From contig NZ_CP053708.1 in NCBI RefSeq assembly GCF_013201075.1, forward strand, positions 487,001 through 551,000: DNA of 64,000 nucleotides, given 5' to 3'. Every line of letters begins with the position of its first letter. Position 1 is the first letter of the stretch. The stretch comes from Lichenicola cladoniae (GTDB lineage: Bacteria; Pseudomonadota; Alphaproteobacteria; Acetobacterales; Acetobacteraceae). Positions 1 to 64,000 of the stretch are shown here, in pieces. Both the position numbers and the translations under genes were made by a program. The notes below the pieces were generated by a model. That model was given only the letters and a program-made list of their open reading frames with translations, had not been told where the DNA came from and searched no databases.

Positions 1-937
1 CACCGACCCGAATGCGGTCGCCGAGACGGGTCATGGCGACCTTGTAGGTCTCGTCGTTCACCGTCGATGTCGGTGCCCGCGACGCATCGGTCAGCGGGAT
101 GGTGAGCGAGTAGCCCTTCACCGGATAGACCGGCAGCCGCAGCCCGAGCGGTTGCAGCAGCTTCACGGTGTGCACGCCGGTCGCCGCGAGGTAGGCGTCG
201 CCGGTGACGACGCCCTGGCTGGTCTGCACGCCGTCGATCAGGTCCGGCCCATGCAGCAGCCGCTCGATGCTGACCCCCAGCCGGAATCGGACCCCGGCCG
301 CCGCCGCCATGTCGGCCAGCCGCCGTGTGAACAGATGCGCGTCGCCGGACTGGTCGCCGGGCAGGCGCAACCCGCCTTTCAGCAGATGGATCGAGTGTGC
401 GAGCCCCGGCTCGTTCCGCACCACGCCCGCCTGGTCGAGCAGCTCGTGCGGCACGCCGCCGGCTGCCAGGATGCGCATGTCGTCCGCCGCGTGATCGAGC
501 TGCGCCTGGGTGCGGAACAGCTGGATCAGCCCGGCCTGGCCATCGTCGTAGGTGATGCCGGTCTCGTGCCGCAGGTCGTCGAGGCAGTCGCGGCTGTACT
601 CGGCCAGCCGCAGCATCCGGCTCTTGTTGCGCTCGTAGGCTTCCTCGGTGCAGTTCGCCAGCAGCTGGCCCATCCAGCGGATCATCGCGATATCGAGGCG
701 TGCCCGGATCAGCAGCGGGCTGTGCTTGCGCAGCATCCAGCCGATCGCCTTGACCGGCAGGCCCGGCGCGGCCCACGGCGTCGAATAGCCCGGCGAGACC
801 TGTCCCGCATTGGCGAAACTGGTTTCCATCGCCACGCCCGGCTGCCGGTCGATCAGCTCGACCTCGTGGCCGAGGCGCGCGAGATACCAGGCGGAGGTCA
901 CGCCGATCACGCCGCCGCCGAGCACCACGACCTTCAT
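1..937 (-). CDS. dadA: D-amino acid dehydrogenase, partial at the left edge
   Basis: The minus-strand frame from an ATG at 937 runs off the window after 312 codons, so the C-terminus is missing. The N-terminus carries a Rossmann FAD motif (GGGVIG at about residues 7-12, followed by SAWYLARLGHEVELID), and the rest has the DadA/glycine-oxidase-like (DAO) fold pattern, including the conserved NAGQVSPGYS segment near residue 42. DadA is a membrane-associated FAD enzyme that oxidises D-alanine and other D-amino acids to 2-oxo acids and passes electrons to the respiratory chain. An alanine racemase lies upstream on the same strand with only a GST between, so the pair fits catabolism of L-alanine via D-alanine. 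Family assignment is firm. Substrate range is inferred. Confidence 0.9.
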   Translation of the reverse strand, partial: MKVVVLGGGVIGVTSAWYLARLGHEVELIDRQPGVAMETSFANAGQVSPGYSTPWAAPGLPVKAIGWMLRKHSPLLIRARLDIAMIRWMGQLLANCTEEAYERNKSRMLRLAEYSRDCLDDLRHETGITYDDGQAGLIQLFRTQAQLDHAADDMRILAAGGVPHELLDQAGVVRNEPGLAHSIHLLKGGLRLPGDQSGDAHLFTRRLADMAAAAGVRFRLGVSIERLLHGPDLIDGVQTSQGVVTGDAYLAATGVHTVKLLQPLGLRLPVYPVKGYSLTIPLTDASRAPTSTVNDETYKVAMTRLGDRIRVG

Positions 938-983
938 GCGCGACCTGACTTGGTCTGCATGTGCTGCATCATGTCCACCATTC

Positions 984-1616
984 TCAGGCCGGTATCTTCA
1001 TGCCGGCCTTGACCGCCGGGCGATCGCCGACGCGGGCCAGCCAGTCATGGATCGCGGTCTTCTGGGCCAGGCTGTCGCCGAGCGCCGGCTGCATTCGTTC
1101 CATTGCCGCGGCCATCCATGGGAAGGTGGCCATGTCGGCGATCGTATAGTGCTCACCGCCGAGGTAGGGCGATGTCGAAAGCCGTCCCTCCAGCACGCCG
1201 AGCAGCCGCTCCACCTCGGTCCTGAAGCGATCGATCGCCGGCGGGACCTTCTTCTTCGACATCAGGGCGAAGAAGCCGAACTGGCCGAACATCGGGCCGA
1301 GGCCGCCGACCTGCCAGTAGAGCCATTCCAGCGTCTTGAATCGTTCGGCGCCGGTGGCGGCCAGGAAACGACCCCTCTTCTCGGCCAGGTAGGTCAGGAT
1401 TGCCCCACTCTCGAATATCGGCAGCGGCCCACCGGGCGCACCGGTGTCCACGATCGCCGGGATCTTGTTGTTGGGCGAGACGGCCAGGAACCCCGGTGCG
1501 AACTGTTCTTCCTTGGAGATATCCACCGGATGCAGCCTGTACGGCTCGCCGAGCTCCTCCAGCATGATCGCGACCTTGCGGCCGTTCGGGGTCTTCCACG
1601 TATAGAACTCGATCAT
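984..1616 (-). CDS. Glutathione S-transferase, YfcG/YghU-like
   Basis: The 210-residue protein has an N-terminal thioredoxin-fold domain with TPNGRKVAIMLEELG near residue 8 and SPNNKIPAIVD near residue 47, followed by an all-alpha C-terminal domain. The TPNG and SPNNKIPAI motifs are typical of Nu-class bacterial GSTs such as YfcG and YghU, which bind glutathione through a Thr/Asn pair and act as glutathione-dependent disulfide reductases and peroxidases. An in-frame ATG at 1646 would add ten residues. I prefer the ATG at 1616, because MIEFYTWKTPNG matches where the family starts. It lies between alr and dadA on the same strand. It is a cytosolic enzyme with unknown substrate. Confidence 0.85.
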   Translation of the reverse strand: MIEFYTWKTPNGRKVAIMLEELGEPYRLHPVDISKEEQFAPGFLAVSPNNKIPAIVDTGAPGGPLPIFESGAILTYLAEKRGRFLAATGAERFKTLEWLYWQVGGLGPMFGQFGFFALMSKKKVPPAIDRFRTEVERLLGVLEGRLSTSPYLGGEHYTIADMATFPWMAAAMERMQPALGDSLAQKTAIHDWLARVGDRPAVKAGMKIPA

Positions 1617-1647
1617 GGCGGGGTCCTTACCTGCGGGCCGGAGCAAC

Positions 1648-2778
1648 TCAGCGACCAGCGTGCCAGCTTCGGTGATAGCGGTTGCCGAGCGACGTCAGCA
1701 GCTCATAGCCGATCGTGCCGGCGGCGTCCGCAGCGTCCTCGATCGGACGATGCGGCCCGATCAGGTCGAGCGGCATGCCCTCCCGGACCCTGTCGACCGG
1801 AACGCCGGTGACGTCGATTGCCAGGCAGTCCATCGAGATCCTCCCGATGATCGGCAGCATCGGGCCGCCATCCGGCAGGCTTGCCACGCCGCCGCTCGAG
1901 GCACGCAGGAACCCGTCCGCATAGCCGATCGCGACGGTGGCCACATCGGTCGGGCGTGTCGCCCTGAACATCGCGCCATACCCGACCCAGTCGCCCGGCT
2001 GAACCCGGCGCGTCTGCACGACACGCGCCTGCAGCCTGACCACCGGCCGCATCGGGTTGGGCCTGCGCGCGGTCGGCGGGACGCCATACAGGGCGACACC
2101 CGGCCGGACCAGGTCGAGATGATACCGGCTGCCCAGGAAGATGCCGGACGAGGCGGCAAGGCTTCGCGGCGCGGGCGGGAGCAGGGATGCCAGCCGCTCG
2201 AAGCTCGCCAGTTGCTCCTGGTTGGCCGGATGATCCGGGGTGTCGGCGCAGCCCAGGTGGCTCATCACCAGCCGGATCTCGATGCCGGCCAGTCCGTGCG
2301 CTTGTCCGGCCAACTCCACCACCTCATGCGGCGGCAGGCCGAAGCGCGACATGCCGGTGTCGATCTGCACCGAAGCGGCCAGGGGCCGCCCGGCCTCGAA
2401 CGCAGCTGCGCGCCATTCGGCGATCTGGCCGATGCTGTTGAGCACCGGCAGCAGATCATGCGTCACGAATACCGGAGCGGTCCCGGGGGGAATGCCGTTC
2501 AGCACGAACACGGTCCGGCCGGGAGGCAGCAGCCGGCGCAGGGCGACCCCTTCCGCAAGATGAGCAACGAAGAAGGTGCGGCATCCGGCCCGGTCCAGGG
2601 CCGGTGCTACGTGCTCGATGCCGAGCCCGTAGGCGTCGGCCTTGACCACGGCGGCGCATTCGGCGGGCGCCGTCCGCTCCTGCAAGGCGCGCCAGTTGGC
2701 GGCGATCGCGTCCAGGTCGATCGAAAGCCATCCGCCGGCCCAGGCGGCCAACGACGCAGCGTCCTCCATCCTGTTCAT
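1648..2778 (-). CDS. alr: Alanine racemase
   Basis: The 376-residue PLP enzyme interconverts L- and D-alanine, for peptidoglycan or, paired with dadA, for alanine catabolism. The PLP-binding lysine is K46 in AVVKADAYGLG. The second-barrel catalytic tyrosine lies in the VGYGAMF segment, and the MSHLGCAD and GRISMDCLAIDV segments are typical of Alr. The ATG at 2778 overlaps the stop of the upstream reductase by four bases (ATGA). A second ATG at 2769 is possible. The same frame stays open to 4461, but that extension lies opposite the reductase and tsaE and is not protein-like. Length is normal for the family. Confidence 0.95.
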   Translation of the reverse strand: MNRMEDAASLAAWAGGWLSIDLDAIAANWRALQERTAPAECAAVVKADAYGLGIEHVAPALDRAGCRTFFVAHLAEGVALRRLLPPGRTVFVLNGIPPGTAPVFVTHDLLPVLNSIGQIAEWRAAAFEAGRPLAASVQIDTGMSRFGLPPHEVVELAGQAHGLAGIEIRLVMSHLGCADTPDHPANQEQLASFERLASLLPPAPRSLAASSGIFLGSRYHLDLVRPGVALYGVPPTARRPNPMRPVVRLQARVVQTRRVQPGDWVGYGAMFRATRPTDVATVAIGYADGFLRASSGGVASLPDGGPMLPIIGRISMDCLAIDVTGVPVDRVREGMPLDLIGPHRPIEDAADAAGTIGYELLTSLGNRYHRSWHAGR

Positions 2779-3788
2779 GCGGCCGGCACGCCCCTGGAGG
2801 TGGAGTATTCGAAATGCAGCGCCTGCTCCGGCCGCACGATCGGATGGATCGCATGCGCCGCCATCGCGGCCTCGCTGAACCCCTGCAGGATCAGCTTGAG
2901 CTTGCCCGGATAGGTGGCCACGTCGCCGATCGCGAACACCCCGGGCAGGGTGGTTTCCAGCGTCGAGGGGGTGACCGGAACCAGGGTGTGCAGCCCGGTC
3001 TGCAGGCCCCAGTTGGCGATCGGCCCGAGGTCGGTCGAGAGGCCGAAGAACGGCAGCAGGCAGTCCGCGTCCAGCGTCCTGACCTCGCCGTCCAAGGTCG
3101 CCACCGACACGCCGGACAACACGCCATCCTCGCCGGACAATCCGTGCAGCTGGTAGGGCACCACCTTCTCGATCTCGCCACGACCCGCTGCCCGGTCGAG
3201 CTGTGCGAGGCTTTCCGGCGCGGAGCGGAAGCGGTCGCGGCGATGCACCAGCCAGACCTTGGCGGCGATGTCCCTGAGCGACAGCGCCCAGTCCACCGCG
3301 CTGTCGCCGCCACCGGCGATCACCACGCGCCGGCCGCGCAGCGCCTCGCGCCGGCGGATGAAATACATCACCCCGCCCTCGCGCTCGAACGCCTCGATCC
3401 CGGCCAGCGGCGGCCGGTTCGGACCGAATGCGCCGGCACCGGCGGCGATGATCACCGCCTTGGCGGCCACGCTGTCGCCCCGGTCGGTCCGCAGCCGGAA
3501 AGCACCGCGCGTGCCGGCCAGCGCCTCGACCCTGCGGTCCAGCAGCCGGCGAACGTGGAACGGCGCGATCTGGCGTTCCAGCGACGCGATCAGCGCGCCG
3601 GCCTCGACTGCCGGAAGGCCGGGGATGTCGTAGATCGGCTTCTCCGGATACAGCGCCGTGCACTGGCCGCCGATCTCGGACAACGCGTCGATCAGCACGC
3701 AGTCCAGGCGCAGCATGCCGCATTCGAAGGCCGCGAAAAGCCCGGCGGGGCCGGCACCGATGATCGCAACGTCGGTCTCGATCTCCAT
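2775..3788 (-). CDS. Ferredoxin--NADP(+) reductase, thioredoxin-reductase-like type
   Basis: The 337-residue flavoprotein has an N-terminal FAD-binding GAGPAGLFAA motif (residues 11-20), the ISGGQC-like EIGGQCTALYPEKPIYDIPG segment of this family, a second NADP-binding motif (AGGGDSAVDWAL near residue 158) and the C-terminal FAD motif AIGDVATYPG. It lacks the redox CxxC of true thioredoxin reductases. That is the pattern of the homodimeric FNRs of alphaproteobacteria and Bacillus (YumC type), which exchange electrons between NADPH and ferredoxin or flavodoxin. It ends in a four-base overlap with alr. The upstream region (3789-3881) is shared with the divergent tsaE. Confidence 0.9.
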   Translation of the reverse strand: MEIETDVAIIGAGPAGLFAAFECGMLRLDCVLIDALSEIGGQCTALYPEKPIYDIPGLPAVEAGALIASLERQIAPFHVRRLLDRRVEALAGTRGAFRLRTDRGDSVAAKAVIIAAGAGAFGPNRPPLAGIEAFEREGGVMYFIRRREALRGRRVVIAGGGDSAVDWALSLRDIAAKVWLVHRRDRFRSAPESLAQLDRAAGRGEIEKVVPYQLHGLSGEDGVLSGVSVATLDGEVRTLDADCLLPFFGLSTDLGPIANWGLQTGLHTLVPVTPSTLETTLPGVFAIGDVATYPGKLKLILQGFSEAAMAAHAIHPIVRPEQALHFEYSTSRGVPAA

Positions 3789-3881
3789 GGCGTCGGTCTC
3801 CGGCTTCCGTAATTATATGGGTCGGCGTGACCCGGACACCGCGCATTGTGGAGCATGGCAGGGCTACGGCAAGATGCTGGA

Positions 3882-4388
3882 ATGGACTCCGGATTGACGT
3901 GCGACCTGCCCGACCTGGCGAGCACCGAGGCTCTCGGCCGAGCATTGGCGCGTCTGCTGCGTCCGGGCGATTCGATTCTGCTCGATGGCCCGCTCGGCGC
4001 CGGCAAGACGGCACTTGCCCGCGCCCTGCTGCGCGAAGCCTGCGGCCACGCCGAGATGGAGGTGCCGAGCCCGAGCTACACGCTGGTGCAGACCTATGAA
4101 GGAGCCGGATTCCCGATCGCCCATTTCGACCTCTGGCGCCTGGATGGCCCGGCCTCGGTCGAGGAGCTTGGGTGGGACGAGGCCCGGGCCGGGGTCGTGC
4201 TGGTGGAATGGCCGGACCGACTCGGCATGCTGGCGCCGGCGGACGCGCTGTGCCTGACCCTGGAACTGCTGCCCGATACTGGCGGCCATGCCGATTGCGC
4301 CGCCGATCCGCCGCGCCGCGTGCTGATCGAGGGCTGGCCGGACCGCCTCCTGGCCGGGCTCGCGACGCCGGGACCGGTTCGCGCGTGA
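3882..4388 (+). CDS. tsaE: tRNA threonylcarbamoyladenosine biosynthesis ATPase TsaE
   Basis: The 168-residue P-loop protein has Walker A GPLGAGKT at residues 36-43, the SPSYTLVQTYE segment and HFDLWRLD that mark TsaE/YjeE. With TsaB and TsaD it supports formation of t6A at position 37 of ANN-decoding tRNAs; its ATPase resets the complex. Other in-frame ATGs occur at 3846 and 3855. None has a convincing ribosome site, so the start is the least certain part; MDSGLT at 3882 gives the usual family length. The stop overlaps the GTG of the next gene (GTGA), showing translational coupling to the murU-like gene. Confidence 0.9.
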   Translation: MDSGLTCDLPDLASTEALGRALARLLRPGDSILLDGPLGAGKTALARALLREACGHAEMEVPSPSYTLVQTYEGAGFPIAHFDLWRLDGPASVEELGWDEARAGVVLVEWPDRLGMLAPADALCLTLELLPDTGGHADCAADPPRRVLIEGWPDRLLAGLATPGPVRA

Positions 4389-5143
4389 GCACCGTGATCC
4401 GCCGTGCGATGATCCTGGCCGCGGGCCTGGGCACGCGCATGCAGCCGCTGACCGGAACCATGCCGAAGCCGCTGCTGTCGGTTGCCGGCCGATCGTTGCT
4501 GGATCATGCGCTCGACCGGCTGCGGGAGGCGGGCGTCGAGACGGTGGTGGTGAGCGCACACCATCATGCCGATCAGGTGACGGCCCGGTTGCGGGCGCGT
4601 ACCGCCAAGGACGGTGGCAGGCCGGCCACCGTCCTGCAGTCCGAGCCGGTCCTGCTGGATACCGGGGGCGCGGTTCTCGAAGCGCTGAACTCCGGCGGAC
4701 TGACGCGGGATGCGCCGTTCTTCGTAGTGAACGGCGACAGCTTCTGGCTGGATGGGCCGACGCCGGCCCTGCGCAGGCTGACCGGCGCGTTCGATGCGCA
4801 GGCGTGCGACGTGCTGCTGCTGGTGGCGCGCACCGCCACGGTCATCGGCGAGGTGGGCTCCGGCGATTTCGCGATCGACGAGGACAACCGGCTGCGCAGG
4901 CGCCACGAGAACGAGATCGTCCCGTACATGTTCGCCGGCGTGCAACTGGTGTCGCCGGCGCTGTTCCAGGGCATCCATCATGGTGCCTTCAGCATGAATT
5001 TGCTCTGGGACCAGGCCATCGCCGAGGGCCGCATCCGGGCCTTGGTGCATGACGGACCGTGGTTCCATCTGTCGCGTCCGTCCGACATCGCCGAAACCGA
5101 ACGTGCGCTGCGCGACCCGCTCTTCGGCCCGGCGACGACCTGA
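4385..5143 (+). CDS. murU: Nucleotidyltransferase, N-acetylmuramate-1-phosphate uridylyltransferase MurU type
   Basis: The 252-residue protein begins with a classical sugar-nucleotidyltransferase signature, AMILAAGLGTRMQPLT, followed by MPKPLL. The VNGDSFW acidic motif sits about 110 residues in and the C-terminal FHLSRPSDI segment follows. MurU makes UDP-MurNAc from MurNAc-1-phosphate in the peptidoglycan recycling bypass that avoids de novo MurA. The start is probably the GTG at 4385, overlapping the tsaE stop; an ATG at 4409 is the alternative. In many alphaproteobacteria the sugar kinase gene amgK lies between tsaE and murU, but here there is no room for it. The MurU call rests on family plus context, and a related sugar-1-phosphate substrate cannot be excluded. 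Confidence 0.82.
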   Translation: MSTVIRRAMILAAGLGTRMQPLTGTMPKPLLSVAGRSLLDHALDRLREAGVETVVVSAHHHADQVTARLRARTAKDGGRPATVLQSEPVLLDTGGAVLEALNSGGLTRDAPFFVVNGDSFWLDGPTPALRRLTGAFDAQACDVLLLVARTATVIGEVGSGDFAIDEDNRLRRRHENEIVPYMFAGVQLVSPALFQGIHHGAFSMNLLWDQAIAEGRIRALVHDGPWFHLSRPSDIAETERALRDPLFGPATT

Positions 5144-5155
5144 AGCGGGACCCGG

Positions 5156-8131
5156 ATGTCACTCAATCTCGCTCTCATCCCCCAGCACCTCCCGTTCCTC
5201 GACGTGCTCGCGGCGCGCTGGATCGCCCAGGCCGGCGGCGTGGACGACCCGCTGGCCCTGGCGCGTGGCACCATCCTGCTGCCGACCCGGCGTGCGGCGC
5301 GTGCGCTGTCCGACGCGTTCCTCCGGGTGGCCGATGGGCGGGTCATGCTGCTGCCGCGCATCGCCGCGATCGGTGCGCTGGATGAGGCACCCCTGGCACT
5401 CGGCGGCTGGCTCGACGCGCCGCCCGCGGTCGAGCCGATGCGCCGGCTGGCCCTGCTCAGCGGGCTGGTGCTGAAAGCCGGGCACCGGTTCGGCACCGCA
5501 CCGACCCTGGACCAGGCCTGGCCGCTGGCGCAGGCGCTGGCCGACCTCATGGACGAGGCCGAGCGCGCAGATTGCGACCTCGCACGCACCCTGCCCGATG
5601 CCGCCGAAGGCTTCGCGCAGCACTGGCAGGACACGCTGGAGTTTCTGCGGATCGTCACCGCCGCCTGGCCGCAATGGCTGGCGGATTCCGGCCTCGCCAA
5701 CCCGGTGGCGCGGCAGATGGCACTGCTGCGGGCGCAGGCGACGCTCTGGCACGAGGGCGGCGGCACCCATCACCCGATCTGGGCCGCCGGCTTCACCGCC
5801 GCGAATCCCGCGGTCGCGGCGTTGCTGCGATCGATCGCGAGCTTGCCGCACGGACAGGTCGTGCTCCACGGCATCGACGGCCGGCTGACCGACGATGAAT
5901 GGGACGCGTTGCCCGACAGCCATCCGCAGGCCGGCCTTGCTACCCTGCTGGGCCGGCTCGAGGCCCGGCGCGACGACCTGCAGCGGTGGGATGGCCCCGA
6001 AGCGCCCACCTGTCCGGTCGGCCGGGTTCTTGCGCTGTCCCGGGCGCTGCTGCTGGAGCAGGCACTGGGAAACTGGCTCGAGGATCGCGGGCCGGTCGAG
6101 ATCGGCGGCATAACCCGCCTGCAGACCAGCGACCAGCAGGAGGAAGCCGCCGCGATCGCCCTGGTCATGCGGTCCGCCCTGGAAGTGCCGGGCAAGCGAG
6201 CCGCCCTGGTTACCCCCGATCGCGCGCTGGCCAACCGGGTCGCGGTGGAACTCTCCCGCTGGGGCGTTGCGGTGGACGACAGTGCCGGCGAGCCCCTGAT
6301 CTCGACGCCGCCATCAATGCTGCTGCGCCTTCTGGCCACTGCGGTGGCGGACGGGCTGGCGCCGGTTGCGCTGCTCTCGCTGTTGAAGCATCCCCTGGCT
6401 GCCGCCGGCCTGGCGCCTGTGGAATGCCGCAGGCAGGCCCGCCTGCTGGAGCTGCTGTGCCTGCGTGGTCCGGCGCCGACTCCCGGGCTCGACGGCCTGC
6501 GCGCCAGCGTGGCCGAGGCCGCGAAGGACCCGCGCAGCAGCCAGTTCCTCGAGCAGGTGGTGACCTGCCTGGCGCCGCTGCTGAACGCGTCGTCGGCGCG
6601 TGTCGTCTCGCCCCGGCTGCTGCTGCGCGCCCTGGTGCAGGCCGCCGAAGCCCTGGCCGGAACCGACGAGAAGTCCGGTGCCGCAATTCTCTGGTCGGGC
6701 GAGGAGGGCAATGCGCTGGCGCTGCACCTGGCCGAGCTGTCGAGCGCCTGCGACGGCCTGCCGGACCAGTCGCCGAACATCCTGACCGGCCTGCTCGAGG
6801 CCTCGATGCTCGGAATCGCCGTCCGCAGCCGGCGCGTGCTGCGTGGGCTGCCCGAGGGATCCGCCGAGCATCCGCGCCTGTTCATCTGGGGGCTGCTGGA
6901 GGCCCGGCTACAGACCGTCGAGCTGATGGTGCTGGGCGGGCTGGTCGAGACCGTCTGGCCGCAATCGGTCGATCCCGGGCCCTGGATGAGCCGGCCGATG
7001 CGCGTCCGGGTCGGCCTGCCATCACCCGAGGAAGCCGTGGGCCAGGCCGCGCACGACTTCCTGTCGGCTTGCTGCGGAGCGCCGGAGATCGTGCTGTCCT
7101 GTCCCGCACGCCGGGAAGGCGCTCCCGCAGTGCCGGCACGCTGGCTGGTCAGGCTGGAAGCGTTCCTCGCTGGCCGTGACATGAGCGTGCCGACCCATCC
7201 GGCCAGCGCCTGGTTGCGCCGTCTCGACCAGCCCGACGGCCCGGCGGTCCCGGTGCGTCCGCCGTCGCCAAGGCCGCCGGTGTCGCTGCGTCCGCGCCGC
7301 CTCAGCGTCACCGAGATCGAGACCTGGATGCGCGATCCGTATGCGGTGCATGCCAAGCACATCCTCCGACTTCGGCCCATCGCCGCCCTGGAGGAACCGG
7401 CGGACGCTGCCGACTACGGCATCATCGTGCACGAGGCGCTTGCCGGCTTCCTGCATGCCAACCCAGGCGACTGGCCGGCCAATGCGGCCGCTGCTTTGGA
7501 GCACGCATTCGATGCGGTGCTCGACGCCAGGGGGCTGAGACCGGCACTTGCGGCGTGGTGGCGGCCGCGGCTGGCGCGCATCGCCGAATGGGTCGCCCGT
7601 ACCGAGGGCGAACGTCGCGCGCAGTCGCACCCGCTCGAGTTGCGCACGGAGATTTCCGGCAAGGTGGCGATCGCCGGCGCACCGGGCGGCGAGTTCGTGC
7701 TGAGCGGCCGGGCCGACCGGATCGAGAAGCGGGCCGACGGGCTGCTCGCCTTGTTCGACTACAAGACCGGAACGCTGCCGAGCCGGCTGGCGGTCCAGGC
7801 GGGCTGGTCCTCGCAACTGGTGCTGGAGGCCGCGATGGCCCTGCGTGGCGGTTTCGGTCCCGAGCTCCAGGCGCAGGCGGCCGAGATCGTCTACTGGAAG
7901 CTGTCCGGCGGCGCCAAGCCCGGCGAGGAATTGCAGCCGATCAAGAGCGAGGCACTGCAGGCCCTGGTCGAGCGAAGCTGGGACTCGCTCGCCGCCCTGG
8001 TCGCAGCCTACGACCAGCCCGACCAGCCCTATCTCTCGCACCCACGGCCCGACTGGGCTCCGCCCTATCCGGACTACGCACAGCTGGCGCGCGTGGCCGA
8101 ATGGAGCGCTGCCCAGGAAGACGGCGCATGA
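5156..8131 (+). CDS. addB: Double-strand break repair protein AddB
   Basis: The 991-residue protein is the inactivated-helicase/nuclease partner of AddA in the RecBCD-like recombinational repair enzyme of alphaproteobacteria. The N-terminal third resembles a degenerate UvrD-type helicase (LLPTRRAARAL near residue 43). The C-terminus carries a PD-(D/E)XK nuclease: GIIVHEAL near residue 760, then SGRADRIE and DYKTG with the key Asp at about residue 868. It starts 12 bases after murU. Its stop overlaps the addA ATG by four bases (ATGA at 8128-8131), so the subunits are probably made in a fixed ratio. Long open frames on the opposite strand here are shadows of high GC coding. Confidence 0.93.
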   Translation: MSLNLALIPQHLPFLDVLAARWIAQAGGVDDPLALARGTILLPTRRAARALSDAFLRVADGRVMLLPRIAAIGALDEAPLALGGWLDAPPAVEPMRRLALLSGLVLKAGHRFGTAPTLDQAWPLAQALADLMDEAERADCDLARTLPDAAEGFAQHWQDTLEFLRIVTAAWPQWLADSGLANPVARQMALLRAQATLWHEGGGTHHPIWAAGFTAANPAVAALLRSIASLPHGQVVLHGIDGRLTDDEWDALPDSHPQAGLATLLGRLEARRDDLQRWDGPEAPTCPVGRVLALSRALLLEQALGNWLEDRGPVEIGGITRLQTSDQQEEAAAIALVMRSALEVPGKRAALVTPDRALANRVAVELSRWGVAVDDSAGEPLISTPPSMLLRLLATAVADGLAPVALLSLLKHPLAAAGLAPVECRRQARLLELLCLRGPAPTPGLDGLRASVAEAAKDPRSSQFLEQVVTCLAPLLNASSARVVSPRLLLRALVQAAEALAGTDEKSGAAILWSGEEGNALALHLAELSSACDGLPDQSPNILTGLLEASMLGIAVRSRRVLRGLPEGSAEHPRLFIWGLLEARLQTVELMVLGGLVETVWPQSVDPGPWMSRPMRVRVGLPSPEEAVGQAAHDFLSACCGAPEIVLSCPARREGAPAVPARWLVRLEAFLAGRDMSVPTHPASAWLRRLDQPDGPAVPVRPPSPRPPVSLRPRRLSVTEIETWMRDPYAVHAKHILRLRPIAALEEPADAADYGIIVHEALAGFLHANPGDWPANAAAALEHAFDAVLDARGLRPALAAWWRPRLARIAEWVARTEGERRAQSHPLELRTEISGKVAIAGAPGGEFVLSGRADRIEKRADGLLALFDYKTGTLPSRLAVQAGWSSQLVLEAAMALRGGFGPELQAQAAEIVYWKLSGGAKPGEELQPIKSEALQALVERSWDSLAALVAAYDQPDQPYLSHPRPDWAPPYPDYAQLARVAEWSAAQEDGA

Positions 8132-11100
8132 GCGTTTCACTGGCCGGCAAAAGCCCGGGCGACGCCATCGACCTTGCCAACAAGCAGCAGGGCCAAGCCT
8201 CCGACCCGAACGCATCCGCCTTCGTGTCGGCGTCGGCCGGCAGCGGCAAGACCAAGCTGCTGATCGACCGGCTGCTTCGTCTGATGCTGCCGCGCCCGGC
8301 ACCGGAGGATCCCGCGCAGGGTATCGTACCGGGAACCGATCCGGCACGGATCCAGTGCCTGACCTTCACCAAGGCGGCCGCCGCGGAGATGTCGATCCGG
8401 CTGCAGCGCGAGCTGGGCCGATGGGTGACGCTGGACGATACGGCGCTCGATGCAAGACTCACGGCGCTCGGCTGCGGCCATGGTCCGATGATGCGCAGGT
8501 CCGCCCGCGCCCTGTTTGCGCGTGTGCTGGACCTTCCCGGCGGCATGCGGATCGGCACCATCCACGCCTTCTGCCAGTCGCTGCTGCGCCGGTTCCCTGT
8601 CGAGGCGGCGATCAGCCCGCACTTCCGGCTGGTCGAGGAGACCGACAGCCGCATCGCCCTGAACCGCGCCTGGGAGGAGGTGCTGGCCTCCCGCGTCGGC
8701 TCAGCCGAGGGACGGGCGGCGCTGGCCCTGCTGGCCGGGCAGGTGAACGCCCAGGAGGTGACCAGGCTGGTTCGCAGGCTGCAGGAAAAGGCGCCGCTGC
8801 TGGGACCGATGCTGTCGCTGCTGGAACAGGACCCGGACGAGGTGCAGGCGCAGCTGCGGCAAGTCGCCGGCATCGTGCATGCGGACGAGGAAGCCTGCAT
8901 CCTTGCCGCCACAAGCCTGCCGGACGAAGCAGCGATGCTGCGGCTGCTGCGGCTGGCGATCGAAGTCGGACCGCCCGGGCTGAAGGCGACCGCGGCGCGG
9001 ATCGCGGACTGGCTGACGAACGCTCATCCGAACCGGCATCAGGCCTGGCATGCCTGGCGGGAGTTGTTCCTGACCGCCGCCGGCGAACCGCGCGCGGCCG
9101 GCGGTTTCGTCAAGGGCAAGGTCGCCACGTCGCATCCAGAGATCGCCGACGCCCTGGTGGCCGAAGCCGAGCGGGTCGCAGCGGTCGACGATGTCTGCCG
9201 GGCCATCAGGATGGTGTCGCTGACCATGGCGCTGCTGCGCATGGCGGGTCCGGTGCTGCGCCGCTACGCCGGCACCAAGCGCGAGCGCGGCCTGCTCGAT
9301 TACGACGACCTGATCGCCCGCACGCTCGACCTGCTGCGCGAGCCGGGATCGGCCTGGGTGCTCTACAAGCTGGATGGCGGCATCGACCATCTGCTGCTCG
9401 ACGAGGTGCAGGACACCTCGGAGCTGCAATGGCGCATCGCCGGCGCCCTCACCGAGGATTTCTTCGTTGGTGGCGGTGCGGGGACCGAACGGGCGTCGCC
9501 GCGCACGGTGTTCGCGGTCGGCGACTACAAGCAGTCGATCTACTCGTTCCAGGGTGCCGACCCGAAGGCGTTCCATGAATGGCACGAGCGGTTCCGGAGC
9601 CGGGTGCGCGACGGCGGCGAGGATTGGCGCGAGCCCGAGCTGAACGTGTCGTTCCGATCGGTGGAGCCGGTGCTGACGCTGGTGGACGCGGTGTTCGCCA
9701 GCCCCGACGCCGCCGCCGGCGTGGTCGAGCCCGGCAGCGCCGTCGCCGTGCATCACTACTCGGCCCGCCCCGACGCGCCCGGCTGCGTCGAGCTGTGGCC
9801 ACTGGTGCCGGCCTCCCTGGAGGCGCCCGACCCGCTGGATGGGGATGCCGGGCCGGTTCCGGAGCCGGTGTCCGATGATCCATGGTCCGCACCGGCGCGC
9901 AATCGCGGGCAGGTCTCGGCGCCGCAGCGCCTGGCGGAGGCGCTGGCGCGGTGGATCGCCGGGGAGATCGGGCGTCCGCACGCGACCGGCGGTGCGCCAC
10001 TGACCGCCGGTGACGTGCTGGTCCTGGTGCCGAGACGCAGCGCATTCGTGCGCGCACTGATCCGTGCGCTGAAGGCCGAGGGCGTGCCGGTGGCGACGCT
10101 GGTGCGCACCGGCCTGGTCGACCAGATCGCGGTGCAGGACCTGATGGCGCTGTGCGACGTGCTGCTGCTGCCGCAGGACAACCTGACCCTGGGGTGCGTG
10201 CTGACCAGCCCGCTCGGCGGCCTGTCCGACGACAGCCTGATGGAACTGGCGATCGGTCGCGAGGGCACGCTCTGGGACCAGCTGCGCGATCGGTCCGAGG
10301 AGCGGCCCGACTGGCGGCGCGCCTGGGGAATGCTGTCGACCCTGTTCGGCCGGGTGGACTTCGTCTCGCCGCACGCGTTGCTGAGCGAGGCGCTCGGCCG
10401 GCTCGGTGGGCGCGCCAGGCTGCTGGCGCGGCTCGGGCCGGAAGCCGTCGAACCGGTGGACGAACTGCTGTCGGCGGCGCTTCGCCATGCCGAAACGCAT
10501 CCGCCGTCGCTGCAGGGCTTCCTGCACTGGCTCCGGCGGTCGGAGGAAACCATCAAGCGCGAACCCGATGCCGCCGGCGATGCGGTCCGGGTGATGACGG
10601 CGCATGGCGCGAAGGGCCTGCAGGCTCGGCTGGTGGTGCTGCCGGACACCACGTCGATCGCACCGACCGACGAGAACCTGCTCTGGAGCAAAGAGAGCGG
10701 CCTGATGCTGCCGTTCTGGGTGCCGCGCGCGGACCTGGCCTCGGCGCCGACAAAACGCCTGCGCGACCGGATCAGGCAGGCGGCACAGGAGGAGAGCAAC
10801 CGGCTGCTCTACGTCGCTCTGACCCGCGCCGCCGACCGGCTGGTGGTGTGCGGCTGGGAACCCGGCCGCAAGACGCCGGCCAAGCTGCCGCCGACCTGCT
10901 GGTACGAACTCTGCCGGCAAGGCTTCGAAACCGCGGAGGCGTCCGCCGAGCCGTTCGGCCTCGGCTGGCCCGGCGACCGGCTGTTGCTGGAGCAGCGCGC
11001 CGCAGTCGAGCCCGTACGGCGCAATCCCGTCATCGTCCCTCCGCCGGCGCCGAGCCTGCCCGCCTGGATGGGCCGGGCGCCGCTATGGCATCCGTTGCCG

Positions 11101-11784
11101 CCACCGGTCGAGCCCGCACTGCCGCGGCCGCTGGCGCCGAGCCGTCCCGACGATGTCGGGCTCGGGCCGGTACCGGAGCTGCGCTCGCCGCTCGATGCCG
11201 GCAACGACCCTGTGGAACGGCGCACGGGCGCACGCGCCGACGCGTTCCGCCGTGGGCGACTGGTGCATGCGCTGCTACAGCATCTGCCGGGCCTCGACCC
11301 CAGCAATCGCGATGCGGCGGCCAGGCGCTTCCTGCTTGCCGGGCCGGATGGGTTGCCACCCGACGAGGCCGGGCACCTTGCCACCCAGATCATGGCGTTG
11401 CTGTCCGATCCGGCGCTCGCACCCCTGTTCGAGCCCGACGCCCTGGCCGAGCAGCCGGTCTCGGGCCTGGTCGACGGCATCGTCATCAGCGGGCAGATCG
11501 ACCGGCTGCGCGTCCTGGCCGACGAGATCCTGCTATGCGACTTCAAGACCAACCGCCGCACCCCGGCACGCCCCGAGGAGGTGCCGGTTCCATATCTCCG
11601 TCAGATGGCCGCGTATCGGGCTTTGCTGGCAGCACTGTATCCGGGCCGGCCGATCCGCTGCGCGCTGGTCTGGACCCAGGAGGCGGCGATCATGCACCTG
11701 CCGGACGCGGTATTGCTGCCACATGCGCCGGGCACATATCGGACGAGAGCCGAGGATGCGCGCGCGAGCCCGGGTGTGGCTTGA
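8128..11784 (+). CDS. addA: Double-strand break repair helicase-nuclease AddA
   Basis: The 1218-residue protein has a UvrD-like helicase with Walker A ASAGSGKT at residues 35-42, the LLLDEVQDTSELQW Walker B segment, the GDYKQSIYSFQGADP motif and the VMTAHGAKGLQ helicase motif. It ends in a RecB-family nuclease (SGQIDRLR, then DFKTNR at about residue 1138, then YLRQMAAYRALL). AddAB resects double-strand ends for RecA. The frame is open back to 7555, but ATG 8128, which overlaps the addB stop, is the correct start because the Walker A lies 35 residues from it as usual. It is followed 91 bases later by trxA. Confidence 0.95.
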   Translation: MSVSLAGKSPGDAIDLANKQQGQASDPNASAFVSASAGSGKTKLLIDRLLRLMLPRPAPEDPAQGIVPGTDPARIQCLTFTKAAAAEMSIRLQRELGRWVTLDDTALDARLTALGCGHGPMMRRSARALFARVLDLPGGMRIGTIHAFCQSLLRRFPVEAAISPHFRLVEETDSRIALNRAWEEVLASRVGSAEGRAALALLAGQVNAQEVTRLVRRLQEKAPLLGPMLSLLEQDPDEVQAQLRQVAGIVHADEEACILAATSLPDEAAMLRLLRLAIEVGPPGLKATAARIADWLTNAHPNRHQAWHAWRELFLTAAGEPRAAGGFVKGKVATSHPEIADALVAEAERVAAVDDVCRAIRMVSLTMALLRMAGPVLRRYAGTKRERGLLDYDDLIARTLDLLREPGSAWVLYKLDGGIDHLLLDEVQDTSELQWRIAGALTEDFFVGGGAGTERASPRTVFAVGDYKQSIYSFQGADPKAFHEWHERFRSRVRDGGEDWREPELNVSFRSVEPVLTLVDAVFASPDAAAGVVEPGSAVAVHHYSARPDAPGCVELWPLVPASLEAPDPLDGDAGPVPEPVSDDPWSAPARNRGQVSAPQRLAEALARWIAGEIGRPHATGGAPLTAGDVLVLVPRRSAFVRALIRALKAEGVPVATLVRTGLVDQIAVQDLMALCDVLLLPQDNLTLGCVLTSPLGGLSDDSLMELAIGREGTLWDQLRDRSEERPDWRRAWGMLSTLFGRVDFVSPHALLSEALGRLGGRARLLARLGPEAVEPVDELLSAALRHAETHPPSLQGFLHWLRRSEETIKREPDAAGDAVRVMTAHGAKGLQARLVVLPDTTSIAPTDENLLWSKESGLMLPFWVPRADLASAPTKRLRDRIRQAAQEESNRLLYVALTRAADRLVVCGWEPGRKTPAKLPPTCWYELCRQGFETAEASAEPFGLGWPGDRLLLEQRAAVEPVRRNPVIVPPPAPSLPAWMGRAPLWHPLPPPVEPALPRPLAPSRPDDVGLGPVPELRSPLDAGNDPVERRTGARADAFRRGRLVHALLQHLPGLDPSNRDAAARRFLLAGPDGLPPDEAGHLATQIMALLSDPALAPLFEPDALAEQPVSGLVDGIVISGQIDRLRVLADEILLCDFKTNRRTPARPEEVPVPYLRQMAAYRALLAALYPGRPIRCALVWTQEAAIMHLPDAVLLPHAPGTYRTRAEDARASPGVA

Positions 11785-11875
11785 CCGCCCGCGCCGTCCT
11801 GCCCATCTCGGGACTGAGTTTGATCGTGCCCGCACGGAGTCGCTGCGGACCGACTGTCCATTTCAGGAGAGCGTG

Positions 11876-12220
11876 ATGAGCGAGAACACGGTGGCCGTGA
11901 CCGACGAGACCTTCGATGCCGACGTGCTGAAGGCCAAGGGTGTCGTGCTGGTCGATTTCTGGGCGGAGTGGTGCGGTCCCTGCAAGATGATCGCACCGGC
12001 ACTCGAGGAGATCGGCGCCGAGTTCAAGGACCAGCTTATCGTCGCAAAGGTGGACATCGACTCCAACCCGCTGACCCCGAACGCCTACGCCGTTCGCGGC
12101 ATACCGACGATGATCATGTTCAGGGACGGCAAGCCGGCGGCGACCAAGGTCGGTGCGATGCCGAAGAGCCAGCTCAAGGAATGGGTCCGCCAGAACCTGG
12201 CAGCCACCGCAGCGGCCTGA
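11876..12220 (+). CDS. trxA: Thioredoxin
   Basis: The 114-residue protein carries the classical active site WCGPC with cysteines 33 and 36, the VDFWAEWCGPCKM segment and the conserved cis-Pro in GIPTMIMF. It is the cytosolic disulfide reductant for ribonucleotide reductase, methionine sulfoxide reductase and other targets. The start is fixed by an AGGAGAG ribosome site at about 11865-11871, five bases before the ATG. Placement downstream of addAB is a common alphaproteobacterial arrangement. It converges on the CHAD gene with only 15 bases between the stops. Confidence 0.96.
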   Translation: MSENTVAVTDETFDADVLKAKGVVLVDFWAEWCGPCKMIAPALEEIGAEFKDQLIVAKVDIDSNPLTPNAYAVRGIPTMIMFRDGKPAATKVGAMPKSQLKEWVRQNLAATAAA

Positions 12221-12235
12221 TCGATCGTACCCCGG

Positions 12236-13177
12236 CTACCAGAAGGCCGGGATTGCCTTGAACTGATGCCAGGCGGCGGGGAGCTCGATAAGGGCCTCCT
12301 GCCGCCGTTCGTTTGCCCAGGCTTCGATCACCAGTCTGCCGGGCTGATCGGGCAGGCGATGCACCAGTTCGACAGCTGCGATCGCATCGTTCAGGCGGCC
12401 GAGATCTTCCTGCAGGACTGAAAGAGCCTGCCGATAGGGTTTGGTGTTGCCGCGTCCATGCAGCGACTCCAGCATCTCGATCCCGTATCGCAGCGATTTC
12501 AGCGCCTTGCGCAAGCCATGCCGCTCCTCGTCATCTTGTTCCTCGAGCCCCGTCGCGCGCTTGCTTACGGATTTGGCCAGCCGGTCCAGCAGCGGCCCGG
12601 CCTCGTCGGCAATCAACTGTCTCGCTGCCTTGCGTGGAGAGAACGCGACCCGGTCGCCGCTCCAGCTTCCGAGGTCCTGCAGCATCGCATCGGTCTGCGG
12701 GGCTTCCAGCAGCGCCCGCACGGCAACATGCCCAAGCTCACGTTCGTGCTGGGCCGGTGCCACCAGTGCGCCCAGCGCCTCGGCTTGATCCGGGATCACG
12801 GCCATGACTGCCGGCACCGTTTCCAGCACGAACACGTCCCAGTCCCGGGCGGCGCCGAGAGTGCGCCCGAGCGCACGCAACGCATCGTTGAAGCCGTCGC
12901 GGGCCGAGGGGTTCAGGTGCCGCCGGAACAGCTTCAACGCGGATCGCAGACGGCGGAGTGCTACCCGCGCTTGATGGATGGCCTCGGGATCGCCGGCGAA
13001 GGCCCCGGCGCGATGCGCTTCCAGATGCTCGAGCCCTTCGCCGATTACCAGCCGCAGGCTGTTCGACACTGTGTCCCCACTGAAGAGGGGCGGTGGCTCG
13101 GCTTTGCGCAACGGATCACCCGATCTGGATTGTGGTCGTCGGACGGAGGGCACCGGACCCTGCCGGGAAGACATCAT
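12236..13177 (-). CDS. CHAD domain-containing protein
   Basis: The 313-residue helical protein has the two arrays of conserved histidine and basic residues of the CHAD (conserved histidine alpha-helical) domain: IHQARVALRRLRSALKLF near residue 67 and RHGLRKALKSLRYGIEML near residue 220. CHAD domains bind polyphosphate and are often fused or adjacent to CYTH triphosphate-tunnel phosphatases; no CYTH domain is visible here, so this is a stand-alone CHAD protein. The annotated ATG lacks a clear ribosome site. A GTG at 13069 preceded by GGGGA would shorten the poorly conserved N-terminus by 36 residues. Confidence 0.82.
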   Translation of the reverse strand: MMSSRQGPVPSVRRPQSRSGDPLRKAEPPPLFSGDTVSNSLRLVIGEGLEHLEAHRAGAFAGDPEAIHQARVALRRLRSALKLFRRHLNPSARDGFNDALRALGRTLGAARDWDVFVLETVPAVMAVIPDQAEALGALVAPAQHERELGHVAVRALLEAPQTDAMLQDLGSWSGDRVAFSPRKAARQLIADEAGPLLDRLAKSVSKRATGLEEQDDEERHGLRKALKSLRYGIEMLESLHGRGNTKPYRQALSVLQEDLGRLNDAIAAVELVHRLPDQPGRLVIEAWANERRQEALIELPAAWHQFKAIPAFW

Positions 13178-13267
13178 CCGCGGATTGAGGCTACAGCAAA
13201 TTCAGCCAGCCGGACGAGCGACCCTGAAACATCACGCAGCTCGCGTCATGGCGTTCCCGCCCGATCC

Positions 13268-13618
13268 TCAGTCCGGCTTCATCGCCGCCAACTCGTTGCC
13301 GCTCGGGTCACGGAAGTGAAAGCGACGGCCACCGGGAAACGCGAAGATCGGCTTGGTGATCAGACCGCCGGCATCGGTCACCGCAGCCAGTGCGCGATCG
13401 ATATCCGGAACGTCGATTACCGGTAGGGGCGCTTGGGTGGCCTCGCCGGCGTCGGCCTGAAGCCCGACATCGACGTCCCCGGTCAGGGTGCAGGCATAGG
13501 ACGGGCCGAACGACGTCATGTTCCAGCCGAACACCCTGGCATAGAAGGCCCTGCCGGCAGCAAGGTCCTGGGTCGGCAGTTCGACGAAGCAGGGACGAGG
13601 CGGCTTGTTTGCGTCCAT
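13268..13618 (-). CDS. VOC family (glyoxalase/bleomycin-resistance-like) protein
   Basis: The 116-residue protein forms one VOC repeat pair. CFVELPTQDLAAGRAFYARVFGW at the N-terminus is the beta-alpha-beta entry, and the C-terminal FRDPSGNELA motif usually supplies a metal-binding Glu. Such proteins act as dimers with metal-dependent lyase, dioxygenase or antibiotic-binding roles. The substrate cannot be read from the sequence. It is monocistronic, with 90 bases to the CHAD gene downstream and 105 bases to hpnK upstream. Confidence 0.8.
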   Translation of the reverse strand: MDANKPPRPCFVELPTQDLAAGRAFYARVFGWNMTSFGPSYACTLTGDVDVGLQADAGEATQAPLPVIDVPDIDRALAAVTDAGGLITKPIFAFPGGRRFHFRDPSGNELAAMKPD

Positions 13619-13723
13619 GATGCTCTCCCGAAGACGAAGGCGCGGCGGCTTGGCATATCCAGCTGATCACCGATCCGGCTCGCCGTCACTCGGCGGAATC
13701 ACGTCGGTCGGGCCGGGACGATG

Positions 13724-14557
13724 CTACCGGGCGTCCTGCCAGGTTGCCGGCACGGCACCCGTCCTGAACAGCGCGCGCCGCACGCGCGGATCGCACAAAG
13801 CTGCCAGTTCCGCCTCGTGCTCGTAGCCGGGCATCAGCGCGTCCAGCAGCGGATCGCGGGAGGCAGCCGGATGGAAGTAGATCTCGCTGAACCCCTCGGG
13901 CAGGCGTCCCGCCAGCGTGATGAGGCGATCGGTCGTCATGTGGCCGCTCCAGGCCAGCCCGAAACATGCATCGTTGGTGGTCATGCCGGCACGGCGCAGC
14001 TGCGCCCGCAGCACCCGTGTCCAGGCGCGCAGGGCGCGGGCACCGATCGTATCCGGCTCGCCGACCGGCACGGGCGGCTCGATCGGCACCCGGATCGACT
14101 TCAGCCCATGACGCAGGCCGGCGCGCACCATCATCGCGCCCACGGTCGGATGCAGGTGCATGTGCTTGTGCGCATTGGCATGGTCGAGCGCCAGGCCGGT
14201 CCGGGCGAAGGCGTCGAACTGCGCCTGGACCTCGCATGCGAGCTGACGGCGGATATCGGGCCGGAAAAAATACCGGAGGCCGAGCTTGATCTGGTCGGAC
14301 GGGAACCGGCCTTGCCGGTCAACCAGAAGCGGGATCTCGACAGGATCGAGAACGGCTGGACCCTCGATGACGACCAGATGAAGGCCGACCTTCAGATCCG
14401 GCATGCGCCTGGCGCGTTCGACTGCGTCCGCGACGGCGGCACCGGCGACCATCAGGCTCGCCGTGGTCAGGATGCCGTCGCGATGCGCCCGCTCGATGCC
14501 CTCGTTGACGCTTGGTGACAGCCCGAAATCATCGGCCGAGATCAGGAGCTGGCGCAT
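13724..14557 (-). CDS. hpnK: Hopanoid biosynthesis deacetylase HpnK (YdjC/ChbG family)
   Basis: The 277-residue protein belongs to the YdjC/ChbG carbohydrate deacetylase family. ISADDFGLSPSVNEGI at residues 6-21 gives the metal-binding Asp, and the His cluster NAHKHMHLHP near residue 128 completes the site. In hopanoid clusters HpnK removes the acetyl group of N-acetylglucosaminyl bacteriohopanetetrol made by HpnI, giving the glucosamine form that HpnJ converts to cyclitol ether. It is the last gene of dxs-hpnM-hpnI-hpnJ-hpnK. A GC-rich hairpin (14564-14585) lies between hpnJ and its start codon, where no obvious ribosome site is seen. Confidence 0.9.
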   Translation of the reverse strand: MRQLLISADDFGLSPSVNEGIERAHRDGILTTASLMVAGAAVADAVERARRMPDLKVGLHLVVIEGPAVLDPVEIPLLVDRQGRFPSDQIKLGLRYFFRPDIRRQLACEVQAQFDAFARTGLALDHANAHKHMHLHPTVGAMMVRAGLRHGLKSIRVPIEPPVPVGEPDTIGARALRAWTRVLRAQLRRAGMTTNDACFGLAWSGHMTTDRLITLAGRLPEGFSEIYFHPAASRDPLLDALMPGYEHEAELAALCDPRVRRALFRTGAVPATWQDAR

Positions 14558-14563
14558 CGGAGT

Positions 14564-14585
14564 GCCGGGGCGCTATGGCCCCGGC
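14564..14585 (-). terminator. Intercistronic hairpin between hpnJ and hpnK
   Basis: The segment forms a perfect 8-bp GC stem (GCCGGGGC pairing with GCCCCGGC) with the 6-base loop GCTATG. It sits eight bases after the hpnJ stop and six bases before the hpnK ATG. There is no U-run on either side, so it may be an attenuating or mRNA-stabilising element rather than a true terminator. Confidence 0.4.
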
Positions 14586-14593
14586 GTTACCGA

Positions 14594-16018
14594 TCAGGCT
14601 GCGTGGCGGTCCTTGAGGAACTGGAAGAACTCCACTCCCTCACGCAGGCGACGCTTCATCATCTGCGGACTGCGCACCATCTCACCGACGATCGAAGCGA
14701 TCTTTGGGGCCCGGAAATAGAACTTCCGGTAGAAGGTCTCGACGCTCTCGAAGATCTCGGTATGCGACAGATGCGGGTAGTGCAGCGGCGCCATCTGCAC
14801 GCCGTTCTCGTCGATCAGCTCGGCATGGCTCTCGTCCAGCCAGCCATTCTCGGTCGCCTGCTTGTGCAGGAAGGTGCCGGGATAGGGAGCGGCCAGGCTG
14901 ACCTGCATGGTGTGCGGGTTGATCTCCTTGGCGAAGGTGATCGTCTCCTGGATGGTCTCCTTGGTCTCGCCGGGAAGGCCCAGGATGAAGGTCCCGTGGA
15001 TCTTGATGCCGAGCTCGTGGCAATCCTTGGTGAACTGCCGGGCGACCTCGATCCTGAGGCCCTTCTTGATGTTGTGAAGGATCTGCTGGTTGCCGCTCTC
15101 GTAGCCGACCAGCAACAGGCGCAGCCCGTTATCCTTCAGCACCTTCAGGGTCGAGCGCGGCACGTTCGCCTTCGCGTTGCAGGACCAGGTGACCCCCAGC
15201 TTGCCGAGTTCCTTGGCGATCAGTTCCGCCCGCGGCAGGTCGTCGGTGAAGGTATCGTCGTCGAAGAAGAATTCCTTCACCTGCGGGAAATACTTCATCG
15301 CCAGACGGATTTCCTCGGCGACATGGCCGGGGGTACGGGTGCGATAGACGTGCCCGCCGACGGTCTGCGGCCAGAGGCAGAAGGTGCAGCGCGATTTGCA
15401 GCCGCGACCGGTGTAGATCGAGATGTACGGGTGCATCAGGTACCCGATGAAGTAGTCCTCGATGTGCAGGTCGCGCTTGTAGACCTCCGTCACGAACGGC
15501 AGCGAGTCCATGTCGTGGATCATCTCGCGATCCCGGTTATGGACGATCACGCCATCGTTATTGCGCCAGCTGATCCCGTCGACGCTCTTGAGGTCGCGGC
15601 CCTCGGCGATCTCCTTGACGGTGAAATCGAACTCGTTGCGGGCGACCCAGTCGATCGGCAGGCCCTTGAGCAGGCTCTCCTCGGGCTGGACCGCGACCTT
15701 GGCGCCGACCATGCCGATCTTCAGGCTCGGCTTGGCGTCCTTCAGCATCTGCGCGACCTTCACGTCCGATGCGAAGGACGGGGTCGAGGTGTGCAGCACC
15801 ACCATGTCGCGGTCGGCGATGTCGGCTAGCACCGGCTCCATGCCCAGGCGGGCCGGCGGTGCATCGATCAGGCGGCTATCCGGGATCAGCGCCGCCGGCT
15901 GGGCCAGCCAGGTCGGATACCAGAACGACTTGATCTCGCGCTTGGCCTGGTAGCGCGAACCGGCGCCACCATCGAAGCCATCGAACGAGGGAGGCTGAAG
16001 GAACAAGGTCTTCATCAT
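14594..16018 (-). CDS. hpnJ: Hopanoid radical SAM enzyme HpnJ
   Basis: The 474-residue protein has an N-terminal B12-binding-like domain (about residues 1-170) and a radical SAM domain with GCKSRCTFC, the CxxxCxxC ligand set for the 4Fe-4S cluster, near residue 208. The start FLQPPSFDGFDGGAGSRYQ is characteristic of HpnJ. The enzyme takes part in making the cyclitol-ether head group of bacteriohopanetetrol by ring contraction of the glucosaminyl group. Two adjacent ATGs (16018 and 16015) are equivalent starts; the frame to 16045 has no conserved residues. Membrane or peripheral location is inferred. It is flanked by hpnI upstream and hpnK downstream. Confidence 0.93.
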   Translation of the reverse strand: MMKTLFLQPPSFDGFDGGAGSRYQAKREIKSFWYPTWLAQPAALIPDSRLIDAPPARLGMEPVLADIADRDMVVLHTSTPSFASDVKVAQMLKDAKPSLKIGMVGAKVAVQPEESLLKGLPIDWVARNEFDFTVKEIAEGRDLKSVDGISWRNNDGVIVHNRDREMIHDMDSLPFVTEVYKRDLHIEDYFIGYLMHPYISIYTGRGCKSRCTFCLWPQTVGGHVYRTRTPGHVAEEIRLAMKYFPQVKEFFFDDDTFTDDLPRAELIAKELGKLGVTWSCNAKANVPRSTLKVLKDNGLRLLLVGYESGNQQILHNIKKGLRIEVARQFTKDCHELGIKIHGTFILGLPGETKETIQETITFAKEINPHTMQVSLAAPYPGTFLHKQATENGWLDESHAELIDENGVQMAPLHYPHLSHTEIFESVETFYRKFYFRAPKIASIVGEMVRSPQMMKRRLREGVEFFQFLKDRHAA

Positions 16019-16133
16019 CGGGAGAGGCGTCCTCGGATCGAGCAAAAAGCCGATATGGGGTCGAACGGGCAGCCGGGCTCAATACGCCTGGCCGTGGTGT
16101 ACGTCATCATAATCCTGCACGCCAAGATCGTCG

Positions 16134-17351
16134 TCAGTCGCCGGCATCGATCACGGGTGCCAGGGCCGGTGCCATCCGGGAATGGACGGTCGTCACGACC
16201 GCCTGGTCCGGAAGACGCATGGTTTGGCCGCGCCATGCTACGCGGCGCCCGGTAAAGCTTCCGAGCATGACTACCGCCGACAGCCAGTCACGCACCGGCA
16301 GCAGCATGATCGGCAGCGTCGCTGCCTGACCAAGTGCCCGATCGATCAGCGCCGCAGACAGGAAGCGGACCATCCAGACGAAGGCAAGCGCCAGCCAGGC
16401 CGACACCGATTCCGGCAGTAGCACGACTGCGAGCGTAGCCCAGAACAGCGGCAACTGGATCGCAGAAAGCGCATATCCCAGCGGCTCGACACTGCGGACG
16501 GTGCGACCCCAGCGCAGTTCGTGCGCGAACAGGTCGCTGAAACCGACCTCGGCGGTCGTGGTCATGGTCATGGCGTTGGCGATCGCGATCGACTGGCCGT
16601 TCGCACGCACCAGCTGCCCGAGCGCCGAATCGTCCGCGATGTGGGGCGACAATGCAGGCAGGCCGCCGATCGCCTCCAGGGTGTACCGATCCAGTGCCAT
16701 CGTGGATCCCAGGCAATCCTGGCGGCCAAGCAGGCGCGACATCAGGACGCCAGGCAGGAAACTATGGTTGATCTGCCCGGCCGCCAGCCTGCGTGCCAGG
16801 GTGGGGCTGGCCGTTCGCCCCCCGTACAGCGTGGTCACCAATCCGACGCCCGGCTCCGCCAACGCCGCGACGACATGGCGCAGGTAGCTGGGCCCGGCAT
16901 GGATGTCCGAGTCCGATATCACCAGCACATCATGGCGGGCACTTGGCAGCATATTGATGAGGTTGGCGACCTTATAATTGTCGCCATGTGGCGTCGGATC
17001 GACCACCAGTCTGAGGTCGAGCAGGGGGAAGCGCGCCTGCAGCCGGCGCACGACCGGGATTGCCGAGTCGCCGCGGCTTTGCACGCCGAACACGATCTGC
17101 ATATCCGGGTAGTCCTGCAGGCAGAAGCTGGCGAGCGCGTCCTCGAGAAGCGGCTCGTCGCCGCAAAGCGGTTTCAGGACTGTGACCGCAGGCAACGGCG
17201 TTAGGCGAGCCGGCACGGCGACGGAGCCGCGCCGGTTCGTGCCGAAGCGATGAAGCAGCACGGCGCCCACAGCTGCCTGCACGCAGCCGAGTGCAGCCAC
17301 GAAATCGGCAGCGACACTCATGACGGCAAGCGGATTATGCTGAAGCATCAT
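16134..17351 (-). CDS. hpnI: Hopanoid glycosyltransferase HpnI (GT21-like)
   Basis: The 405-residue membrane protein has an N-terminal transmembrane segment (VAADFVAALGCVQAAVGAVLL). A GT-A catalytic domain resembling ceramide glucosyltransferase follows: VTVLKPLCGDEPLLEDALASF, VISDSDIHAGPSYL and the ELRWGRTVR acceptor motif. C-terminal membrane helices complete it. HpnI adds N-acetylglucosamine to bacteriohopanetetrol. The open frame goes back to a TTG at 17390. I chose the ATG at 17351 because the transmembrane segment begins soon after, but no ribosome site decides it. It sits between hpnM and hpnJ in the operon. Confidence 0.9.
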   Translation of the reverse strand: MMLQHNPLAVMSVAADFVAALGCVQAAVGAVLLHRFGTNRRGSVAVPARLTPLPAVTVLKPLCGDEPLLEDALASFCLQDYPDMQIVFGVQSRGDSAIPVVRRLQARFPLLDLRLVVDPTPHGDNYKVANLINMLPSARHDVLVISDSDIHAGPSYLRHVVAALAEPGVGLVTTLYGGRTASPTLARRLAAGQINHSFLPGVLMSRLLGRQDCLGSTMALDRYTLEAIGGLPALSPHIADDSALGQLVRANGQSIAIANAMTMTTTAEVGFSDLFAHELRWGRTVRSVEPLGYALSAIQLPLFWATLAVVLLPESVSAWLALAFVWMVRFLSAALIDRALGQAATLPIMLLPVRDWLSAVVMLGSFTGRRVAWRGQTMRLPDQAVVTTVHSRMAPALAPVIDAGD

Positions 17352-17403
17352 GGGGGTGGCTGGTGCCCTTGGCCGGCAGTCGGCGTTCAATGTTCGAGGT
17401 CGG

Positions 17404-18063
17404 TCAGCCCTCCGAGAAGGCCTGGGTCTTCTTCTTCAGGCTGTCTATCAGCGGAGTCGCATCACCGGTGCTGAAGCTGGATCCAAAGTCGGCACGCTGA
17501 ACCGCAACCTGGCTGATGTTACCGTTCAGTAGCACGTCCACCACCTGCCAACCCCCAGGACCTTGACGCATCACGTAATTGACATCGGTGGTGGAGCCAC
17601 TGGGCGACACGATACTCGTATGCACGATCTGGTCGCCGGCAATCGGCGAAGCGGTCGGGGTCGGGTCAACCTTGAAGACATCCGTCGAACCGGCGGCGAA
17701 GTTCGAGACGTAGCGTGCCACGGTGAACTGGCGGAACTGCTCCAGAAGCTGCTGCTTCTGCGTGTCCGGCAGGCTGCGGTAGCGCAGACCGAGCGAGTTC
17801 TGCAGCACGGTCTGTAGGTTAAAGACCTGGTCGACAACCGGCGCCAGGAGCTGCGCACGCTGCGAGAAAGCGGCTGTGGACCGCTCGGTCTGGGTAAGAC
17901 GCGCATACAGCGCCGTGACCGAAGCGACGGGCGAGCCGGGCTGGGAGGAAGCTCCAGAGCCGGCCTGCGTCGCCTGTGCGAGACTGCCGGACGAAAGGGT
18001 AGCCGTGCCTAGGAGTGCCAGGCACAGCCCTAATATGAGCTTGGATGAACGCATGCGTTTCAC
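17404..18063 (-). CDS. hpnM: HpnM, MlaC/Ttg2D-like hopanoid-associated protein
   Basis: The 219-residue protein has an N-terminal signal peptide ([23 protein letters not shown]) and a MlaC/Ttg2D fold pattern, with [18 protein letters not shown] and the C-terminal [18 protein letters not shown] segment. MlaC-type proteins carry phospholipids across the periplasm, and HpnM is the paralogue found in hopanoid clusters, presumably for lipid or hopanoid movement. The start is a GTG at 18063 whose GTGA overlaps the dxs stop; ATG 18054 is an alternative that shortens the n-region. Translation is therefore coupled to dxs. Confidence 0.88.
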
Positions 18064-20102
18064 GATGTCGGTGCGATACGGCTCAACGGCAAGTCCCCGG
18101 CCAACGCATCCCTGCCAACGTCCGGCACACCGAGGGCCTGGAGTGCGGTCTGGACGATGTGGCTGGCGGACAATCCGGCGTGGATGATCTGTGCGGCGGG
18201 GGTATCGTGGTCGATGAAGCGGTCCGGCAGTGTCAGCGGCCGGACCTTGACGTGGTCGAGCAGGCCGGTGAGCGCCAGGTGGTGCATCACGATCGACCCG
18301 AAGCCGCCGGCAGCCCCTTCCTCGATGGTGATCAGCACCGCGTGGTTGCGGGCCAGCTGCTCGATCAGCGCGGTGTCGATCGGCTTGGCGAAGCGCGCAT
18401 CCACCACCGTCGGCGGCAGCCCGCGTGCGGCCAGCTCGTCCGCGGCCTTGAGCGTCTCGCCGAGGCGCGAGCCCAGGCTGAGCAGCGCGATGCCGCCCTG
18501 CTCGCGGCCCTGCTGGCGTCCGGCCTCGCGCACGATGCGCCCACGCCCGATCTCCAGGAGGCTGCCGCGTGCCGGCAGCGCCTGCAGCCCGAGCCCGTTG
18601 CCGCGCGGGTAGCGCAGCGCGATCGGACCGGCATCGAATGCCGCCGCCGTCGCGGTCATGTGCAGCAGCTCGATCTCGTCGGACGGCGCCATGATGGTCA
18701 TGCCCGGCAGGCAGCCGAGATAGTTCAGGTCGAACGCACCGGCGTGCGTGGCGCCGTCAGCGCCGACCAGCCCGGCCCGGTCGATCGCGAACCGAACCGG
18801 CAGGTTCTGCAGCACCACGTCGTGCACCACCTGGTCGTAGGCGCGCTGCAGGAAGGTCGAGTAGATCGCCACGAACGGACGCAGGCCCTCGGTCGCCATG
18901 CCGGCGGCAAAGGTCACCGCATGCTGCTCGGCGATGCCGACATCGAAGAACCGGTCCGGATAGGCCTTGGCGAATGCGTCCAGCCCGGTGCCGGACGGCA
19001 TCGCGGCGGTGATCGCCACGATGCTCTCGTCGTCGCCGGCGCACGCGGTCAGCTCGCGGCCGAACACCGCGGTGAAGGTCGGCGGCCCCGGCGGCGTCTT
19101 GGCCTGCTCGCCGGTGACCACGTTGAACTTGGCGACCGCGTGATACTTGTCGCCGGACGCCTCGGCGGGCGCGTAGCCGCGACCCTTCTGGGTGATCACG
19201 TGCAGCAGCACCGGGCCGGCCTCGTCGGCATCGCGCAGGTTGCGCAGCACCGGCATCAGGTGGTCGAGGTTATGGCCGTCGATCGGGCCGATATAGTAGA
19301 AGCCCAGCTCCTCGAACAACGTGCCGCCGGTCAGCAGGCCACGCGCATACTCGTCCGCCCGCTTGGCGGTGCGCTCGATGCCGCTGGGCAGCCGCCTGGC
19401 CACCTTGCCGGCGAGGTCGCGCAGGCTGAGGAACTTCTGGCTCGACATCAGCCGCGACAGGTAGGCCGACATCGCGCCGACCGGCGGGGCGATCGACATC
19501 TCGTTGTCGTTCAGCACCACGATCAGCCGGGCCTTGGACGAGCCGGCATTGTTCATCGCCTCGTAGGCCATGCCGGCCGAGATGGCGCCGTCGCCGATCA
19601 CCGCGATCACATGGCGGTCGCGCACCGTGGCGCGGCCCTGGCTCTCCAGGATGTCGTGCGCCACCGCCATGCCGAGGCCGGCCGAGATCGAGGTCGACGA
19701 GTGCGCCGCACCGAACGGGTCGTAGGCGCTCTCGGAGCGCCGGGTGAAGCCGGACAGGCCGCCGGGCTGGCGCAGGGTGCGGATGCGCTCGCGCCGCTCG
19801 GTCAGGATCTTGTGCGGATAGGTCTGGTGGCCGACATCCCAGATCAGCCGGTCGTCGGGGGTGTCGAACACCGCATGCAGCGCCACCGTCAGCTCGACCA
19901 CGCCGAGCGAGGCGCCCAGGTGCCCGCCGGTGGTCGACACCGTGTCCAGCGTCTCCCCACGCAGCTCGTCCGCCACCTGCCGCAACTGCTCGATCGACAG
20001 GTTGCGCAGGTCGCGCGGTGACCGAACACGGTCGAGGAGGGGGTATTTCGAAGGCGTCACGCCCGGGGAGTCCAACTCGTCCATGTCCACCGATGTGTCC
20101 AT
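18060..20102 (-). CDS. dxs: 1-deoxy-D-xylulose-5-phosphate synthase
   Basis: The 680-residue transketolase-like enzyme condenses pyruvate and glyceraldehyde 3-phosphate, the first step of the MEP isoprenoid pathway. Visible marks are [20 protein letters not shown], the thiamine diphosphate motif [18 protein letters not shown], and [15 protein letters not shown] in the pyrimidine domain. The frame is open to 20276, but residues before ATG 20102 are not family-like; ATG 20084 is an alternative. As the first gene of the hopanoid operon it supplies precursor for squalene. It is probably a cluster-specific copy or the only one; the window cannot tell. Confidence 0.95.
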
Positions 20103-20504
20103 TCGCGCCGGCTGCGTCGGGTTGGTCTTCGCCCCGCGATCCGGTCTGGTTACAAGCACCCACCCCATCGTCTGGTCCTGGGTCTGCTCTGTGCAGCACT
20201 CCTTAGAGCCAACATGATGGGTTCGACAGGGGCATCGATGCACCTGTGGCAGAAATACCATGGGTGGCGGGGCCATGAGATTGCTGCAGCAACCACTTTT
20301 GTCGTATAGGTATCGATCTATTCAATTCATTCACGTCACCAGAGCTGTCTTCCGTCCTGTTCTCGTACCCGTGATTGTTGGAGCTTCCGACCCATCTCCA
20401 TCATTCTCCAGTGTGTCCATGATGGATGCGCTGGCAACGAGGCCGTTCCCACGACCAGCAGATGACCCGGCTCGCGAGCCGGAGCTTTAGGAGAACACGT
20501 TCGC
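20103..20504. promoter_or_regulatory. Divergent dxs/hpnH promoter region
   Basis: About 400 bases separate dxs from hpnH and no gene is apparent. The central part (about 20280-20345) is clearly more AT-rich than its flanks. A plus-strand pair TTGCTG (20281) and TATAGG (20305) with an 18-base spacer could be a sigma-70 promoter for hpnH, but this is only a consensus match. The right end holds a perfect palindrome listed separately. Confidence 0.4.
20467..20482. promoter_or_regulatory. Perfect 16-bp palindrome upstream of hpnH
   Basis: CCGGCTCGCGAGCCGG is a perfect palindrome ending six bases before the AGGAGA ribosome site of hpnH (20489-20494). It could fold as a hairpin in the 5' untranslated RNA or serve as a protein-binding site. 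I do not recognise it as a known operator. Confidence 0.4.
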
Positions 20505-21659
20505 ATGGCCGTTCCGATCATGCAGGCTGTCCGAGTCGGCGCCTACGTCGTCAAGCAGCACCTCAAGCGCCGCCAGCGTTATCCGCTGGTGTTGATGCTC
20601 GAGCCGTTGTTCCGCTGCAATCTGGCATGCGCCGGCTGCGGCAAGATCGACTATCCGGCGCCGATCCTGAACCAACGCCTGACAGTGCAGGAGTGCCTGG
20701 ACGCCGATACCGAGTGCGGCGCTCCGGTGATCGCGGTCGCCGGTGGCGAGCCGCTGCTGCACAAGGAGATGCCGGAGATCATCGAGAAGCTCCTGGCACG
20801 CCGGAAGTATGTCTATCTCTGCACCAATGCGTTGCTGCTCGAGAAGAAGCTCGACGATTACAAGCCCAACCCGTTCTTTTCCTGGGACGTGCATCTGGAC
20901 GGCGACCAGGAGACGCATGACGCCTCCGTCTGCCAGGACGGGGTCTATGACCGGGCGGTCGCGGCGATCCGCAAGGCCAAGGAGCGTGGCTTCCGCGTCT
21001 CGATCAACTGCACCGTGTTCGACGGCGCCAAGCCGGAGCGGCTGGCGAAATTCTTCGACGATGTGATGGCCATGGGCGTGGACGGCATCATGACCGCGCC
21101 GGGCTATGCCTACGAGCGCGCACCGGACCAGGCCCACTTCCTGAACCGCCAGAAGACCAAGCAGCTGTTCCGCGACGTGTTCCGTCTCGGCAAGGGCAAG
21201 AAGTGGCGCTTCACCCAGTCGCCGCTGTTCCTGAACTTCCTGGCCGGTAACGAGACCTATCACTGCACCCCGTGGGGCAAGCCGCTCCGCAACGTGTTCG
21301 GCTGGCAGAAGCCCTGCTACCTGCTGGGCGAGGGCTATGCCGCGACCTTCAAGGAGCTGATGGAAGACACGGCCTGGGAGCAGTACGGCACCGGCAACTA
21401 CGAGAAGTGCGCCGACTGCATGGTGCATTCCGGCTACGAGTCGTCAGCAGTGATCGATGCGGTGAAGCGGCCGCTGCACATCCTGAAGGTGGCGCTCCGC
21501 GGGCCGCAGACCGAAGGCGAGATGGCGCCCGAGATCTCGCTCGAGAACCAGCGCCCGGCGACCTACAACTACACCGAGCACGTCGACTCCCGGATGAAGG
21601 AAATCGCTGCGAAGAAGGCCGCAACCCGCAAGGTCGTGGTCAACGAGCCGGCCGAGTAA
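20505..21659 (+). CDS. hpnH: Adenosyl-hopene transferase HpnH
   Basis: The 384-residue radical SAM enzyme adds the adenosyl group of SAM to diploptene, giving adenosylhopane, the first step in C35 hopanoid side-chain synthesis. The CxxxCxxC cluster ligands are C38, C42 and C45 in FRCNLACAGC. AVAGGEPLLH is the GGEP-like SAM motif, and the C-terminal SPASM-like DUF3463 part contains CADCMVHSGYE. An AGGAGA ribosome site precedes the ATG by ten bases. It is divergent from dxs-hpnMIJK and ends in a strong hairpin shared with the convergent dehydrogenase gene. Confidence 0.96.
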   Translation: MAVPIMQAVRVGAYVVKQHLKRRQRYPLVLMLEPLFRCNLACAGCGKIDYPAPILNQRLTVQECLDADTECGAPVIAVAGGEPLLHKEMPEIIEKLLARRKYVYLCTNALLLEKKLDDYKPNPFFSWDVHLDGDQETHDASVCQDGVYDRAVAAIRKAKERGFRVSINCTVFDGAKPERLAKFFDDVMAMGVDGIMTAPGYAYERAPDQAHFLNRQKTKQLFRDVFRLGKGKKWRFTQSPLFLNFLAGNETYHCTPWGKPLRNVFGWQKPCYLLGEGYAATFKELMEDTAWEQYGTGNYEKCADCMVHSGYESSAVIDAVKRPLHILKVALRGPQTEGEMAPEISLENQRPATYNYTEHVDSRMKEIAAKKAATRKVVVNEPAE

Positions 21660-21667
21660 AGCGATCT

Positions 21668-21689
21668 CCGGGGGCTATTTTGCCCCCGG
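21668..21689. terminator. Bidirectional hairpin terminator candidate after hpnH
   Basis: CCGGGGGC pairs with GCCCCCGG around a TATTTT loop, giving an 8-bp GC stem between the convergent hpnH (stop 21659) and the dehydrogenase gene (stop 21708). There is no uridine tract beyond the loop, so termination is likely but not proven. Confidence 0.55.
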
Positions 21690-21707
21690 GGGCCATCCGG
21701 CGTCTCG

Positions 21708-22601
21708 TTATTTGGCAGCCTGGACGCCGCTCACCTGGGCGACGATGTCGGTCAGGGTCGGCACATAGCCATCGCCATGTCCCATCCCGACCGCCAGCGC
21801 GAAGCTGTTGCGCACCGCGGCGCTGACCGGGTTCGGGGTCGCCGAGGTTCCGGCGAAGCTCGCAAGGTAAGTCAGGTCCTTGAGCGCGTTCGACAGCGTG
21901 AACTTGTGCGCTTCCGGATTGCCACCGACCACGTATTCGAAGAACGTCTGGAAGAACAGGCAGTCCATCCTGCCGCCGCGGATGACGTCGTGGAACACCT
22001 GTGAGCTGACCCCGGCCTTTGCGCCGAGTGCCAGCGCTTCGGCGTAGAGCGACGCGTAGCCGAGAGAGACGAAGTTGTTCAGCAACTTCATCATGTGCGC
22101 GGTCCCGGTCGGCCCGGTCTCGACGATCCTGCCGGCGAAGGCCTCAAGCACCGGCCTCGCCCGGGCGACGTCCGCAGGATCCCCGCCCACCATCACGTCC
22201 AGCGTGCCGGCCCAGGCCTCCTTGGGGGTGCGGCTGAGTGGCGCGTCGATCAGGGTGATGCCGGCAGGCTTCAGGCTCTCGGCCAGGGCGGTGGTCACCG
22301 CCGGCTCGGAGGTCGAGCAGTCGATCACCAGCAGGGGCTTGCCCGCGGCTTCCAGCCCATCCGGACCCTGCACCAGTGCACGGACCTGCGGGCTGCCGGT
22401 GACGCACAGCACGACGATGTCGCTGGCCTCGCCGAGGGCGCGGGCGGAGGTGGCCTCGGTCGCCCCGCGTGCCAGCAGGTCCTCGACCGCATCGCGCTTG
22501 CGGTGCCCGAGCACGGTCAGGCCGAACCCCTTTTCGAGCAGGTTCTTGGCCATGCCGTGGCCCATCAGGCCGACGCCGGCGAAGCCGATTGTCTGTGTCA
22601 T
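21708..22601 (-). CDS. NAD(P)-dependent beta-hydroxyacid dehydrogenase (3-hydroxyisobutyrate dehydrogenase family)
   Basis: The 297-residue protein has an N-terminal Rossmann domain (GFAGVGLMGHGMAKNLLEKG, residues 6-25), the substrate loop DAPLSRTPKEAWAGTLDVMVGG near residue 118 and the catalytic lysine in HMMKLLNNF near residue 170. This is the architecture of HIBADH, tartronate semialdehyde reductase and L-threonate dehydrogenase. The usual DAPVSGG motif is changed to DAPLSRTP, which may reflect an unusual substrate. It lies 36 bases downstream of the lacI-type gene on the same strand and is probably in its operon, next to the sugar import and acid-sugar genes. The exact substrate is unknown. 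Confidence 0.82.
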   Translation of the reverse strand: MTQTIGFAGVGLMGHGMAKNLLEKGFGLTVLGHRKRDAVEDLLARGATEATSARALGEASDIVVLCVTGSPQVRALVQGPDGLEAAGKPLLVIDCSTSEPAVTTALAESLKPAGITLIDAPLSRTPKEAWAGTLDVMVGGDPADVARARPVLEAFAGRIVETGPTGTAHMMKLLNNFVSLGYASLYAEALALGAKAGVSSQVFHDVIRGGRMDCLFFQTFFEYVVGGNPEAHKFTLSNALKDLTYLASFAGTSATPNPVSAAVRNSFALAVGMGHGDGYVPTLTDIVAQVSGVQAAK

Positions 22602-22637
22602 GCGACTTGTTCTCCGATTCGGCCGCAGCCGGTTGGT

Positions 22638-23681
22638 TCAGGTGCTCTCGCGGATCGCCAGATGGCAGCCTACATCCACGCGGTCCGGTCCGGACGAGGT
22701 TCCCGCAACGCGGGCAAGCAGCTTGCGTGCCGCCGTCTCGCCGATCAGGCAGCGCGGTGAAACGATGGTTGTCAGCGACGGGCGGGTGAGGGCGCTGATG
22801 CCGAGCCCGTTGAAGCCGGCGATCGCGATCCGCCCGGGTACGGCGATACCGGCATGCGCCGCTCGCAGCAGCGCCCCGACCGCCAGGTCGTCATTGGCAA
22901 AGAACAGCGCATCGAGCTCCGGTGCCTGCGCCATGACCGCCAGCAACTGGTCGCCGCCGATCTCGGGACTGGAGCCGCCGGCAAAGGTGAAGGGGGGGCG
23001 GCGCTCCAGCCCGGCTGCGGCCAGCGCCCGGTCGAGCCCGCGGAAACGCTGCATCGCCCGATAATCACCGTCGAGCCAGCCGCCGACAAAGCCGATCCGC
23101 CTGTAGCCCCGGGCGATCAGGTGTTCCCCCATCATCGTGCCGGCCCTGGAATGCGACAAGCCGACATTCATGTCGATTGGCCGGGTGCCCAGCTCCATGA
23201 TTTCCACCACGGGCCGGCCGCAACCGCGCAGCAGCGCGCGTGTGCGTTCGGCGTGGCGCAGACCCGCGACGATGATACCGGCCGGAGACCAGCCGAGCAG
23301 GGTGGAGACAAGCGCCGTCTCGCGTTCGAGATCATACTGGGTGTTGCCCAGCAGCAGCTGGTACCCTTCCGCCTCCAGTATGGCCTGGATGCCCTCGATC
23401 ACCTCGATGAAGACCGCGTTCGACAGCGACGGCACGATGACCGGAATGATGCGGCTCTCCGCCGAGGCGAGGGCGCCGGCGAACCGGTTCGGGACGTAGC
23501 CCAGCTCGGCGACCGCCACGTCGATCAGCGCCCGGAGCGACGGGGATACGCTGTCCGGTGAATTGATCGCACGCGAAACAGTGATCGGGGCCACGCCGGC
23601 CCGTTCGGCCACGTCTTTCAGGGTCACTGCGCTGGTGCGGACGCGGCGGCGCAAGGGGATTGGCGGGTTCATGTCCGCCAA
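22638..23681 (-). CDS. LacI family transcriptional regulator
   Basis: The 347-residue protein has an N-terminal LacI helix-turn-helix (VTLKDVAERAGVAPITVSRAINSP at about residues 19-42), the hinge helix region RFAGALAS, and a periplasmic-binding-protein-like effector domain. Transcription is divergent from the ABC transporter. A 20-base near-perfect palindrome lies 55 bases upstream of its start, and a close copy lies before the otnC/ltnD genes at 31.1 kb. It is therefore the likely local repressor of the island, with a sugar or acid-sugar ligand. The effector is unknown; the ligand domain resembles the GntR/IdnR gluconate-type branch only in general terms. Confidence 0.88.
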   Translation of the reverse strand: MADMNPPIPLRRRVRTSAVTLKDVAERAGVAPITVSRAINSPDSVSPSLRALIDVAVAELGYVPNRFAGALASAESRIIPVIVPSLSNAVFIEVIEGIQAILEAEGYQLLLGNTQYDLERETALVSTLLGWSPAGIIVAGLRHAERTRALLRGCGRPVVEIMELGTRPIDMNVGLSHSRAGTMMGEHLIARGYRRIGFVGGWLDGDYRAMQRFRGLDRALAAAGLERRPPFTFAGGSSPEIGGDQLLAVMAQAPELDALFFANDDLAVGALLRAAHAGIAVPGRIAIAGFNGLGISALTRPSLTTIVSPRCLIGETAARKLLARVAGTSSGPDRVDVGCHLAIREST

Positions 23682-23735
23682 TCCTACAAGCGCACGCGCC
23701 CGGCCGCCACCGCTGGTATGCGACGGTGATTAATT

Positions 23736-23755
23736 GAATGGTTGCGCTACCATTC
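23736..23755. promoter_or_regulatory. Putative LacI-family operator 1
   Basis: GAATGGTTGCGCTACCATTC is an inverted repeat with nine of ten base pairs matched and a central CG, the typical form of LacI-family operators. It lies between the divergent regulator (start 23681) and the ABC ATPase (start 23859). Its core recurs in reverse complement at 31113-31128. Confidence 0.75.
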
Positions 23756-23858
23756 GCGGCGTGATTATGGTTGCCCCGAAGGATGCCGGTGTTTGTCGTG
23801 AATACGCGACGGGCGAGAAGCAAGCCGCACACAGGAAGATCTCTAGGAGCACCGCGCA

Positions 23859-25415
23859 ATGTCGCGACAGTCGAGCGAGCGTGGGCAGGCCGTGACCGGT
23901 CATTACCGGGCGAGCGATATCACCAAGAGCTATGGCAGCGTTTCGGTTCTGCGCGGGATCAGCGTGTCGCTCGAACCCGGTCGTATCCATACGATGATGG
24001 GCGAGAACGGCGCCGGCAAATCCACCCTGTTCAAGGTGATGTCGGGGATCGTGCGTCCGAATACCGGCAGGCTCACGCTCGACGATCGGTCGATCGCCTT
24101 CGCGTCGCCGCACGAGGCGCATGCGCACGGGATTTACCTGGTGCCCCAGGAGCCGGCGCTGATGCCGGAGCTCAGCGTCGCCGAAACCATGTTCGTTGGC
24201 CAGCTGCCGACCACGGGCAAGCTGGTGCGGCGCGTCGACTGGACCACGATGAAGATGCGGGCCCGGGCCGCGCTGGATACGTTGGGGCTCGACATCGCCG
24301 TGGATGCGCCCGCCCGGCTGCTGTCGATCGCCCAGCAGCAACAGGTGGAGTGCGCGAAGGCACTGCTGCGCGGCTGCCGGGTGATCCTGTTCGACGAACC
24401 GACCTCGCCGCTGACCACGCACGAGGTGCAGCATCTGTTCGCGACGATGCGTCGGTTGCGCGACGAAGGCTACACGCTCGCCTTCATCAGCCACCGCATG
24501 GACGAGGTTCTGGAGATATCCGACGATATCAGCGTGCTGCGCGACGGAGTTCTGGTCGACAGCGTTCGGCACGAGCAGTTCGACCGCACCAGGTTGCTGT
24601 CGCAGATGGTCGGCCGTGAAATGCGCACGATCCCCCGTCGCTCGTGGTCGTGTGCCACCGACCAGCCAGCCCTGACGGTCTCGAACCTGGGCCGGGCCGG
24701 AACTTTCAGCGACGTCAGCTTCACCCTGCATCGTGGCGAAATTCTGGGTCTGGCCGGACTTGTCGGCGCCGGGCGGACCGAGATCGCCGAAGCGATCTTT
24801 GCGTTGCGCCCGCACGATTCCGGTACCGTAACGCTGAACGGCGAGATGATTTCCGACCTTCCGACCGACGAGATCATCCGCAAGGGTCTGGTGTATGCAC
24901 CGGAGGATCGCGCACGCCATGGCGCGATCCTGCAGATGACCATCGCCGAGAACGTCACGTCCGGCCTGATCGAGCGGGTGCGTCACCGCTTGGGCCTGAT
25001 GGATCGAGCCGACGAGGACAGGATCGGCGCCGATACGGTGCAGCGTTATCGCGTACGCTGTGCCGGCACGGACCAGACCCTGCGTCAGCTTTCCGGTGGT
25101 AACCAGCAGAAGGTCGTGTTCGGGAAATGGATGGGCCTGTCGCCGACGGTGGCGATCCTCGACGAACCGACCCGCGGCGTCGATGTCGGCGCCAAGGAAG
25201 AGATCTACGAACTCATCGAGTCCCTGGCGAAGGACGGCATCGCGATCCTGGTCATATCGTCCGAGATGGAGGAACTGGTGCGTCTCTGCGACCGGATCGT
25301 TTCGGTCTATGAGGGCCGCATCGTCGCCGAGTTGAGTGGTGATGCGATCACGCCCGAGCGCGTCGCACGCTCCTATCTCAGTCACGCGGGCGATGTGCAG
25401 GACATCGCCGCATGA
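23859..25415 (+). CDS. Sugar ABC transporter ATP-binding protein, two-domain (RbsA/XylG type)
   Basis: The 518-residue protein has two fused ABC domains. The first has Walker A GENGAGKST (about residues 49-57), signature LLSIAQQQQ and Walker B RVILFDEPTSPLT. The second has a degenerate Walker A (GLVGAGRTE), signature LSGGNQQK and Walker B TVAILDEPTRGVD. A degenerate second P-loop is normal for RbsA-like proteins. It energises import of a monosaccharide or related compound through the two permeases that follow, overlapping the first by four bases. Expression is probably controlled by operator 1 upstream. Confidence 0.93.
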   Translation: MSRQSSERGQAVTGHYRASDITKSYGSVSVLRGISVSLEPGRIHTMMGENGAGKSTLFKVMSGIVRPNTGRLTLDDRSIAFASPHEAHAHGIYLVPQEPALMPELSVAETMFVGQLPTTGKLVRRVDWTTMKMRARAALDTLGLDIAVDAPARLLSIAQQQQVECAKALLRGCRVILFDEPTSPLTTHEVQHLFATMRRLRDEGYTLAFISHRMDEVLEISDDISVLRDGVLVDSVRHEQFDRTRLLSQMVGREMRTIPRRSWSCATDQPALTVSNLGRAGTFSDVSFTLHRGEILGLAGLVGAGRTEIAEAIFALRPHDSGTVTLNGEMISDLPTDEIIRKGLVYAPEDRARHGAILQMTIAENVTSGLIERVRHRLGLMDRADEDRIGADTVQRYRVRCAGTDQTLRQLSGGNQQKVVFGKWMGLSPTVAILDEPTRGVDVGAKEEIYELIESLAKDGIAILVISSEMEELVRLCDRIVSVYEGRIVAELSGDAITPERVARSYLSHAGDVQDIAA

Positions 25416-26443
25416 ACGCCCCGCTTCTATCCCAATCGGTAACGCAACCGGGGGCGTTGCAAGGCGTGCCCGTTGTCCAGCGCTCCCGGGTTGCCGCCAG
25501 CGCGGGGCGCGATGTTCGCTCGATCGCACTCGCTGCCGTGACGATCGCGACCGTGCTGCTGGTCGGCGCGTTCAACCACGGGTTCATGTCGCTGCAAAAC
25601 CTGCACTTCATGCTGCTGAACTGCGTCGTTCTGTCCTTGTTGGCACTGGGCCAGACCCTGGTCATCGCCACCCGCGGCATCGACCTCTCCGTGGCGCCGG
25701 TACTCGGACTTACCGCCATGGTGACCGGGCTCATGGCGCAGGGCGGCGGATTGCCGCTTGCCGGCGCGTTCGGCATTGCTCTTGCGATCGGGCTGGTGCT
25801 GGGCACCATCAACGGCCTTCTGGTCGCGAAGCTCGCAATCCCGCCGATCATCACCACGCTCGGCACCTACAGCCTCTATAGCGGCCTGATTTTCCTGTAT
25901 TCGAACGGGACCCAGGTCGACTCCGTGCCGCACGCCTATGCCACGCTCGGCAACGGCGTCGTTTCCGACGTGCTGCCATTGCCGATCCCGGTGCTGGTGC
26001 TGGCTGTCGTGTTGCTGCTGGTCTGGTTCGTCCTCGGCCATACCAGGTTCGGACGCGCTATCCTGGCGATCGGCAACAACCAGGCCGCGGCCTACAATGC
26101 CGGTATTCCGGTCACCGCGACCCAAGTCGGCGCCTATACGGCGTCCGGTGTTCTGGCAGCCCTCGCCGGCCTGATGTTCCTGTCCTACACCGGCTCCGCC
26201 ACCGTCACGACCGGCACCGGCGATCATATGGAACTGCAATCCATCGCCGTTGCGCTGATCGGCGGTACCGCCATCGCCGGAGGCCGCGGCAATGCGCTCG
26301 GTGCCGTTCTCGGTGCCCTGTTCCTGAGCGTGATCCTGACTGCCCTGGTCTTCGTTCATGTTCCGCCGATCTGGTACTCGGCGGGGGAAGGGCTGATGAT
26401 TCTCGTCGCGGTCACCGCCGGCGCCAAGAGGGTTGCACGATGA
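25412..26443 (+). CDS. Sugar ABC transporter permease 1 (ribose/AI-2 type)
   Basis: The 343-residue membrane protein shows about nine to ten hydrophobic helices, the FMLLNCVVLSLLALGQTLVIATRGIDLSVAPVLGL segment typical of RbsC-family permeases, and the conserved IGGTAIAGGRG loop that contacts the ATPase. The ATG overlaps the ATPase stop (ATGA), and its own stop overlaps the next permease start. Having two different permeases is typical of the LsrCD-like subgroup. Confidence 0.9.
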   Translation: MNAPLLSQSVTQPGALQGVPVVQRSRVAASAGRDVRSIALAAVTIATVLLVGAFNHGFMSLQNLHFMLLNCVVLSLLALGQTLVIATRGIDLSVAPVLGLTAMVTGLMAQGGGLPLAGAFGIALAIGLVLGTINGLLVAKLAIPPIITTLGTYSLYSGLIFLYSNGTQVDSVPHAYATLGNGVVSDVLPLPIPVLVLAVVLLLVWFVLGHTRFGRAILAIGNNQAAAYNAGIPVTATQVGAYTASGVLAALAGLMFLSYTGSATVTTGTGDHMELQSIAVALIGGTAIAGGRGNALGAVLGALFLSVILTALVFVHVPPIWYSAGEGLMILVAVTAGAKRVAR

Positions 26444-27477
26444 CCGGCGCCAACGAGGTTACCGCCGCGCGCGGCAAGACCAGCCGCTTCCCGCTCGGCA
26501 CCTGGGAACGATCCCTGCTGTTGCTGCTGCTGTTCCTGACAGTCGGACTGATTGCGGGCGTGCCTGGGTTCTATCCGGGTTTTGCCGGCTTCCTGGCGCT
26601 GTCCGAGAACTTCCTGCCCTTCGGTCTGGTGGCGCTCGGCCTCACCACCGTCATCCTGACCGGGGGCATTGACCTGTCGGTCGGCGCGACCGCCGGCCTC
26701 TCGGCAATCGTCATGGCCGAGCTATGGAGCGGGCTGCACATCTCGATCTGGCTGGCGGCTCTCGTGGGCGTCATCGCCGGCGGACTGCTCGGCCTAGTCA
26801 ACGGCCTGATCATCACCCGCCTGCGGACGGAGCCGCTGATCGCCACCCTGGCGACCAGCTTCATCTACGGCAGCATCGCCACGGCGCTCGCCGGCGACAC
26901 GCCGCCCTCCGGTTTCCCGGACAGCTTCAACCGCCTCGGCACCGGCGCCTTCGGCGACATCGTGCCGTTCCAGATCCTGCTGTTCGCGGTTGCAGCGTTG
27001 CTGTTCTCGCTGCTGATCTCGCGCTCTATCTTCGGCCGGAAGATCATCATGATCGGGTACAACGTGGAGGCCGCACGATATTCCGGCATCCGCGTGGACC
27101 GCATCGTGACGTCCGCCTATGTCATCAGCGGCGTGATGGCCGGCCTCGCCGGCATCGTGCTGGCTGCCTACTACAGCGCGGTTCGTCCCGACATGGGCGA
27201 CCTGCTGCTGCTCAGCACCATCACCATCGTCGTGCTCGGCGGCGTCAGCATCTTCGGTGGCGACGGGACCATCTCGGGCGTGGTCATCGCCGTTCTGCTG
27301 CTCGGCGTCCTGCGCCAGGGCATGCTGATCGCCGGCTTCTCCGACATGGTCACCACCATGCTCACCGGCGCGATCCTGCTGGCCGCGATCGCCATCAAGA
27401 ACGTGTTTGCCGGGCGCGGCGGCTTTCTCCCGATGCTGCTTGCCCGGTTCCGGCCGGGCACGGTCTCGTCAAACTGA
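26440..27477 (+). CDS. Sugar ABC transporter permease 2 (ribose/AI-2 type)
   Basis: The 345-residue RbsC-family membrane protein pairs with permease 1. LVALGLTTVILTGGIDLSVGATAGLSAIVMAEL near residue 65 is the family signature, and VVLGGVSIFGGDGTISG near residue 265 is the coupling loop. It overlaps permease 1 by four bases. The binding protein gene follows 39 bases later. Confidence 0.9.
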   Translation: MTGANEVTAARGKTSRFPLGTWERSLLLLLLFLTVGLIAGVPGFYPGFAGFLALSENFLPFGLVALGLTTVILTGGIDLSVGATAGLSAIVMAELWSGLHISIWLAALVGVIAGGLLGLVNGLIITRLRTEPLIATLATSFIYGSIATALAGDTPPSGFPDSFNRLGTGAFGDIVPFQILLFAVAALLFSLLISRSIFGRKIIMIGYNVEAARYSGIRVDRIVTSAYVISGVMAGLAGIVLAAYYSAVRPDMGDLLLLSTITIVVLGGVSIFGGDGTISGVVIAVLLLGVLRQGMLIAGFSDMVTTMLTGAILLAAIAIKNVFAGRGGFLPMLLARFRPGTVSSN

Positions 27478-27516
27478 CTCAACCATAAACAAACAATGGA
27501 AACGGATATCAACATC

Positions 27517-28530
27517 ATGGCTCATACAGAACGTCGGACGTCCACGCTCCGTGCAGCTCTCGCGGCACTGCCGCTGATGCTCGCGGCCGGGCTCACCGCC
27601 CAGGCCGCCGACATCGACACCTCGAAGCGCATCAAGGTCGCGATGGTGCCGAAGCTGGTCGGGCTATCGGTGTTCAAGGCGAACCAGCAGGGTGCTGAAA
27701 CTGCCGCAAAGGCACTCAATATCGACTTCCTGTACACCGGTCCGGTCACCGCCTCGGCGCAGGGCCAGGTCGACGTGTTCAACAGCCTGATCGCCCGTCG
27801 CTTCAACGCCATCACCACCACGTCGAACAACCCGACCCAGCTGGCACCGGCACTGCGCCGCGCGCGCAAGCAGGGCATCAAAGTCGTCTCCTACGACAGC
27901 GACGTTGCGGCCGATGCCCGCGACTTCTTTATCCAGAACACCGACTATGCCGCCTTCGGCAAGGCGCTGGTCGAATCGGTCGCGAAATATGCAGGGCCGA
28001 CCGCGAAGGTGGCCATCCTGTCCTCGACGCCCGATGCCACGATCCAGAACGAATGGATCAACGCGCTCAAGAAATACATGACCGCGACCTACCCCAAGAT
28101 GCAGATTGTCACCACCCAATATGGCCAGTCGAGCCCGTCGCAATCCCTGACGGCCGGCCTGAACATTCTGCAGGCCAACGCCGATGTGACAGGCATCATC
28201 GCCCCGGACGGCGCCGCCGAGGTGGGTGCCGCGGCCGCGGTCGAGAAACTGGGCCGCACCGGCAAGGTGTTCGTGACTGGCTGCAGCGATCCGAACGCGA
28301 TCCGTCAGTACGTGAAGTCCGGGATCATCAAGGAAAGCCCGTTGTGGGATGAGGTCAAGGAAGGCGAACTGGTCATGTATGTTGCCCGCCTGGCCGTCAA
28401 CAACGCGATCCAGCGCAACGGCGACTTCACCGCCGGCGATCTCGGCTCGTTCACGGCAAAGGATGGCGTCATCGTGTTTAGCGAACCGCTGATCTTCAAT
28501 GCCGCAAATATCGATCAGTATCAGTTCTGA
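27517..28530 (+). CDS. Periplasmic sugar-binding protein (LsrB/RhaS-like)
   Basis: The 337-residue protein has a signal peptide (TLRAALAALPLMLAAGLTAQA, cleaved before AD at about residue 31). The mature part is a type I periplasmic binding fold (VAMVPKLVGLSVFKANQQGA, VVSYDSDVAADARDFFIQNTD, GIIAPDGAAEVGAAAAVEKLG). It resembles LsrB and RhaS. No AI-2 processing genes (lsrK, lsrF, lsrG) are present, so a sugar or polyol ligand is more likely than AI-2. An in-frame ATG at 27496 would lengthen the n-region by seven residues. Confidence 0.9.
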   Translation: MAHTERRTSTLRAALAALPLMLAAGLTAQAADIDTSKRIKVAMVPKLVGLSVFKANQQGAETAAKALNIDFLYTGPVTASAQGQVDVFNSLIARRFNAITTTSNNPTQLAPALRRARKQGIKVVSYDSDVAADARDFFIQNTDYAAFGKALVESVAKYAGPTAKVAILSSTPDATIQNEWINALKKYMTATYPKMQIVTTQYGQSSPSQSLTAGLNILQANADVTGIIAPDGAAEVGAAAAVEKLGRTGKVFVTGCSDPNAIRQYVKSGIIKESPLWDEVKEGELVMYVARLAVNNAIQRNGDFTAGDLGSFTAKDGVIVFSEPLIFNAANIDQYQF

Positions 28531-28550
28531 AAAATCGGAGATTTGAGAGC

Positions 28551-29447
28551 ATGAAGCGCATTCTGTTTACCGGCGGCAGCGGCAAGGCCGGTCGTCATGT
28601 GGTTGAGTACCTGATCGACCAGGGCTACGAGGTGTTGAATATCGACACCAAGCCGCTGAACCACCCGAAGGTGCGGACACTGATCGCCGACATTACCGAT
28701 GCCGGTCAAGTCTTCAACGCGTTCTCGGCCTACACCGGCCTGCACGAGTTCGACCTGGACCTGAGCCCGCCGCATATCGACGCGGTGGTGCACTTCGCCG
28801 CCATCCCGCGGATCATGATCGTGCCGGACAACGAGGTCTATCGCGTCAACGTGATGGGCACCTACAACGTGCTCGACGCGGCCACCAAGCTCGGCATCAA
28901 GAAGGTGATTATCGCGTCCAGCGAAACCACCTACGGCATCGTGTTCGCGCACGGCCATCGCGATCCGGAATATTTTCCGCTCGACGAGGATTACCCCGTC
29001 AAGCCGATGGACAGCTACGCCACGTCCAAGATCTGCAACGAGCGCACCGCGGAGGCGTTCGCGCTGCGTACCAGAACCGACATCTATGCGCTGCGGATCG
29101 GCAACGTGGTGGAGCCCAGCGAATATGCCCTGTTCCCGGGCTGGTTCGCCAAGCCGGAATTCCGCAAGCGTATCGCCTGGAGCTACATCGATGCGCGGGA
29201 CCTTGGCGAGTTGGTCAAGCTCGGCATCGAGACCGATGGGCTCGGCTACCAGGTGTTCAACGCGGTGAACGACCACTCGTCGTCCGACCTGCCGACCGCC
29301 GAGCTGGTTCGTCGCTACTATCCCAACGTGCCGGTTAAGGGCGAGATGGGCGAGTTCGAGAGCCTGCTGTCGAACAAGAAGGCCAAGGCGATGCTCGGCT
29401 TCCGCGAGAATCACAACTGGCGCTCCTATGTGAAGACCGAAGGCTGA
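28551..29447 (+). CDS. NAD-dependent epimerase/dehydrogenase (extended SDR), possibly DenD-like
   Basis: The 298-residue protein has the SDR nucleotide motif TGGSGKAG at residues 7-14, the catalytic Ser in IIASSETTYG and the YATSK (YxxxK) motif near residue 155. It belongs to the extended SDR family with uronate dehydrogenase and D-erythronate dehydrogenase (DenD). Given OtnI/OtnK/OtnC homologues nearby, oxidation of an aldonic acid or sugar lactone is a reasonable guess. An epimerase role cannot be excluded. It follows the binding protein by 20 bases and precedes the racemase-like gene, so it is part of the transporter operon. Confidence 0.75.
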   Translation: MKRILFTGGSGKAGRHVVEYLIDQGYEVLNIDTKPLNHPKVRTLIADITDAGQVFNAFSAYTGLHEFDLDLSPPHIDAVVHFAAIPRIMIVPDNEVYRVNVMGTYNVLDAATKLGIKKVIIASSETTYGIVFAHGHRDPEYFPLDEDYPVKPMDSYATSKICNERTAEAFALRTRTDIYALRIGNVVEPSEYALFPGWFAKPEFRKRIAWSYIDARDLGELVKLGIETDGLGYQVFNAVNDHSSSDLPTAELVRRYYPNVPVKGEMGEFESLLSNKKAKAMLGFRENHNWRSYVKTEG

Positions 29448-29478
29448 CCCGGCCGAAACGAGCGTGAAGGATACCATC

Positions 29479-30171
29479 ATGCAGAAGCAGCAGATCGTGG
29501 TCGCGGTACATACCGGGCCGGTGACAGTCGCACCGTTGAACGCGCTGGCGCCGGAACTCATCCCGGGCGTCCGGCTGGTCAATCTCGTGGATGACAGCCT
29601 GCTTAAGGACACCATGGCGGCCGGACAGGTAACGCCGGCCGTGATCCGGCGGCTGGCCCAGTACATGACGATCGGGCAGGAGATGGGGGCCGACATGATC
29701 CTCAACTGCTGCTCCTCCGTTGGCGAAGCGGCGGAAGTGGCGGCGCAGCTGCTCGACATCCCGATGCTCAAGATCGACGTCGCGATGGCCGAGGAAGCCG
29801 TGCGGCGCGCCACGCGCATCGGTGTTGCCGCGACGGTGCAGACGACGCTCGATCCGACCGCGCGCCTGATCGAGCAGACCGCCCGGGCTTCCGGCAAGGA
29901 GCTGCAGGTGACGAAGCGGCTCTGTGTCGGTGCGTTCGATGCGCTCCTGGCTGGAAACACCGCCGAGCATGATGCCATCGTGTCGCGCGAGCTGGTGAGC
30001 CTGGCCAGCGAGGTCGACCTGATCGTGCTGGCGCAGGTGTCGATGGGACGGGTCGCGGACTCACTCGGCGACGCGGTTGCCTGTCCGGTGCTGACCAGCC
30101 CGCGTCTCGGAATGGAACGGTTGGCTAAACATCTGGCGCAGCTGGGCGAGCCGGTGCGTACGGCGGCCTGA
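29479..30171 (+). CDS. Aspartate/glutamate racemase-like protein, second cysteine absent
   Basis: The 230-residue protein has the Asp/Glu/hydantoin racemase fold pattern: VAVHTGPVTVAPLN at the N-terminus and the first active-site cysteine in LNCCSSVGEAAE. Family racemases use a second cysteine in an LGC-like motif in the C-terminal half. The matching segment here reads LIVLAQVSMGRV and has none, so proton transfer on both faces is unlikely and another chemistry is plausible (isomerase, lyase or hydrolase). ATG 29479 is preceded by AAGGA at the right distance; the frame also has a GTG at 29464. It is the last gene of the transporter operon. Confidence 0.68.
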   Translation: MQKQQIVVAVHTGPVTVAPLNALAPELIPGVRLVNLVDDSLLKDTMAAGQVTPAVIRRLAQYMTIGQEMGADMILNCCSSVGEAAEVAAQLLDIPMLKIDVAMAEEAVRRATRIGVAATVQTTLDPTARLIEQTARASGKELQVTKRLCVGAFDALLAGNTAEHDAIVSRELVSLASEVDLIVLAQVSMGRVADSLGDAVACPVLTSPRLGMERLAKHLAQLGEPVRTAA

Positions 30172-30351
30172 TCCATCGGGCCTGGTTGTCGTTCCTGTCG
30201 GTTCGTCAGCCGGGTCCTGTTCCGCGTTGATGATCGTGTGCTCCGTCCCTGATGGCAGCGACGAGCCTGGAACGCTGCAGCAGCTCCCGCACTCGTGCGG
30301 GTGTCAGCAAACAAGGGTTAGCACGGCATCGAGATCGATGGGTTCACCTAC

Positions 30352-30381
30352 GCCAGGCGGAGTATAACCACCCCGCCTGGC
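30352..30381. terminator. Hairpin between convergent racemase-like and aldolase genes
   Basis: GCCAGGCGG pairs with CCGCCTGGC across a 12-base loop, giving a perfect 9-bp stem in the 229-base convergent intergenic gap. There is no U-run. It may terminate both operons. Nothing else is recognisable in the gap. Confidence 0.45.
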
Positions 30382-30400
30382 AGCCTGATCGAACCGCGTT

Positions 30401-31036
30401 TCACAGCTTGAAGTGATCCACCAGATCCTCGACCTGTTCCTGCGACAACAGGCGCGGGTTCAGGCCACGGAGCAGGAGATAAAGGCGGGCGGTTTCTTCC
30501 AGCTCCTCGATCGAGTTGATGGCGGCCTGCAACGTCCGGCCGGCCACCACCGGCCCATGATTGGCCAGCAATACCGCAGTGTGCTTGCCATGCAGGTTCC
30601 GGATCGCATCCGCCACCGCCGGGTCGCCGGGTCGGTAATACGGGATCAGGGCGGTATGGCCGACGCGCATCACCGAATAGGCGGTGAGCGGGGGCAGTAC
30701 CGAATGCGGATCGATTTCCGGCAGCATCGACACAGCCACCGAATGCGTCGAGTGCAGATGGACAATGGCGCCCGCTCCGTTCCGGGTTTCGTAGAGCGCC
30801 TGATGCAGCGGCAGTTCCTTGGTCGGCTTGTCGCCGGACAGCACATGCCCGGCCGCATCGAGCCGGGTCAGCCGGGCCGGGTCCAGGAAGCCCAGGGAAC
30901 TATCGGTCGGCGTCGTCAGGAAACCACCATCCTCCAGCCGGATGCTGACGTTGCCCGAGGATCCCGAAGTCAGTCCGCGCTCGAACAGCGATCGGGAAAA
31001 CAGGCAGATCTGATCACGCAACTTTGTTTCGCTCAT
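30401..31036 (-). CDS. otnC: Class II aldolase/adducin family protein, OtnC-like
   Basis: The 211-residue class II aldolase-like protein has the zinc-binding HLHSTHS motif near residue 93 and a later NHGPVV histidine near residue 160. SGSSGNVSIR near residue 25 is the phosphate-binding GNxS motif. In threonate and erythronate catabolism, OtnC decarboxylates 3-oxo-tetronate 4-phosphate to dihydroxyacetone phosphate. The OtnC call depends on the neighbouring ltnD, otnI and otnK homologues. A fuculose- or ribulose-phosphate aldolase role is the main alternative. It is divergent from ltnD, with putative operator 2 between them. Confidence 0.8.
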   Translation of the reverse strand: MSETKLRDQICLFSRSLFERGLTSGSSGNVSIRLEDGGFLTTPTDSSLGFLDPARLTRLDAAGHVLSGDKPTKELPLHQALYETRNGAGAIVHLHSTHSVAVSMLPEIDPHSVLPPLTAYSVMRVGHTALIPYYRPGDPAVADAIRNLHGKHTAVLLANHGPVVAGRTLQAAINSIEELEETARLYLLLRGLNPRLLSQEQVEDLVDHFKL

Positions 31037-31112
31037 CGAAATTCTACCCAGCTTTTACATCGCCCCGTTGAAACAGCTCTTTATCATGCGGCCGATACAC
31101 GGCATCCTGGCA

Positions 31113-31128
31113 ATGGTAGCGCAACCAT
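31113..31128. promoter_or_regulatory. Putative LacI-family operator 2
   Basis: ATGGTAGCGCAACCAT is the exact reverse complement of the 16-base core of operator 1. It lies between the divergent otnC (start 31036) and ltnD (start 31156). This links the catabolic enzymes to the LacI-type regulator at 22.6-23.7 kb. It sits only 28 bases before the ltnD start. Confidence 0.75.
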
Positions 31129-31155
31129 GCAAGGCGTTCCACCTCAGGAGGAAAC

Positions 31156-32076
31156 ATGACGGACGGGAACGCGAACACGACCCTGCGTTGCGCGGTCATC
31201 GGGCTCGGCTCGATGGGCGGTGGGATGGCTGCGTCGCTGATGAGGGCGGGTTTCGAGGTCTCCGGCTACGACGTGAACCAGGATGCCTGCACACGTCTCG
31301 CGGCCGAGGGCGCCAGGATCGGTGCCACGCCGGCCGATGCCGCCGCCGGCGCCGACTGTGTCATCGCCGTGGTGGTCAATGCCGACCAGACCGAGACGGT
31401 GTTGTTCGGCCCGGATGGATGTGCCGCCACCATGAAGCCGGGCGGCGTATTCGTGTCGTCGGCGACCATGGCGCCGGAACGCGCGCGTGCGTTCGCCGCA
31501 CGTCTCGAGGCGACCGGCCGGCATTATCTCGATGCGCCGATGAGCGGCGGCGCCGCGCGGGCAGCGGATGGCCAGCTGACCATGCTGGCCTCGGGCAGCA
31601 AGGCAGCGTTCGACGCCGCCAGGCCAGCCCTGCAGGCGATGACCGGGACATTGTACGAGCTCGGCGACGAGGCCGGGCTCGGCGCCGCATTCAAGATGGT
31701 CAACCAGCTCCTGGCTGGCGTGCATATCGCCGCCGCCTGCGAGGCGATCGCGTTCGCAGCCCACCAGGGTCTCGACCTGCGCCGGGTTTATGAGGTGATC
31801 ACCAAGTCGGCCGGCAATAGCTGGATGTTCGAGAACCGGGTCCCGCACGTGCTCGATGGCGACTACACGCCGCGCAGTGCGGTCAACATCTTCACGAAGG
31901 ATCTCGGGATCGTCCTCGACATGGCCAGGGCCGGCCAGTTTCCGGTTCCGGTGGCCGGTGCGGCGCTGCAGATGTACCTGATGACCGCGGCCGCCGGGAT
32001 GGGCAAGGACGACGATGCCTCGGTTGCCCGCCTCTACGCACAGATATCCGGATTGTCGTTGCCCCAGCCTGTTTAA
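31156..32076 (+). CDS. ltnD: NAD-dependent dehydrogenase, L-threonate dehydrogenase (LtnD)-like
   Basis: The 306-residue beta-hydroxyacid dehydrogenase has a Rossmann GLGSMGGGMAASL motif (residues 16-28), the substrate motif DAPMSGGAARAADGQL near residue 129 and the catalytic lysine in FKMVNQLLAG near residue 178. LtnD oxidises L-threonate to 2-oxo-tetronate, which OtnI, OtnK and OtnC convert to dihydroxyacetone phosphate. The related D-apionate oxidoisomerase and tartronate semialdehyde reductase are alternatives. A strong AGGAGG ribosome site (31145-31150) fixes the start. It is the first gene of the ltnD-otnI-otnK operon. Confidence 0.85.
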   Translation: MTDGNANTTLRCAVIGLGSMGGGMAASLMRAGFEVSGYDVNQDACTRLAAEGARIGATPADAAAGADCVIAVVVNADQTETVLFGPDGCAATMKPGGVFVSSATMAPERARAFAARLEATGRHYLDAPMSGGAARAADGQLTMLASGSKAAFDAARPALQAMTGTLYELGDEAGLGAAFKMVNQLLAGVHIAAACEAIAFAAHQGLDLRRVYEVITKSAGNSWMFENRVPHVLDGDYTPRSAVNIFTKDLGIVLDMARAGQFPVPVAGAALQMYLMTAAAGMGKDDDASVARLYAQISGLSLPQPV

Positions 32077-32085
32077 GGACACGCC

Positions 32086-32889
32086 ATGCCACGCTTTGCC
32101 GCCAACCTGACGATGATGTTCAACGAGGTGCCGTTCGCCGACCGCTTCGACGCGGCAGCCGCTGCCGGGTTCACCGCCGTCGAGTGCCTGTTCCCCTACG
32201 CGCTCGAGCCCGGAGCCGTGGCCAAGCGGCTGCAGCGCAACGGCCTGGAAATCGCGCTGTTCAACATGCCGCCCGGCGACTGGGACGCGGGCGACCGGGG
32301 ATTTGCCGCTCTCCCGGCACGCGCCTCCGAACTCGACGCGGCACTGGCCACCACCTTGCGTTATGCCGAGGCGACCGGTGTTCGCCGGGTGCATCTGATG
32401 GCCGGCATTGCCGACCGGTCGGACGAGGCGGCGCTACGTGCCTATCGCGATGCCGTCCGGCGCTGTGCCGATGCGCTCGGCGGACACGGGCTCGACCTGG
32501 TTCTGGAGCCGATCAACGGGCGCGACATGCCCGGATATTTCCTAAACGATTTCGAGTGGACCGCCAATTTCATCAACGCGATGAGCGTGTCCAACGTGAA
32601 GCTGCAGTTCGACCTCTATCACCGCCAGATCCTGCATGGCGACGCGACGATGGCGCTGCGGCGGATGCTGCCGATGATCGGCCATATCCAGATCGCCAGC
32701 GTCCCGTCGCGCAACGAGCCCGACGGCGAGGAACTGAACTTCCCGTTCCTGTTCGAGGAGCTCGACCGGCTCGGCTATGACGGCTTCGTCGGCTGCGAGT
32801 ACCGCCCGCGCGCCGGGACGCAGGATGGCCTCGGCTGGTTCGCGCCCTATGCCGGCCGCCGCCACGCCGAGGAAGGAACGCGCTCGTGA
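32086..32889 (+). CDS. otnI: Hydroxypyruvate isomerase family protein, 2-oxo-tetronate isomerase (OtnI)-like
   Basis: The 267-residue TIM-barrel protein starts MPRFAANLTMMFNEVPF and contains VECLFPYAL, LEPINGRDMPGYFL and FDLYHRQILHGD, all hallmarks of the Hyi/OtnI family. OtnI interconverts 2-oxo- and 3-oxo-tetronate. Glu and His metal ligands are visible in VLEPIN and GHIQIAS. The gene starts nine bases after ltnD, and its stop overlaps the GTG of otnK. A genuine hydroxypyruvate isomerase is possible, but the neighbours favour OtnI. Confidence 0.88.
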   Translation: MPRFAANLTMMFNEVPFADRFDAAAAAGFTAVECLFPYALEPGAVAKRLQRNGLEIALFNMPPGDWDAGDRGFAALPARASELDAALATTLRYAEATGVRRVHLMAGIADRSDEAALRAYRDAVRRCADALGGHGLDLVLEPINGRDMPGYFLNDFEWTANFINAMSVSNVKLQFDLYHRQILHGDATMALRRMLPMIGHIQIASVPSRNEPDGEELNFPFLFEELDRLGYDGFVGCEYRPRAGTQDGLGWFAPYAGRRHAEEGTRS

Positions 32890-34178
32890 GCATTCGCCTC
32901 GGTTGTATCGCCGACGATTATACCGGCGCCTCGGACCTCGCCAACATGCTGCGGCAGAACGGGCTGCGCACGGTGCAGACCATCGGCGTGCCGAGACCGT
33001 CGCTGGAGCTTCCGGATGTCGATGCCGTGGTGGTGTCGCTGAAGAGCCGCTCGATCGCAGCCGATCGCGCGGTTACGCTGTCGCTCGAGGCGGAGACATG
33101 GCTGCGTGACCGGGGTGCCGAGCATGTGCTGTTCAAGATCTGCTCGACGTTCGACTCGACCGACGAGGGCAATATCGGACCGGTGATCGACGCCCTGCGG
33201 GAGCGTGCCGGCGGTGCCACGGTGCTGGTCAACCCGGCCTTTCCGGAAACCGGCCGTAGCGTGTTCGAGGGATACCTGTTCGTGAACGGGGTGCCGCTGC
33301 ACGAGAGCCCGCTCAAGGATCATCCGCTCAACCCGATGCGCGATTCCAACCTGGTGCGGGTGCTCGGCAGGCAGAGCGCCACCCCGGTCGCACTGATCCC
33401 GTTCGCCGTCGTCGAGCAGGGGGTCGAGGCCGTACGCGAAGCGCTCGCGAAGGCCCGGACGGCGGGTGCGGGTGCAGCGATCGCCGATGCGGTTGCGGCC
33501 CGCCATCTCGACGTGCTGGGACAGGCGGCACTCAGCGGCCCGGTTTCAGCCGGCGCCTCCGGCCTCGGAGCCGGGCTGGCCCGGGCGCTGGTTGCTCGCG
33601 ACGGTCCGTCCGGACCGGCTCAACCCAGCGATGCCACGCGCCCCCGTCCGACATCCGGCCGTGCCGCGATCCTTGCCGGCAGCTGCTCGACTGCGACCCG
33701 GCAGCAGATCGCGGTCGCCGAAACATCCGGCATCGCCTGTCTGCGCCTCGACGTCGCCCGCATGCTCGACTCCGGCATCGATCAGGTCGTGTCGGACGCG
33801 CTGGACTGGGCACGCGCCAGGATCGAGCTGGGGCCGGTGCTCATCGCCAGCAGCGACCACCCGGATGCGGTAAAGGCGATGCAGAGCAGCCATGGCGGTC
33901 TGGCGGTCGGCCATGTGGTCGAGCAGGCGCTCGCCGCGATTGCCGAGGGTCTGGTGGCGGCCGGCGTCGATCAGCTGGTGATCGCCGGCGGCGAGACGTC
34001 CGGTGCGGTGGTGGACCGGCTCGGCCTCGAGGCATTCCTGGTCGGAGAAGAAATCGCGCCCGGCGTGCCGGTGTTGCGGGTCACCGGCGCCCAACATGCC
34101 GATCTGTCGATGGCGCTCAAATCGGGCAACTTCGGTGGCGAGCAATTCTTTACGCGTGCGTTGTCGATGCTCGGGTAG
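32886..34178 (+). CDS. otnK: Four-carbon acid sugar kinase family protein, 3-oxo-tetronate kinase (OtnK)-like
   Basis: The 430-residue DUF1537-family kinase has an N-terminal substrate domain beginning LGCIADDYTGASDLANML and a C-terminal nucleotide domain with LVIAGGETSGAVVDRLG near residue 365. VLVNPAFPETGRSVFEGYLFVNG in the middle is the family's conserved sugar-acid site. OtnK phosphorylates 3-oxo-tetronate at C4. The start is a GTG at 32886 overlapping the otnI stop (GTGA). It ends the ltnD-otnI-otnK operon. Kinase family is firm; the tetronate substrate is inferred from context. Confidence 0.88.
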   Translation: MSIRLGCIADDYTGASDLANMLRQNGLRTVQTIGVPRPSLELPDVDAVVVSLKSRSIAADRAVTLSLEAETWLRDRGAEHVLFKICSTFDSTDEGNIGPVIDALRERAGGATVLVNPAFPETGRSVFEGYLFVNGVPLHESPLKDHPLNPMRDSNLVRVLGRQSATPVALIPFAVVEQGVEAVREALAKARTAGAGAAIADAVAARHLDVLGQAALSGPVSAGASGLGAGLARALVARDGPSGPAQPSDATRPRPTSGRAAILAGSCSTATRQQIAVAETSGIACLRLDVARMLDSGIDQVVSDALDWARARIELGPVLIASSDHPDAVKAMQSSHGGLAVGHVVEQALAAIAEGLVAAGVDQLVIAGGETSGAVVDRLGLEAFLVGEEIAPGVPVLRVTGAQHADLSMALKSGNFGGEQFFTRALSMLG

Positions 34179-34551
34179 CGAAATTGGGTGCGGCTCTTCC
34201 GTAGACTCTGTGGTCTATGCCGAAACTTCCATTATAATGAAAAGGAATTGAAGAACCTGGTATAAGTCGGCAAGGATGATGTTCGAACGGTTGGTGACTT
34301 CATCAGCCGGCAAGAAAGTTTGCATGCGAGTGTCATTCCTTGGTCGGATCCACTGAAACCTGTGCACCGTTCCGTCCGGCAAACGCCGTATGGTTCAGCA
34401 GCGGTAGATCTTCCGTTTGCGTGGTGTTCATGGTGTTGTGAGGGCCGTTAATCTGAGTCATCGGCTCGAGATAGTACTCCGTACAACAAAACTTCACTGC
34501 TACTGAGTAAAATTGACAACTAATTCCTGATTGTTCAAGATTATAAGCATG
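34179..34551. other. Intergenic region between otnK and tadG, no gene seen
   Basis: About 370 bases between convergent genes with lower GC than the rest of the window. I see no convincing coding frame, RNA gene or clear U-tract hairpin. It separates the catabolic island from the Tad locus and may be a junction. Confidence 0.5.
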
Positions 34552-35748
34552 TCAATCTACTAACGTTACCGAGTTGGGCTGCGGAATGGCAGTGCCGGCT
34601 GTCGAGGTCGGCACGCAGGTCACCGTATAGTTTGCGTCTTGATAGTCGTAGTCGTCGACGCCACCGCCCATGTCGTTCCACGCGAAGAGGAGCGGCGTCG
34701 CCTGTAATTGGAGGCAGGTCCTTGTCGCGGTTGCGGGCGTCGAGCAGGCATTATTATTACCAACGACCAAGTTATTCTGTAGCACGACACCGTTGTCGAG
34801 CGTCGTGCAGGGATGCGCGTTACAATTCTGGATCTTGGTGCCATTGGCAATGCCGGTAACGTAGTCGGTGACTGTCGTTTTTATTGCGGTGTTAGTACAG
34901 GTCGTGGTCGAAGTTGTATGGCCGTTCTTGGATGTCGTGGTCGTCTTCGTCTTTCCGGTCGTGAACGTAGGCTGTGGCTTGTACTCAAGCGAACTCGGTG
35001 TAGACAGACTGGAATAAAAATAATGTGTTGAACCCGCACGTGCTCCATAACCATTCGGACTATAGTTTTGACGGGCCGCCGTCTTGTTGATCAGTGCAAA
35101 GCCGACGCTGTCGTTAGGACCGACCTGAATCGCCTTAGGTTTTGTGTTATCGACTTGATAATCCGGATCGACTGCCGGATCATTTGTAAACAACAACTTC
35201 AGACTGGTCGAGCTCGGCACCGTGTTGCCCGACACCTTATAGAAATAAATGCTGTTGCCATCATAAGCTTGTGCATCAAAGCCGCCGGTCTTTGTTACCT
35301 GCAGCTGGTAGCCTGGCCCCTTTGCAGATGCCGTAATCGGCACGGATAGACCGCTTCCGACAAGGTTCATGAAGCTGTATTGCAGCGTCGCGGAAGCTAC
35401 GACCGTGACCTGGATCGTACTTGGGATGGTGACGGTCGGACTACTCACTGTGGCGGTGGTGGCTAACGAGGCCACACCTTTATTGTAATATGCAGTCGCA
35501 ACCGTAATCGCGCTGCTTGATCCGGTTGGCAGGCTCAAGGCGCTGGCGCCGGCGAGCGCCGCTCCGTCGACGACAGATTGCAGCGACGTCTTCAGAATCT
35601 CCAGACGTGCGAAATCGACGGCCGCCCCCGTTGCCAGGATCATCGGGATCATCATCACGGCGAACATCACCGCAACCGCGCCGCGCTTCGCTGTTCGAAA
35701 TACCGTCAGTGCGGATTGCAGGGAATTCATGATGCGCGATGGGGTCAT
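34552..35748 (-). CDS. tadG: TadG-like pilus assembly protein
   Basis: The 398-residue protein has an N-terminal TadE/G-type anchor (RGAVAVMFAVMMIPMILATGAAVDFARLEILKTSLQSVVDGAALAGA, about residues 22-68) and an extended extracytoplasmic region. The distal part is strongly Thr-rich (a cluster of Thr, Lys and Ser near residue 265) with several cysteines. TadG is a pseudopilin-like or assembly protein of the tight-adherence pilus, facing the periplasm. The first ATG has GAGAG just upstream; ATG 35730 is an alternative. It is the last gene of the tad operon, seven bases after the preceding stop. Its codon and base composition are less GC-rich than tadABC. Confidence 0.8.
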   Translation of the reverse strand: MTPSRIMNSLQSALTVFRTAKRGAVAVMFAVMMIPMILATGAAVDFARLEILKTSLQSVVDGAALAGASALSLPTGSSSAITVATAYYNKGVASLATTATVSSPTVTIPSTIQVTVVASATLQYSFMNLVGSGLSVPITASAKGPGYQLQVTKTGGFDAQAYDGNSIYFYKVSGNTVPSSTSLKLLFTNDPAVDPDYQVDNTKPKAIQVGPNDSVGFALINKTAARQNYSPNGYGARAGSTHYFYSSLSTPSSLEYKPQPTFTTGKTKTTTTSKNGHTTSTTTCTNTAIKTTVTDYVTGIANGTKIQNCNAHPCTTLDNGVVLQNNLVVGNNNACSTPATATRTCLQLQATPLLFAWNDMGGGVDDYDYQDANYTVTCVPTSTAGTAIPQPNSVTLVD

Positions 35749-35755
35749 CGGACTC

Positions 35756-36343
35756 TCAACAGTTTCCGGTCAGACCGGCGGGGGAGGTATTCGGTCCGGA
35801 TATACTGCCGGTGTTGCGTGGCCTGCCGAAAGTAACCTGGGTGAGAAGGTAATTCTTGCCCAGCATGTAGGACAGGACAGGCGTGTAGGCGTAGGTGGTC
35901 GTGACAACGATCACGCTGTCGCTGCCAAGGCTCATCCTCGCTGCCAAAGTGCAGGCAGCCGACTTGGTCATTCCGGTGGCATTGCCCTCCAGCATCTGCC
36001 AGGCAACCGTATTCGCTGCTCCAGATGAGTTGAAGGTAACACTGGCGATTGCAGCCGTCAGGCCGGCGCCCGTGAATGGCGCCATGACCAGCTGACCACC
36101 GGAGTAAGCAATTTTGAGCGTGCTTGCGGTCGCACTGTTCTGGCTGGCTACCATGTCCTGGATGACCTGGGCCGCCAGTGCCATCTTGGTCTTGACCCGG
36201 ATCAACTGCGTTATCTCGAACGTGCCGAGGAACAGCATCACCAAAGCCGGCGACAACAGCGCCATTTCCACAGCCGCGACACCGCGGCGATCATGCCACA
36301 GATGCTTCCAATTATGCAGCCGCCTCGCTCCCGGGCCACTCAA
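35756..36343 (-). CDS. TadE/TadF-like pseudopilin
   Basis: The 195-residue protein carries the TadE-like signal and helix: HDRRGVAAVEMALLSPALVMLFLGTFEITQL near residue 17, with the Gly-x4-Glu prepilin pattern at RG/VAAVE. TadE and TadF are minor pseudopilins processed by the prepilin peptidase and needed for fibre assembly. It starts in a four-base overlap with the previous gene. The distinction between tadE and tadF is not clear from sequence alone. Confidence 0.82.
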   Translation of the reverse strand: MSGPGARRLHNWKHLWHDRRGVAAVEMALLSPALVMLFLGTFEITQLIRVKTKMALAAQVIQDMVASQNSATASTLKIAYSGGQLVMAPFTGAGLTAAIASVTFNSSGAANTVAWQMLEGNATGMTKSAACTLAARMSLGSDSVIVVTTTYAYTPVLSYMLGKNYLLTQVTFGRPRNTGSISGPNTSPAGLTGNC

Positions 36344-36882
36344 TTACCAGCATCCAACTTCGGTTCGTTCTGAAAAGCCTGCGTCGAGAGCAGGACCCAT
36401 GAGGCACCGCCCAGGCTGATCACCCAGGGTGCGACGAAGGCCCGATTATAGGCGACCTCGGCCAGCACGTAATCGCCCCGGCTTCCGACGGAAAAAGTCT
36501 TGCTGGCGAACGCCCCGCTTGTCGATGGGGTCACGGGGGCGGGGAATGCGCCCGGCGAGGTGGTGACGTAGAAATTGAGATTTGCGCAATCGAGAAACGT
36601 CGACATGTTCGAGCACACTGCCGAGCGGAACGTATCGCTCGTCGTAACCGTGCCGATCTGGATCTGGCGCGTCGCCATGACGGTGGCGTTATCCAGCACG
36701 GCCTGGGCGAAAAGCATCAGTCCGTTTTCGATGATGATGAACACCAGTGTCAGCAACAGCGGGGCTACAAGTGCGAATTCCAGCGCCGTTGTGCCACGTC
36801 GCGACTGTATGAAATGCCTCAGCAACGCGTCAGGCCCGCTCCGACGCACTGCATGTGCGGCTGGCCGCACGTCAGGAGCCAT
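36340..36882 (-). CDS. tadE: TadE-like pseudopilin
   Basis: The 180-residue protein has the typical TadE prepilin segment QSRRGTTALEFALVAPLLLTLVFIIIENGLML near residue 26 (RG/TTALEF). It is a minor pseudopilin of the Tad system, processed by CpaA. The open frame extends to 36945, but ATG 36882 overlaps the end of the TPR gene by 11 bases and gives a more usual N-terminus. The stop overlaps the next pseudopilin start (ATGA). Confidence 0.82.
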   Translation of the reverse strand: MAPDVRPAAHAVRRSGPDALLRHFIQSRRGTTALEFALVAPLLLTLVFIIIENGLMLFAQAVLDNATVMATRQIQIGTVTTSDTFRSAVCSNMSTFLDCANLNFYVTTSPGAFPAPVTPSTSGAFASKTFSVGSRGDYVLAEVAYNRAFVAPWVISLGGASWVLLSTQAFQNEPKLDAGN

Positions 36883-37708
36883 CGCCGGGCGGTGGTGGCG
36901 GCGGCGTCGCGTCTTCGCGCAATGCCTGATAGCCGGACATGGCACTACGGGCCTGGCTCTGGCTCATCTGCGTCAGCAGCAGGCGAGCCGCGTCGTCCGC
37001 ACGATCGTCGAGCGCCAACGCCATTGCCAGGTCCTGGCGGACGCGTGGGCTTGCGTCCGGCGATGAGGCGATCGGCTGCAGGATGCGGACGGCGGCCGCC
37101 GGCTGGCCGCTGATCGCCATCGAGACCGCGAGGTCGACCTGTGTTGCCGCCAATGCCCCGCTGTCTGCGCCGACCTCGATGCCACGCGCGGCGTCCGCAT
37201 GAGCGAGCGCAATCGCTCGCCGGTAGTCGTCCTGCGCTTCCGCGTGCAGTCCGGACAGGTCCAGTGCAACACCCCGGTTCGACATGGCTGCCTGGTTCGT
37301 GGGCTCCAGGGCAAGAACCTCGCTGAAGCGGGCGCTGGCCTCCGCAGGGCTGGTCGCCAGCGCCACGCGGCCTAGGCCCATCAGTGCCGGGACGCTGCGC
37401 ACGTGCAGTGTCAGCGCCTGCCGGTAGCTAGCGGCCGCCCTGGGATAGTCGCCGAGCTGATAATAGGCATCGCCGCGACGCAGCAGTGCAGGCACGTCGT
37501 TCGGGTTGCGTGCCAGCACTGCTTTCGACACCTGCAGCGCAAGACTGGGCGCGCCTCCCGCAAGCGCACTATCCGCAAGTCCGAGGCCAAGTCGGCCGGC
37601 TGCCGGCTGCCTACCTCCGTTGGCACAACCGGTCAGCGCCAGCATGCCGAGGAAGACGCAGGACGATGCAAGCGGGCGGAAGCGGAAATAGGACATGGGC
37701 GAGACCAT
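36872..37708 (-). CDS. tadD: TadD-like TPR lipoprotein
   Basis: The 278-residue protein begins with a lipoprotein signal peptide, LASSCVFLGMLALTGC, with lipobox LTGC near residue 27. Tetratricopeptide repeats follow (NPNDVPALLRRGDAYYQLGDYPRAAASYRQAL and EPTNQAAMSNRGVALDLSGLHAEAQDDYRRAIAL). It ends in a poly-Pro tail. TadD is the outer-membrane-associated pilotin-like TPR protein of Tad systems and helps the secretin assemble. The ATG shares one base with the tadC stop. A long open frame upstream of the ATG is not part of it. Confidence 0.85.
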   Translation of the reverse strand: MVSPMSYFRFRPLASSCVFLGMLALTGCANGGRQPAAGRLGLGLADSALAGGAPSLALQVSKAVLARNPNDVPALLRRGDAYYQLGDYPRAAASYRQALTLHVRSVPALMGLGRVALATSPAEASARFSEVLALEPTNQAAMSNRGVALDLSGLHAEAQDDYRRAIALAHADAARGIEVGADSGALAATQVDLAVSMAISGQPAAAVRILQPIASSPDASPRVRQDLAMALALDDRADDAARLLLTQMSQSQARSAMSGYQALREDATPPPPPPGDGS

Positions 37709-38658
37709 CAGTGCTTCATTGCCTTCAGCACCTGCACGGCGATCGGGCCGGCGACGATGAGGAAGACGCAGGGGAGGATGAACAGGATCATCGGGATGGT
37801 GAGCAGCACGGGCAGTCTTGCCGCGCGCTCCTCGAAACGAGTCAGCGTTTCCTGACGGAGTTCCGTCGCCAGCGTCCGTAGCGCGAGGCTCAGCGGAGTG
37901 CCGTACTGGATCGACTGCACCAGCGTAGTGCCAAGACGCCTGAGGCTGACAAGTCCGGTACGCTCGCCCATGTTGACGAGCGCGGTGCGCGTATCCGATC
38001 CCAAAGTGAGCTCGTTGTATGTGATGGTCAGTTCGGTGGCGAGCTTCGGATGCGCATGCACCACCTCGACGCTGACCCGCTGGATCGTGGACTCCAGCGC
38101 AAGCCCCGCCTCCGCGCAAATGACCATCATGTCGAGCCCGTCCGCGAGGCCCTTCTCGATCGCTGCGAGGTAGGTCTTGCGACGTTGCCCGATGATCATG
38201 TTGGGCAGCATCAGTCCGACTATGGCAGCGGCGGCGACAAGCCCAAACAACAGGATCGGTCTCATCGCGGCATGACGCAGCAGCGCGAACGCGCCGACCG
38301 GCGCCCCGATCGCGAGCAGTATCTTGGCACCCACGAACAGTTCGAAATTATGCGACGTCATCATCCCGCCGGCGCGGAGGGTCTGTTCGAGCTCTGCCCG
38401 TGTTTTGACCGACAGCAGGCCGCTCGCCGTGATGACGCTGCCCAGCGCCGCGATCATGGCCGCAATCGGGCGCGGACGATCCTCCGGCTCCTCGGTGAGC
38501 ATGCCCATCGCCCGGTTGCGCGCGTCCTTGATGCGCACCCTGATCCTGTTTGTTGCCAGCCGCCGGTCGATCGCCACCGTGCCACCGGCCAGCAGCAATC
38601 CGGCAAACAGAGAGACCGCGGCCTCCAGGCCCCCGGAAATGGAGGCATCCTGGATCAT
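37708..38658 (-). CDS. tadC: Tad inner-membrane platform protein TadC
   Basis: The 316-residue T2SF-domain protein has an N-terminal helix, two central helices (near residues 115-160), the conserved cytoplasmic GLDMMVICAEAGLALESTIQRVS segment and a C-terminal helix (LLTIPMILFILPCVFLIVAG). With TadB it forms the inner-membrane platform acted on by the TadA ATPase. It overlaps tadB by four bases. Confidence 0.92.
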   Translation of the reverse strand: MIQDASISGGLEAAVSLFAGLLLAGGTVAIDRRLATNRIRVRIKDARNRAMGMLTEEPEDRPRPIAAMIAALGSVITASGLLSVKTRAELEQTLRAGGMMTSHNFELFVGAKILLAIGAPVGAFALLRHAAMRPILLFGLVAAAAIVGLMLPNMIIGQRRKTYLAAIEKGLADGLDMMVICAEAGLALESTIQRVSVEVVHAHPKLATELTITYNELTLGSDTRTALVNMGERTGLVSLRRLGTTLVQSIQYGTPLSLALRTLATELRQETLTRFEERAARLPVLLTIPMILFILPCVFLIVAGPIAVQVLKAMKH

Positions 38659-39617
38659 GAAAGGCTCTTCTGGATCATCATGCGCATCGACAGGACCCCG
38701 AGGCCGAGCAATCCAAGGGTGAAACCCAGGATGATATGCCCGGTCGGTTCGGTCAGTAGTGTCATCACGTAGCGCGGGTTCATGAACCAGAGCGCTATGA
38801 ACAGCAGGACCGGCAACACCGTCAGCACATTGGCGCTGGTACGCGCCTCGGCTGCCAGGGCATAGCCGCGCGAGCGGGCCGCAACGCGCTTGCGGATGGT
38901 GTCGGCCAGCCCCTCCAGGGTTTCGCCGAGATTGCCGCCGGTCTGGCTCTGCAGGCTGAGTGCGGTGGCGAAAAAGCGGTATTCCGGCAGTCCGTTGCGC
39001 TCTCCCATCATGCGCAGTGCCTCGTCCAGCGGCAGGCCGATCGCCAGTTGGTCCACCACGAGGCCGAACTCGATCGCTGTAGGGGGCGGGCCGTCTCGCG
39101 ACACCGAGGCGATCGCATCGCCGACCGGAATGCCGACCCGCACCCCGCGCACCACCATCGCCAGCGCATCGGGAAACTGCTCGAACAGCGTCGAGGCACG
39201 CTTGCGCTTCCAGCGTCCGAACAACATCCTCGCGGCGATAGGCCAGAGCGGCACGGTCAGCAACAGACCGGCCCGTCCGGCCACGAGAGTCGTGGCGCCT
39301 GCCACCAGCGCCGCCAGCGGCAGCGCGATGCCGACGACCGTCACCGGATGCAGTGGATAAAGGTCCAGCCGCTGCGCATCGTAGCCGAATACCCGGCTGA
39401 TCGGGGAGGCACGCGTGTCCCGGGCGGGTTTGGTCGCAAGGCCGTCCGATTCCACCAGGTCGACGAAGGACATGCGCTCGTGCCGATCGAGTGCGGCCCG
39501 GAACCGCTCGTTGCGCCTCTTAACCAGCTGTCTTGATCGTGCCGCGACGTGCAGGCCCAGTGCCGCCGCAAACAGCAGCAGGAAGGAGCAGGGCAGCAGC
39601 AGGCTCGCCGCGTTCAT
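38655..39617 (-). CDS. tadB: Tad inner-membrane platform protein TadB
   Basis: The 320-residue T2SF-domain protein begins with a membrane anchor (LLLPCSFLLLFAAALGLHVAA) and carries FEQFPDALAMVVRGVRVGIPVGDAIASVS and QSQTGGNLGETLEGLADTIRKR, the two T2SF signatures. A C-terminal helix pair ends it. TadB partners TadC in the pilus platform. It overlaps tadA and tadC by four bases each, so the core assembly machinery is translationally coupled. Confidence 0.92.
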   Translation of the reverse strand: MNAASLLLPCSFLLLFAAALGLHVAARSRQLVKRRNERFRAALDRHERMSFVDLVESDGLATKPARDTRASPISRVFGYDAQRLDLYPLHPVTVVGIALPLAALVAGATTLVAGRAGLLLTVPLWPIAARMLFGRWKRKRASTLFEQFPDALAMVVRGVRVGIPVGDAIASVSRDGPPPTAIEFGLVVDQLAIGLPLDEALRMMGERNGLPEYRFFATALSLQSQTGGNLGETLEGLADTIRKRVAARSRGYALAAEARTSANVLTVLPVLLFIALWFMNPRYVMTLLTEPTGHIILGFTLGLLGLGVLSMRMMIQKSLS

Positions 39618-41098
39618 CGAGCCGCCTCGTCGAGAGCTGCCATCCAGGCGCGGTCGAGACCGAAATATGACAGCCGCTCGTGATATTTCGGACGTATGCG
39701 GCTGACCTTGTAGCGGCCGATCAGGCGCCCGCTGGGATCCTCGCCGATGATCTCCAGGCGGAAGACGTCGTTGAGGGTAACGATGTCGCCTTCCATGCCG
39801 ATCACCTCGGTTACCTGGGTGACGCGCCGACCGCCATCGCGCTGACGCTCGACCTGCACCACGAGATCGACCGCGCTGGTGATTTGCTGGCGAATCGCGC
39901 GGGACGGCAGGCCGGTATTGCCCATCTGCACCATGTTCTCGATGCGGATCATCGCGTCGCGCGCGGTGTTGGCATGGATCGTCGACATCGATCCGTCATG
40001 GCCGGTGTTCATCGCCTGCAGCATGTCGAACGCCTCGCCCCCCCGCACTTCACCGATGATCACGCGGTCGGGGCGCATGCGCAGCGCGTTTCGCACCAGG
40101 TCGCGCTGCGTTATCTCCCCACGCCCCTCCAGGCTGGATGGCCGCGTTTCCAGTCGCACCACGTGAGGCTGCTGCAGCTGCAGTTCGGCCGCATCCTCGA
40201 TGGTCACGATCCGCTCGCCATGGTCGATCATGCGCGAAATCGCGTTCATCATCGTGGTCTTGCCGGAGCCGGTGCCGCCGGAGATGACGATGTTCAGCCG
40301 CGCACGGCCGGCGATTTCCAGGATGCGGGCTACCGGTGCGGTCAAGGCGCCGAAGCCGATCAGCTTCGCGAAGTCGATCGGCTTCTTGCCGAATTTCCGG
40401 ATCGAGATATACGGCCCGTCGAGAGCCAGCGGCGGCAGGACGATGTTCACCCGCGAACCGTCCTTGAGCCGTGCATCGACCATCGGACTCGATTCATCGA
40501 CCCGCCTGCCGACACCGGCGGCAATGCGCTGACAGATCCCGATGACGTGCGACGCGTCCCGGAACCGGACATCGGTCCTCACCACCTTGCCGCCGCGCTC
40601 GACGAACACGCAGTCCGGACCATTGACCATGATGTCGGCGATGCTGTCGTCGTCGAGCAGCGGCTGCAATGGGCCCATGCCCAGCATGTCATCGACCAGC
40701 TCCTCTGCCAGCTGGCGCTGCTCGCGGCCGTTTAGCTGAATGCGGTTGGAGGTCGCGATCTCGGATACCAGCCGTTCGATATCGATCCGCAATCGTTCCG
40801 GTGTGGTGTTGATAATAGCGCTTGGTTCGATCCGCGTGAGGCACAGCCGACGAAGCTCGCGCACCGCCTCGCTATGGGAGCTCGGCATACCACGCGATGG
40901 CGGGGCCGCGAGGATGCGTATCGCCGATCCCGGAACGACTACAGCTTTAAGATCGGCTGGCGGTGTCACGACTGTCCCGGGTTGCGGATCCTGCAGCGGC
41001 ACGGAAAGAACGACCGGGCCTTCCGCCTCCGGTCTTTCAAGCGATGCGGGACTGTCCTCCTGCGCTGATCGTCGGCCAAAAATAGGGCTCTGGATCAT
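39614..41098 (-). CDS. tadA: Tad pilus assembly ATPase TadA/CpaF
   Basis: The 494-residue secretion ATPase has Walker A GGTGSGKT with K280, the Walker B/His-box region MRPDRVIIGEVRGGEAFDMLQAMNTGHDGSMSTIHANT and an N-terminal domain with PLLDDDSIADIMVNGPD. It powers extension (and probably retraction) of the Flp pilus. The N-terminal 80 residues are Pro-rich and poorly conserved. It overlaps tadZ and tadB by four bases each. Confidence 0.95.
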   Translation of the reverse strand: MIQSPIFGRRSAQEDSPASLERPEAEGPVVLSVPLQDPQPGTVVTPPADLKAVVVPGSAIRILAAPPSRGMPSSHSEAVRELRRLCLTRIEPSAIINTTPERLRIDIERLVSEIATSNRIQLNGREQRQLAEELVDDMLGMGPLQPLLDDDSIADIMVNGPDCVFVERGGKVVRTDVRFRDASHVIGICQRIAAGVGRRVDESSPMVDARLKDGSRVNIVLPPLALDGPYISIRKFGKKPIDFAKLIGFGALTAPVARILEIAGRARLNIVISGGTGSGKTTMMNAISRMIDHGERIVTIEDAAELQLQQPHVVRLETRPSSLEGRGEITQRDLVRNALRMRPDRVIIGEVRGGEAFDMLQAMNTGHDGSMSTIHANTARDAMIRIENMVQMGNTGLPSRAIRQQITSAVDLVVQVERQRDGGRRVTQVTEVIGMEGDIVTLNDVFRLEIIGEDPSGRLIGRYKVSRIRPKYHERLSYFGLDRAWMAALDEAAR

Positions 41099-42444
41099 CC
41101 GCGTGCTCCAAGTCGAAGACGACCGCGGCCCGGCCGCCCGCCGCCCGGCCGGGCTTCCGGCGGCTGGTCGGCTCGCCGCCGTTTGAACATGTCGGTTTGG
41201 GTCCCCGGGCTGTCGAGCAACCGCTCGAATGCCGCGTACTTAGCAAGCTCCAGTATGGCGTCGCGAAACTTCCCACGCAGAGCTGCTTCCGGCAGGCCAA
41301 GCGTCGCAGCCGGACCAAGCTGCTTCGGCATGTCGGGGATCGTCACCTCCGGAACAATTCCCAGGCCCTCCTCCACCTGTCGCCGGGTAAGCCCACCAAG
41401 TTGGCCGATACGGTTCAGCACAATGATCGGCCGTTCCGACTGCATCGGTCCACTCGGCAGCGCCAGCATGCGCAGCGTGTCACGGATCGAAACCAGCGTA
41501 GGCTCCATCACGAAAATACGTCGGTGCGCCAGTTTCATGAAGTCGAGCATGTGCGGCTCCTGCTGTAGCGGAACGTCGCCGACGATCACCGTGTAACGGC
41601 GCTGCATCATGCCAATGAGTTTCGCTGCCGCTCCAGGCTCGTAGAAGAGCGGCTCGGTAAGACGTTCTTCGCTTGCCAGTACAGAAAGCCGGTTCGCGGC
41701 AACGTTGGTGTCGAGGATTTGCGCCGTGCGCTCGATGAACAACTCGTCGACACGCTCGGGTGTTTCCATGGCCGTGCGCAGGCCGCCGGTGACGCGGACG
41801 CCGAGCAGCATTGCCGCATTGCCGCGGTGCAGGTCGGTGTCCAGCAGCGCCGTGTGCTGGCGCCTGTCGACGGCGAAATGCCAGGCCAGATAGGCGGCGA
41901 TCGTGGTGGCGCCGGCGCCTCCGCGGACGCCGGTGACGGCTAGAAAGCGAGCGGCCTGTGTTGATCTGGACGCCGTATTCTGGCCGGATACCAGTGGTGC
42001 GAAATGGCGCAGCACCATGTCCCGGGTGAGTGGTTTCGGCAGGTAGTCGACGCTGCCGAGGCCGCGGGTGATCTGGCGGTAGAAATCGAGGTCGCCCCGG
42101 TCCCCGACCACCAGCACCTGGACATCCGGCTCCAGCACGTCCGCCAGCTCGGAAAGTGCCGATAGCGGCTGCGCCTCGCCGCCCACATCGATAATGAGGG
42201 TGCGTGGTGTGGCGATCCGGCGCAACGCCGCGGTTGCGGTGCGAATACCGCCGCGCCGGATCTCCAGCGTGTCCCCTAATGTCTCCGACAGCCCTTCGCG
42301 CAACGCGGCTTCGGTAGCGGAATCGGCGGCATAGGCAATGAGGACCGGCCGGTCGTGACGGGCCGGCTTGGTCGTACCATCGGAGTTGCCCTCGCCCGAC
42401 GCTTGTTGCTTCCCATGTTCCGGCTGCGGGACGTTGTCGCTCAT
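41095..42444 (-). CDS. cpaE: TadZ/CpaE pilus localisation ATPase
   Basis: The 449-residue protein has an N-terminal response-regulator-like domain (about residues 30-150, with LIIDVGG and YLPKPLT) and a ParA/MinD-type ATPase domain. Its P-loop reads VRGGAGATTIAAYLA, lacking the usual lysine of the deviant Walker A, as in other atypical TadZ proteins. DTDLHRGNAAMLLGV follows. TadZ marks the site of pilus assembly, often a pole. The C-terminus ends in an Arg/Gly-rich tail. The frame is open to 42876, but ATG 42444 overlaps the stop of the upstream lipoprotein gene. Confidence 0.88.
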   Translation of the reverse strand: MSDNVPQPEHGKQQASGEGNSDGTTKPARHDRPVLIAYAADSATEAALREGLSETLGDTLEIRRGGIRTATAALRRIATPRTLIIDVGGEAQPLSALSELADVLEPDVQVLVVGDRGDLDFYRQITRGLGSVDYLPKPLTRDMVLRHFAPLVSGQNTASRSTQAARFLAVTGVRGGAGATTIAAYLAWHFAVDRRQHTALLDTDLHRGNAAMLLGVRVTGGLRTAMETPERVDELFIERTAQILDTNVAANRLSVLASEERLTEPLFYEPGAAAKLIGMMQRRYTVIVGDVPLQQEPHMLDFMKLAHRRIFVMEPTLVSIRDTLRMLALPSGPMQSERPIIVLNRIGQLGGLTRRQVEEGLGIVPEVTIPDMPKQLGPAATLGLPEAALRGKFRDAILELAKYAAFERLLDSPGTQTDMFKRRRADQPPEARPGGGRPGRGRLRLGARG

Positions 42445-42743
42445 TGCGATGCGTTTCCCCCGGTGCTCGCTCCGCTTCCCCCGGACGTTGACTCCATTTT
42501 CAGCGGCTTGGTCTTGTCGGTATGCAAACGCAGCACCGCGGCGGCATCCAATATACCGTCCGAGCCGGGAGTTCCGTGACCCGCGACGGTGTCGGTCTTG
42601 TCGATCGCTTCGGCATCGAGGTTCATCTGGTTGACGCCTGTCGCATGCCAGGTGCCGGGCTGGTCGAATGGATTGCAGCCGCCGAGCAGAAGCGTTCCGA
42701 GCAGAAGCGGGACGTACGGCCGGGCCGAGCGATACGGGCTCAT
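42441..42743 (-). CDS. cpaD: Short CpaD-like pilus lipoprotein
   Basis: The 100-residue lipoprotein has signal peptide LLLGTLLLGGC with lipobox LGGC near residue 23. The middle (GTPGSDGILDAAAVLRLHTDKTKPL) resembles the C-terminal end of CpaD, a lipoprotein of Tad systems that is usually about twice as long. It ends in a Gly/Ser-rich tail. It lies between the secretin gene and cpaE, the usual cpaD position. It may be a reduced CpaD or a separate small pilotin. Confidence 0.7.
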   Translation of the reverse strand: MSPYRSARPYVPLLLGTLLLGGCNPFDQPGTWHATGVNQMNLDAEAIDKTDTVAGHGTPGSDGILDAAAVLRLHTDKTKPLKMESTSGGSGASTGGNASQ

Positions 42744-44101
42744 CGAATGATAAATCCGGCATCGCCCGGTATCGGTGCCGGCCGGCCGCGACCGCGCTGA
42801 CGCAGCAGCAACACGCGCTCCAGGTCGTTGGGCGGGGCATAGTTTCCGCCCGCATCGTGCAGCATATTCGGATCACTGGCCGAGCCCACGATGTACGGCG
42901 TCACGATAATTACCAGTTCGGTCTGATTATGCTGGTAGCTGTCTGAGCGGAACAACGCGCCCAGGATCGGAATCTCGCCAAGGCCCGGGGTGAAGTTGTT
43001 CGCCTGCGTCGAGCTGTCCTGCAGCAGTCCGGCGATGGCGAAGCTCTGCCCCGAACCGAGCTCGATCGTGGTCTCCGCGCGCCTGACCGTAAGCGCCGGG
43101 ATCGACAGGCTGCCGTTGCCTTCCGCGAGCGTGATGGCACCTGCCGAGGCGGCTGTCGCCAACTGGCTGACCTCTGGCCGTACATGAAGGCTGATGCGTC
43201 CCGAACTTAATACGGTCGGAACGAACGACAACGACACGCCGAATTGCTTGTATTCGATCGAGATGCCGCCATTGCCGCCGCCCGAATTCTGGAAGACAGG
43301 TATTGGATACTCACCACCAACCAGGAAGCTGGCACTTTCGCCGCTCCGGGCTGTCAGGTTTGGTTCCGCCAGGACGCGGACGAGATTATCCGTCGCCAGC
43401 GCCTCGATCACTGTGTCGACGCTGAGCCCCTTGCCGGTATAGACGCTTTTCAGCGTGCTGCCGACGCCGTTGGTGGTCGCGAAGTTGAGCGCGAACTTGC
43501 CGATCGTGCCCAGCGCCGACCAGTCGACGCCGAGATCCCGGGTGACCTGCCGGGTCATCTCGGTAATCCGGACTTTCAGCCCGACCGTGACCGAACTGTT
43601 GACGTTCAGCGCGTCGACAGCCTTTTCGCCGCTCGGCAGGTTCAGCGACGCTGCAACTTCCGCTCGCTCGGCATGGATCGGGTCCGGCACGGTCCCGCTG
43701 AGCGTGACGCCGCCCGCCTCCGGGCGCACGGTGACCTGCCCCGCAGGACCCGCCAGATCCGAGGACGAGGCGGCGATCGAGCGGGCGATGACCTTTGCGT
43801 CGTTGGTATTGGTGCCCACGACCACGTCGTAGAGCGCGACGGTCTGTCCGTCGGAATCGAGTGCGGCCACCGTCGTGTGACCCTGTTTCAGGCCAAACAG
43901 GAACAGCGACTGCGCGCTGGCCGGCCGGACTTCCACCACCTTGGGATCGGCTACGAAGATGTTCGCAGCCGTCCGTAGCAGTTTCACGATACGACCGGTG
44001 CCCGCTTCCAGTGACAGGCCTTGAAGGTTACGTGCTGCCGCTGGAGGCGCGGCCGCCAGGCAAGCCAGCGCAAGAACCGCGATGGTCCATTCGCAACGCA
44101 T
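42740..44101 (-). CDS. cpaC: Tad secretin CpaC/RcpA
   Basis: The 453-residue protein has a signal peptide (AVLALACLAAAPPAAA), an N-terminal domain for pilus secretins (ANIFVADPKVVEV), a BON-like domain (about residues 95-170) and a C-terminal secretin domain with LAEPNLTARSGESASFLVGGEYPIP and the VDLR-type ending ILGALFRSDSYQHNQTELVIIVTPYIV. It forms the outer-membrane pore for the Flp fibre. One base overlaps with the cpaB stop; four bases overlap with cpaD. Confidence 0.93.
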   Translation of the reverse strand: MRCEWTIAVLALACLAAAPPAAARNLQGLSLEAGTGRIVKLLRTAANIFVADPKVVEVRPASAQSLFLFGLKQGHTTVAALDSDGQTVALYDVVVGTNTNDAKVIARSIAASSSDLAGPAGQVTVRPEAGGVTLSGTVPDPIHAERAEVAASLNLPSGEKAVDALNVNSSVTVGLKVRITEMTRQVTRDLGVDWSALGTIGKFALNFATTNGVGSTLKSVYTGKGLSVDTVIEALATDNLVRVLAEPNLTARSGESASFLVGGEYPIPVFQNSGGGNGGISIEYKQFGVSLSFVPTVLSSGRISLHVRPEVSQLATAASAGAITLAEGNGSLSIPALTVRRAETTIELGSGQSFAIAGLLQDSSTQANNFTPGLGEIPILGALFRSDSYQHNQTELVIIVTPYIVGSASDPNMLHDAGGNYAPPNDLERVLLLRQRGRGRPAPIPGDAGFIIR

Positions 44102-44985
44102 CAGAATTTATATTCCTTGTCGGCATTGCCCTCGAACACGTGAACCGAGACGGCGGGCGGTGGCTGCAGGCCATCGAGCGAATGCATGACGGCACCCGCC
44201 CACGTCGTGCTTCCAGGAGTGGGTATCGTGAGGGGCGGTTGGTTCGGTGCCTTGTCCGCCATGCCGGGGATGGCGGAGCGTATCGCGAATGCCACCTTGC
44301 CGAGCCGCAGTGCGACCGCGAGCCGTTCCGCGTCCGCTGGGGAGACTTCAACCGTCACGGAAGCGCTCGGCGGAGCATCGTTGCTTCCCGACCGCTTGTC
44401 ATCGGTCGTCTGCGGCTGCACGAGTTGCCGGTCGATTGCCAGAACGCGCAGGTCGACCAGCACCGTTTCCGCCGAGACCTGGCGGTCGAGAGGCACCGTA
44501 CCCGGCATCTGCTGCGTCAGGATCAGGTCGAGCCGGTCGCCCGGCCAGATCAGTCCGGCATCGGATACGATCTGGTCGTGCGAGATGGTGAAGGCCCGCA
44601 TCCCCGGCGTCAGGATCGCGGCCAGGAATCCGTGTTCGCCGGACAGGAGCAGGTCGTCGGGATCGAGCACGGCCTCGTGCGGAATCGGCCGGCGTATCAG
44701 GGCTCCGAGCAGTTGAGCACGGGCGGCGGGCGTATCGCGCCGTGCGTTCGGCGGTGCCGCGTCCTCGGCAACCGACGCGCTGGAAAGATCCTCCGGACGC
44801 AGGAATGATCCGGCTACCAGGTCATGGGCTGCGATCAGCAGCTTGAGCATGACCGGCGTCACCTTGGGTGTGGCCAGAGCGGCCTGCGGCAAGGAAGCCG
44901 GCGGATGGATGGCGCGCCATCCGAAGGTGCCGAACCCGGCAAGCCCGATTCCCATCAGGCCGAACAGGAACAGACGCAGGATCAC
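44101..44985 (-). CDS. cpaB: Flp pilus assembly protein CpaB/RcpC
   Basis: The 294-residue protein has an N-terminal membrane anchor (LFLFGLMGIGLAGFGTFGW) and an SAF domain (VTPVMLKLLIAAHDLVAGSFLRPEDL near residue 45), with IWPGDRLDLILTQQ near residue 150. CpaB/RcpC works in the periplasm near the secretin. It overlaps cpaA by four bases and cpaC by one. Confidence 0.9.
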   Translation of the reverse strand: MILRLFLFGLMGIGLAGFGTFGWRAIHPPASLPQAALATPKVTPVMLKLLIAAHDLVAGSFLRPEDLSSASVAEDAAPPNARRDTPAARAQLLGALIRRPIPHEAVLDPDDLLLSGEHGFLAAILTPGMRAFTISHDQIVSDAGLIWPGDRLDLILTQQMPGTVPLDRQVSAETVLVDLRVLAIDRQLVQPQTTDDKRSGSNDAPPSASVTVEVSPADAERLAVALRLGKVAFAIRSAIPGMADKAPNQPPLTIPTPGSTTWAGAVMHSLDGLQPPPAVSVHVFEGNADKEYKF

Positions 44986-45497
44986 GAGAGCAGTCCCTTA
45001 CCAAGCACGTAGAAAGTCCCGATCGAGATCGCGACAGCGTAGGGCAATGAAAAACCGCGGCAGATCCGGTGCCGCTCGACACGCAGGATGCGCCGGAACG
45101 GATTGGCGGGCGGGGACGTCGTCGGCCTGGACAACAGGTGCATCATTGTCCAGTACGACACGCCAAGCACGCCACCGGCGAGAGCAATGGCGAGCACCAG
45201 CATCGGGACCGCAGCCGGGTGCACCAGGAGAGCGGTAGCCGCGAACAGTTTCACATCGCCACCGCCCATGATGCCGTGGCGCCAGCAGATCAGGGCCGGA
45301 ATGAAGACGGCAAGCATCGCGAGGATAGAGACGGGAAGTGTATGTGCCACGGTCTGCATCGCCACGCCGTCCACGCCGAGCGCGAGGCACACTCGGTTTG
45401 ATACCATGCGTGCCGTGAGATCGCTGGCAGAGGCGGCCAACAGGAGCGGAATGGCGATCAATACGCACGAACCGGCACTCATCTCAGTAACAGTCAA
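44982..45497 (-). CDS. cpaA: Prepilin peptidase CpaA/TadV
   Basis: The 171-residue A24-type aspartic protease has six or so helices and the two catalytic Asp sites: ASDLTARMVSNRVC near residue 24 and MGGGDVKLFAA (GxGD) near residue 79. It cleaves Flp and TadE/F prepilins. The frame starts with TTG at 45497; ATG 45482 is an alternative and neither has a strong ribosome site. It lies 79 bases after flp. Confidence 0.88.
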   Translation of the reverse strand: MTVTEMSAGSCVLIAIPLLLAASASDLTARMVSNRVCLALGVDGVAMQTVAHTLPVSILAMLAVFIPALICWRHGIMGGGDVKLFAATALLVHPAAVPMLVLAIALAGGVLGVSYWTMMHLLSRPTTSPPANPFRRILRVERHRICRGFSLPYAVAISIGTFYVLGKGLLS

Positions 45498-45576
45498 GTT
45501 GTTCTGTAATCGTTATACGTATGTAAACTGATGCAGGTGGTAAGGCGGCTGCCCGACCACCTGCCATCGCGTGTAT

Positions 45577-45768
45577 TTAGCCGGTGACCGCTGCGGTGCC
45601 GAGGGTTGTACCGATGCTAGTGAAGACACCAGAGAGTTTGCTACCGAATGTACCGACGGCGGCGACAAGGACAACGGAGATGAGGCCCGCGATGAGTGCA
45701 TACTCGAGAGCCGTCACCGCGCGCTGGTCATGCTTCAGGCTCCAGTAAGTTTTCAGGTATTCGATCAT
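45577..45768 (-). CDS. flp: Flp family type IVb pilin
   Basis: The 63-residue prepilin has a short basic leader (MIEYLKTYWSLKHDQRA), the processing region A/VTALEYALIAGLISVVLVAAVG and a small soluble tail. It is the major Flp/Tad pilin. The usual Gly at -1 before VTALEY is Ala here. The Glu-Tyr pair at +5/+6 is intact. ATG 45768 has AGGG nine bases upstream; an extension to 45816 has no leader character. It is the first gene of the tad cluster and probably the most highly expressed. Confidence 0.92.
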   Translation of the reverse strand: MIEYLKTYWSLKHDQRAVTALEYALIAGLISVVLVAAVGTFGSKLSGVFTSIGTTLGTAAVTG

Positions 45769-46004
45769 GTGGGATTGCCCTGCTATTAACGTCAGTAGGT
45801 GAGAGCCGGATGGCAATTCGGCTTCTACTCCAAGACTTTCTATCTCTCAATGACATTCGTTTAACGCAATGGATTATTTGAAAAACATTGCAGATAAGCA
45901 TCAAACATAATTTAGCCGGCTCCTACCTTCTAGTAAAAGACACATCTCATAGGGAAATATCATTTTAGACACATGCGGGTAACTATCTTATCAATAGCCG
46001 GCCG
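45769..46004. promoter_or_regulatory. Divergent flp / GT87 promoter region
   Basis: An AT-rich stretch of about 240 bases between flp (minus) and the membrane glycosyltransferase (plus). The composition contrasts with the GC-rich genes around it and is the likely site of the tad promoter. I could not pick out a single convincing -35/-10 or sigma-54 match. Confidence 0.4.
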
Positions 46005-47339
46005 ATGTATTGTATCGATAACAAAACGGCCTACAATCTTATTATGGATTTGAGTGCTGCGGGCGTTCGATTGGAGCAGCAGGGGGAGCAGTCGGAGCCG
46101 CCGCTCAGCCCTGTCCAGGATCTGGACGGATGGTCCGTCTCCAGTCGTCCGGTCCGGTACCTATACTTTACCGTCGTGACTCTCTGCGCGCTCCTGACGC
46201 TCTTGGGCGTGCTCAGCTGTCGCACCCAGCCGTACGAAGCCAACGACTTTTTCGCCTTTAATTCCTTCTCGCACTTCATTCGGCAGCATCCGCCGATGCT
46301 GATCTATGACCAGGATCTACTACGTCGGTTTCAGGATCTGCCTCACAACAAGGTGTTCCCGTTCCTGTACCATCCGGGCATGATGCTGCTGTTGTGGCCG
46401 CTGGCGTATCTTCCGTTTGATGTTGGCTACGTGCTCTGGATCGGCCTCGGCCTCGTTGCCTGCTGCGTCGCCATTGCAGGCTCTCGAGACGGGTGGCCAC
46501 TCGCGCTGCTTGTCGTCGTTGCGCCGTCGACGTTATGGACGGCGTTCGTAGGCCAGAGCACCCTTCTCCTGGCGGCACTGCTGATCGGCGGTCTGTCCTT
46601 GTCGCCGCGTCGTCCGCTGCTGGCCGGCCTTTTGATCGGGCTTGCTACGTACAAGCCGCAACTCGGGCTTCTTGTGCCGGTGGCTCTGGTCGCAGCCGGG
46701 CAATGGCGAACCATGTCGGCCGCATGCGCAACCGCGCTGTGTGTTATTCTGCTCAGCACACTGGCATTCGGAATGCCGGTGTGGCTGGCTTGGTTTCATC
46801 ATCTTTCTTCGATCATCGATATGCGCTCCTCTCAGGTTACGATCTGGGCACCGGCCCAGGCAACGGTGGCATCTAACCTGATGACGGCAGGTGTTGGCTG
46901 GCGTCTCGCCAACATTGCGCAAGTCGCTACTTGCCTCTTTAGTGTGCTCAGCGTTTGGTATTGCTTCCGACGACCGACCCAGGACCATAGCAGAAATAGC
47001 AGTGTCCGGCTCGAGGTTGCGGCCCTCAGTGCCGCTACCTTTTTGGCTGCTCCGTATGCTTTTACCTACGATTTGCCCCTGTTTACCGGTGCCGTACTTC
47101 TGTTCGTTGACGAGCGCCGCCGCGCAGATGGCACTTTTATGTTTCGAGAGGTGCTTGCGATCATCGCGAGCATGATGGTGCCCTGCTTCATCCTGTCCAA
47201 CTGGCTGCATAGCTGCAGCAGCCTCGTGATAATGGTCATGCTCTGTACGATTCTGCACCGGATCTGGGATTTGCGACGCGAGCAGAAGCAGCGCACCGGG
47301 CTGGCTTATCTGCCGCTGCCGGCTCTGTTCAGGGCGTAA
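46005..47339 (+). CDS. GT87/DUF2029-like polyprenol-dependent membrane glycosyltransferase
   Basis: The 444-residue polytopic protein has about ten helices. After the first helix comes a periplasmic loop with acidic residues (YEANDFFAFNSF), then FLYHPGMMLLLWPLAYLPF, then GQSTLLLAALLIGGLSL and YKPQLGLLVPVAL. These are the marks of GT-C enzymes of the DUF2029 (alpha-mannosyltransferase, GT87) family that use polyprenyl-phosphate sugars. A later start at ATG 46044 is possible. It adjoins the pilus locus and might glycosylate an envelope polymer or pilin. The acceptor is unknown. It ends 11 bases inside the convergent transglycosylase gene. Confidence 0.72.
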   Translation: MYCIDNKTAYNLIMDLSAAGVRLEQQGEQSEPPLSPVQDLDGWSVSSRPVRYLYFTVVTLCALLTLLGVLSCRTQPYEANDFFAFNSFSHFIRQHPPMLIYDQDLLRRFQDLPHNKVFPFLYHPGMMLLLWPLAYLPFDVGYVLWIGLGLVACCVAIAGSRDGWPLALLVVVAPSTLWTAFVGQSTLLLAALLIGGLSLSPRRPLLAGLLIGLATYKPQLGLLVPVALVAAGQWRTMSAACATALCVILLSTLAFGMPVWLAWFHHLSSIIDMRSSQVTIWAPAQATVASNLMTAGVGWRLANIAQVATCLFSVLSVWYCFRRPTQDHSRNSSVRLEVAALSAATFLAAPYAFTYDLPLFTGAVLLFVDERRRADGTFMFREVLAIIASMMVPCFILSNWLHSCSSLVIMVMLCTILHRIWDLRREQKQRTGLAYLPLPALFRA

Positions 47340-48144
47340 TGATCCTCGGTAAGACGTGCGCACCGCCGCGCGCCGGTTTCGCAGTCGAACCGCCCATGCC
47401 GGGACCCCAGACCGCGATATCGAACGAAGATGAGACCCTGTGGACGCTGTAGGAGTCAGGTTCTGGCAGCCGGGCAGAGCCGTTCAGGCTGGAGCCGCCC
47501 CCCTCCCAGGCATTCATCACCAGATGCAGGTACGACTGACCGAGGTTCGGATCGGCGGAGTGGTAGAGCGCGACCGCCCGGCTCCAGTCGCCGGTGCGTT
47601 CGTGCAGCCGGCTCAGGATGCCTGCCGCTGCCTGGGCGTTGAGGTCACTGTCGAACGCGTCCTGCCACTGCTGGAACACGTCCTCATGATAAAGCAGGTC
47701 TATCTGGAAACAGCCAAGATCGATCATCCGCTTCCCGGAGGCGAGCAGGCCTTGCGCATAGAACTCGGCTTCCTCGGCGCTATCGAAGCGGCGGCCGGGC
47801 TCGGTATCGTTGCCGTTGACGCTCCAACTCCAGCTGCCGCTTTCCACCCTGCCGATCGCCGTCAGTAAACCGGACGGAATTCCATTGCGCAGTTCGGCCG
47901 AGCGTGCGGCGTCAAGGCAGTCCGACGCCCGTGCAGTTGAGATGAAGGGCAACATGATCACCGCAATGCGCGACCACGACGTTGTCCGCCTCTGGCGTAG
48001 CCGTGCTTGCGATAGGCGGGCAGAGCGCCGCGTCGTTGAGTGCGCTGTGTCCAAGGTGTGCTTTCGTCCCGGTCCAGAACTTCCGTAGTCGGTCGCCGCG
48101 AGAGGTGCTTCAATCCCACTACTTCGACAATGCGAAACGCGCAA
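47329..48144 (-). CDS. Lytic transglycosylase (SLT domain)
   Basis: The 271-residue frame has an SLT-like domain: catalytic Glu in TAIGRVESGSWSW, the DLGCFQIDLLYHEDVF motif and a C-terminal GDWSRAVALYHSADPNLGQSYL segment. A likely secretion signal (IAVIMLPFISTARA) ends at about residue 73, so the true start is probably later than 48144, perhaps near ATG 47955. Such enzymes cut glycan strands to allow pili or secretion machines through the wall. It lies beside the tad cluster and may be used for it. The start is uncertain. Confidence 0.78.
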   Translation of the reverse strand: MRVSHCRSSGIEAPLAATDYGSSGPGRKHTLDTAHSTTRRSARLSQARLRQRRTTSWSRIAVIMLPFISTARASDCLDAARSAELRNGIPSGLLTAIGRVESGSWSWSVNGNDTEPGRRFDSAEEAEFYAQGLLASGKRMIDLGCFQIDLLYHEDVFQQWQDAFDSDLNAQAAAGILSRLHERTGDWSRAVALYHSADPNLGQSYLHLVMNAWEGGGSSLNGSARLPEPDSYSVHRVSSSFDIAVWGPGMGGSTAKPARGGAHVLPRIITP

Positions 48145-48160
48145 ACCTTGCTCATGAGGC

Positions 48161-48562
48161 TTGCGTTGCGTCAGGATCGATACGAATAAGAAAGATTATG
48201 ATGTTACGGACGATGCGATGAGCTTCAAGGCAAACACCGCGGTGCGGCTGCGTGCGACCAGCGAGTTGCTGCTTATCGACGTTATCGATGACGAGACCGC
48301 AACTGCGTTTTGCCGGCGGTTCGGAGTTGGTGGTCCCGAAGGTGCCGCGCAGCCGTTTCCGCTCGATAGTCTCCGGGAAAACGTAGTGCGCTCGCGCGGA
48401 CCATCGGAACAAGTCTCAAAAATGTCGCTGATTAGCCTGTTGCGATGCCGAATCGGCTTGCATCATTGGCAAAAGAAATCGTTTCACAGCCGCCCACTGC
48501 TTGGCGATATCAATGGCCTGGTGTGCACGCGTTGCGGCGAGATCCGCCTGACGGACCTCTGA
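48161..48562 (+). CDS. Small hypothetical protein with possible zinc ribbon
   Basis: The 133-residue frame shows no recognised domain in the first 85 residues. The C-terminal 46 residues, from an in-frame ATG at 48422, contain LRCRIGLHHWQ and VCTRCGEIRLTDL, a Cys/His pattern like small zinc-ribbon proteins. The region is lower in GC and an opposite-strand frame is also open, so even its coding status is uncertain. The short C-terminal version may be the real gene. Confidence 0.35.
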   Translation: MRCVRIDTNKKDYDVTDDAMSFKANTAVRLRATSELLLIDVIDDETATAFCRRFGVGGPEGAAQPFPLDSLRENVVRSRGPSEQVSKMSLISLLRCRIGLHHWQKKSFHSRPLLGDINGLVCTRCGEIRLTDL

Positions 48563-48799
48563 AACACGGCGGCAGGCTCAGTAGACGCTCGTATTCCCAC
48601 GCTCTTTTCAGACCAGGCTTTATCGAGCCAGCTACCCAATTGTTACAGCTATAGGTCAGGTGATTTGGCGGAAGGGACAAGTTCGCGGGAAACCAAGCCC
48701 CTCTGGCTCATCGCAGCCGCCCGAACCGTGCCGGCTTGAGGGCAAGGGCGACTGTCGGACCCTGATAATCAGGACGCGGCTCCCGGGAGCCGCTCCAAT

Positions 48800-49231
48800 T
48801 CAGCCATGCATGCGCGAGATGTCGAGCAGGATCGCGGCTTCGAGTTCTTTCTCCTCGAGCCGGTGACGGACCAGGTCGCGGATGCTGATCATGCCCTTGA
48901 GGCTGGTCCCGTCCATCACTGGCATGTGCCGGATATGGCGCTGGGTCATCATCGCCATCACCTGATCGAGGCGGTCTTCGGCGCGGCAGGTCACCACCGG
49001 CGAGGTCATCGACGTCTGCACCGCCCGGTCGAGCGCCACATGTCCGTCGCGCGCCAGCACCTTGACCAGGTCGCGCTCGGAAAAGATGCCGACGACCGTG
49101 CCGCGGTCGGCGATCACCACCGCACCGATCCGGCGCTCGGCCATCAGGGCGACCGCCGCCGAGACCGCCTGCTCCGGCCTCAGGGTGGCGACGTCATGTC
49201 CCTTGGTCTTCAGGATCGTCTCGATCAGCAT
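48800..49231 (-). CDS. CBS domain-containing protein
   Basis: The 143-residue protein consists of two CBS repeats: AVSAAVALMAERRIGAVVIAD near residue 22 and LDQVMAMMTQRHIRHMPVMD near residue 87, each followed by the IFSERDLVK/MISIRDLVRHR motif. Tandem CBS pairs bind adenosine nucleotides. Stand-alone pairs of this type in alphaproteobacteria are of unknown function. It is separated from ccmB by a hairpin and appears monocistronic. Confidence 0.9.
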   Translation of the reverse strand: MLIETILKTKGHDVATLRPEQAVSAAVALMAERRIGAVVIADRGTVVGIFSERDLVKVLARDGHVALDRAVQTSMTSPVVTCRAEDRLDQVMAMMTQRHIRHMPVMDGTSLKGMISIRDLVRHRLEEKELEAAILLDISRMHG

Positions 49232-49317
49232 GGGTCGCTATCCTCTGTTGCACTATCGACGTGGGCACGCCGGCCCGGCTTGCACGACTGTATCGGCTCT
49301 ACGCCCGATGAAGTTGG

Positions 49318-49352
49318 CGGCAAATCCTTAACCTTTTGTTTAGGATTTGCCG
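49318..49352. terminator. Hairpin downstream of ccmAB
   Basis: CGGCAAATCCT pairs perfectly with AGGATTTGCCG, giving an 11-bp stem with a 13-base loop. It begins 13 bases past the ccmB stop. There is no U-tract after the stem on either strand. Termination of the ccm transcript is the simplest role. Confidence 0.5.
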
Positions 49353-49364
49353 GGAGCAGAGGGC

Positions 49365-50051
49365 TCATTCCACCGCCATCCTGAGGGCGGCACCGGCGGC
49401 CAGCGGACAGAGCGGGATGGCGACGGCAAGGAACGCCCCGAGCAGCAGCAGGTCCGGATGCCAGTCCAGCCCGACCTGCGCCGCATCGACGGCGGCGGCC
49501 CCGAAAATCAGCGCCGGCGTGGCCAGCGGCAGCACCAGCAGCGGCAGCAGCACGCTGCTGCGCCGGGCGCCGCAAACGATCGCCGCCGCCATGCCGCCGA
49601 TCAGAGAGAGCACGGCCGTGCCGAGCAGCAGGCCGGCGAGCAGAACCGGGATCGCATCGGCGGGCAGGCCCAGCATGACCGCCAGCGGGCCCGCGGCCAG
49701 CAGCAGCGGCAGCCCGGTGCTCAGCCAGTGGGCGCAGATCTTGGCGAACGCGACCGCCGGGGCGGGGAGGCCGCACAGCATCAGTTGATCGAGAGACCCG
49801 TCATCGAGTTCGGCGCCGAACAGCCGGTCGAGCGGCAGCAGCGCCGCCAGCAGCGCGCATACCCAGATGATCCCGGGGGCCATCCGGCGCAGCAGGTCGG
49901 GGGACGGCCCAAGCGCCAGCGGGAACAGCGCACCGGCAAGCAGGAAGAACAGCACCGCCGCGAGCGTGTCCGAGGCATGGCGCAGCGACAGCAGCAGGTC
50001 CCGCCCCAGGATCAGCCGGAACCGGGCGAGCATGCCGGCCCGCTCGCTCAC
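49365..50051 (-). CDS. ccmB: Heme exporter CcmB
   Basis: The 228-residue membrane protein has six hydrophobic segments and the CcmB signature FFLLAGALFPLALGPSPDLLRRMAPGIIWVCALLA followed by LDRLFGAELDDGSLDQLMLCGLP. With CcmA and CcmC it releases heme-loaded CcmE for cytochrome c maturation (System I). It overlaps ccmA by four bases. No ccmC follows, so the other ccm genes are elsewhere. Confidence 0.95.
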   Translation of the reverse strand: MSERAGMLARFRLILGRDLLLSLRHASDTLAAVLFFLLAGALFPLALGPSPDLLRRMAPGIIWVCALLAALLPLDRLFGAELDDGSLDQLMLCGLPAPAVAFAKICAHWLSTGLPLLLAAGPLAVMLGLPADAIPVLLAGLLLGTAVLSLIGGMAAAIVCGARRSSVLLPLLVLPLATPALIFGAAAVDAAQVGLDWHPDLLLLGAFLAVAIPLCPLAAGAALRMAVE

Positions 50052-50665
50052 GCCGCCAGATCCAGCACGGCTGCGTCCGGCAGCGGCAGGCCGACATGGG
50101 TGGTGGCAATGACCATGCCGCCAGCATCCCGGTGCCGGGCCAGCACGACGCCCAGCCGCACCAGCGCCGCGCTATCGAGCCCGAGCGAGGGCTCGTCCAG
50201 CAGCCAGAGCGGCACGTCGGCGAGCAGCACCCGCGCCAGGGCGGCGCGGCGTCGCTGGCCGGCGGACAGCAGGCGCACCGGCAGGGCGGCCAGCTCCTCG
50301 AGCCCGAAGGCAGCCAGCGCCGCGACCGTATCGCCGCCGCCGGTCCGGGCGGTGAGATGCAGGTTCTCTCGCAGGCTGAGGCCGGGCTTCAGCGCGTCCT
50401 GGTGGCCGAGATAGGCAAGCCGGCCCGCATGCTCGGTGGGGGCGTCGCGTGTATCGATGCCGTCCCACTCGATCCGCCCGGCAGCCAGCGGGCAGAGGCC
50501 GGCCAGCGCGCGCAGGAGGGTCGATTTGCCGGCGCCGTTCGGGCCGGTCAGCAGCAGGGCTCCGCCGCGGCCGAGCTCCAGTTCCACGCCGTCCAGCACC
50601 AGCCGGTCGGACCGCAGCACGACCAGGCCGACGGCACGCAGGGTGGCCTCGGAGGCAGGTGTCAT
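50048..50665 (-). CDS. ccmA: Heme exporter ATP-binding protein CcmA
   Basis: The 205-residue ABC ATPase has Walker A GPNGAGKST near residue 39, signature LLSAGQRRRAALARVLL and Walker B LWLLDEPSLGLDS. CcmA powers the CcmABCD complex that frees holo-CcmE. Its stop overlaps the ccmB start. It is divergent from acnA across a 175-base gap that should hold both promoters. Confidence 0.94.
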   Translation of the reverse strand: MTPASEATLRAVGLVVLRSDRLVLDGVELELGRGGALLLTGPNGAGKSTLLRALAGLCPLAAGRIEWDGIDTRDAPTEHAGRLAYLGHQDALKPGLSLRENLHLTARTGGGDTVAALAAFGLEELAALPVRLLSAGQRRRAALARVLLADVPLWLLDEPSLGLDSAALVRLGVVLARHRDAGGMVIATTHVGLPLPDAAVLDLAA

Positions 50666-50840
50666 GTGCAGGCCTCTTGGGTGCCGGTGCGTGGCTGCGC
50701 TTGTTTCGGCGGCTCGTGTCGGTATGTTCTAGCCCCATTGGGAATTCAAGCTGTCCGCCCGTATGCCTCGGCGCCGTTCGATCGGTCGTCCGCACTGCCG
50801 GCCGACGCTGTGGACGCAGACGATCTCGGGGTAGAACAAC

Positions 50841-53534
<2,694 letters not shown>

Positions 53535-53604
53535 CGCAACAACCGCACCTCGTCCCCATGGAACGCCTGCACTGAGCGTTTTTCCTATCGATCGTGTTTC
53601 GAAC

Positions 53605-53630
53605 GCCGGCCCGGGATCTCCCGGGTCGGC
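53605..53630 (+). terminator. Terminator-like hairpin after acnA
   Basis: An 11-bp stem (GCCGGCCCGGG pairing with CCCGGGTCGGC, one GU pair) closes a 4-base ATCT loop, 70 bases past the acnA stop. There is no long U-run. The next gene begins 22 bases later, so the hairpin is also in its untranslated leader. Confidence 0.5.
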
Positions 53631-53652
53631 GTTCGGCGTTCCGGAACCGGTC

Positions 53653-54396
53653 GTGCTGGTGCGCGACCTGCGCAAGAGCTTCGACGGACAGGTGGTGCTG
53701 GACGGGATCTCGCTCGAGGTCGGGAGCGGCGAACTGGTCTCGATCATCGGACCGTCCGGGTGCGGCAAATCGACGCTGCTGCGGTGCCTCAACTTCCTGG
53801 AGGTGCCGGATTCCGGCGAGGTCCGGCTGGCGGGGCACGGGTTGTCGCGGAATGGCGGAAGCTGGCGCCGTGCGGACGAGGCGGCGGCGCACGGACTGCG
53901 CTCGCAGGTCGGCATGGTGTTCCAGAGCTTCAACCTGTTTCCGCACCGGACCGTGCTGGACAATTTGATGCTGGCACCGCGCGCGGTGAAGCGGACCGAC
54001 CGCGTCGTGCTGGAACGAGATGCGCGGGCCCTGCTGGACAAGGTGGGGCTCGGATCGGTGGCGGGGCGCTACCCGGCGACCCTGTCGGGCGGCCAGCAGC
54101 AGCGGGCGGCGATCGCGCGAGCGCTGGCGATGGCCCCGCGGGTGATGCTGTACGACGAGCCGACCTCGGCGCTCGATCCGGAACTGGCCGAGGAGGTGCT
54201 GGGGGTGATGCGGACGCTGGATGCCGAGGGAATGACGCAGCTGGTGGTGACGCACGAGATGCGGTTCGCGCGCGCGGCATCCGACCGGATCGTGTTCATG
54301 GAGGCAGGCCGGATCGTCGAGATCGCGGAACCGGACGTTCTGTTCTCGTCGCCATCCGATCCCCGCACCCGGCGGTTCCTGAGGCAGTTCCTGTGA
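53653..54396 (+). CDS. Polar amino-acid ABC transporter ATP-binding protein
   Basis: The 247-residue ABC ATPase of the GlnQ/HisP type has Walker A GPSGCGKST, signature LSGGQQQRAAIARAL, Walker B MLYDEPTSALDPE and the typical VFQSFNLFPHRTVLDN Q-loop. The first in-frame start is a GTG at 53653 with no clear ribosome site. The frame is open further upstream without another normal start. It overlaps the receptor-permease gene by four bases (GTGA). Confidence 0.9.
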   Translation: MLVRDLRKSFDGQVVLDGISLEVGSGELVSIIGPSGCGKSTLLRCLNFLEVPDSGEVRLAGHGLSRNGGSWRRADEAAAHGLRSQVGMVFQSFNLFPHRTVLDNLMLAPRAVKRTDRVVLERDARALLDKVGLGSVAGRYPATLSGGQQQRAAIARALAMAPRVMLYDEPTSALDPELAEEVLGVMRTLDAEGMTQLVVTHEMRFARAASDRIVFMEAGRIVEIAEPDVLFSSPSDPRTRRFLRQFL

Positions 54397-55892
54397 GGCT
54401 CCTGCACGCGGCGGCCCTGCTGTTCATGGTCAGCATGTCCGGTATGGCGTCTGCCGAGCCGCTGCGCTGGGCATCCGACAGCCAGTCGGGCGCGCCCTTC
54501 GTGTTCCACGACCCCGCCGACCAGTCGAAGCTGACCGGTTTCGAAACCGACCTGATCCAGGCTCTGGCAAAACAGATCGGGCGAGAGCAGGTGTTCGTGC
54601 AGAACGACTGGGACGGGTTGATTCCCGGCCTGCAGCGCGGGCTATACGACGTGGTGATCGACGGAATCGAAATCACGCCCGAGCATCGCGCCGCGGTGGA
54701 TTTCTCGACGCCGTACTACCGCACCTTTGAGCAGATCGCGGTGCGCAAGGATGCGGTCGGGCTCGACAGCGTCGATGCATTGCGCGGGCATGTGGTGGGC
54801 ACGCTTAAGGACACGCTGAGCCAGCGCCTGCTGGAAAAAGCTGGTGGTATCTCGCTGCGCTCCTACACCGACGAGACCAACGCTTATTCCGACCTGGTCA
54901 ACGGGCGCCTGGATGCGGTGATGCTGGATGCGCCGATCGCGCTGTACTACGCCGTCCCGGACCCGAGGCTGAAGCTGGTCGGCGCGCCGATCGGCGGACT
55001 ATCCTACGGGATCGCGCTGGCCAAGGGGCGCGACGTCCTGCGCGCGCAACTCGATGCCGGGCTGGAGGCGATGCGCAGGGATGGCGAGCTGCGCCGGATC
55101 CTGGCGCGCTGGAACATGTGGACGCCGGAAATGGCTTCCTTTACCGGCGACACCACCACCGAGGCGATCGCGCCGACCGCGTGGCAGCACTGGCTGCTGG
55201 CGACCCGCCCGGCCGCGACCTGGCGGGACCGGCTGGCGCGCTATGCCAGCTTCCTGCCGCTGATCGGCCGCGCCGCACTGATGACGGTGGCGGTCTCGGC
55301 CTGCGCGATGGTGCTGGCCGTGGCGTGGGGCCTGGTCCTGGCGCTGGCCCGGCGATACGGGCGCTGGCCGTTCCGGATGGCGGCGACCGGCTACATCGAG
55401 ATCGTTCGCGGCACGCCGCTGCTGATCCAGATCCTGTTCATCTTCTACGGGCTGCCATCGGTCGGGATCAGGCTCGATCCGTTCGTGGCCGGGGTGGTGG
55501 CACTCGGTCTGAACTACGCTGCCTACGAGGCCGAGAATTACCGCGCCGGGCTGCAGTCGGTGCCGCATGGACAGATGGAAGCGGCGCTGGCGCTGAACAT
55601 GACGCAGTTCCAGGCGGTACGGCATGTGGTGGTGCCGCAGGCGTTCCGGTTCGTGGTGCCGGTGATGACCAACGATTTCATCTCGCTCCTGAAAGACTCA
55701 TCCCTGGTCAGCGTGATTACCCTGACCGAGCTGACCCAGGCGTATGTCCGCCTGTCGACGACCTACTACGATTACTTCGGCACGGGCCTGTTGATCGGTT
55801 GTGCGTATCTGCTGCTGGGCCTGCCATTCGTGCGGCTGGCGCGCATGGCGGAACGACGGCTTTCGGTCGGGGTCGCTCAGGCCAGGCGATAG
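54393..55892 (+). CDS. Amino-acid ABC transporter receptor-permease fusion protein
   Basis: The 499-residue protein joins a periplasmic receptor and a permease. Residues 1-22 are a signal peptide (LLHAAALLFMVSMSGMASA). Residues 24-242 form a type II solute-binding domain (FETDLIQALAKQIG, DGIEITPEHRAAVDFSTPYY, LVNGRLDAVMLDAPIALYY). From about residue 286 there is a HisM/GlnP-type permease with IEIVRGTPLLIQILFIFYGLP and the EAA-like loop EAALALNMTQFQAVRHVVVPQAF. The receptor is thus tethered to the membrane. The start GTG overlaps the ATPase stop. The substrate is probably a polar amino acid. Confidence 0.88.
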   Translation: MRLLHAAALLFMVSMSGMASAEPLRWASDSQSGAPFVFHDPADQSKLTGFETDLIQALAKQIGREQVFVQNDWDGLIPGLQRGLYDVVIDGIEITPEHRAAVDFSTPYYRTFEQIAVRKDAVGLDSVDALRGHVVGTLKDTLSQRLLEKAGGISLRSYTDETNAYSDLVNGRLDAVMLDAPIALYYAVPDPRLKLVGAPIGGLSYGIALAKGRDVLRAQLDAGLEAMRRDGELRRILARWNMWTPEMASFTGDTTTEAIAPTAWQHWLLATRPAATWRDRLARYASFLPLIGRAALMTVAVSACAMVLAVAWGLVLALARRYGRWPFRMAATGYIEIVRGTPLLIQILFIFYGLPSVGIRLDPFVAGVVALGLNYAAYEAENYRAGLQSVPHGQMEAALALNMTQFQAVRHVVVPQAFRFVVPVMTNDFISLLKDSSLVSVITLTELTQAYVRLSTTYYDYFGTGLLIGCAYLLLGLPFVRLARMAERRLSVGVAQARR

Positions 55893-55986
55893 GTCGATAC
55901 AGGACGGTGGACGCGGGTGTCGTTCCACCGGCGGCACCGATGACCTGATCTTGTTCGCCATGAGCGGACCGGGTTGCACGATGGAC

Positions 55987-56439
55987 TTAGGGGCCTGCCT
56001 CCGCTCGGCTCAAGGCGCTGCGCAGGCGGGTAATTTCGCGGGTCAGGCGCATCAGGTTCTCGACGTCGGTCAGGCCGGTGGCTTCCTGCACGCAGCCGGG
56101 AACGGACGCCGCCTTCTCCTGCAGCGCACGGCCATTTTCGGTGAGGAGGATACGAACCTGTCGTTCGTCGGCGGTATCACGCTCCCGGCGCAGCAATCCC
56201 GCCGCTTCCATGCGCTTCAGCAGCGGTGTCAGGGTGCTGGATTCGAGAAAGAGCGCGGCGCTGAGCGTGCCAACAGTGCACCCGTCCGCCTCCCACAGCA
56301 CGATCATCACGAGGTATTGCGGATAGGTCAGCCCCAGCGCGTCGAGCAGCGGCTTATAGACTCGGGTAAAGGCATGTCCGGCCGAGTAGATGGCGAAACA
56401 GAGTTGCTGGTCGATCCTCAGGGTCCTGTCCGTCATCAA
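55987..56439 (-). CDS. ohrR: Organic-hydroperoxide-sensing MarR regulator OhrR
   Basis: The 150-residue MarR-family winged-helix protein has LDALGLTYPQYLVMIVLWEADGCTVGTLSAALFLESSTLTPLLKRMEAAGLLRRERD in its DNA-binding region. The conserved peroxide-reactive cysteine is C13 (QQLCFAIYSAGHAF). It represses ohr until oxidised by organic hydroperoxide. It is divergent from ohr, with two matching 11-base repeats in the gap. The C-terminal half contains another cysteine (SVPGCVQE) that could form the mixed or intersubunit disulfide. Confidence 0.9.
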   Translation of the reverse strand: MMTDRTLRIDQQLCFAIYSAGHAFTRVYKPLLDALGLTYPQYLVMIVLWEADGCTVGTLSAALFLESSTLTPLLKRMEAAGLLRRERDTADERQVRILLTENGRALQEKAASVPGCVQEATGLTDVENLMRLTREITRLRSALSRAEAGP

Positions 56440-56478
56440 GGTATCCTCCCGGACCTCATTTTATACCGTGCCGCGTTC

Positions 56479-56549
56479 AATCGTGCGCGACTGATTGCAT
56501 CGCAGCCATGTGCCAAATAAGGTCGCCAGCGAAAATATCGTGCGCGATA
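56479..56549. promoter_or_regulatory. Putative OhrR operator repeats
   Basis: ATCGTGCGCGA occurs twice in the same orientation, at 56480-56490 and 56537-56547. The second lies inside the near-palindrome TATCGTGCGCGATA (56536-56549, one mismatch). Both are between the divergent ohrR and ohr starts. OhrR binding is inferred from position. Confidence 0.5.
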
Positions 56550-56605
56550 GATCTTCATGCCGACTACAGGAACGACGCATTGTGCCGGCGAACAAGGAGA
56601 AGACC

Positions 56606-57031
56606 ATGTCTGTGAATGTCATCTACCAGACCACTGCCCATGCGACGGGCGGCCGTGATGGCCAGGCCGCGACCGAGGATGGCACGTTCAACGTCAAGCT
56701 GAGCACCCCCAAGGAGATGGGCGGCGCCGGCGGCACCGGAAACAATCCAGAGCAGCTGTTCGCGGCCGGCTACTCCGCCTGCTTCATCGGCGCGATGAAA
56801 TTCGTGTCGTCGCAGGGTGGTCCGAAGGTCCCGGCCAACGCGAAGGTCACCACCACCGTCGGGATCGGCGCACGGTCGGAAGGCGGCTTCGGCCTTGAGA
56901 TCGCGCTTGCGGTTTCCCTACCCGGCCTCGACCATGCCGAGGCCGAGACACTGGTGCACAAGGCGCACGAGGTCTGCCCGTATTCGAATGCGACACGCGG
57001 CAACATCGATGTGAAGCTCAGCGTCGTCTGA
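56606..57031 (+). CDS. ohr: Organic hydroperoxide resistance protein Ohr
   Basis: The 141-residue peroxidase has the two catalytic cysteines C59 (GYSACF) and C124 (EVCPYSNATRGN). It reduces lipid and organic hydroperoxides using lipoylated proteins. An AAGGAGA ribosome site ends five bases before the ATG; an earlier in-frame ATG at 56495 is not likely. It is divergent from ohrR. Confidence 0.96.
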   Translation: MSVNVIYQTTAHATGGRDGQAATEDGTFNVKLSTPKEMGGAGGTGNNPEQLFAAGYSACFIGAMKFVSSQGGPKVPANAKVTTTVGIGARSEGGFGLEIALAVSLPGLDHAEAETLVHKAHEVCPYSNATRGNIDVKLSVV

Positions 57032-57085
57032 AGACCTGCCGGCAGCGAGACAAACTCGCTGCCGGCATCGATCCAGGCGGCCCGA

Positions 57086-58549
57086 TTACCGGCTCCGGAG
57101 CAGTTTCCGCCCGATACGCTGGCTGGTCGTACGCAGGGTCGGGTCAAGCACATAGGTCATGACGGCGAACATGAGCCCGACAATCGCTGCCGCGATGGCA
57201 GCAGTCGCGATCGACATCGGGACGAGCAGGGCGACGATGAGCGAAGCCAGCATGAGCACGATGCCTGGGACCAGCATAAGGGTTTCGCGCCCGACGGCGC
57301 CGCTCAGGACGAACAGCAGGATACAGTTGATGCTGACCCGCAACGTCCACGCCAGGGCGGCTCCGGGCAGGCCAAAGCGTTCGATCGCCAACCAGAGCAC
57401 GGCAAAGAACGGAATGACCTCGAACAGTCCGACCGTTGCAGTGATATGCGGGCGACCCCGCGCCTGCAGGAAAGAATAGGGCAGGAACGCAACGCCGTTC
57501 GTCCAGGCGCCGAACATCAGTATCTGGGCGACCGCCTGGGATGTCGCCTGGAAATGCGGTCCGATCCAGATCCGCAGGAACGCTCCGGAAAACAGGATCG
57601 CCGGTCCGCACACCATGCCGAAGCCATAGGCGAGAGAGCGTGTCGCACGCTGCATGCTGTCCAGGGCCTCCACGTGGCTCAGGCGGGACAGGCGCGGGAA
57701 CAGCGTTCGCGAAAGTGCGGTGGCGACAACCTGTGTCCGCATCGCCAGCGTCATCGGCACCGAATATCCCGCGACCGCGGCAACGCCGAGCGTCGCTCCG
57801 ACGATCAACTGGTTGGACGTGTCCAGGATCGGGTTGAGCAGGCTCGAGATGCTGACCCAGGAGCCGTAGCCGAACAGCTTCCGCAGCCATGTCATGTCGA
57901 AATCGAGCAGACGCAGCGGCCATTCGAGCCGGATGACGATGCCGTAGGTGAGCACCACCACCACAAGCCGGGTGATCAGCGTCGCAGGAATGACCACATC
58001 GAGGCGCGGTCCGATGACGTAGCAGCAGATCAGCGGCAGCACCTGGCCGGCCATCGCTCCGAACGAGCCGAGGGTGTTCGAGAGCAGAAACTTCTCGCGT
58101 GATTCGAGAGCGCCGGTGGTAATGCCGGCAAGCATGCCGAGCGGAAGCATCGCAGCCATCCAGGGAAATGCCTGCCTGGTCTCCGGGAGAAGATCTCCGG
58201 GTATTTTTACCAGATGCAGCAACACCAGATAGCCGATGCCGTACATGACGACCCCGGCAACGAGTCCCAGGCAAAGATTGCAGTAGAACGCGGTCATCAA
58301 CACCGGAGACCGTTCGCGCGGTGTCGCATGCCCCAGCTTTGCCAGGGCGTTCGCCGTCGCCCGGGACAGCCCGAAATCGAGAAATCCGAAATAGCCGAGC
58401 AGCACCCAGCTTATGGTGACGACGCCGTATCGTGCCAGGCCGATCTGCTGGATGTAGAAAGGAACCGTCCCGAGAGAGACGATGATCGGCAGCAGGGCCC
58501 CCACTATATTGTATAGAAAATTCCTGGAGAAGGTCGTCCTGCTGCTCAC
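57086..58549 (-). CDS. Oligosaccharide flippase family (Wzx-like) membrane protein
   Basis: The 487-residue polytopic protein has about twelve to fourteen helices. NFLYNIVGALLPIIVSLGTVPFYIQQIGLARYGVVTISWVLLGYFGFLDFGLSRATANALA at the N-terminus is typical of the MOP-superfamily polysaccharide exporters (RfbX/Wzx). It would translocate polyprenol-linked oligosaccharide for a surface polysaccharide. The start is a GTG at 58549. No glycosyltransferase operon adjoins it, so the polymer is unknown. Confidence 0.82.
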   Translation of the reverse strand: MSSRTTFSRNFLYNIVGALLPIIVSLGTVPFYIQQIGLARYGVVTISWVLLGYFGFLDFGLSRATANALAKLGHATPRERSPVLMTAFYCNLCLGLVAGVVMYGIGYLVLLHLVKIPGDLLPETRQAFPWMAAMLPLGMLAGITTGALESREKFLLSNTLGSFGAMAGQVLPLICCYVIGPRLDVVIPATLITRLVVVVLTYGIVIRLEWPLRLLDFDMTWLRKLFGYGSWVSISSLLNPILDTSNQLIVGATLGVAAVAGYSVPMTLAMRTQVVATALSRTLFPRLSRLSHVEALDSMQRATRSLAYGFGMVCGPAILFSGAFLRIWIGPHFQATSQAVAQILMFGAWTNGVAFLPYSFLQARGRPHITATVGLFEVIPFFAVLWLAIERFGLPGAALAWTLRVSINCILLFVLSGAVGRETLMLVPGIVLMLASLIVALLVPMSIATAAIAAAIVGLMFAVMTYVLDPTLRTTSQRIGRKLLRSR

Positions 58550-58792
58550 ACGTCAGTTCCTCGGCCTCGATCGATCTAGCTATCGATTTTCACCGATTCC
58601 AGCAATCTATCCCTGTCCGGCGTAACGTTCTGGTGGCACGTCATTGGCGATGAACCGGGTGGTTTGTGTATGAGAGTGGCGGGCCGTTCGCTGCGTCTTT
58701 CGGGACCAACAGGTTTTACCGGGTAACGATCCTGCAAGGCGCCACACTATTGCGCATGGTCCAGGCAGAAGAGCGTGCATGACCGGCAATCT

Positions 58793-59842
58793 CTAGAACG
58801 CCGGTAGAACCTTCCTGTCCTGCAGGCTCCTGATCGCCGCCAGCACGGCGGCAGCATTGTCGATCGTCTCGTTGAATCCGGCGTGCCGGATCTTGCCCAT
58901 GTCCGAGATCATGTCGAACTCGGTGTTGAAGATGAAATCGCCGAAGCCCCAGCCGACCAGCTTCCCGTAGGGCATGTCCTGCAGCCCATGCTCCTGCACC
59001 AGCTTTGCCCAGAGCGGCCCCTTGTCGGCCATCTGTTTCGCCAGCGTCATCCGCATCGGCGGCCCGACTTCGAGACCGAGCCCCTCGCCAATCCGGTTCC
59101 AGATCCGGTGCCAGCGGAACGGCTCGTGGACATAGTTGAACGCCTGGTTGCGGCCAGCGTCGCTGGTGGCGCTCCACAGGCTTGCGCGTCCAAGCAGGCG
59201 GGCATCGGTGAACTGGGCGAACACGCCGTCATAGACTTTCGTCGAGCCCGGGAAGCGGAACGGGGTGCCCGTTGCCTTGCAGATCGCCGCGAACGTTCCG
59301 ATGACCATGGCGATGTTCATCGCATTGCCGGCGACGTCGCCGACGACAACGTCCGGCCGCAGGATCGTCCAGTCGAACTCGCCCAGGCCGGACCGCCGTC
59401 GCAACGTGTCTTCCTGCGTGTAGTAGAAGTTCGGCGGTATGTGCCGGATATCGTCCTCGTAGAACGGTGCGACGACAGGCCCGAGATGAACGCCGTAGAC
59501 CTTGGCGCCCTGGTAGAGCACCACGCGTTGCAGCCGGGCGCCGGCCTGCTTCAGCCCGTCGAGAAGGTTTTCCAGCATCGGCCCGTTCGCGCTGACCTCG
59601 GACGCGAAGTCCGGCTGCGGCTTGTAGGCGGCATAGAACAGGTGCGTGACGTCGGACGCGCCATCCAGTGCCGCGATCGTTGCCCCGGCATCGAGCAGAT
59701 CGACGGCAATGGTCTCCAGTCCGGGAAGCGGTCGGGTCGCAAGCGCCCGGATGCCCCACTCCGGGCGCGACCGCAGTTCCTCGATTACGCCGTTCCCGAT
59801 GATGCCGCTCGCGCCTGCGACCAGGGCAATGTTCCGTGTCAT
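58793..59842 (-). CDS. PRISE-type NAD(P)-dependent enone reductase (SDR)
   Basis: The 349-residue atypical SDR has ALVAGASGIIGNGVIEEL at the N-terminus (GASGIIG), HLFYAAY, the VLYQGAKVYG segment with the catalytic Lys, and PNFYYTQEDTL, a hallmark of the progesterone 5-beta-reductase/iridoid synthase-like (PRISE) family. Bacterial PRISE enzymes reduce activated enones. It starts four bases downstream of the aldehyde dehydrogenase stop, so the two form an operon. The substrate is unknown. Confidence 0.78.
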   Translation of the reverse strand: MTRNIALVAGASGIIGNGVIEELRSRPEWGIRALATRPLPGLETIAVDLLDAGATIAALDGASDVTHLFYAAYKPQPDFASEVSANGPMLENLLDGLKQAGARLQRVVLYQGAKVYGVHLGPVVAPFYEDDIRHIPPNFYYTQEDTLRRRSGLGEFDWTILRPDVVVGDVAGNAMNIAMVIGTFAAICKATGTPFRFPGSTKVYDGVFAQFTDARLLGRASLWSATSDAGRNQAFNYVHEPFRWHRIWNRIGEGLGLEVGPPMRMTLAKQMADKGPLWAKLVQEHGLQDMPYGKLVGWGFGDFIFNTEFDMISDMGKIRHAGFNETIDNAAAVLAAIRSLQDRKVLPAF

Positions 59843-59846
59843 GATT

Positions 59847-61247
59847 TTAACCCGCCTTGGTCCAGACCGTCTGCGCGTTGGTGAATTCGCGTAGGCCGAA
59901 ATGCGAAAGCTCGCGACCGTAGCCGCTTTTCTTGACGCCGCCGACCGGGGTGCGCGGGTTCGAGGCGGTGAACCCGTTGATGAACACGCCGCCGGTCTCG
60001 AGCCGGCGCGCGGTGCGACGTGCGGTCTCGGTGTCCGAGGTCCAGAGATTGCCGCTCAATCCATAGTCGCTGGTGTTGGCGAGCTCGATCGCATGCTCGG
60101 CATCGCGTGCGATCACCATGGCGGCGACCGGGCCGAACACCTCCTCGTCGAACGCGGCCATGCCCGGCTTCACGCCGCCCAGCACCGTCGGCTCATAGAA
60201 AAAGCCGGGCCCCTCGATCTTGTGTCCGCCCAGCAGCAACTCGGCACCCGAGGCGATCGATCGCTCGACCTGGTCGTGCACGCCGTCGCGCAGGTCGTCG
60301 CGGGCGATCGGTCCCATCGACGTCGCCTCGTCGAGCGGGTCGCCGGCCTTGAGCGTGCGGGCGATCTCGAGGAACTGCGCGATGAAGCAATCAGCGATCG
60401 GCGCCTCGAGAATGAAGCGCTTGGCCGCGAGACACACCTGGCCGCAATTGCTGAAGCGGCCGGCGATTGCCGATTTCACCGCCTTGTCGATGTCGGCATC
60501 CGCCAGCACGATGAACGGGTCGATCCCGCCCAGCTCCAGCACCGACTTCTTCAGGTTCTTGCCGGCCAGCGCCGCGACGGCGGAGCCTGCGCGCATGCTG
60601 CCGGTCAGCGTCGCTCCGGCGATCCTTCCATCCTCGATGACCGCCTCGATCCCATCGGTGTCGACATTAAGGATACCGAACAACCCCTTCGGCAGGCCGC
60701 TCGCCTCCCACGCCTCCTGCATCATGGTGGCTGAGCGCATCACGTTCGGCGCGTGCTTCAGGACGAACGCGTTGCCGGACAGCATGATCGGAACGGCGGC
60801 GCGGATGGTCTGCCATAGCGGGAAATTCCACGGCATGATGCCGAGGATGGTGCCGATCGGCAGGTACGACACATGCACCTGGTCGGTTCCCTCGACGCTG
60901 GTCGGCTCGTCGGCGAGCAACGCGGGTCCATGCTTGGCATACCACTCGGCGGTGGCGGCGCACTTCTCGACTTCCGCACGGGCCTCCCGCGTGATTTTTC
61001 CCATCTCGCGGGTAATCGCCGCTGCGATCTCGTCGGTTCGGTCCCGCAGCGTCGTCGCCAGCCGGGCATAGACGGCGGCACGGTCGGCCACCGGTTGCTC
61101 GCGCCAGATCCTGAACGCTGTGTCGGCGCTGCTCAGGACCTGCTCGATTTCCGCGGGGGACTGGAACGGGAACCGCTCGATCTCCTTGCCGGTGGCTGGA
61201 TTGCGTGAAACGGCGGATCGGTCGGCGATCGAGGCATTGGTCGGCAT
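59847..61247 (-). CDS. Aldehyde dehydrogenase, succinate-semialdehyde dehydrogenase-like
   Basis: The 466-residue ALDH has PWNFPLWQ (NAD site), the catalytic Glu region LELGGIDPFIVL and the nucleophile in NCGQVCLAAKRF. The class usually has a small residue at the Ile in ELGGxDPF. It is closest in pattern to NAD-dependent succinate-semialdehyde dehydrogenases (GabD/Sad), with KKSGYGRELSHFGLREFTNAQTVW at the end. It is 51 bases downstream of the GFA gene and four bases upstream of the PRISE gene. The aldehyde substrate is not settled. Confidence 0.85.
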   Translation of the reverse strand: MPTNASIADRSAVSRNPATGKEIERFPFQSPAEIEQVLSSADTAFRIWREQPVADRAAVYARLATTLRDRTDEIAAAITREMGKITREARAEVEKCAATAEWYAKHGPALLADEPTSVEGTDQVHVSYLPIGTILGIMPWNFPLWQTIRAAVPIMLSGNAFVLKHAPNVMRSATMMQEAWEASGLPKGLFGILNVDTDGIEAVIEDGRIAGATLTGSMRAGSAVAALAGKNLKKSVLELGGIDPFIVLADADIDKAVKSAIAGRFSNCGQVCLAAKRFILEAPIADCFIAQFLEIARTLKAGDPLDEATSMGPIARDDLRDGVHDQVERSIASGAELLLGGHKIEGPGFFYEPTVLGGVKPGMAAFDEEVFGPVAAMVIARDAEHAIELANTSDYGLSGNLWTSDTETARRTARRLETGGVFINGFTASNPRTPVGGVKKSGYGRELSHFGLREFTNAQTVWTKAG

Positions 61248-61298
61248 GTCTCTTGCTCCGTGTGTCTGCCCATGGTTCCGGACCGTCGTATCAGGACG

Positions 61299-61787
61299 TC
61301 AGGTGCGACGGGGCCGAATGCCGCCGGCGGCAAAAGCCTGTTCCAGAGGGCTCGTGTCGGAGAACTCGGTGTCGTAGCTGAACTGCAACGGCATCAGGGC
61401 CCAGGGGAGCGCGCTGCGGGTGAAGATCTGCGCGACCGGCCGGACCCAGCGATGATCGTGCAGCGTGCTGGTCCGCACGATGACGATGTCCGGCGCATTC
61501 TCGGTGATGGTGTGGGTCCAGCCGGCGCAGGTCGGGCAGGTGAATTGCCGGCTCCAGCCGCCGCTGTCGGACATCTTCTCCCAGCAATGCGCTTCGCCGT
61601 GCAGCTCGAAACCGTCGCTGGGGACGGCCATGCCGAGCGAGAACGCGCTGGACGTCAGCTGCTGGCAGTCGGTGCAGTGGCAGGCGAAGGTGAACCGCGG
61701 CTCCTGCACGACGCGATACTGGATGTGGCCGCAACGGCACTGGCCGGCGAGCGGTACCGGGACTGGAACTTGATCCTGTGTGCTCAT
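61299..61787 (-). CDS. GFA family (glutathione-dependent formaldehyde-activating-like) protein
   Basis: The 162-residue protein has the zinc-binding Cys set of the GFA/Mss4-like fold: GQCRCGHIQY, ACHCTDCQQLTSSAF and FTCPTCAGWT. Family members have been linked to formaldehyde-glutathione condensation, though most are unassigned. A GGAGA ribosome-like site precedes ATG 61787; an earlier ATG at 61802 is possible. It is the first gene of the GFA-ALDH-PRISE set. Confidence 0.85.
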   Translation of the reverse strand: MSTQDQVPVPVPLAGQCRCGHIQYRVVQEPRFTFACHCTDCQQLTSSAFSLGMAVPSDGFELHGEAHCWEKMSDSGGWSRQFTCPTCAGWTHTITENAPDIVIVRTSTLHDHRWVRPVAQIFTRSALPWALMPLQFSYDTEFSDTSPLEQAFAAGGIRPRRT

Positions 61788-61903
61788 GACGAAGGTCTCC
61801 ATCTGCCGCATGTCGGGCGATACGAGCGCCCGTGGTACGGCGAAGTCCGCGGACCGGTAATACATTTTTCGGTGTGGGCAGCCGCCTCGCCACGGAGATC
61901 GAG

Positions 61904-62836
61904 ATGAGCGTGCTGCTGGTGACAGGCGAGGCCGAAACATCCGGCGCATGGATGCACACCATCGCGGCAGCGCTGCCGGAGGAGCGGGTGGTGCAGCCGG
62001 GGCCCGGTCTCGATCGGGCCGGGGTGACGGTGGCGATCGTCGCGGCACCACCGGCCGGCTCGCTGCAGGACCTGCCCAACCTGGCCTTCATCCAAAGCCT
62101 GCGGGCCGGCGTGGACGGGCTGATGGCCGATCCGACGGTGCCGGCGCATGTCCCGGTGGCGCGGCTGGTCGATCCGGCGCTGACCGCGATGATGGTGGAG
62201 AGCGTGCTGCTGCATGTGCTGTCGCTGCACAGGCAGATGCCGGCCTATCGCGCGTTCCAGGCGGCCGGCGCCTGGCAATTCCTCGCCCAGAAGCCGGCGG
62301 CGGAGCGGCAGGTCGGCGTGCTTGGCCTCGGCGTGCTGGGGCAGGCTGCCTGCACCGCCCTGGCCGGACTGGGGTTCGTGGTGTCGGGCTGGAGCAGGTC
62401 GCCGCGACAGGTCGCCGGCATCCGCTGCCTGCATGGCGATGGCGGGCTGGAGGCAGTGCTGGCGAGCAGCGAGATCCTGGTGAACCTGCTGCCGCTGACC
62501 CCGCGGACCGAGGGAATACTGGACGCACGGGCATTCTCGCAGCTGCCGCGTGGCGCCGGCCTAATCAACATGGCGCATAGGTGGCACCTGGTCGAGGCGG
62601 ACCTGCTGGCGGCGCTCGAAACCGGGCAGATCGATCACGCGGTGCTCGACGTGCTGGTGGTCGAGCCGGCGCCGGCGGACCACCCGTTCTGGAGGCACGA
62701 GCGGATTACCCTGACCCCGCATGTGGCGGCGGCGACCGATCCTGCCAGCGCGGCAGCGATCGCGGCGCAGGCGGTGCGCGACCTGCGGGCCGGGCGGCCG
62801 ATCCGGAACCTGGTGCACCGCGCCCAGGCGTACTGA
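61904..62836 (+). CDS. D-2-hydroxyacid dehydrogenase, GhrA-like, altered catalytic Arg site
   Basis: The 310-residue protein has a GhrA-like fold: Rossmann GVLGLGVLGQAACTALAGLG near residue 146, catalytic Glu in LVVEPAPADHPFW and His in LTPHVAAATDP. GhrA-type enzymes reduce glyoxylate and hydroxypyruvate. In the NxARG segment that normally supplies the substrate-binding Arg, this protein reads INMAHRWHLVE: Arg is replaced by His and the next residue is Arg. Activity may be altered. The start is ATG 61904 (earlier frame extension to 61832 is not family-like). It stands alone, ahead of a terminator. Confidence 0.83.
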   Translation: MSVLLVTGEAETSGAWMHTIAAALPEERVVQPGPGLDRAGVTVAIVAAPPAGSLQDLPNLAFIQSLRAGVDGLMADPTVPAHVPVARLVDPALTAMMVESVLLHVLSLHRQMPAYRAFQAAGAWQFLAQKPAAERQVGVLGLGVLGQAACTALAGLGFVVSGWSRSPRQVAGIRCLHGDGGLEAVLASSEILVNLLPLTPRTEGILDARAFSQLPRGAGLINMAHRWHLVEADLLAALETGQIDHAVLDVLVVEPAPADHPFWRHERITLTPHVAAATDPASAAAIAAQAVRDLRAGRPIRNLVHRAQAY

Positions 62837-62901
62837 TGCTTGCGGGAGAGGGGGTTGAGGACTAGGTTGTGCTTCTTCCTACATCTTCCGCTCTTTTGGG
62901 A

Positions 62902-62927
62902 GGTGGCCTTCGCGGGCCGCCTTTTTT
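62902..62927 (+). terminator. Rho-independent terminator or attenuator before rimP
   Basis: GGTGGCC pairs with GGCCGCC (one GU pair) over a TTCGCG loop, followed directly by six T residues (62922-62927). This is the clearest intrinsic terminator in the window. It lies 66 bases after the GhrA-like stop and just before the likely rimP start, so it either ends the upstream transcript or attenuates the rimP-nusA operon. Confidence 0.75.
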
Positions 62928-62931
62928 GGCT

Positions 62932-63642
62932 TTGGATACTGATCTCCTTCAACTTGTCGGCCTCGAGGCACGCATCGCCGGAATGGTCGGACCGACCTTG
63001 CTGGACATGGGCTACGAGCTCGTGCGTGTTTCCGTGCTCGGCCGCGACATGCCGACCATCCAGATCATGGCCGACCGGACCGATGGCTCGCTGATCGGCG
63101 TGGCCGACTGCGAGGCGATCAGCCATGCGGTCGGGGCCGTGCTGGATGTGGATGATCCGATCCCCGGTGCCTGGAACCTCGAGGTCAGCTCGGCCGGCAT
63201 CGACCGGCCGTTGACGCGGGAAAAGGACTGGAACCGGTTTTCCGGCCACCTGGCCCGGGTCGAGGTGAATATTCCGGTCAATGGACGCAAGCGTTTCGCC
63301 GGGATCGTGCTGGGTGCCGGCGACGGCTATGGCCGGATGCGTGCCGATGACGGGTCCGAGGTGGCGCTGCCGCTGGCGGAGATCCGAAAGGCGCGGCTGG
63401 TCCTGACCGACGCGCTGATCGAGGCCTCGGCGCAGATGATGGGCGTGGTCCACGAGGCCGAGGACGATCCCGAGGCGCCGCAGGTTCCGAAAATGAACCC
63501 GGACAAGCCGATCACCCGCCAGGCGGATGGCCGTGCCACCGGCGCCAAGGTCGGCGGCGCCAAGGTCGGCGGCGGCAAGACGGCCAAGGCGCCCGGCAAC
63601 AAGGGCAGCGGTGCCGGCAAGCCTAGCCGGAAAACGCACTAG
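62932..63642 (+). CDS. rimP: Ribosome maturation factor RimP
   Basis: The 236-residue form has the RimP N-terminal domain ([64 protein letters not shown]) and the SH3-like C-terminal domain ([11 protein letters not shown]). It ends in an unusual Lys/Gly/Ala-rich tail with a doubled GAKVGG unit. RimP assists assembly of the 30S subunit. The frame is open from ATG 62869, but that would place a terminator inside the gene. A TTG at 62932 fits the family start better; no good ribosome site is seen. It precedes nusA by 31 bases, the standard order. Confidence 0.88.
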
Positions 63643-63673
63643 CTTCGTTATCGACGAGCATTAGAGGGTTATC

Positions 63674-64000
63674 ATGGACACTGCCGTCTCACGTCCCGAG
63701 CTGCTGCTGGTCGCCGATGCGGTCGCGCGCGAGAAGTCGATCGACCGCGAGGAAGTTCTCGAGGCGATGGAACAGGCCATCCAGAAGGCCGGCCGCGCCA
63801 AGTACGGCCACGAGAAGGACATCCGCGCCACCATCGATCGCCGCACCGGCGACGTGCGACTGTCGCGCTGGACCGAGGCGGTCGAGGTCGTCGAGAACGA
63901 GGAGACCCAGATCCCGGTCCATATCGCCCGCAAGTTCAAGGCGGAGATCCAGGTCGGCGAGCATCTGATCGATCCGCTGCCGCCGATCGATTTCGGCCGC
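63674..64000 (+). CDS. nusA: Transcription termination/antitermination protein NusA, partial at the right edge
   Basis: The first 109 residues are present: LLVADAVAREKSIDREEVLEAMEQAIQKAGRAKYG and VRLSRWTEAVEVVENEETQI belong to the NusA N-terminal RNA-polymerase-binding domain. The S1 and KH domains lie beyond the window. A GAGG ribosome site precedes ATG 63674. NusA modulates pausing, termination and antitermination, and the rimP-nusA-infB operon is expected to continue. Confidence 0.95.
   Translation, partial: MDTAVSRPELLLVADAVAREKSIDREEVLEAMEQAIQKAGRAKYGHEKDIRATIDRRTGDVRLSRWTEAVEVVENEETQIPVHIARKFKAEIQVGEHLIDPLPPIDFGR

Follow-up and report, generated by a model that had tools for sequence, protein, structure and literature searches.

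The locus at positions 21708-34178 of the window, by which we mean the whole 64,000-nucleotide stretch of Lichenicola cladoniae DNA that was analysed, raises the question of which substrate is served by a tetronate pathway that stands beside an importer and further enzymes. It holds 12 open reading frames, 11 of them named or implied in the preliminary description, which omitted the twelfth, a LacI-family regulator, as well as both operators (Table 1). The four core enzymes recognized there (LtnD, OtnI, OtnK, and OtnC) were correctly placed, and all score above their curated NCBIfam equivalog cut-offs, OtnI being the sole above-cut-off NF043033 match in the whole genome. Judged by sequence at the level of family identity, these four are the published four-step route from L-threonate to DHAP, which derives from DUF1537 work (Zhang et al. 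2016, cited in the available part of PMC12540250); the same part of that source treats L-threonate as a major breakdown product of plant ascorbate, and the four core genes as sufficient in published pathways. The importer, the SDR, the racemase-like protein, and a second beta-hydroxyacid dehydrogenase (bHAD2) were likewise borne out as reading frames with family matches. What the window has beyond the published pathway is a CUT2 importer, a non-DenD SDR, a single-cysteine PF01177 protein, and a regulator of the LacI family that comes with a pair of operators of its own. A known system with an MFS importer and a DeoR-type regulator shares the core, and its two acid branches match those of the window provided that bHAD2 replaces DenD, whereas the ABC importer, LacI-type regulator, SDR, and racemase-like protein set the window apart from it.

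Table 1. Genes and predicted operators of the island, in window coordinates
Feature	Position	Strand	Basis
bHAD2, beta-hydroxyacid dehydrogenase, probable DenD stand-in	21708..22601	-	PF03446/PF14833
LacI-family regulator, GntR/IdnR-like	22638..23681	-	profile matches; divergent from importer operon
Operator 1 (predicted), ATGGTTGCGCTACCAT	23738..23753	.	regulator/importer intergenic region
CUT2 importer ATPase	23859..25415	+	profile match
Importer permease 1, LsrC-like	25412..26443	+	profile match
Importer permease 2, LsrD-like	26440..27477	+	profile match
Periplasmic binding protein, LsrB/RhaS-like	27496..28530	+	RhaS/LsrB models, below cut-off
Extended SDR dehydrogenase, proposed aldose 1-dehydrogenase	28551..29447	+	PF01370
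Single-cysteine PF01177 (Asp/Glu racemase-fold) protein	29464..30171	+	PF01177
OtnC	30401..31036	-	NF043034, 320 bits, cut-off 250
Operator 2 (predicted), exact reverse complement of operator 1	31113..31128	.	between divergent OtnC and LtnD
LtnD, L-threonate dehydrogenase	31156..32076	+	NF043037, 445 bits, cut-off 350
OtnI, 2-oxo-tetronate isomerase	32086..32889	+	NF043033, 354 bits, cut-off 325
OtnK, 3-oxo-tetronate kinase (DUF1537 family)	32886..34178	+	NF043035, 526 bits, cut-off 350; PF07005 + PF17042

The importer, SDR, and racemase genes are tied into one run by gaps of -4 to +20 bp, and the same 16-bp LacI-type operator stands both ahead of this run and between OtnC and LtnD; the 6.06-Mb genome contains exact copies at these two places only. 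The regulator itself is best matched by NF052440 (HTH-type regulator GntR; 368 bits, below the cut-off of 400). Predicted palindromic sites thus occur at the controlled promoters, as is expected of a LacI-family regulon, and the island genes apparently form one jointly switched, LacI-controlled set whose regulator would bind both operators. Operator-like sites with at most three mismatches lie near both places in one congener (G001) and in all three Luteibacter, and on the importer side only in another congener (G004) and in locus L074. The LacI-family regulator was found in all six window-type islands recovered through the racemase (L072-L077). Searches of L046, L080, L093, and L064 did not find the operator, which counts against a single regulon. 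A third operator-like site in the genome (G000:C2:17732, one mismatch) lies before what by eye is a signalling-kinase gene, with a transposase-like gene nearby, a setting that offers no lead on function.

Gene content and order are shared with two congeners, with three Luteibacter, and with a further proteobacterial MAG. Window-type islands make up six of the 80 loci found through the racemase, spanning Alpha- and Gammaproteobacteria, and one more ends at a contig edge; all these loci came from SDR or racemase searches, and islands without either gene would therefore be missed. The enzyme list also recurs with another type of importer, in rearranged form in Ciceribacter (complete) and Rhizobium tumorigenes (without the racemase), and in Pararobbsia (with DenD); in Caballeronia, the binding protein of that importer type shares 28% identity with that of the window across 198 residues. 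The claim that the island exceeds the needs of tetronate use stands, and importer, SDR, and racemase recur with the core. Absence of these extras from close relatives, which had been proposed as grounds for doubt, gives a mixed picture: all three are kept in Luteibacter and in both congeners having a window-type island, but the SDR and racemase are missing altogether from two of four congeners, and in G020, of the same family, LtnD, OtnI, a DUF1537 kinase, OtnC, and DenD form a group, and the 20 kb read shows no match to an importer, an SDR, or a racemase-like protein, so that the plain pathway exists nearby. These absences, like the sufficiency of the four core genes, would suit ordinary L-threonate/D-erythronate use with neighbours that arrived by chance. 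We nonetheless consider that account decidedly improbable, and rejected a passenger origin of the extras, because the operator is common to importer and tetronate genes, gene order is conserved across two classes, and the set has been re-assembled with another importer.

The importer consists of a CUT2-type ATPase, two permeases, and an LsrB/RhaS-like binding protein, and none of the NCBIfam models displayed for its components passed its cut-off (the ATPase had 190 matches, of which the 25 best were displayed). The binding protein scores 232 bits with the RhaS model and 230 bits with the LsrB model, both under cut-off, and the solved chains closest to it are mostly LsrB proteins. Of the six LsrB residues that we take, from the LsrB literature, to contact AI-2, four are retained in the alignment, while Asp166 has become Ile and Ala222 has become Gly. 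An importer of the AI-2 quorum signal that adjoins the tetronate operon by chance would explain the nearness of binding protein and permeases to Lsr components and the four kept contacts, yet it is very hard to credit: the LsrA, LsrB, LsrC, and LsrD models all fall below cut-off, the matches listed for the 12 reading frames include no LsrK, LsrF, or LsrG, and the common operator links importer and tetronate genes. AI-2 uptake was rejected on the Lsr scores and the two changed residues.

Because the island exceeds what the tetronate pathway needs and its additions travel with it, we read it as feeding a precursor into that pathway. Our favoured reading, held tentatively at slightly below an even chance, is of one LacI-controlled regulon that imports a four-carbon sugar and oxidises it into the known tetronate route. 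The compound taken up by the CUT2 importer would be neutral, furanose-like, and of four carbons, with an aldotetrose of the threose or erythrose type (perhaps the former) or its lactone as the likeliest candidate; the SDR would oxidise it at C1 to a tetronate or tetronolactone. LtnD would then convert L-threonate to 2-oxo-tetronate, bHAD2 (or, in a congener, DenD) would do the same with D-erythronate, and OtnI would isomerize the product to 3-oxo-tetronate for phosphorylation by OtnK and decarboxylation by OtnC to DHAP. The racemase-like protein would probably move a proton at an acidic carbon of one C4 intermediate, such as the C2 position in 3-oxo-tetronate or the lactone, and thereby make both stereo-series usable. 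The last four steps of this scheme are already known, and the front end holds two recurring enzymes with proposed reactions, the SDR and the racemase-like protein.

The preliminary description had envisaged a polyol, a branched sugar, or a longer sugar acid entering the tetronate route; the funnelled precursor survives from this proposal, and the longer acid and apionate do not. Conversion of a branched or longer sugar (apiose, a pentose, or its acid) or of a tetritol to tetronate seems unlikely to us, though it would fit a broad binding-protein family with matches named for rhamnose, xylose, allose, ribose, and AI-2. Longer acids are unlikely because they would need a step that cleaves a carbon–carbon bond, and none is seen among the 12 island reading frames, which include no dehydratase and no aldolase-type protein except OtnC. 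The apionate-pathway kinase OiaK shares the DUF1537 family with the window's OtnK, but the latter, with 526 bits as a 3-oxo-tetronate kinase, reaches only 128 bits on the OiaK model (cut-off 700), and we rejected the apionate pathway on this score. A polyol, though conceivable, was also judged unlikely; an extended SDR is an improbable polyol dehydrogenase.

The two best NCBIfam models for bHAD2, at 163 and 162 bits, both describe 2-hydroxy-3-oxopropionate reductase and fall short of their cut-offs (341 and 397), and the bHAD2 motif DAPLSRTP differs from the DAPMSGGA of LtnD. It had been listed among the surplus genes, but in one congener (G004) DenD takes its place in an otherwise conserved island, a swap that speaks to role and not to family membership. 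For this reason bHAD2 is probably a stand-in for D-erythronate dehydrogenase, acting on D-erythronate, and hence not an extra, and we rejected it as an unexplained one; this reading predicts a second, non-orthologous D-erythronate dehydrogenase. bHAD2 is also found in the islands of G001, Ciceribacter, and R. tumorigenes, and the three Luteibacter genomes with the island have neither DenD nor a close bHAD2. A true DenD (381.7 bits) is encoded elsewhere in the window's genome, where by eye it adjoins an MFS-like gene.

The 298-aa SDR (PF01370) was rejected as a DenD, scoring 26 bits with that model (NF043036) against a cut-off of 325; its predicted structure is poor (mean pLDDT 68), leaving the pocket unreadable. 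It is possible, if on balance doubtful, that the importer takes up tetronates themselves, with the SDR as a DenD analogue for another stereoisomer, the racemase-like protein interconverting epimers, and no sugar precursor. The DenD model does match SDR residues 3-186 weakly, and DenD is itself an extended SDR. Further, in Deinococcus taeanensis the importer-SDR-racemase genes run on into another kind of DUF1537 kinase and an FBP-type aldolase of class II. The SDR is the sole dehydrogenase annotated in that run, and the 24.7 kb read contains no LtnD; the SDR there may itself be an acid dehydrogenase, which would make the run complete and tells against our C4-sugar regulon. The kinase and aldolase of D. 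taeanensis resemble the 2-OtnK/2-OtnC variant, which takes three steps and in which 2-OtnC carries an aldolase domain of the FBP type according to the available part of PMC12540250 (citing Guo et al. 2024), whereas the window, with OtnI and an aldolase-II-type OtnC, has the four-step form. Against direct tetronate uptake stand the low DenD score, the named tetronate importer, an MFS protein in the available part of PMC10580937 (compare the neighbour of this genome's DenD), and the G004 island, where both DenD and the SDR are present and are therefore not simple substitutes.

Other SDR neighbourhoods bear on the C4-sugar regulon in both directions. A CUT2 ATPase lies within 7 kb in 33 of the 38 loci with at least 62% SDR identity, a count subject to the selection noted above, but near none of the nine fetched relatives below 62%. 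Were the SDR to produce a lactone, SMP-30/gluconolactonase-type neighbours would be expected, and such genes occur near it in L065 and in four of the 24 racemase loci with the SDR. Sixteen of those 24, however, show no match to LtnD, OtnI, or DUF1537 in the flanks retrieved, which extend at most 10 kb to either side. The 16 genomes (15 Burkholderiales and one Rhodanobacter MAG) all carry an above-cut-off LtnD elsewhere, but this adds little, since the family control (34 of 80 genomes positive; G419 and G431 belong to both sets) is full of small genomes, and 25 of its 33 genomes of at least 6.0 Mb are positive too. Among 60 kin genomes, the window's included, an above-cut-off LtnD occurs in six of the eight that have the SDR (at least 54% identity) and in 16 of the 52 that do not; a one-sided Fisher test that ignores relatedness gives p = 0.023. 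No sugar-acid theme surrounds the SDR relatives in L047, L049, L152, L155, L156, L172, and L173; those in L048 and L050 lie, by eye, near enolase-family and sulfatase genes.

The racemase-like protein matches PF01177 only (49 bits), and no NCBIfam model. Its AF2 model (pLDDT 94) has the PF01177 racemase fold, and the 50 listed Foldseek matches are nearly all glutamate, aspartate, allantoin, or hydantoin racemases (query TM 0.54-0.76, 11-19% identity). Although it shares this fold with the two-cysteine racemases, it keeps only Cys83, the second catalytic cysteine being replaced by Gln191, as in 71 of 71 relatives read; the hhalign alignment that sets this register has a probability of only 8.5% (E 0.004), with the register as expected. 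The protein probably shifts a proton on one C4 intermediate.

We advance, as possible rather than probable, the broader proposal that free aldotetroses of the threose or erythrose type are used by a so far undescribed pathway that has spread horizontally. Such a pathway would rely on its own ABC importer, a novel C1-dehydrogenase, and a new class of single-cysteine, cofactor-free C4-sugar-acid epimerase/tautomerase of the Asp/Glu racemase fold. Among the matches listed, our literature search turned up neither a bacterial route dedicated to free tetroses nor any title on tetronate catabolism besides PMC12540250 and PMC10580937. The recurring parts list, the genome-unique operator pair, and an island in the named genus Luteibacter make the substrate directly testable. 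Two orphan families, that of the SDR and that of the racemase-fold protein, gain a defined C4 context, and the latter recurs next to DUF1537 kinases and aldolases in Firmicutes, Deinococcus, and Proteobacteria.

Reading along the forward strand, the island consists of a second beta-hydroxyacid dehydrogenase (bHAD2) and a LacI-family regulator, both on the reverse strand, followed by the importer ATPase, two permeases, the binding protein, the extended-SDR dehydrogenase (SDR), the racemase-like protein, OtnC (reverse strand), LtnD, OtnI, and OtnK, at the positions assigned in the preliminary description, which we confirmed in the window. OtnC, LtnD, OtnI, and OtnK each score above the cut-off of their NCBIfam equivalog model; the island copy is the only OtnI over cut-off in the genome, which has four DUF1537 matches. 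Gaps are short from the ATPase through the racemase-like gene (−4, −4, 18, 20, and 16 bp) and from LtnD through OtnK (9 and −4 bp), so that these runs are likely two forward operons; 119 bp separate the divergent OtnC and LtnD. The hpnH gene (550 bits) lies upstream, adjoined by a 1-deoxy-xylulose-5-phosphate-synthase-like ORF (by eye), placing isoprenoid/hopanoid genes beside the island (window 18060-21659). Elsewhere in this genome, locus L054 (G000:C2:260500-280400, at 8.6-14 kb) holds a second 3-oxo-tetronate kinase (548 bits) and, at 28-32% identity, another relative of the racemase-like protein. Judged by eye, their neighbors in the run encode a dehydrogenase of the tartrate/isopropylmalate type, an amidohydrolase, and an MFS transporter; transposition-type genes flank one side.

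Predicted operator sites of the island
Feature	Position	Sequence	Location
Operator 1	23738-23753	ATGGTTGCGCTACCAT (near-palindrome)	regulator/importer intergenic region
Operator 2	31113-31128	exact reverse complement of ATGGTTGCGCTACCAT	between OtnC and LtnD

At up to three mismatches these are the sole sites in the window, giving four strand matches against a chance mean of 0.45, a number reached in 0 of 100 shuffles. Exact copies in the 6.06-Mb genome are confined to the two island sites, and one further one-mismatch site has no evident link. By this shared predicted operator, the island genes form a single putative regulon. In relatives, again allowing up to three mismatches, the operator occurs at both places in the congener G001 (0 and 1 mismatch) and near both in all three Luteibacter (1-3 mismatches), while the congener G004 and a proteobacterial MAG (L074) have an exact copy before the importer and no second site. 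In Ciceribacter a site with 2 mismatches precedes the racemase-like gene, in R. tumorigenes the sole site (3 mismatches) is within the LacI-family gene, and none was found in L046, L080, L093, or L064.

Our scan of a species-genome collection with the racemase-like protein gave 155 pattern matches, of which 118 are relatives; we kept the best 80 (14 of these loci are shorter than 12 kb) and searched for neighboring genes with tblastn at a threshold of E 1e-10. The window-type set (SDR, racemase, OtnC, LtnD, OtnK, binding protein, and ATPase) recurs in conserved order in 6 of the 80 (L072-L077), namely the two congeners (contigs of G004 and G001), L074, in which OtnI has no match at this threshold, and the three Luteibacter; a Rhodanobacter MAG locus (L147) that ends at 3 kb is consistent with the set over that length. 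The SDR is present in 24 of the 80 loci, always within 6 kb, and in 16 of those 24, LtnD, OtnI, and DUF1537 matches are all absent nearby. A DUF1537 kinase matches in 35 of the 80 and an FBP-type aldolase in 21; at this threshold 22 lack both of these and the SDR. In several of the Firmicutes loci inspected by eye, the racemase-like gene has PTS-like genes, FBP-type aldolases, and DUF1537 kinases as neighbors, and in others it stands without them; its role therefore extends beyond the island. Three loci seen by eye (L113, L132, and L151) combine a single-Cys racemase-fold protein with PTS-like genes and FBP-type aldolases, joined by DUF1537 kinases in L113 and L151 and by RpiB-like and glycerol-dehydrogenase-like genes in L113, and are perhaps another undescribed sugar pathway.

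The SDR sample comprised 47 loci at ≥50% identity, the window included, after removal of duplicates (L072/L073 of L045/L044, and L154 of L158); the SDR matches behind it were sampled in part (10 of 14 places of one search, 4 further places of another, and 7 of 116 plasmid records). A CUT2 ATPase lies within 7 kb of the SDR in 33 of the 47, that is, 33 of 38 at ≥62% identity and none of the nine below. A racemase count would be circular for the 27 loci retrieved via the racemase. Among the 19 retrieved via the SDR (our own count from the locus table), 10 stand at ≥62% identity, 7 with the importer and 4 with LtnD, and the remaining nine are those lower-identity loci without the ATPase. Within the class, 6 of 385 genomes have the SDR at E 1e-90, counting that of the window. 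Against a fixed link stand the 16 of 24 SDR-bearing racemase loci without a nearby LtnD, OtnI, or DUF1537 match, as well as two observations on relatives: two of four congeners lack both SDR and racemase, and a member of the same family (G020, locus L176) has OtnC, DenD, OtnI, a DUF1537 kinase, and LtnD, but no importer, SDR, or racemase match in 20 kb.

The SDR stays constant while importer and kinase types vary, as three arrangements illustrate. A Ciceribacter plasmid has, in rearranged order, the regulator, SDR, a second importer type, racemase-like gene, OtnI, LtnD, DUF1537 kinase, OtnC, and bHAD2; R. tumorigenes has bHAD2 (56%), OtnC, OtnK, LtnD, OtnI, that second importer type, SDR, and LacI-family gene, with no racemase match; and Deinococcus taeanensis joins a window-type importer (61-79%), SDR (68%), and racemase-like gene (69%) to a different DUF1537 kinase together with an FBP-type aldolase of class II, a module carried on a plasmid in another phylum (L064, 6.3-15.8 kb). 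In the Burkholderiales, L080 (Pararobbsia) and L093 combine LtnD, OtnI, OtnC, and a DUF1537 kinase with the SDR, the racemase, and a CUT2 importer of a different kind; L080 additionally carries DenD. In Caballeronia (L065, 14.8-16.5 kb) an SDR-importer-racemase cluster adjoins an annotated methylthioribose kinase, isomerase, and class II aldolase, the gene set of DHAP-shunt type salvage; at the same place in L078, L079, L081, L085-L087, L089, and L098, only the aldolase match was seen.

The AlphaFold2 model of the racemase-like protein is confident (pLDDT 94), and Foldseek ranks glutamate racemases highest, with aspartate and hydantoin racemases behind them (E values of 5e-9 and weaker). A filter recovered 71 full ORFs from the 80 loci; the first Cys is conserved in every one, and so is a Gln within the motif AQxSM, which a pattern identified in 70 and inspection by eye in L116 (as FAQASM). 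Alignment by hhalign to a MurI-type protein (E 0.004, probability 8.5%) puts Cys83 on the first catalytic Cys and this Gln on the second, a replacement that makes a two-base racemase mechanism unlikely; the protein may instead be a one-base epimerase, a tautomerase, or an enzyme of another reaction.

For tetronate pathways we drew on PMC12540250 and PMC10580937; neither this gene set nor tetrose catabolism via tetronate enzymes is the subject of a paper among the matches listed in the mainly open-access literature searched. We tentatively favor, at somewhat less than an even chance, a neutral C4 sugar or lactone that is imported and oxidized by the SDR. The importer is of the CUT2, LsrB/RhaS type, and AI-2, the ligand of LsrB-type importers, is itself furanose-like. 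The extended SDR family includes uronate dehydrogenase, a lactone maker, and uronate dehydrogenases are among the PDB sequence matches of the SDR; SMP-30/gluconolactonase-type genes lie near the SDR in L065, L081, L082, L092, and L106; and the island has no carbon-shortening enzyme other than OtnC. We count all of these for the neutral compound. The D. taeanensis cluster, having no LtnD, counts against it, since it would fit an SDR acting on the acid; that a tetronate itself is imported and oxidized by the SDR is the less likely of the two readings.

In G004, the position beside the regulator that bHAD2 takes in the window and in G001 is occupied by DenD (362 bits, cut-off 325); none of the three Luteibacter genomes has a DenD match at E 1e-60 or a bHAD2 relative above 33% identity; and the L074 genome has both genes outside the 20.7 kb read. 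Judged by gene content, window-type islands would thus have an optional D-erythronate branch and a constant LtnD, which points to a threo-series substrate. The loop DAPMSGGA of the window LtnD differs in all six bHAD2 read (DAPLSRTP in four, DAPLGKTP in one, and DAPLGGTP in one). A true DenD lies elsewhere in the window genome (G000:C1:3315983-3316945), adjoining by eye an MFS transporter gene. Since the only OtnI is in the island, far from this DenD and its MFS-like neighbor (L169, G000:C1:3306000-3325900, at 8.5-10.9 kb), the island may also serve D-erythronate that enters by that route.
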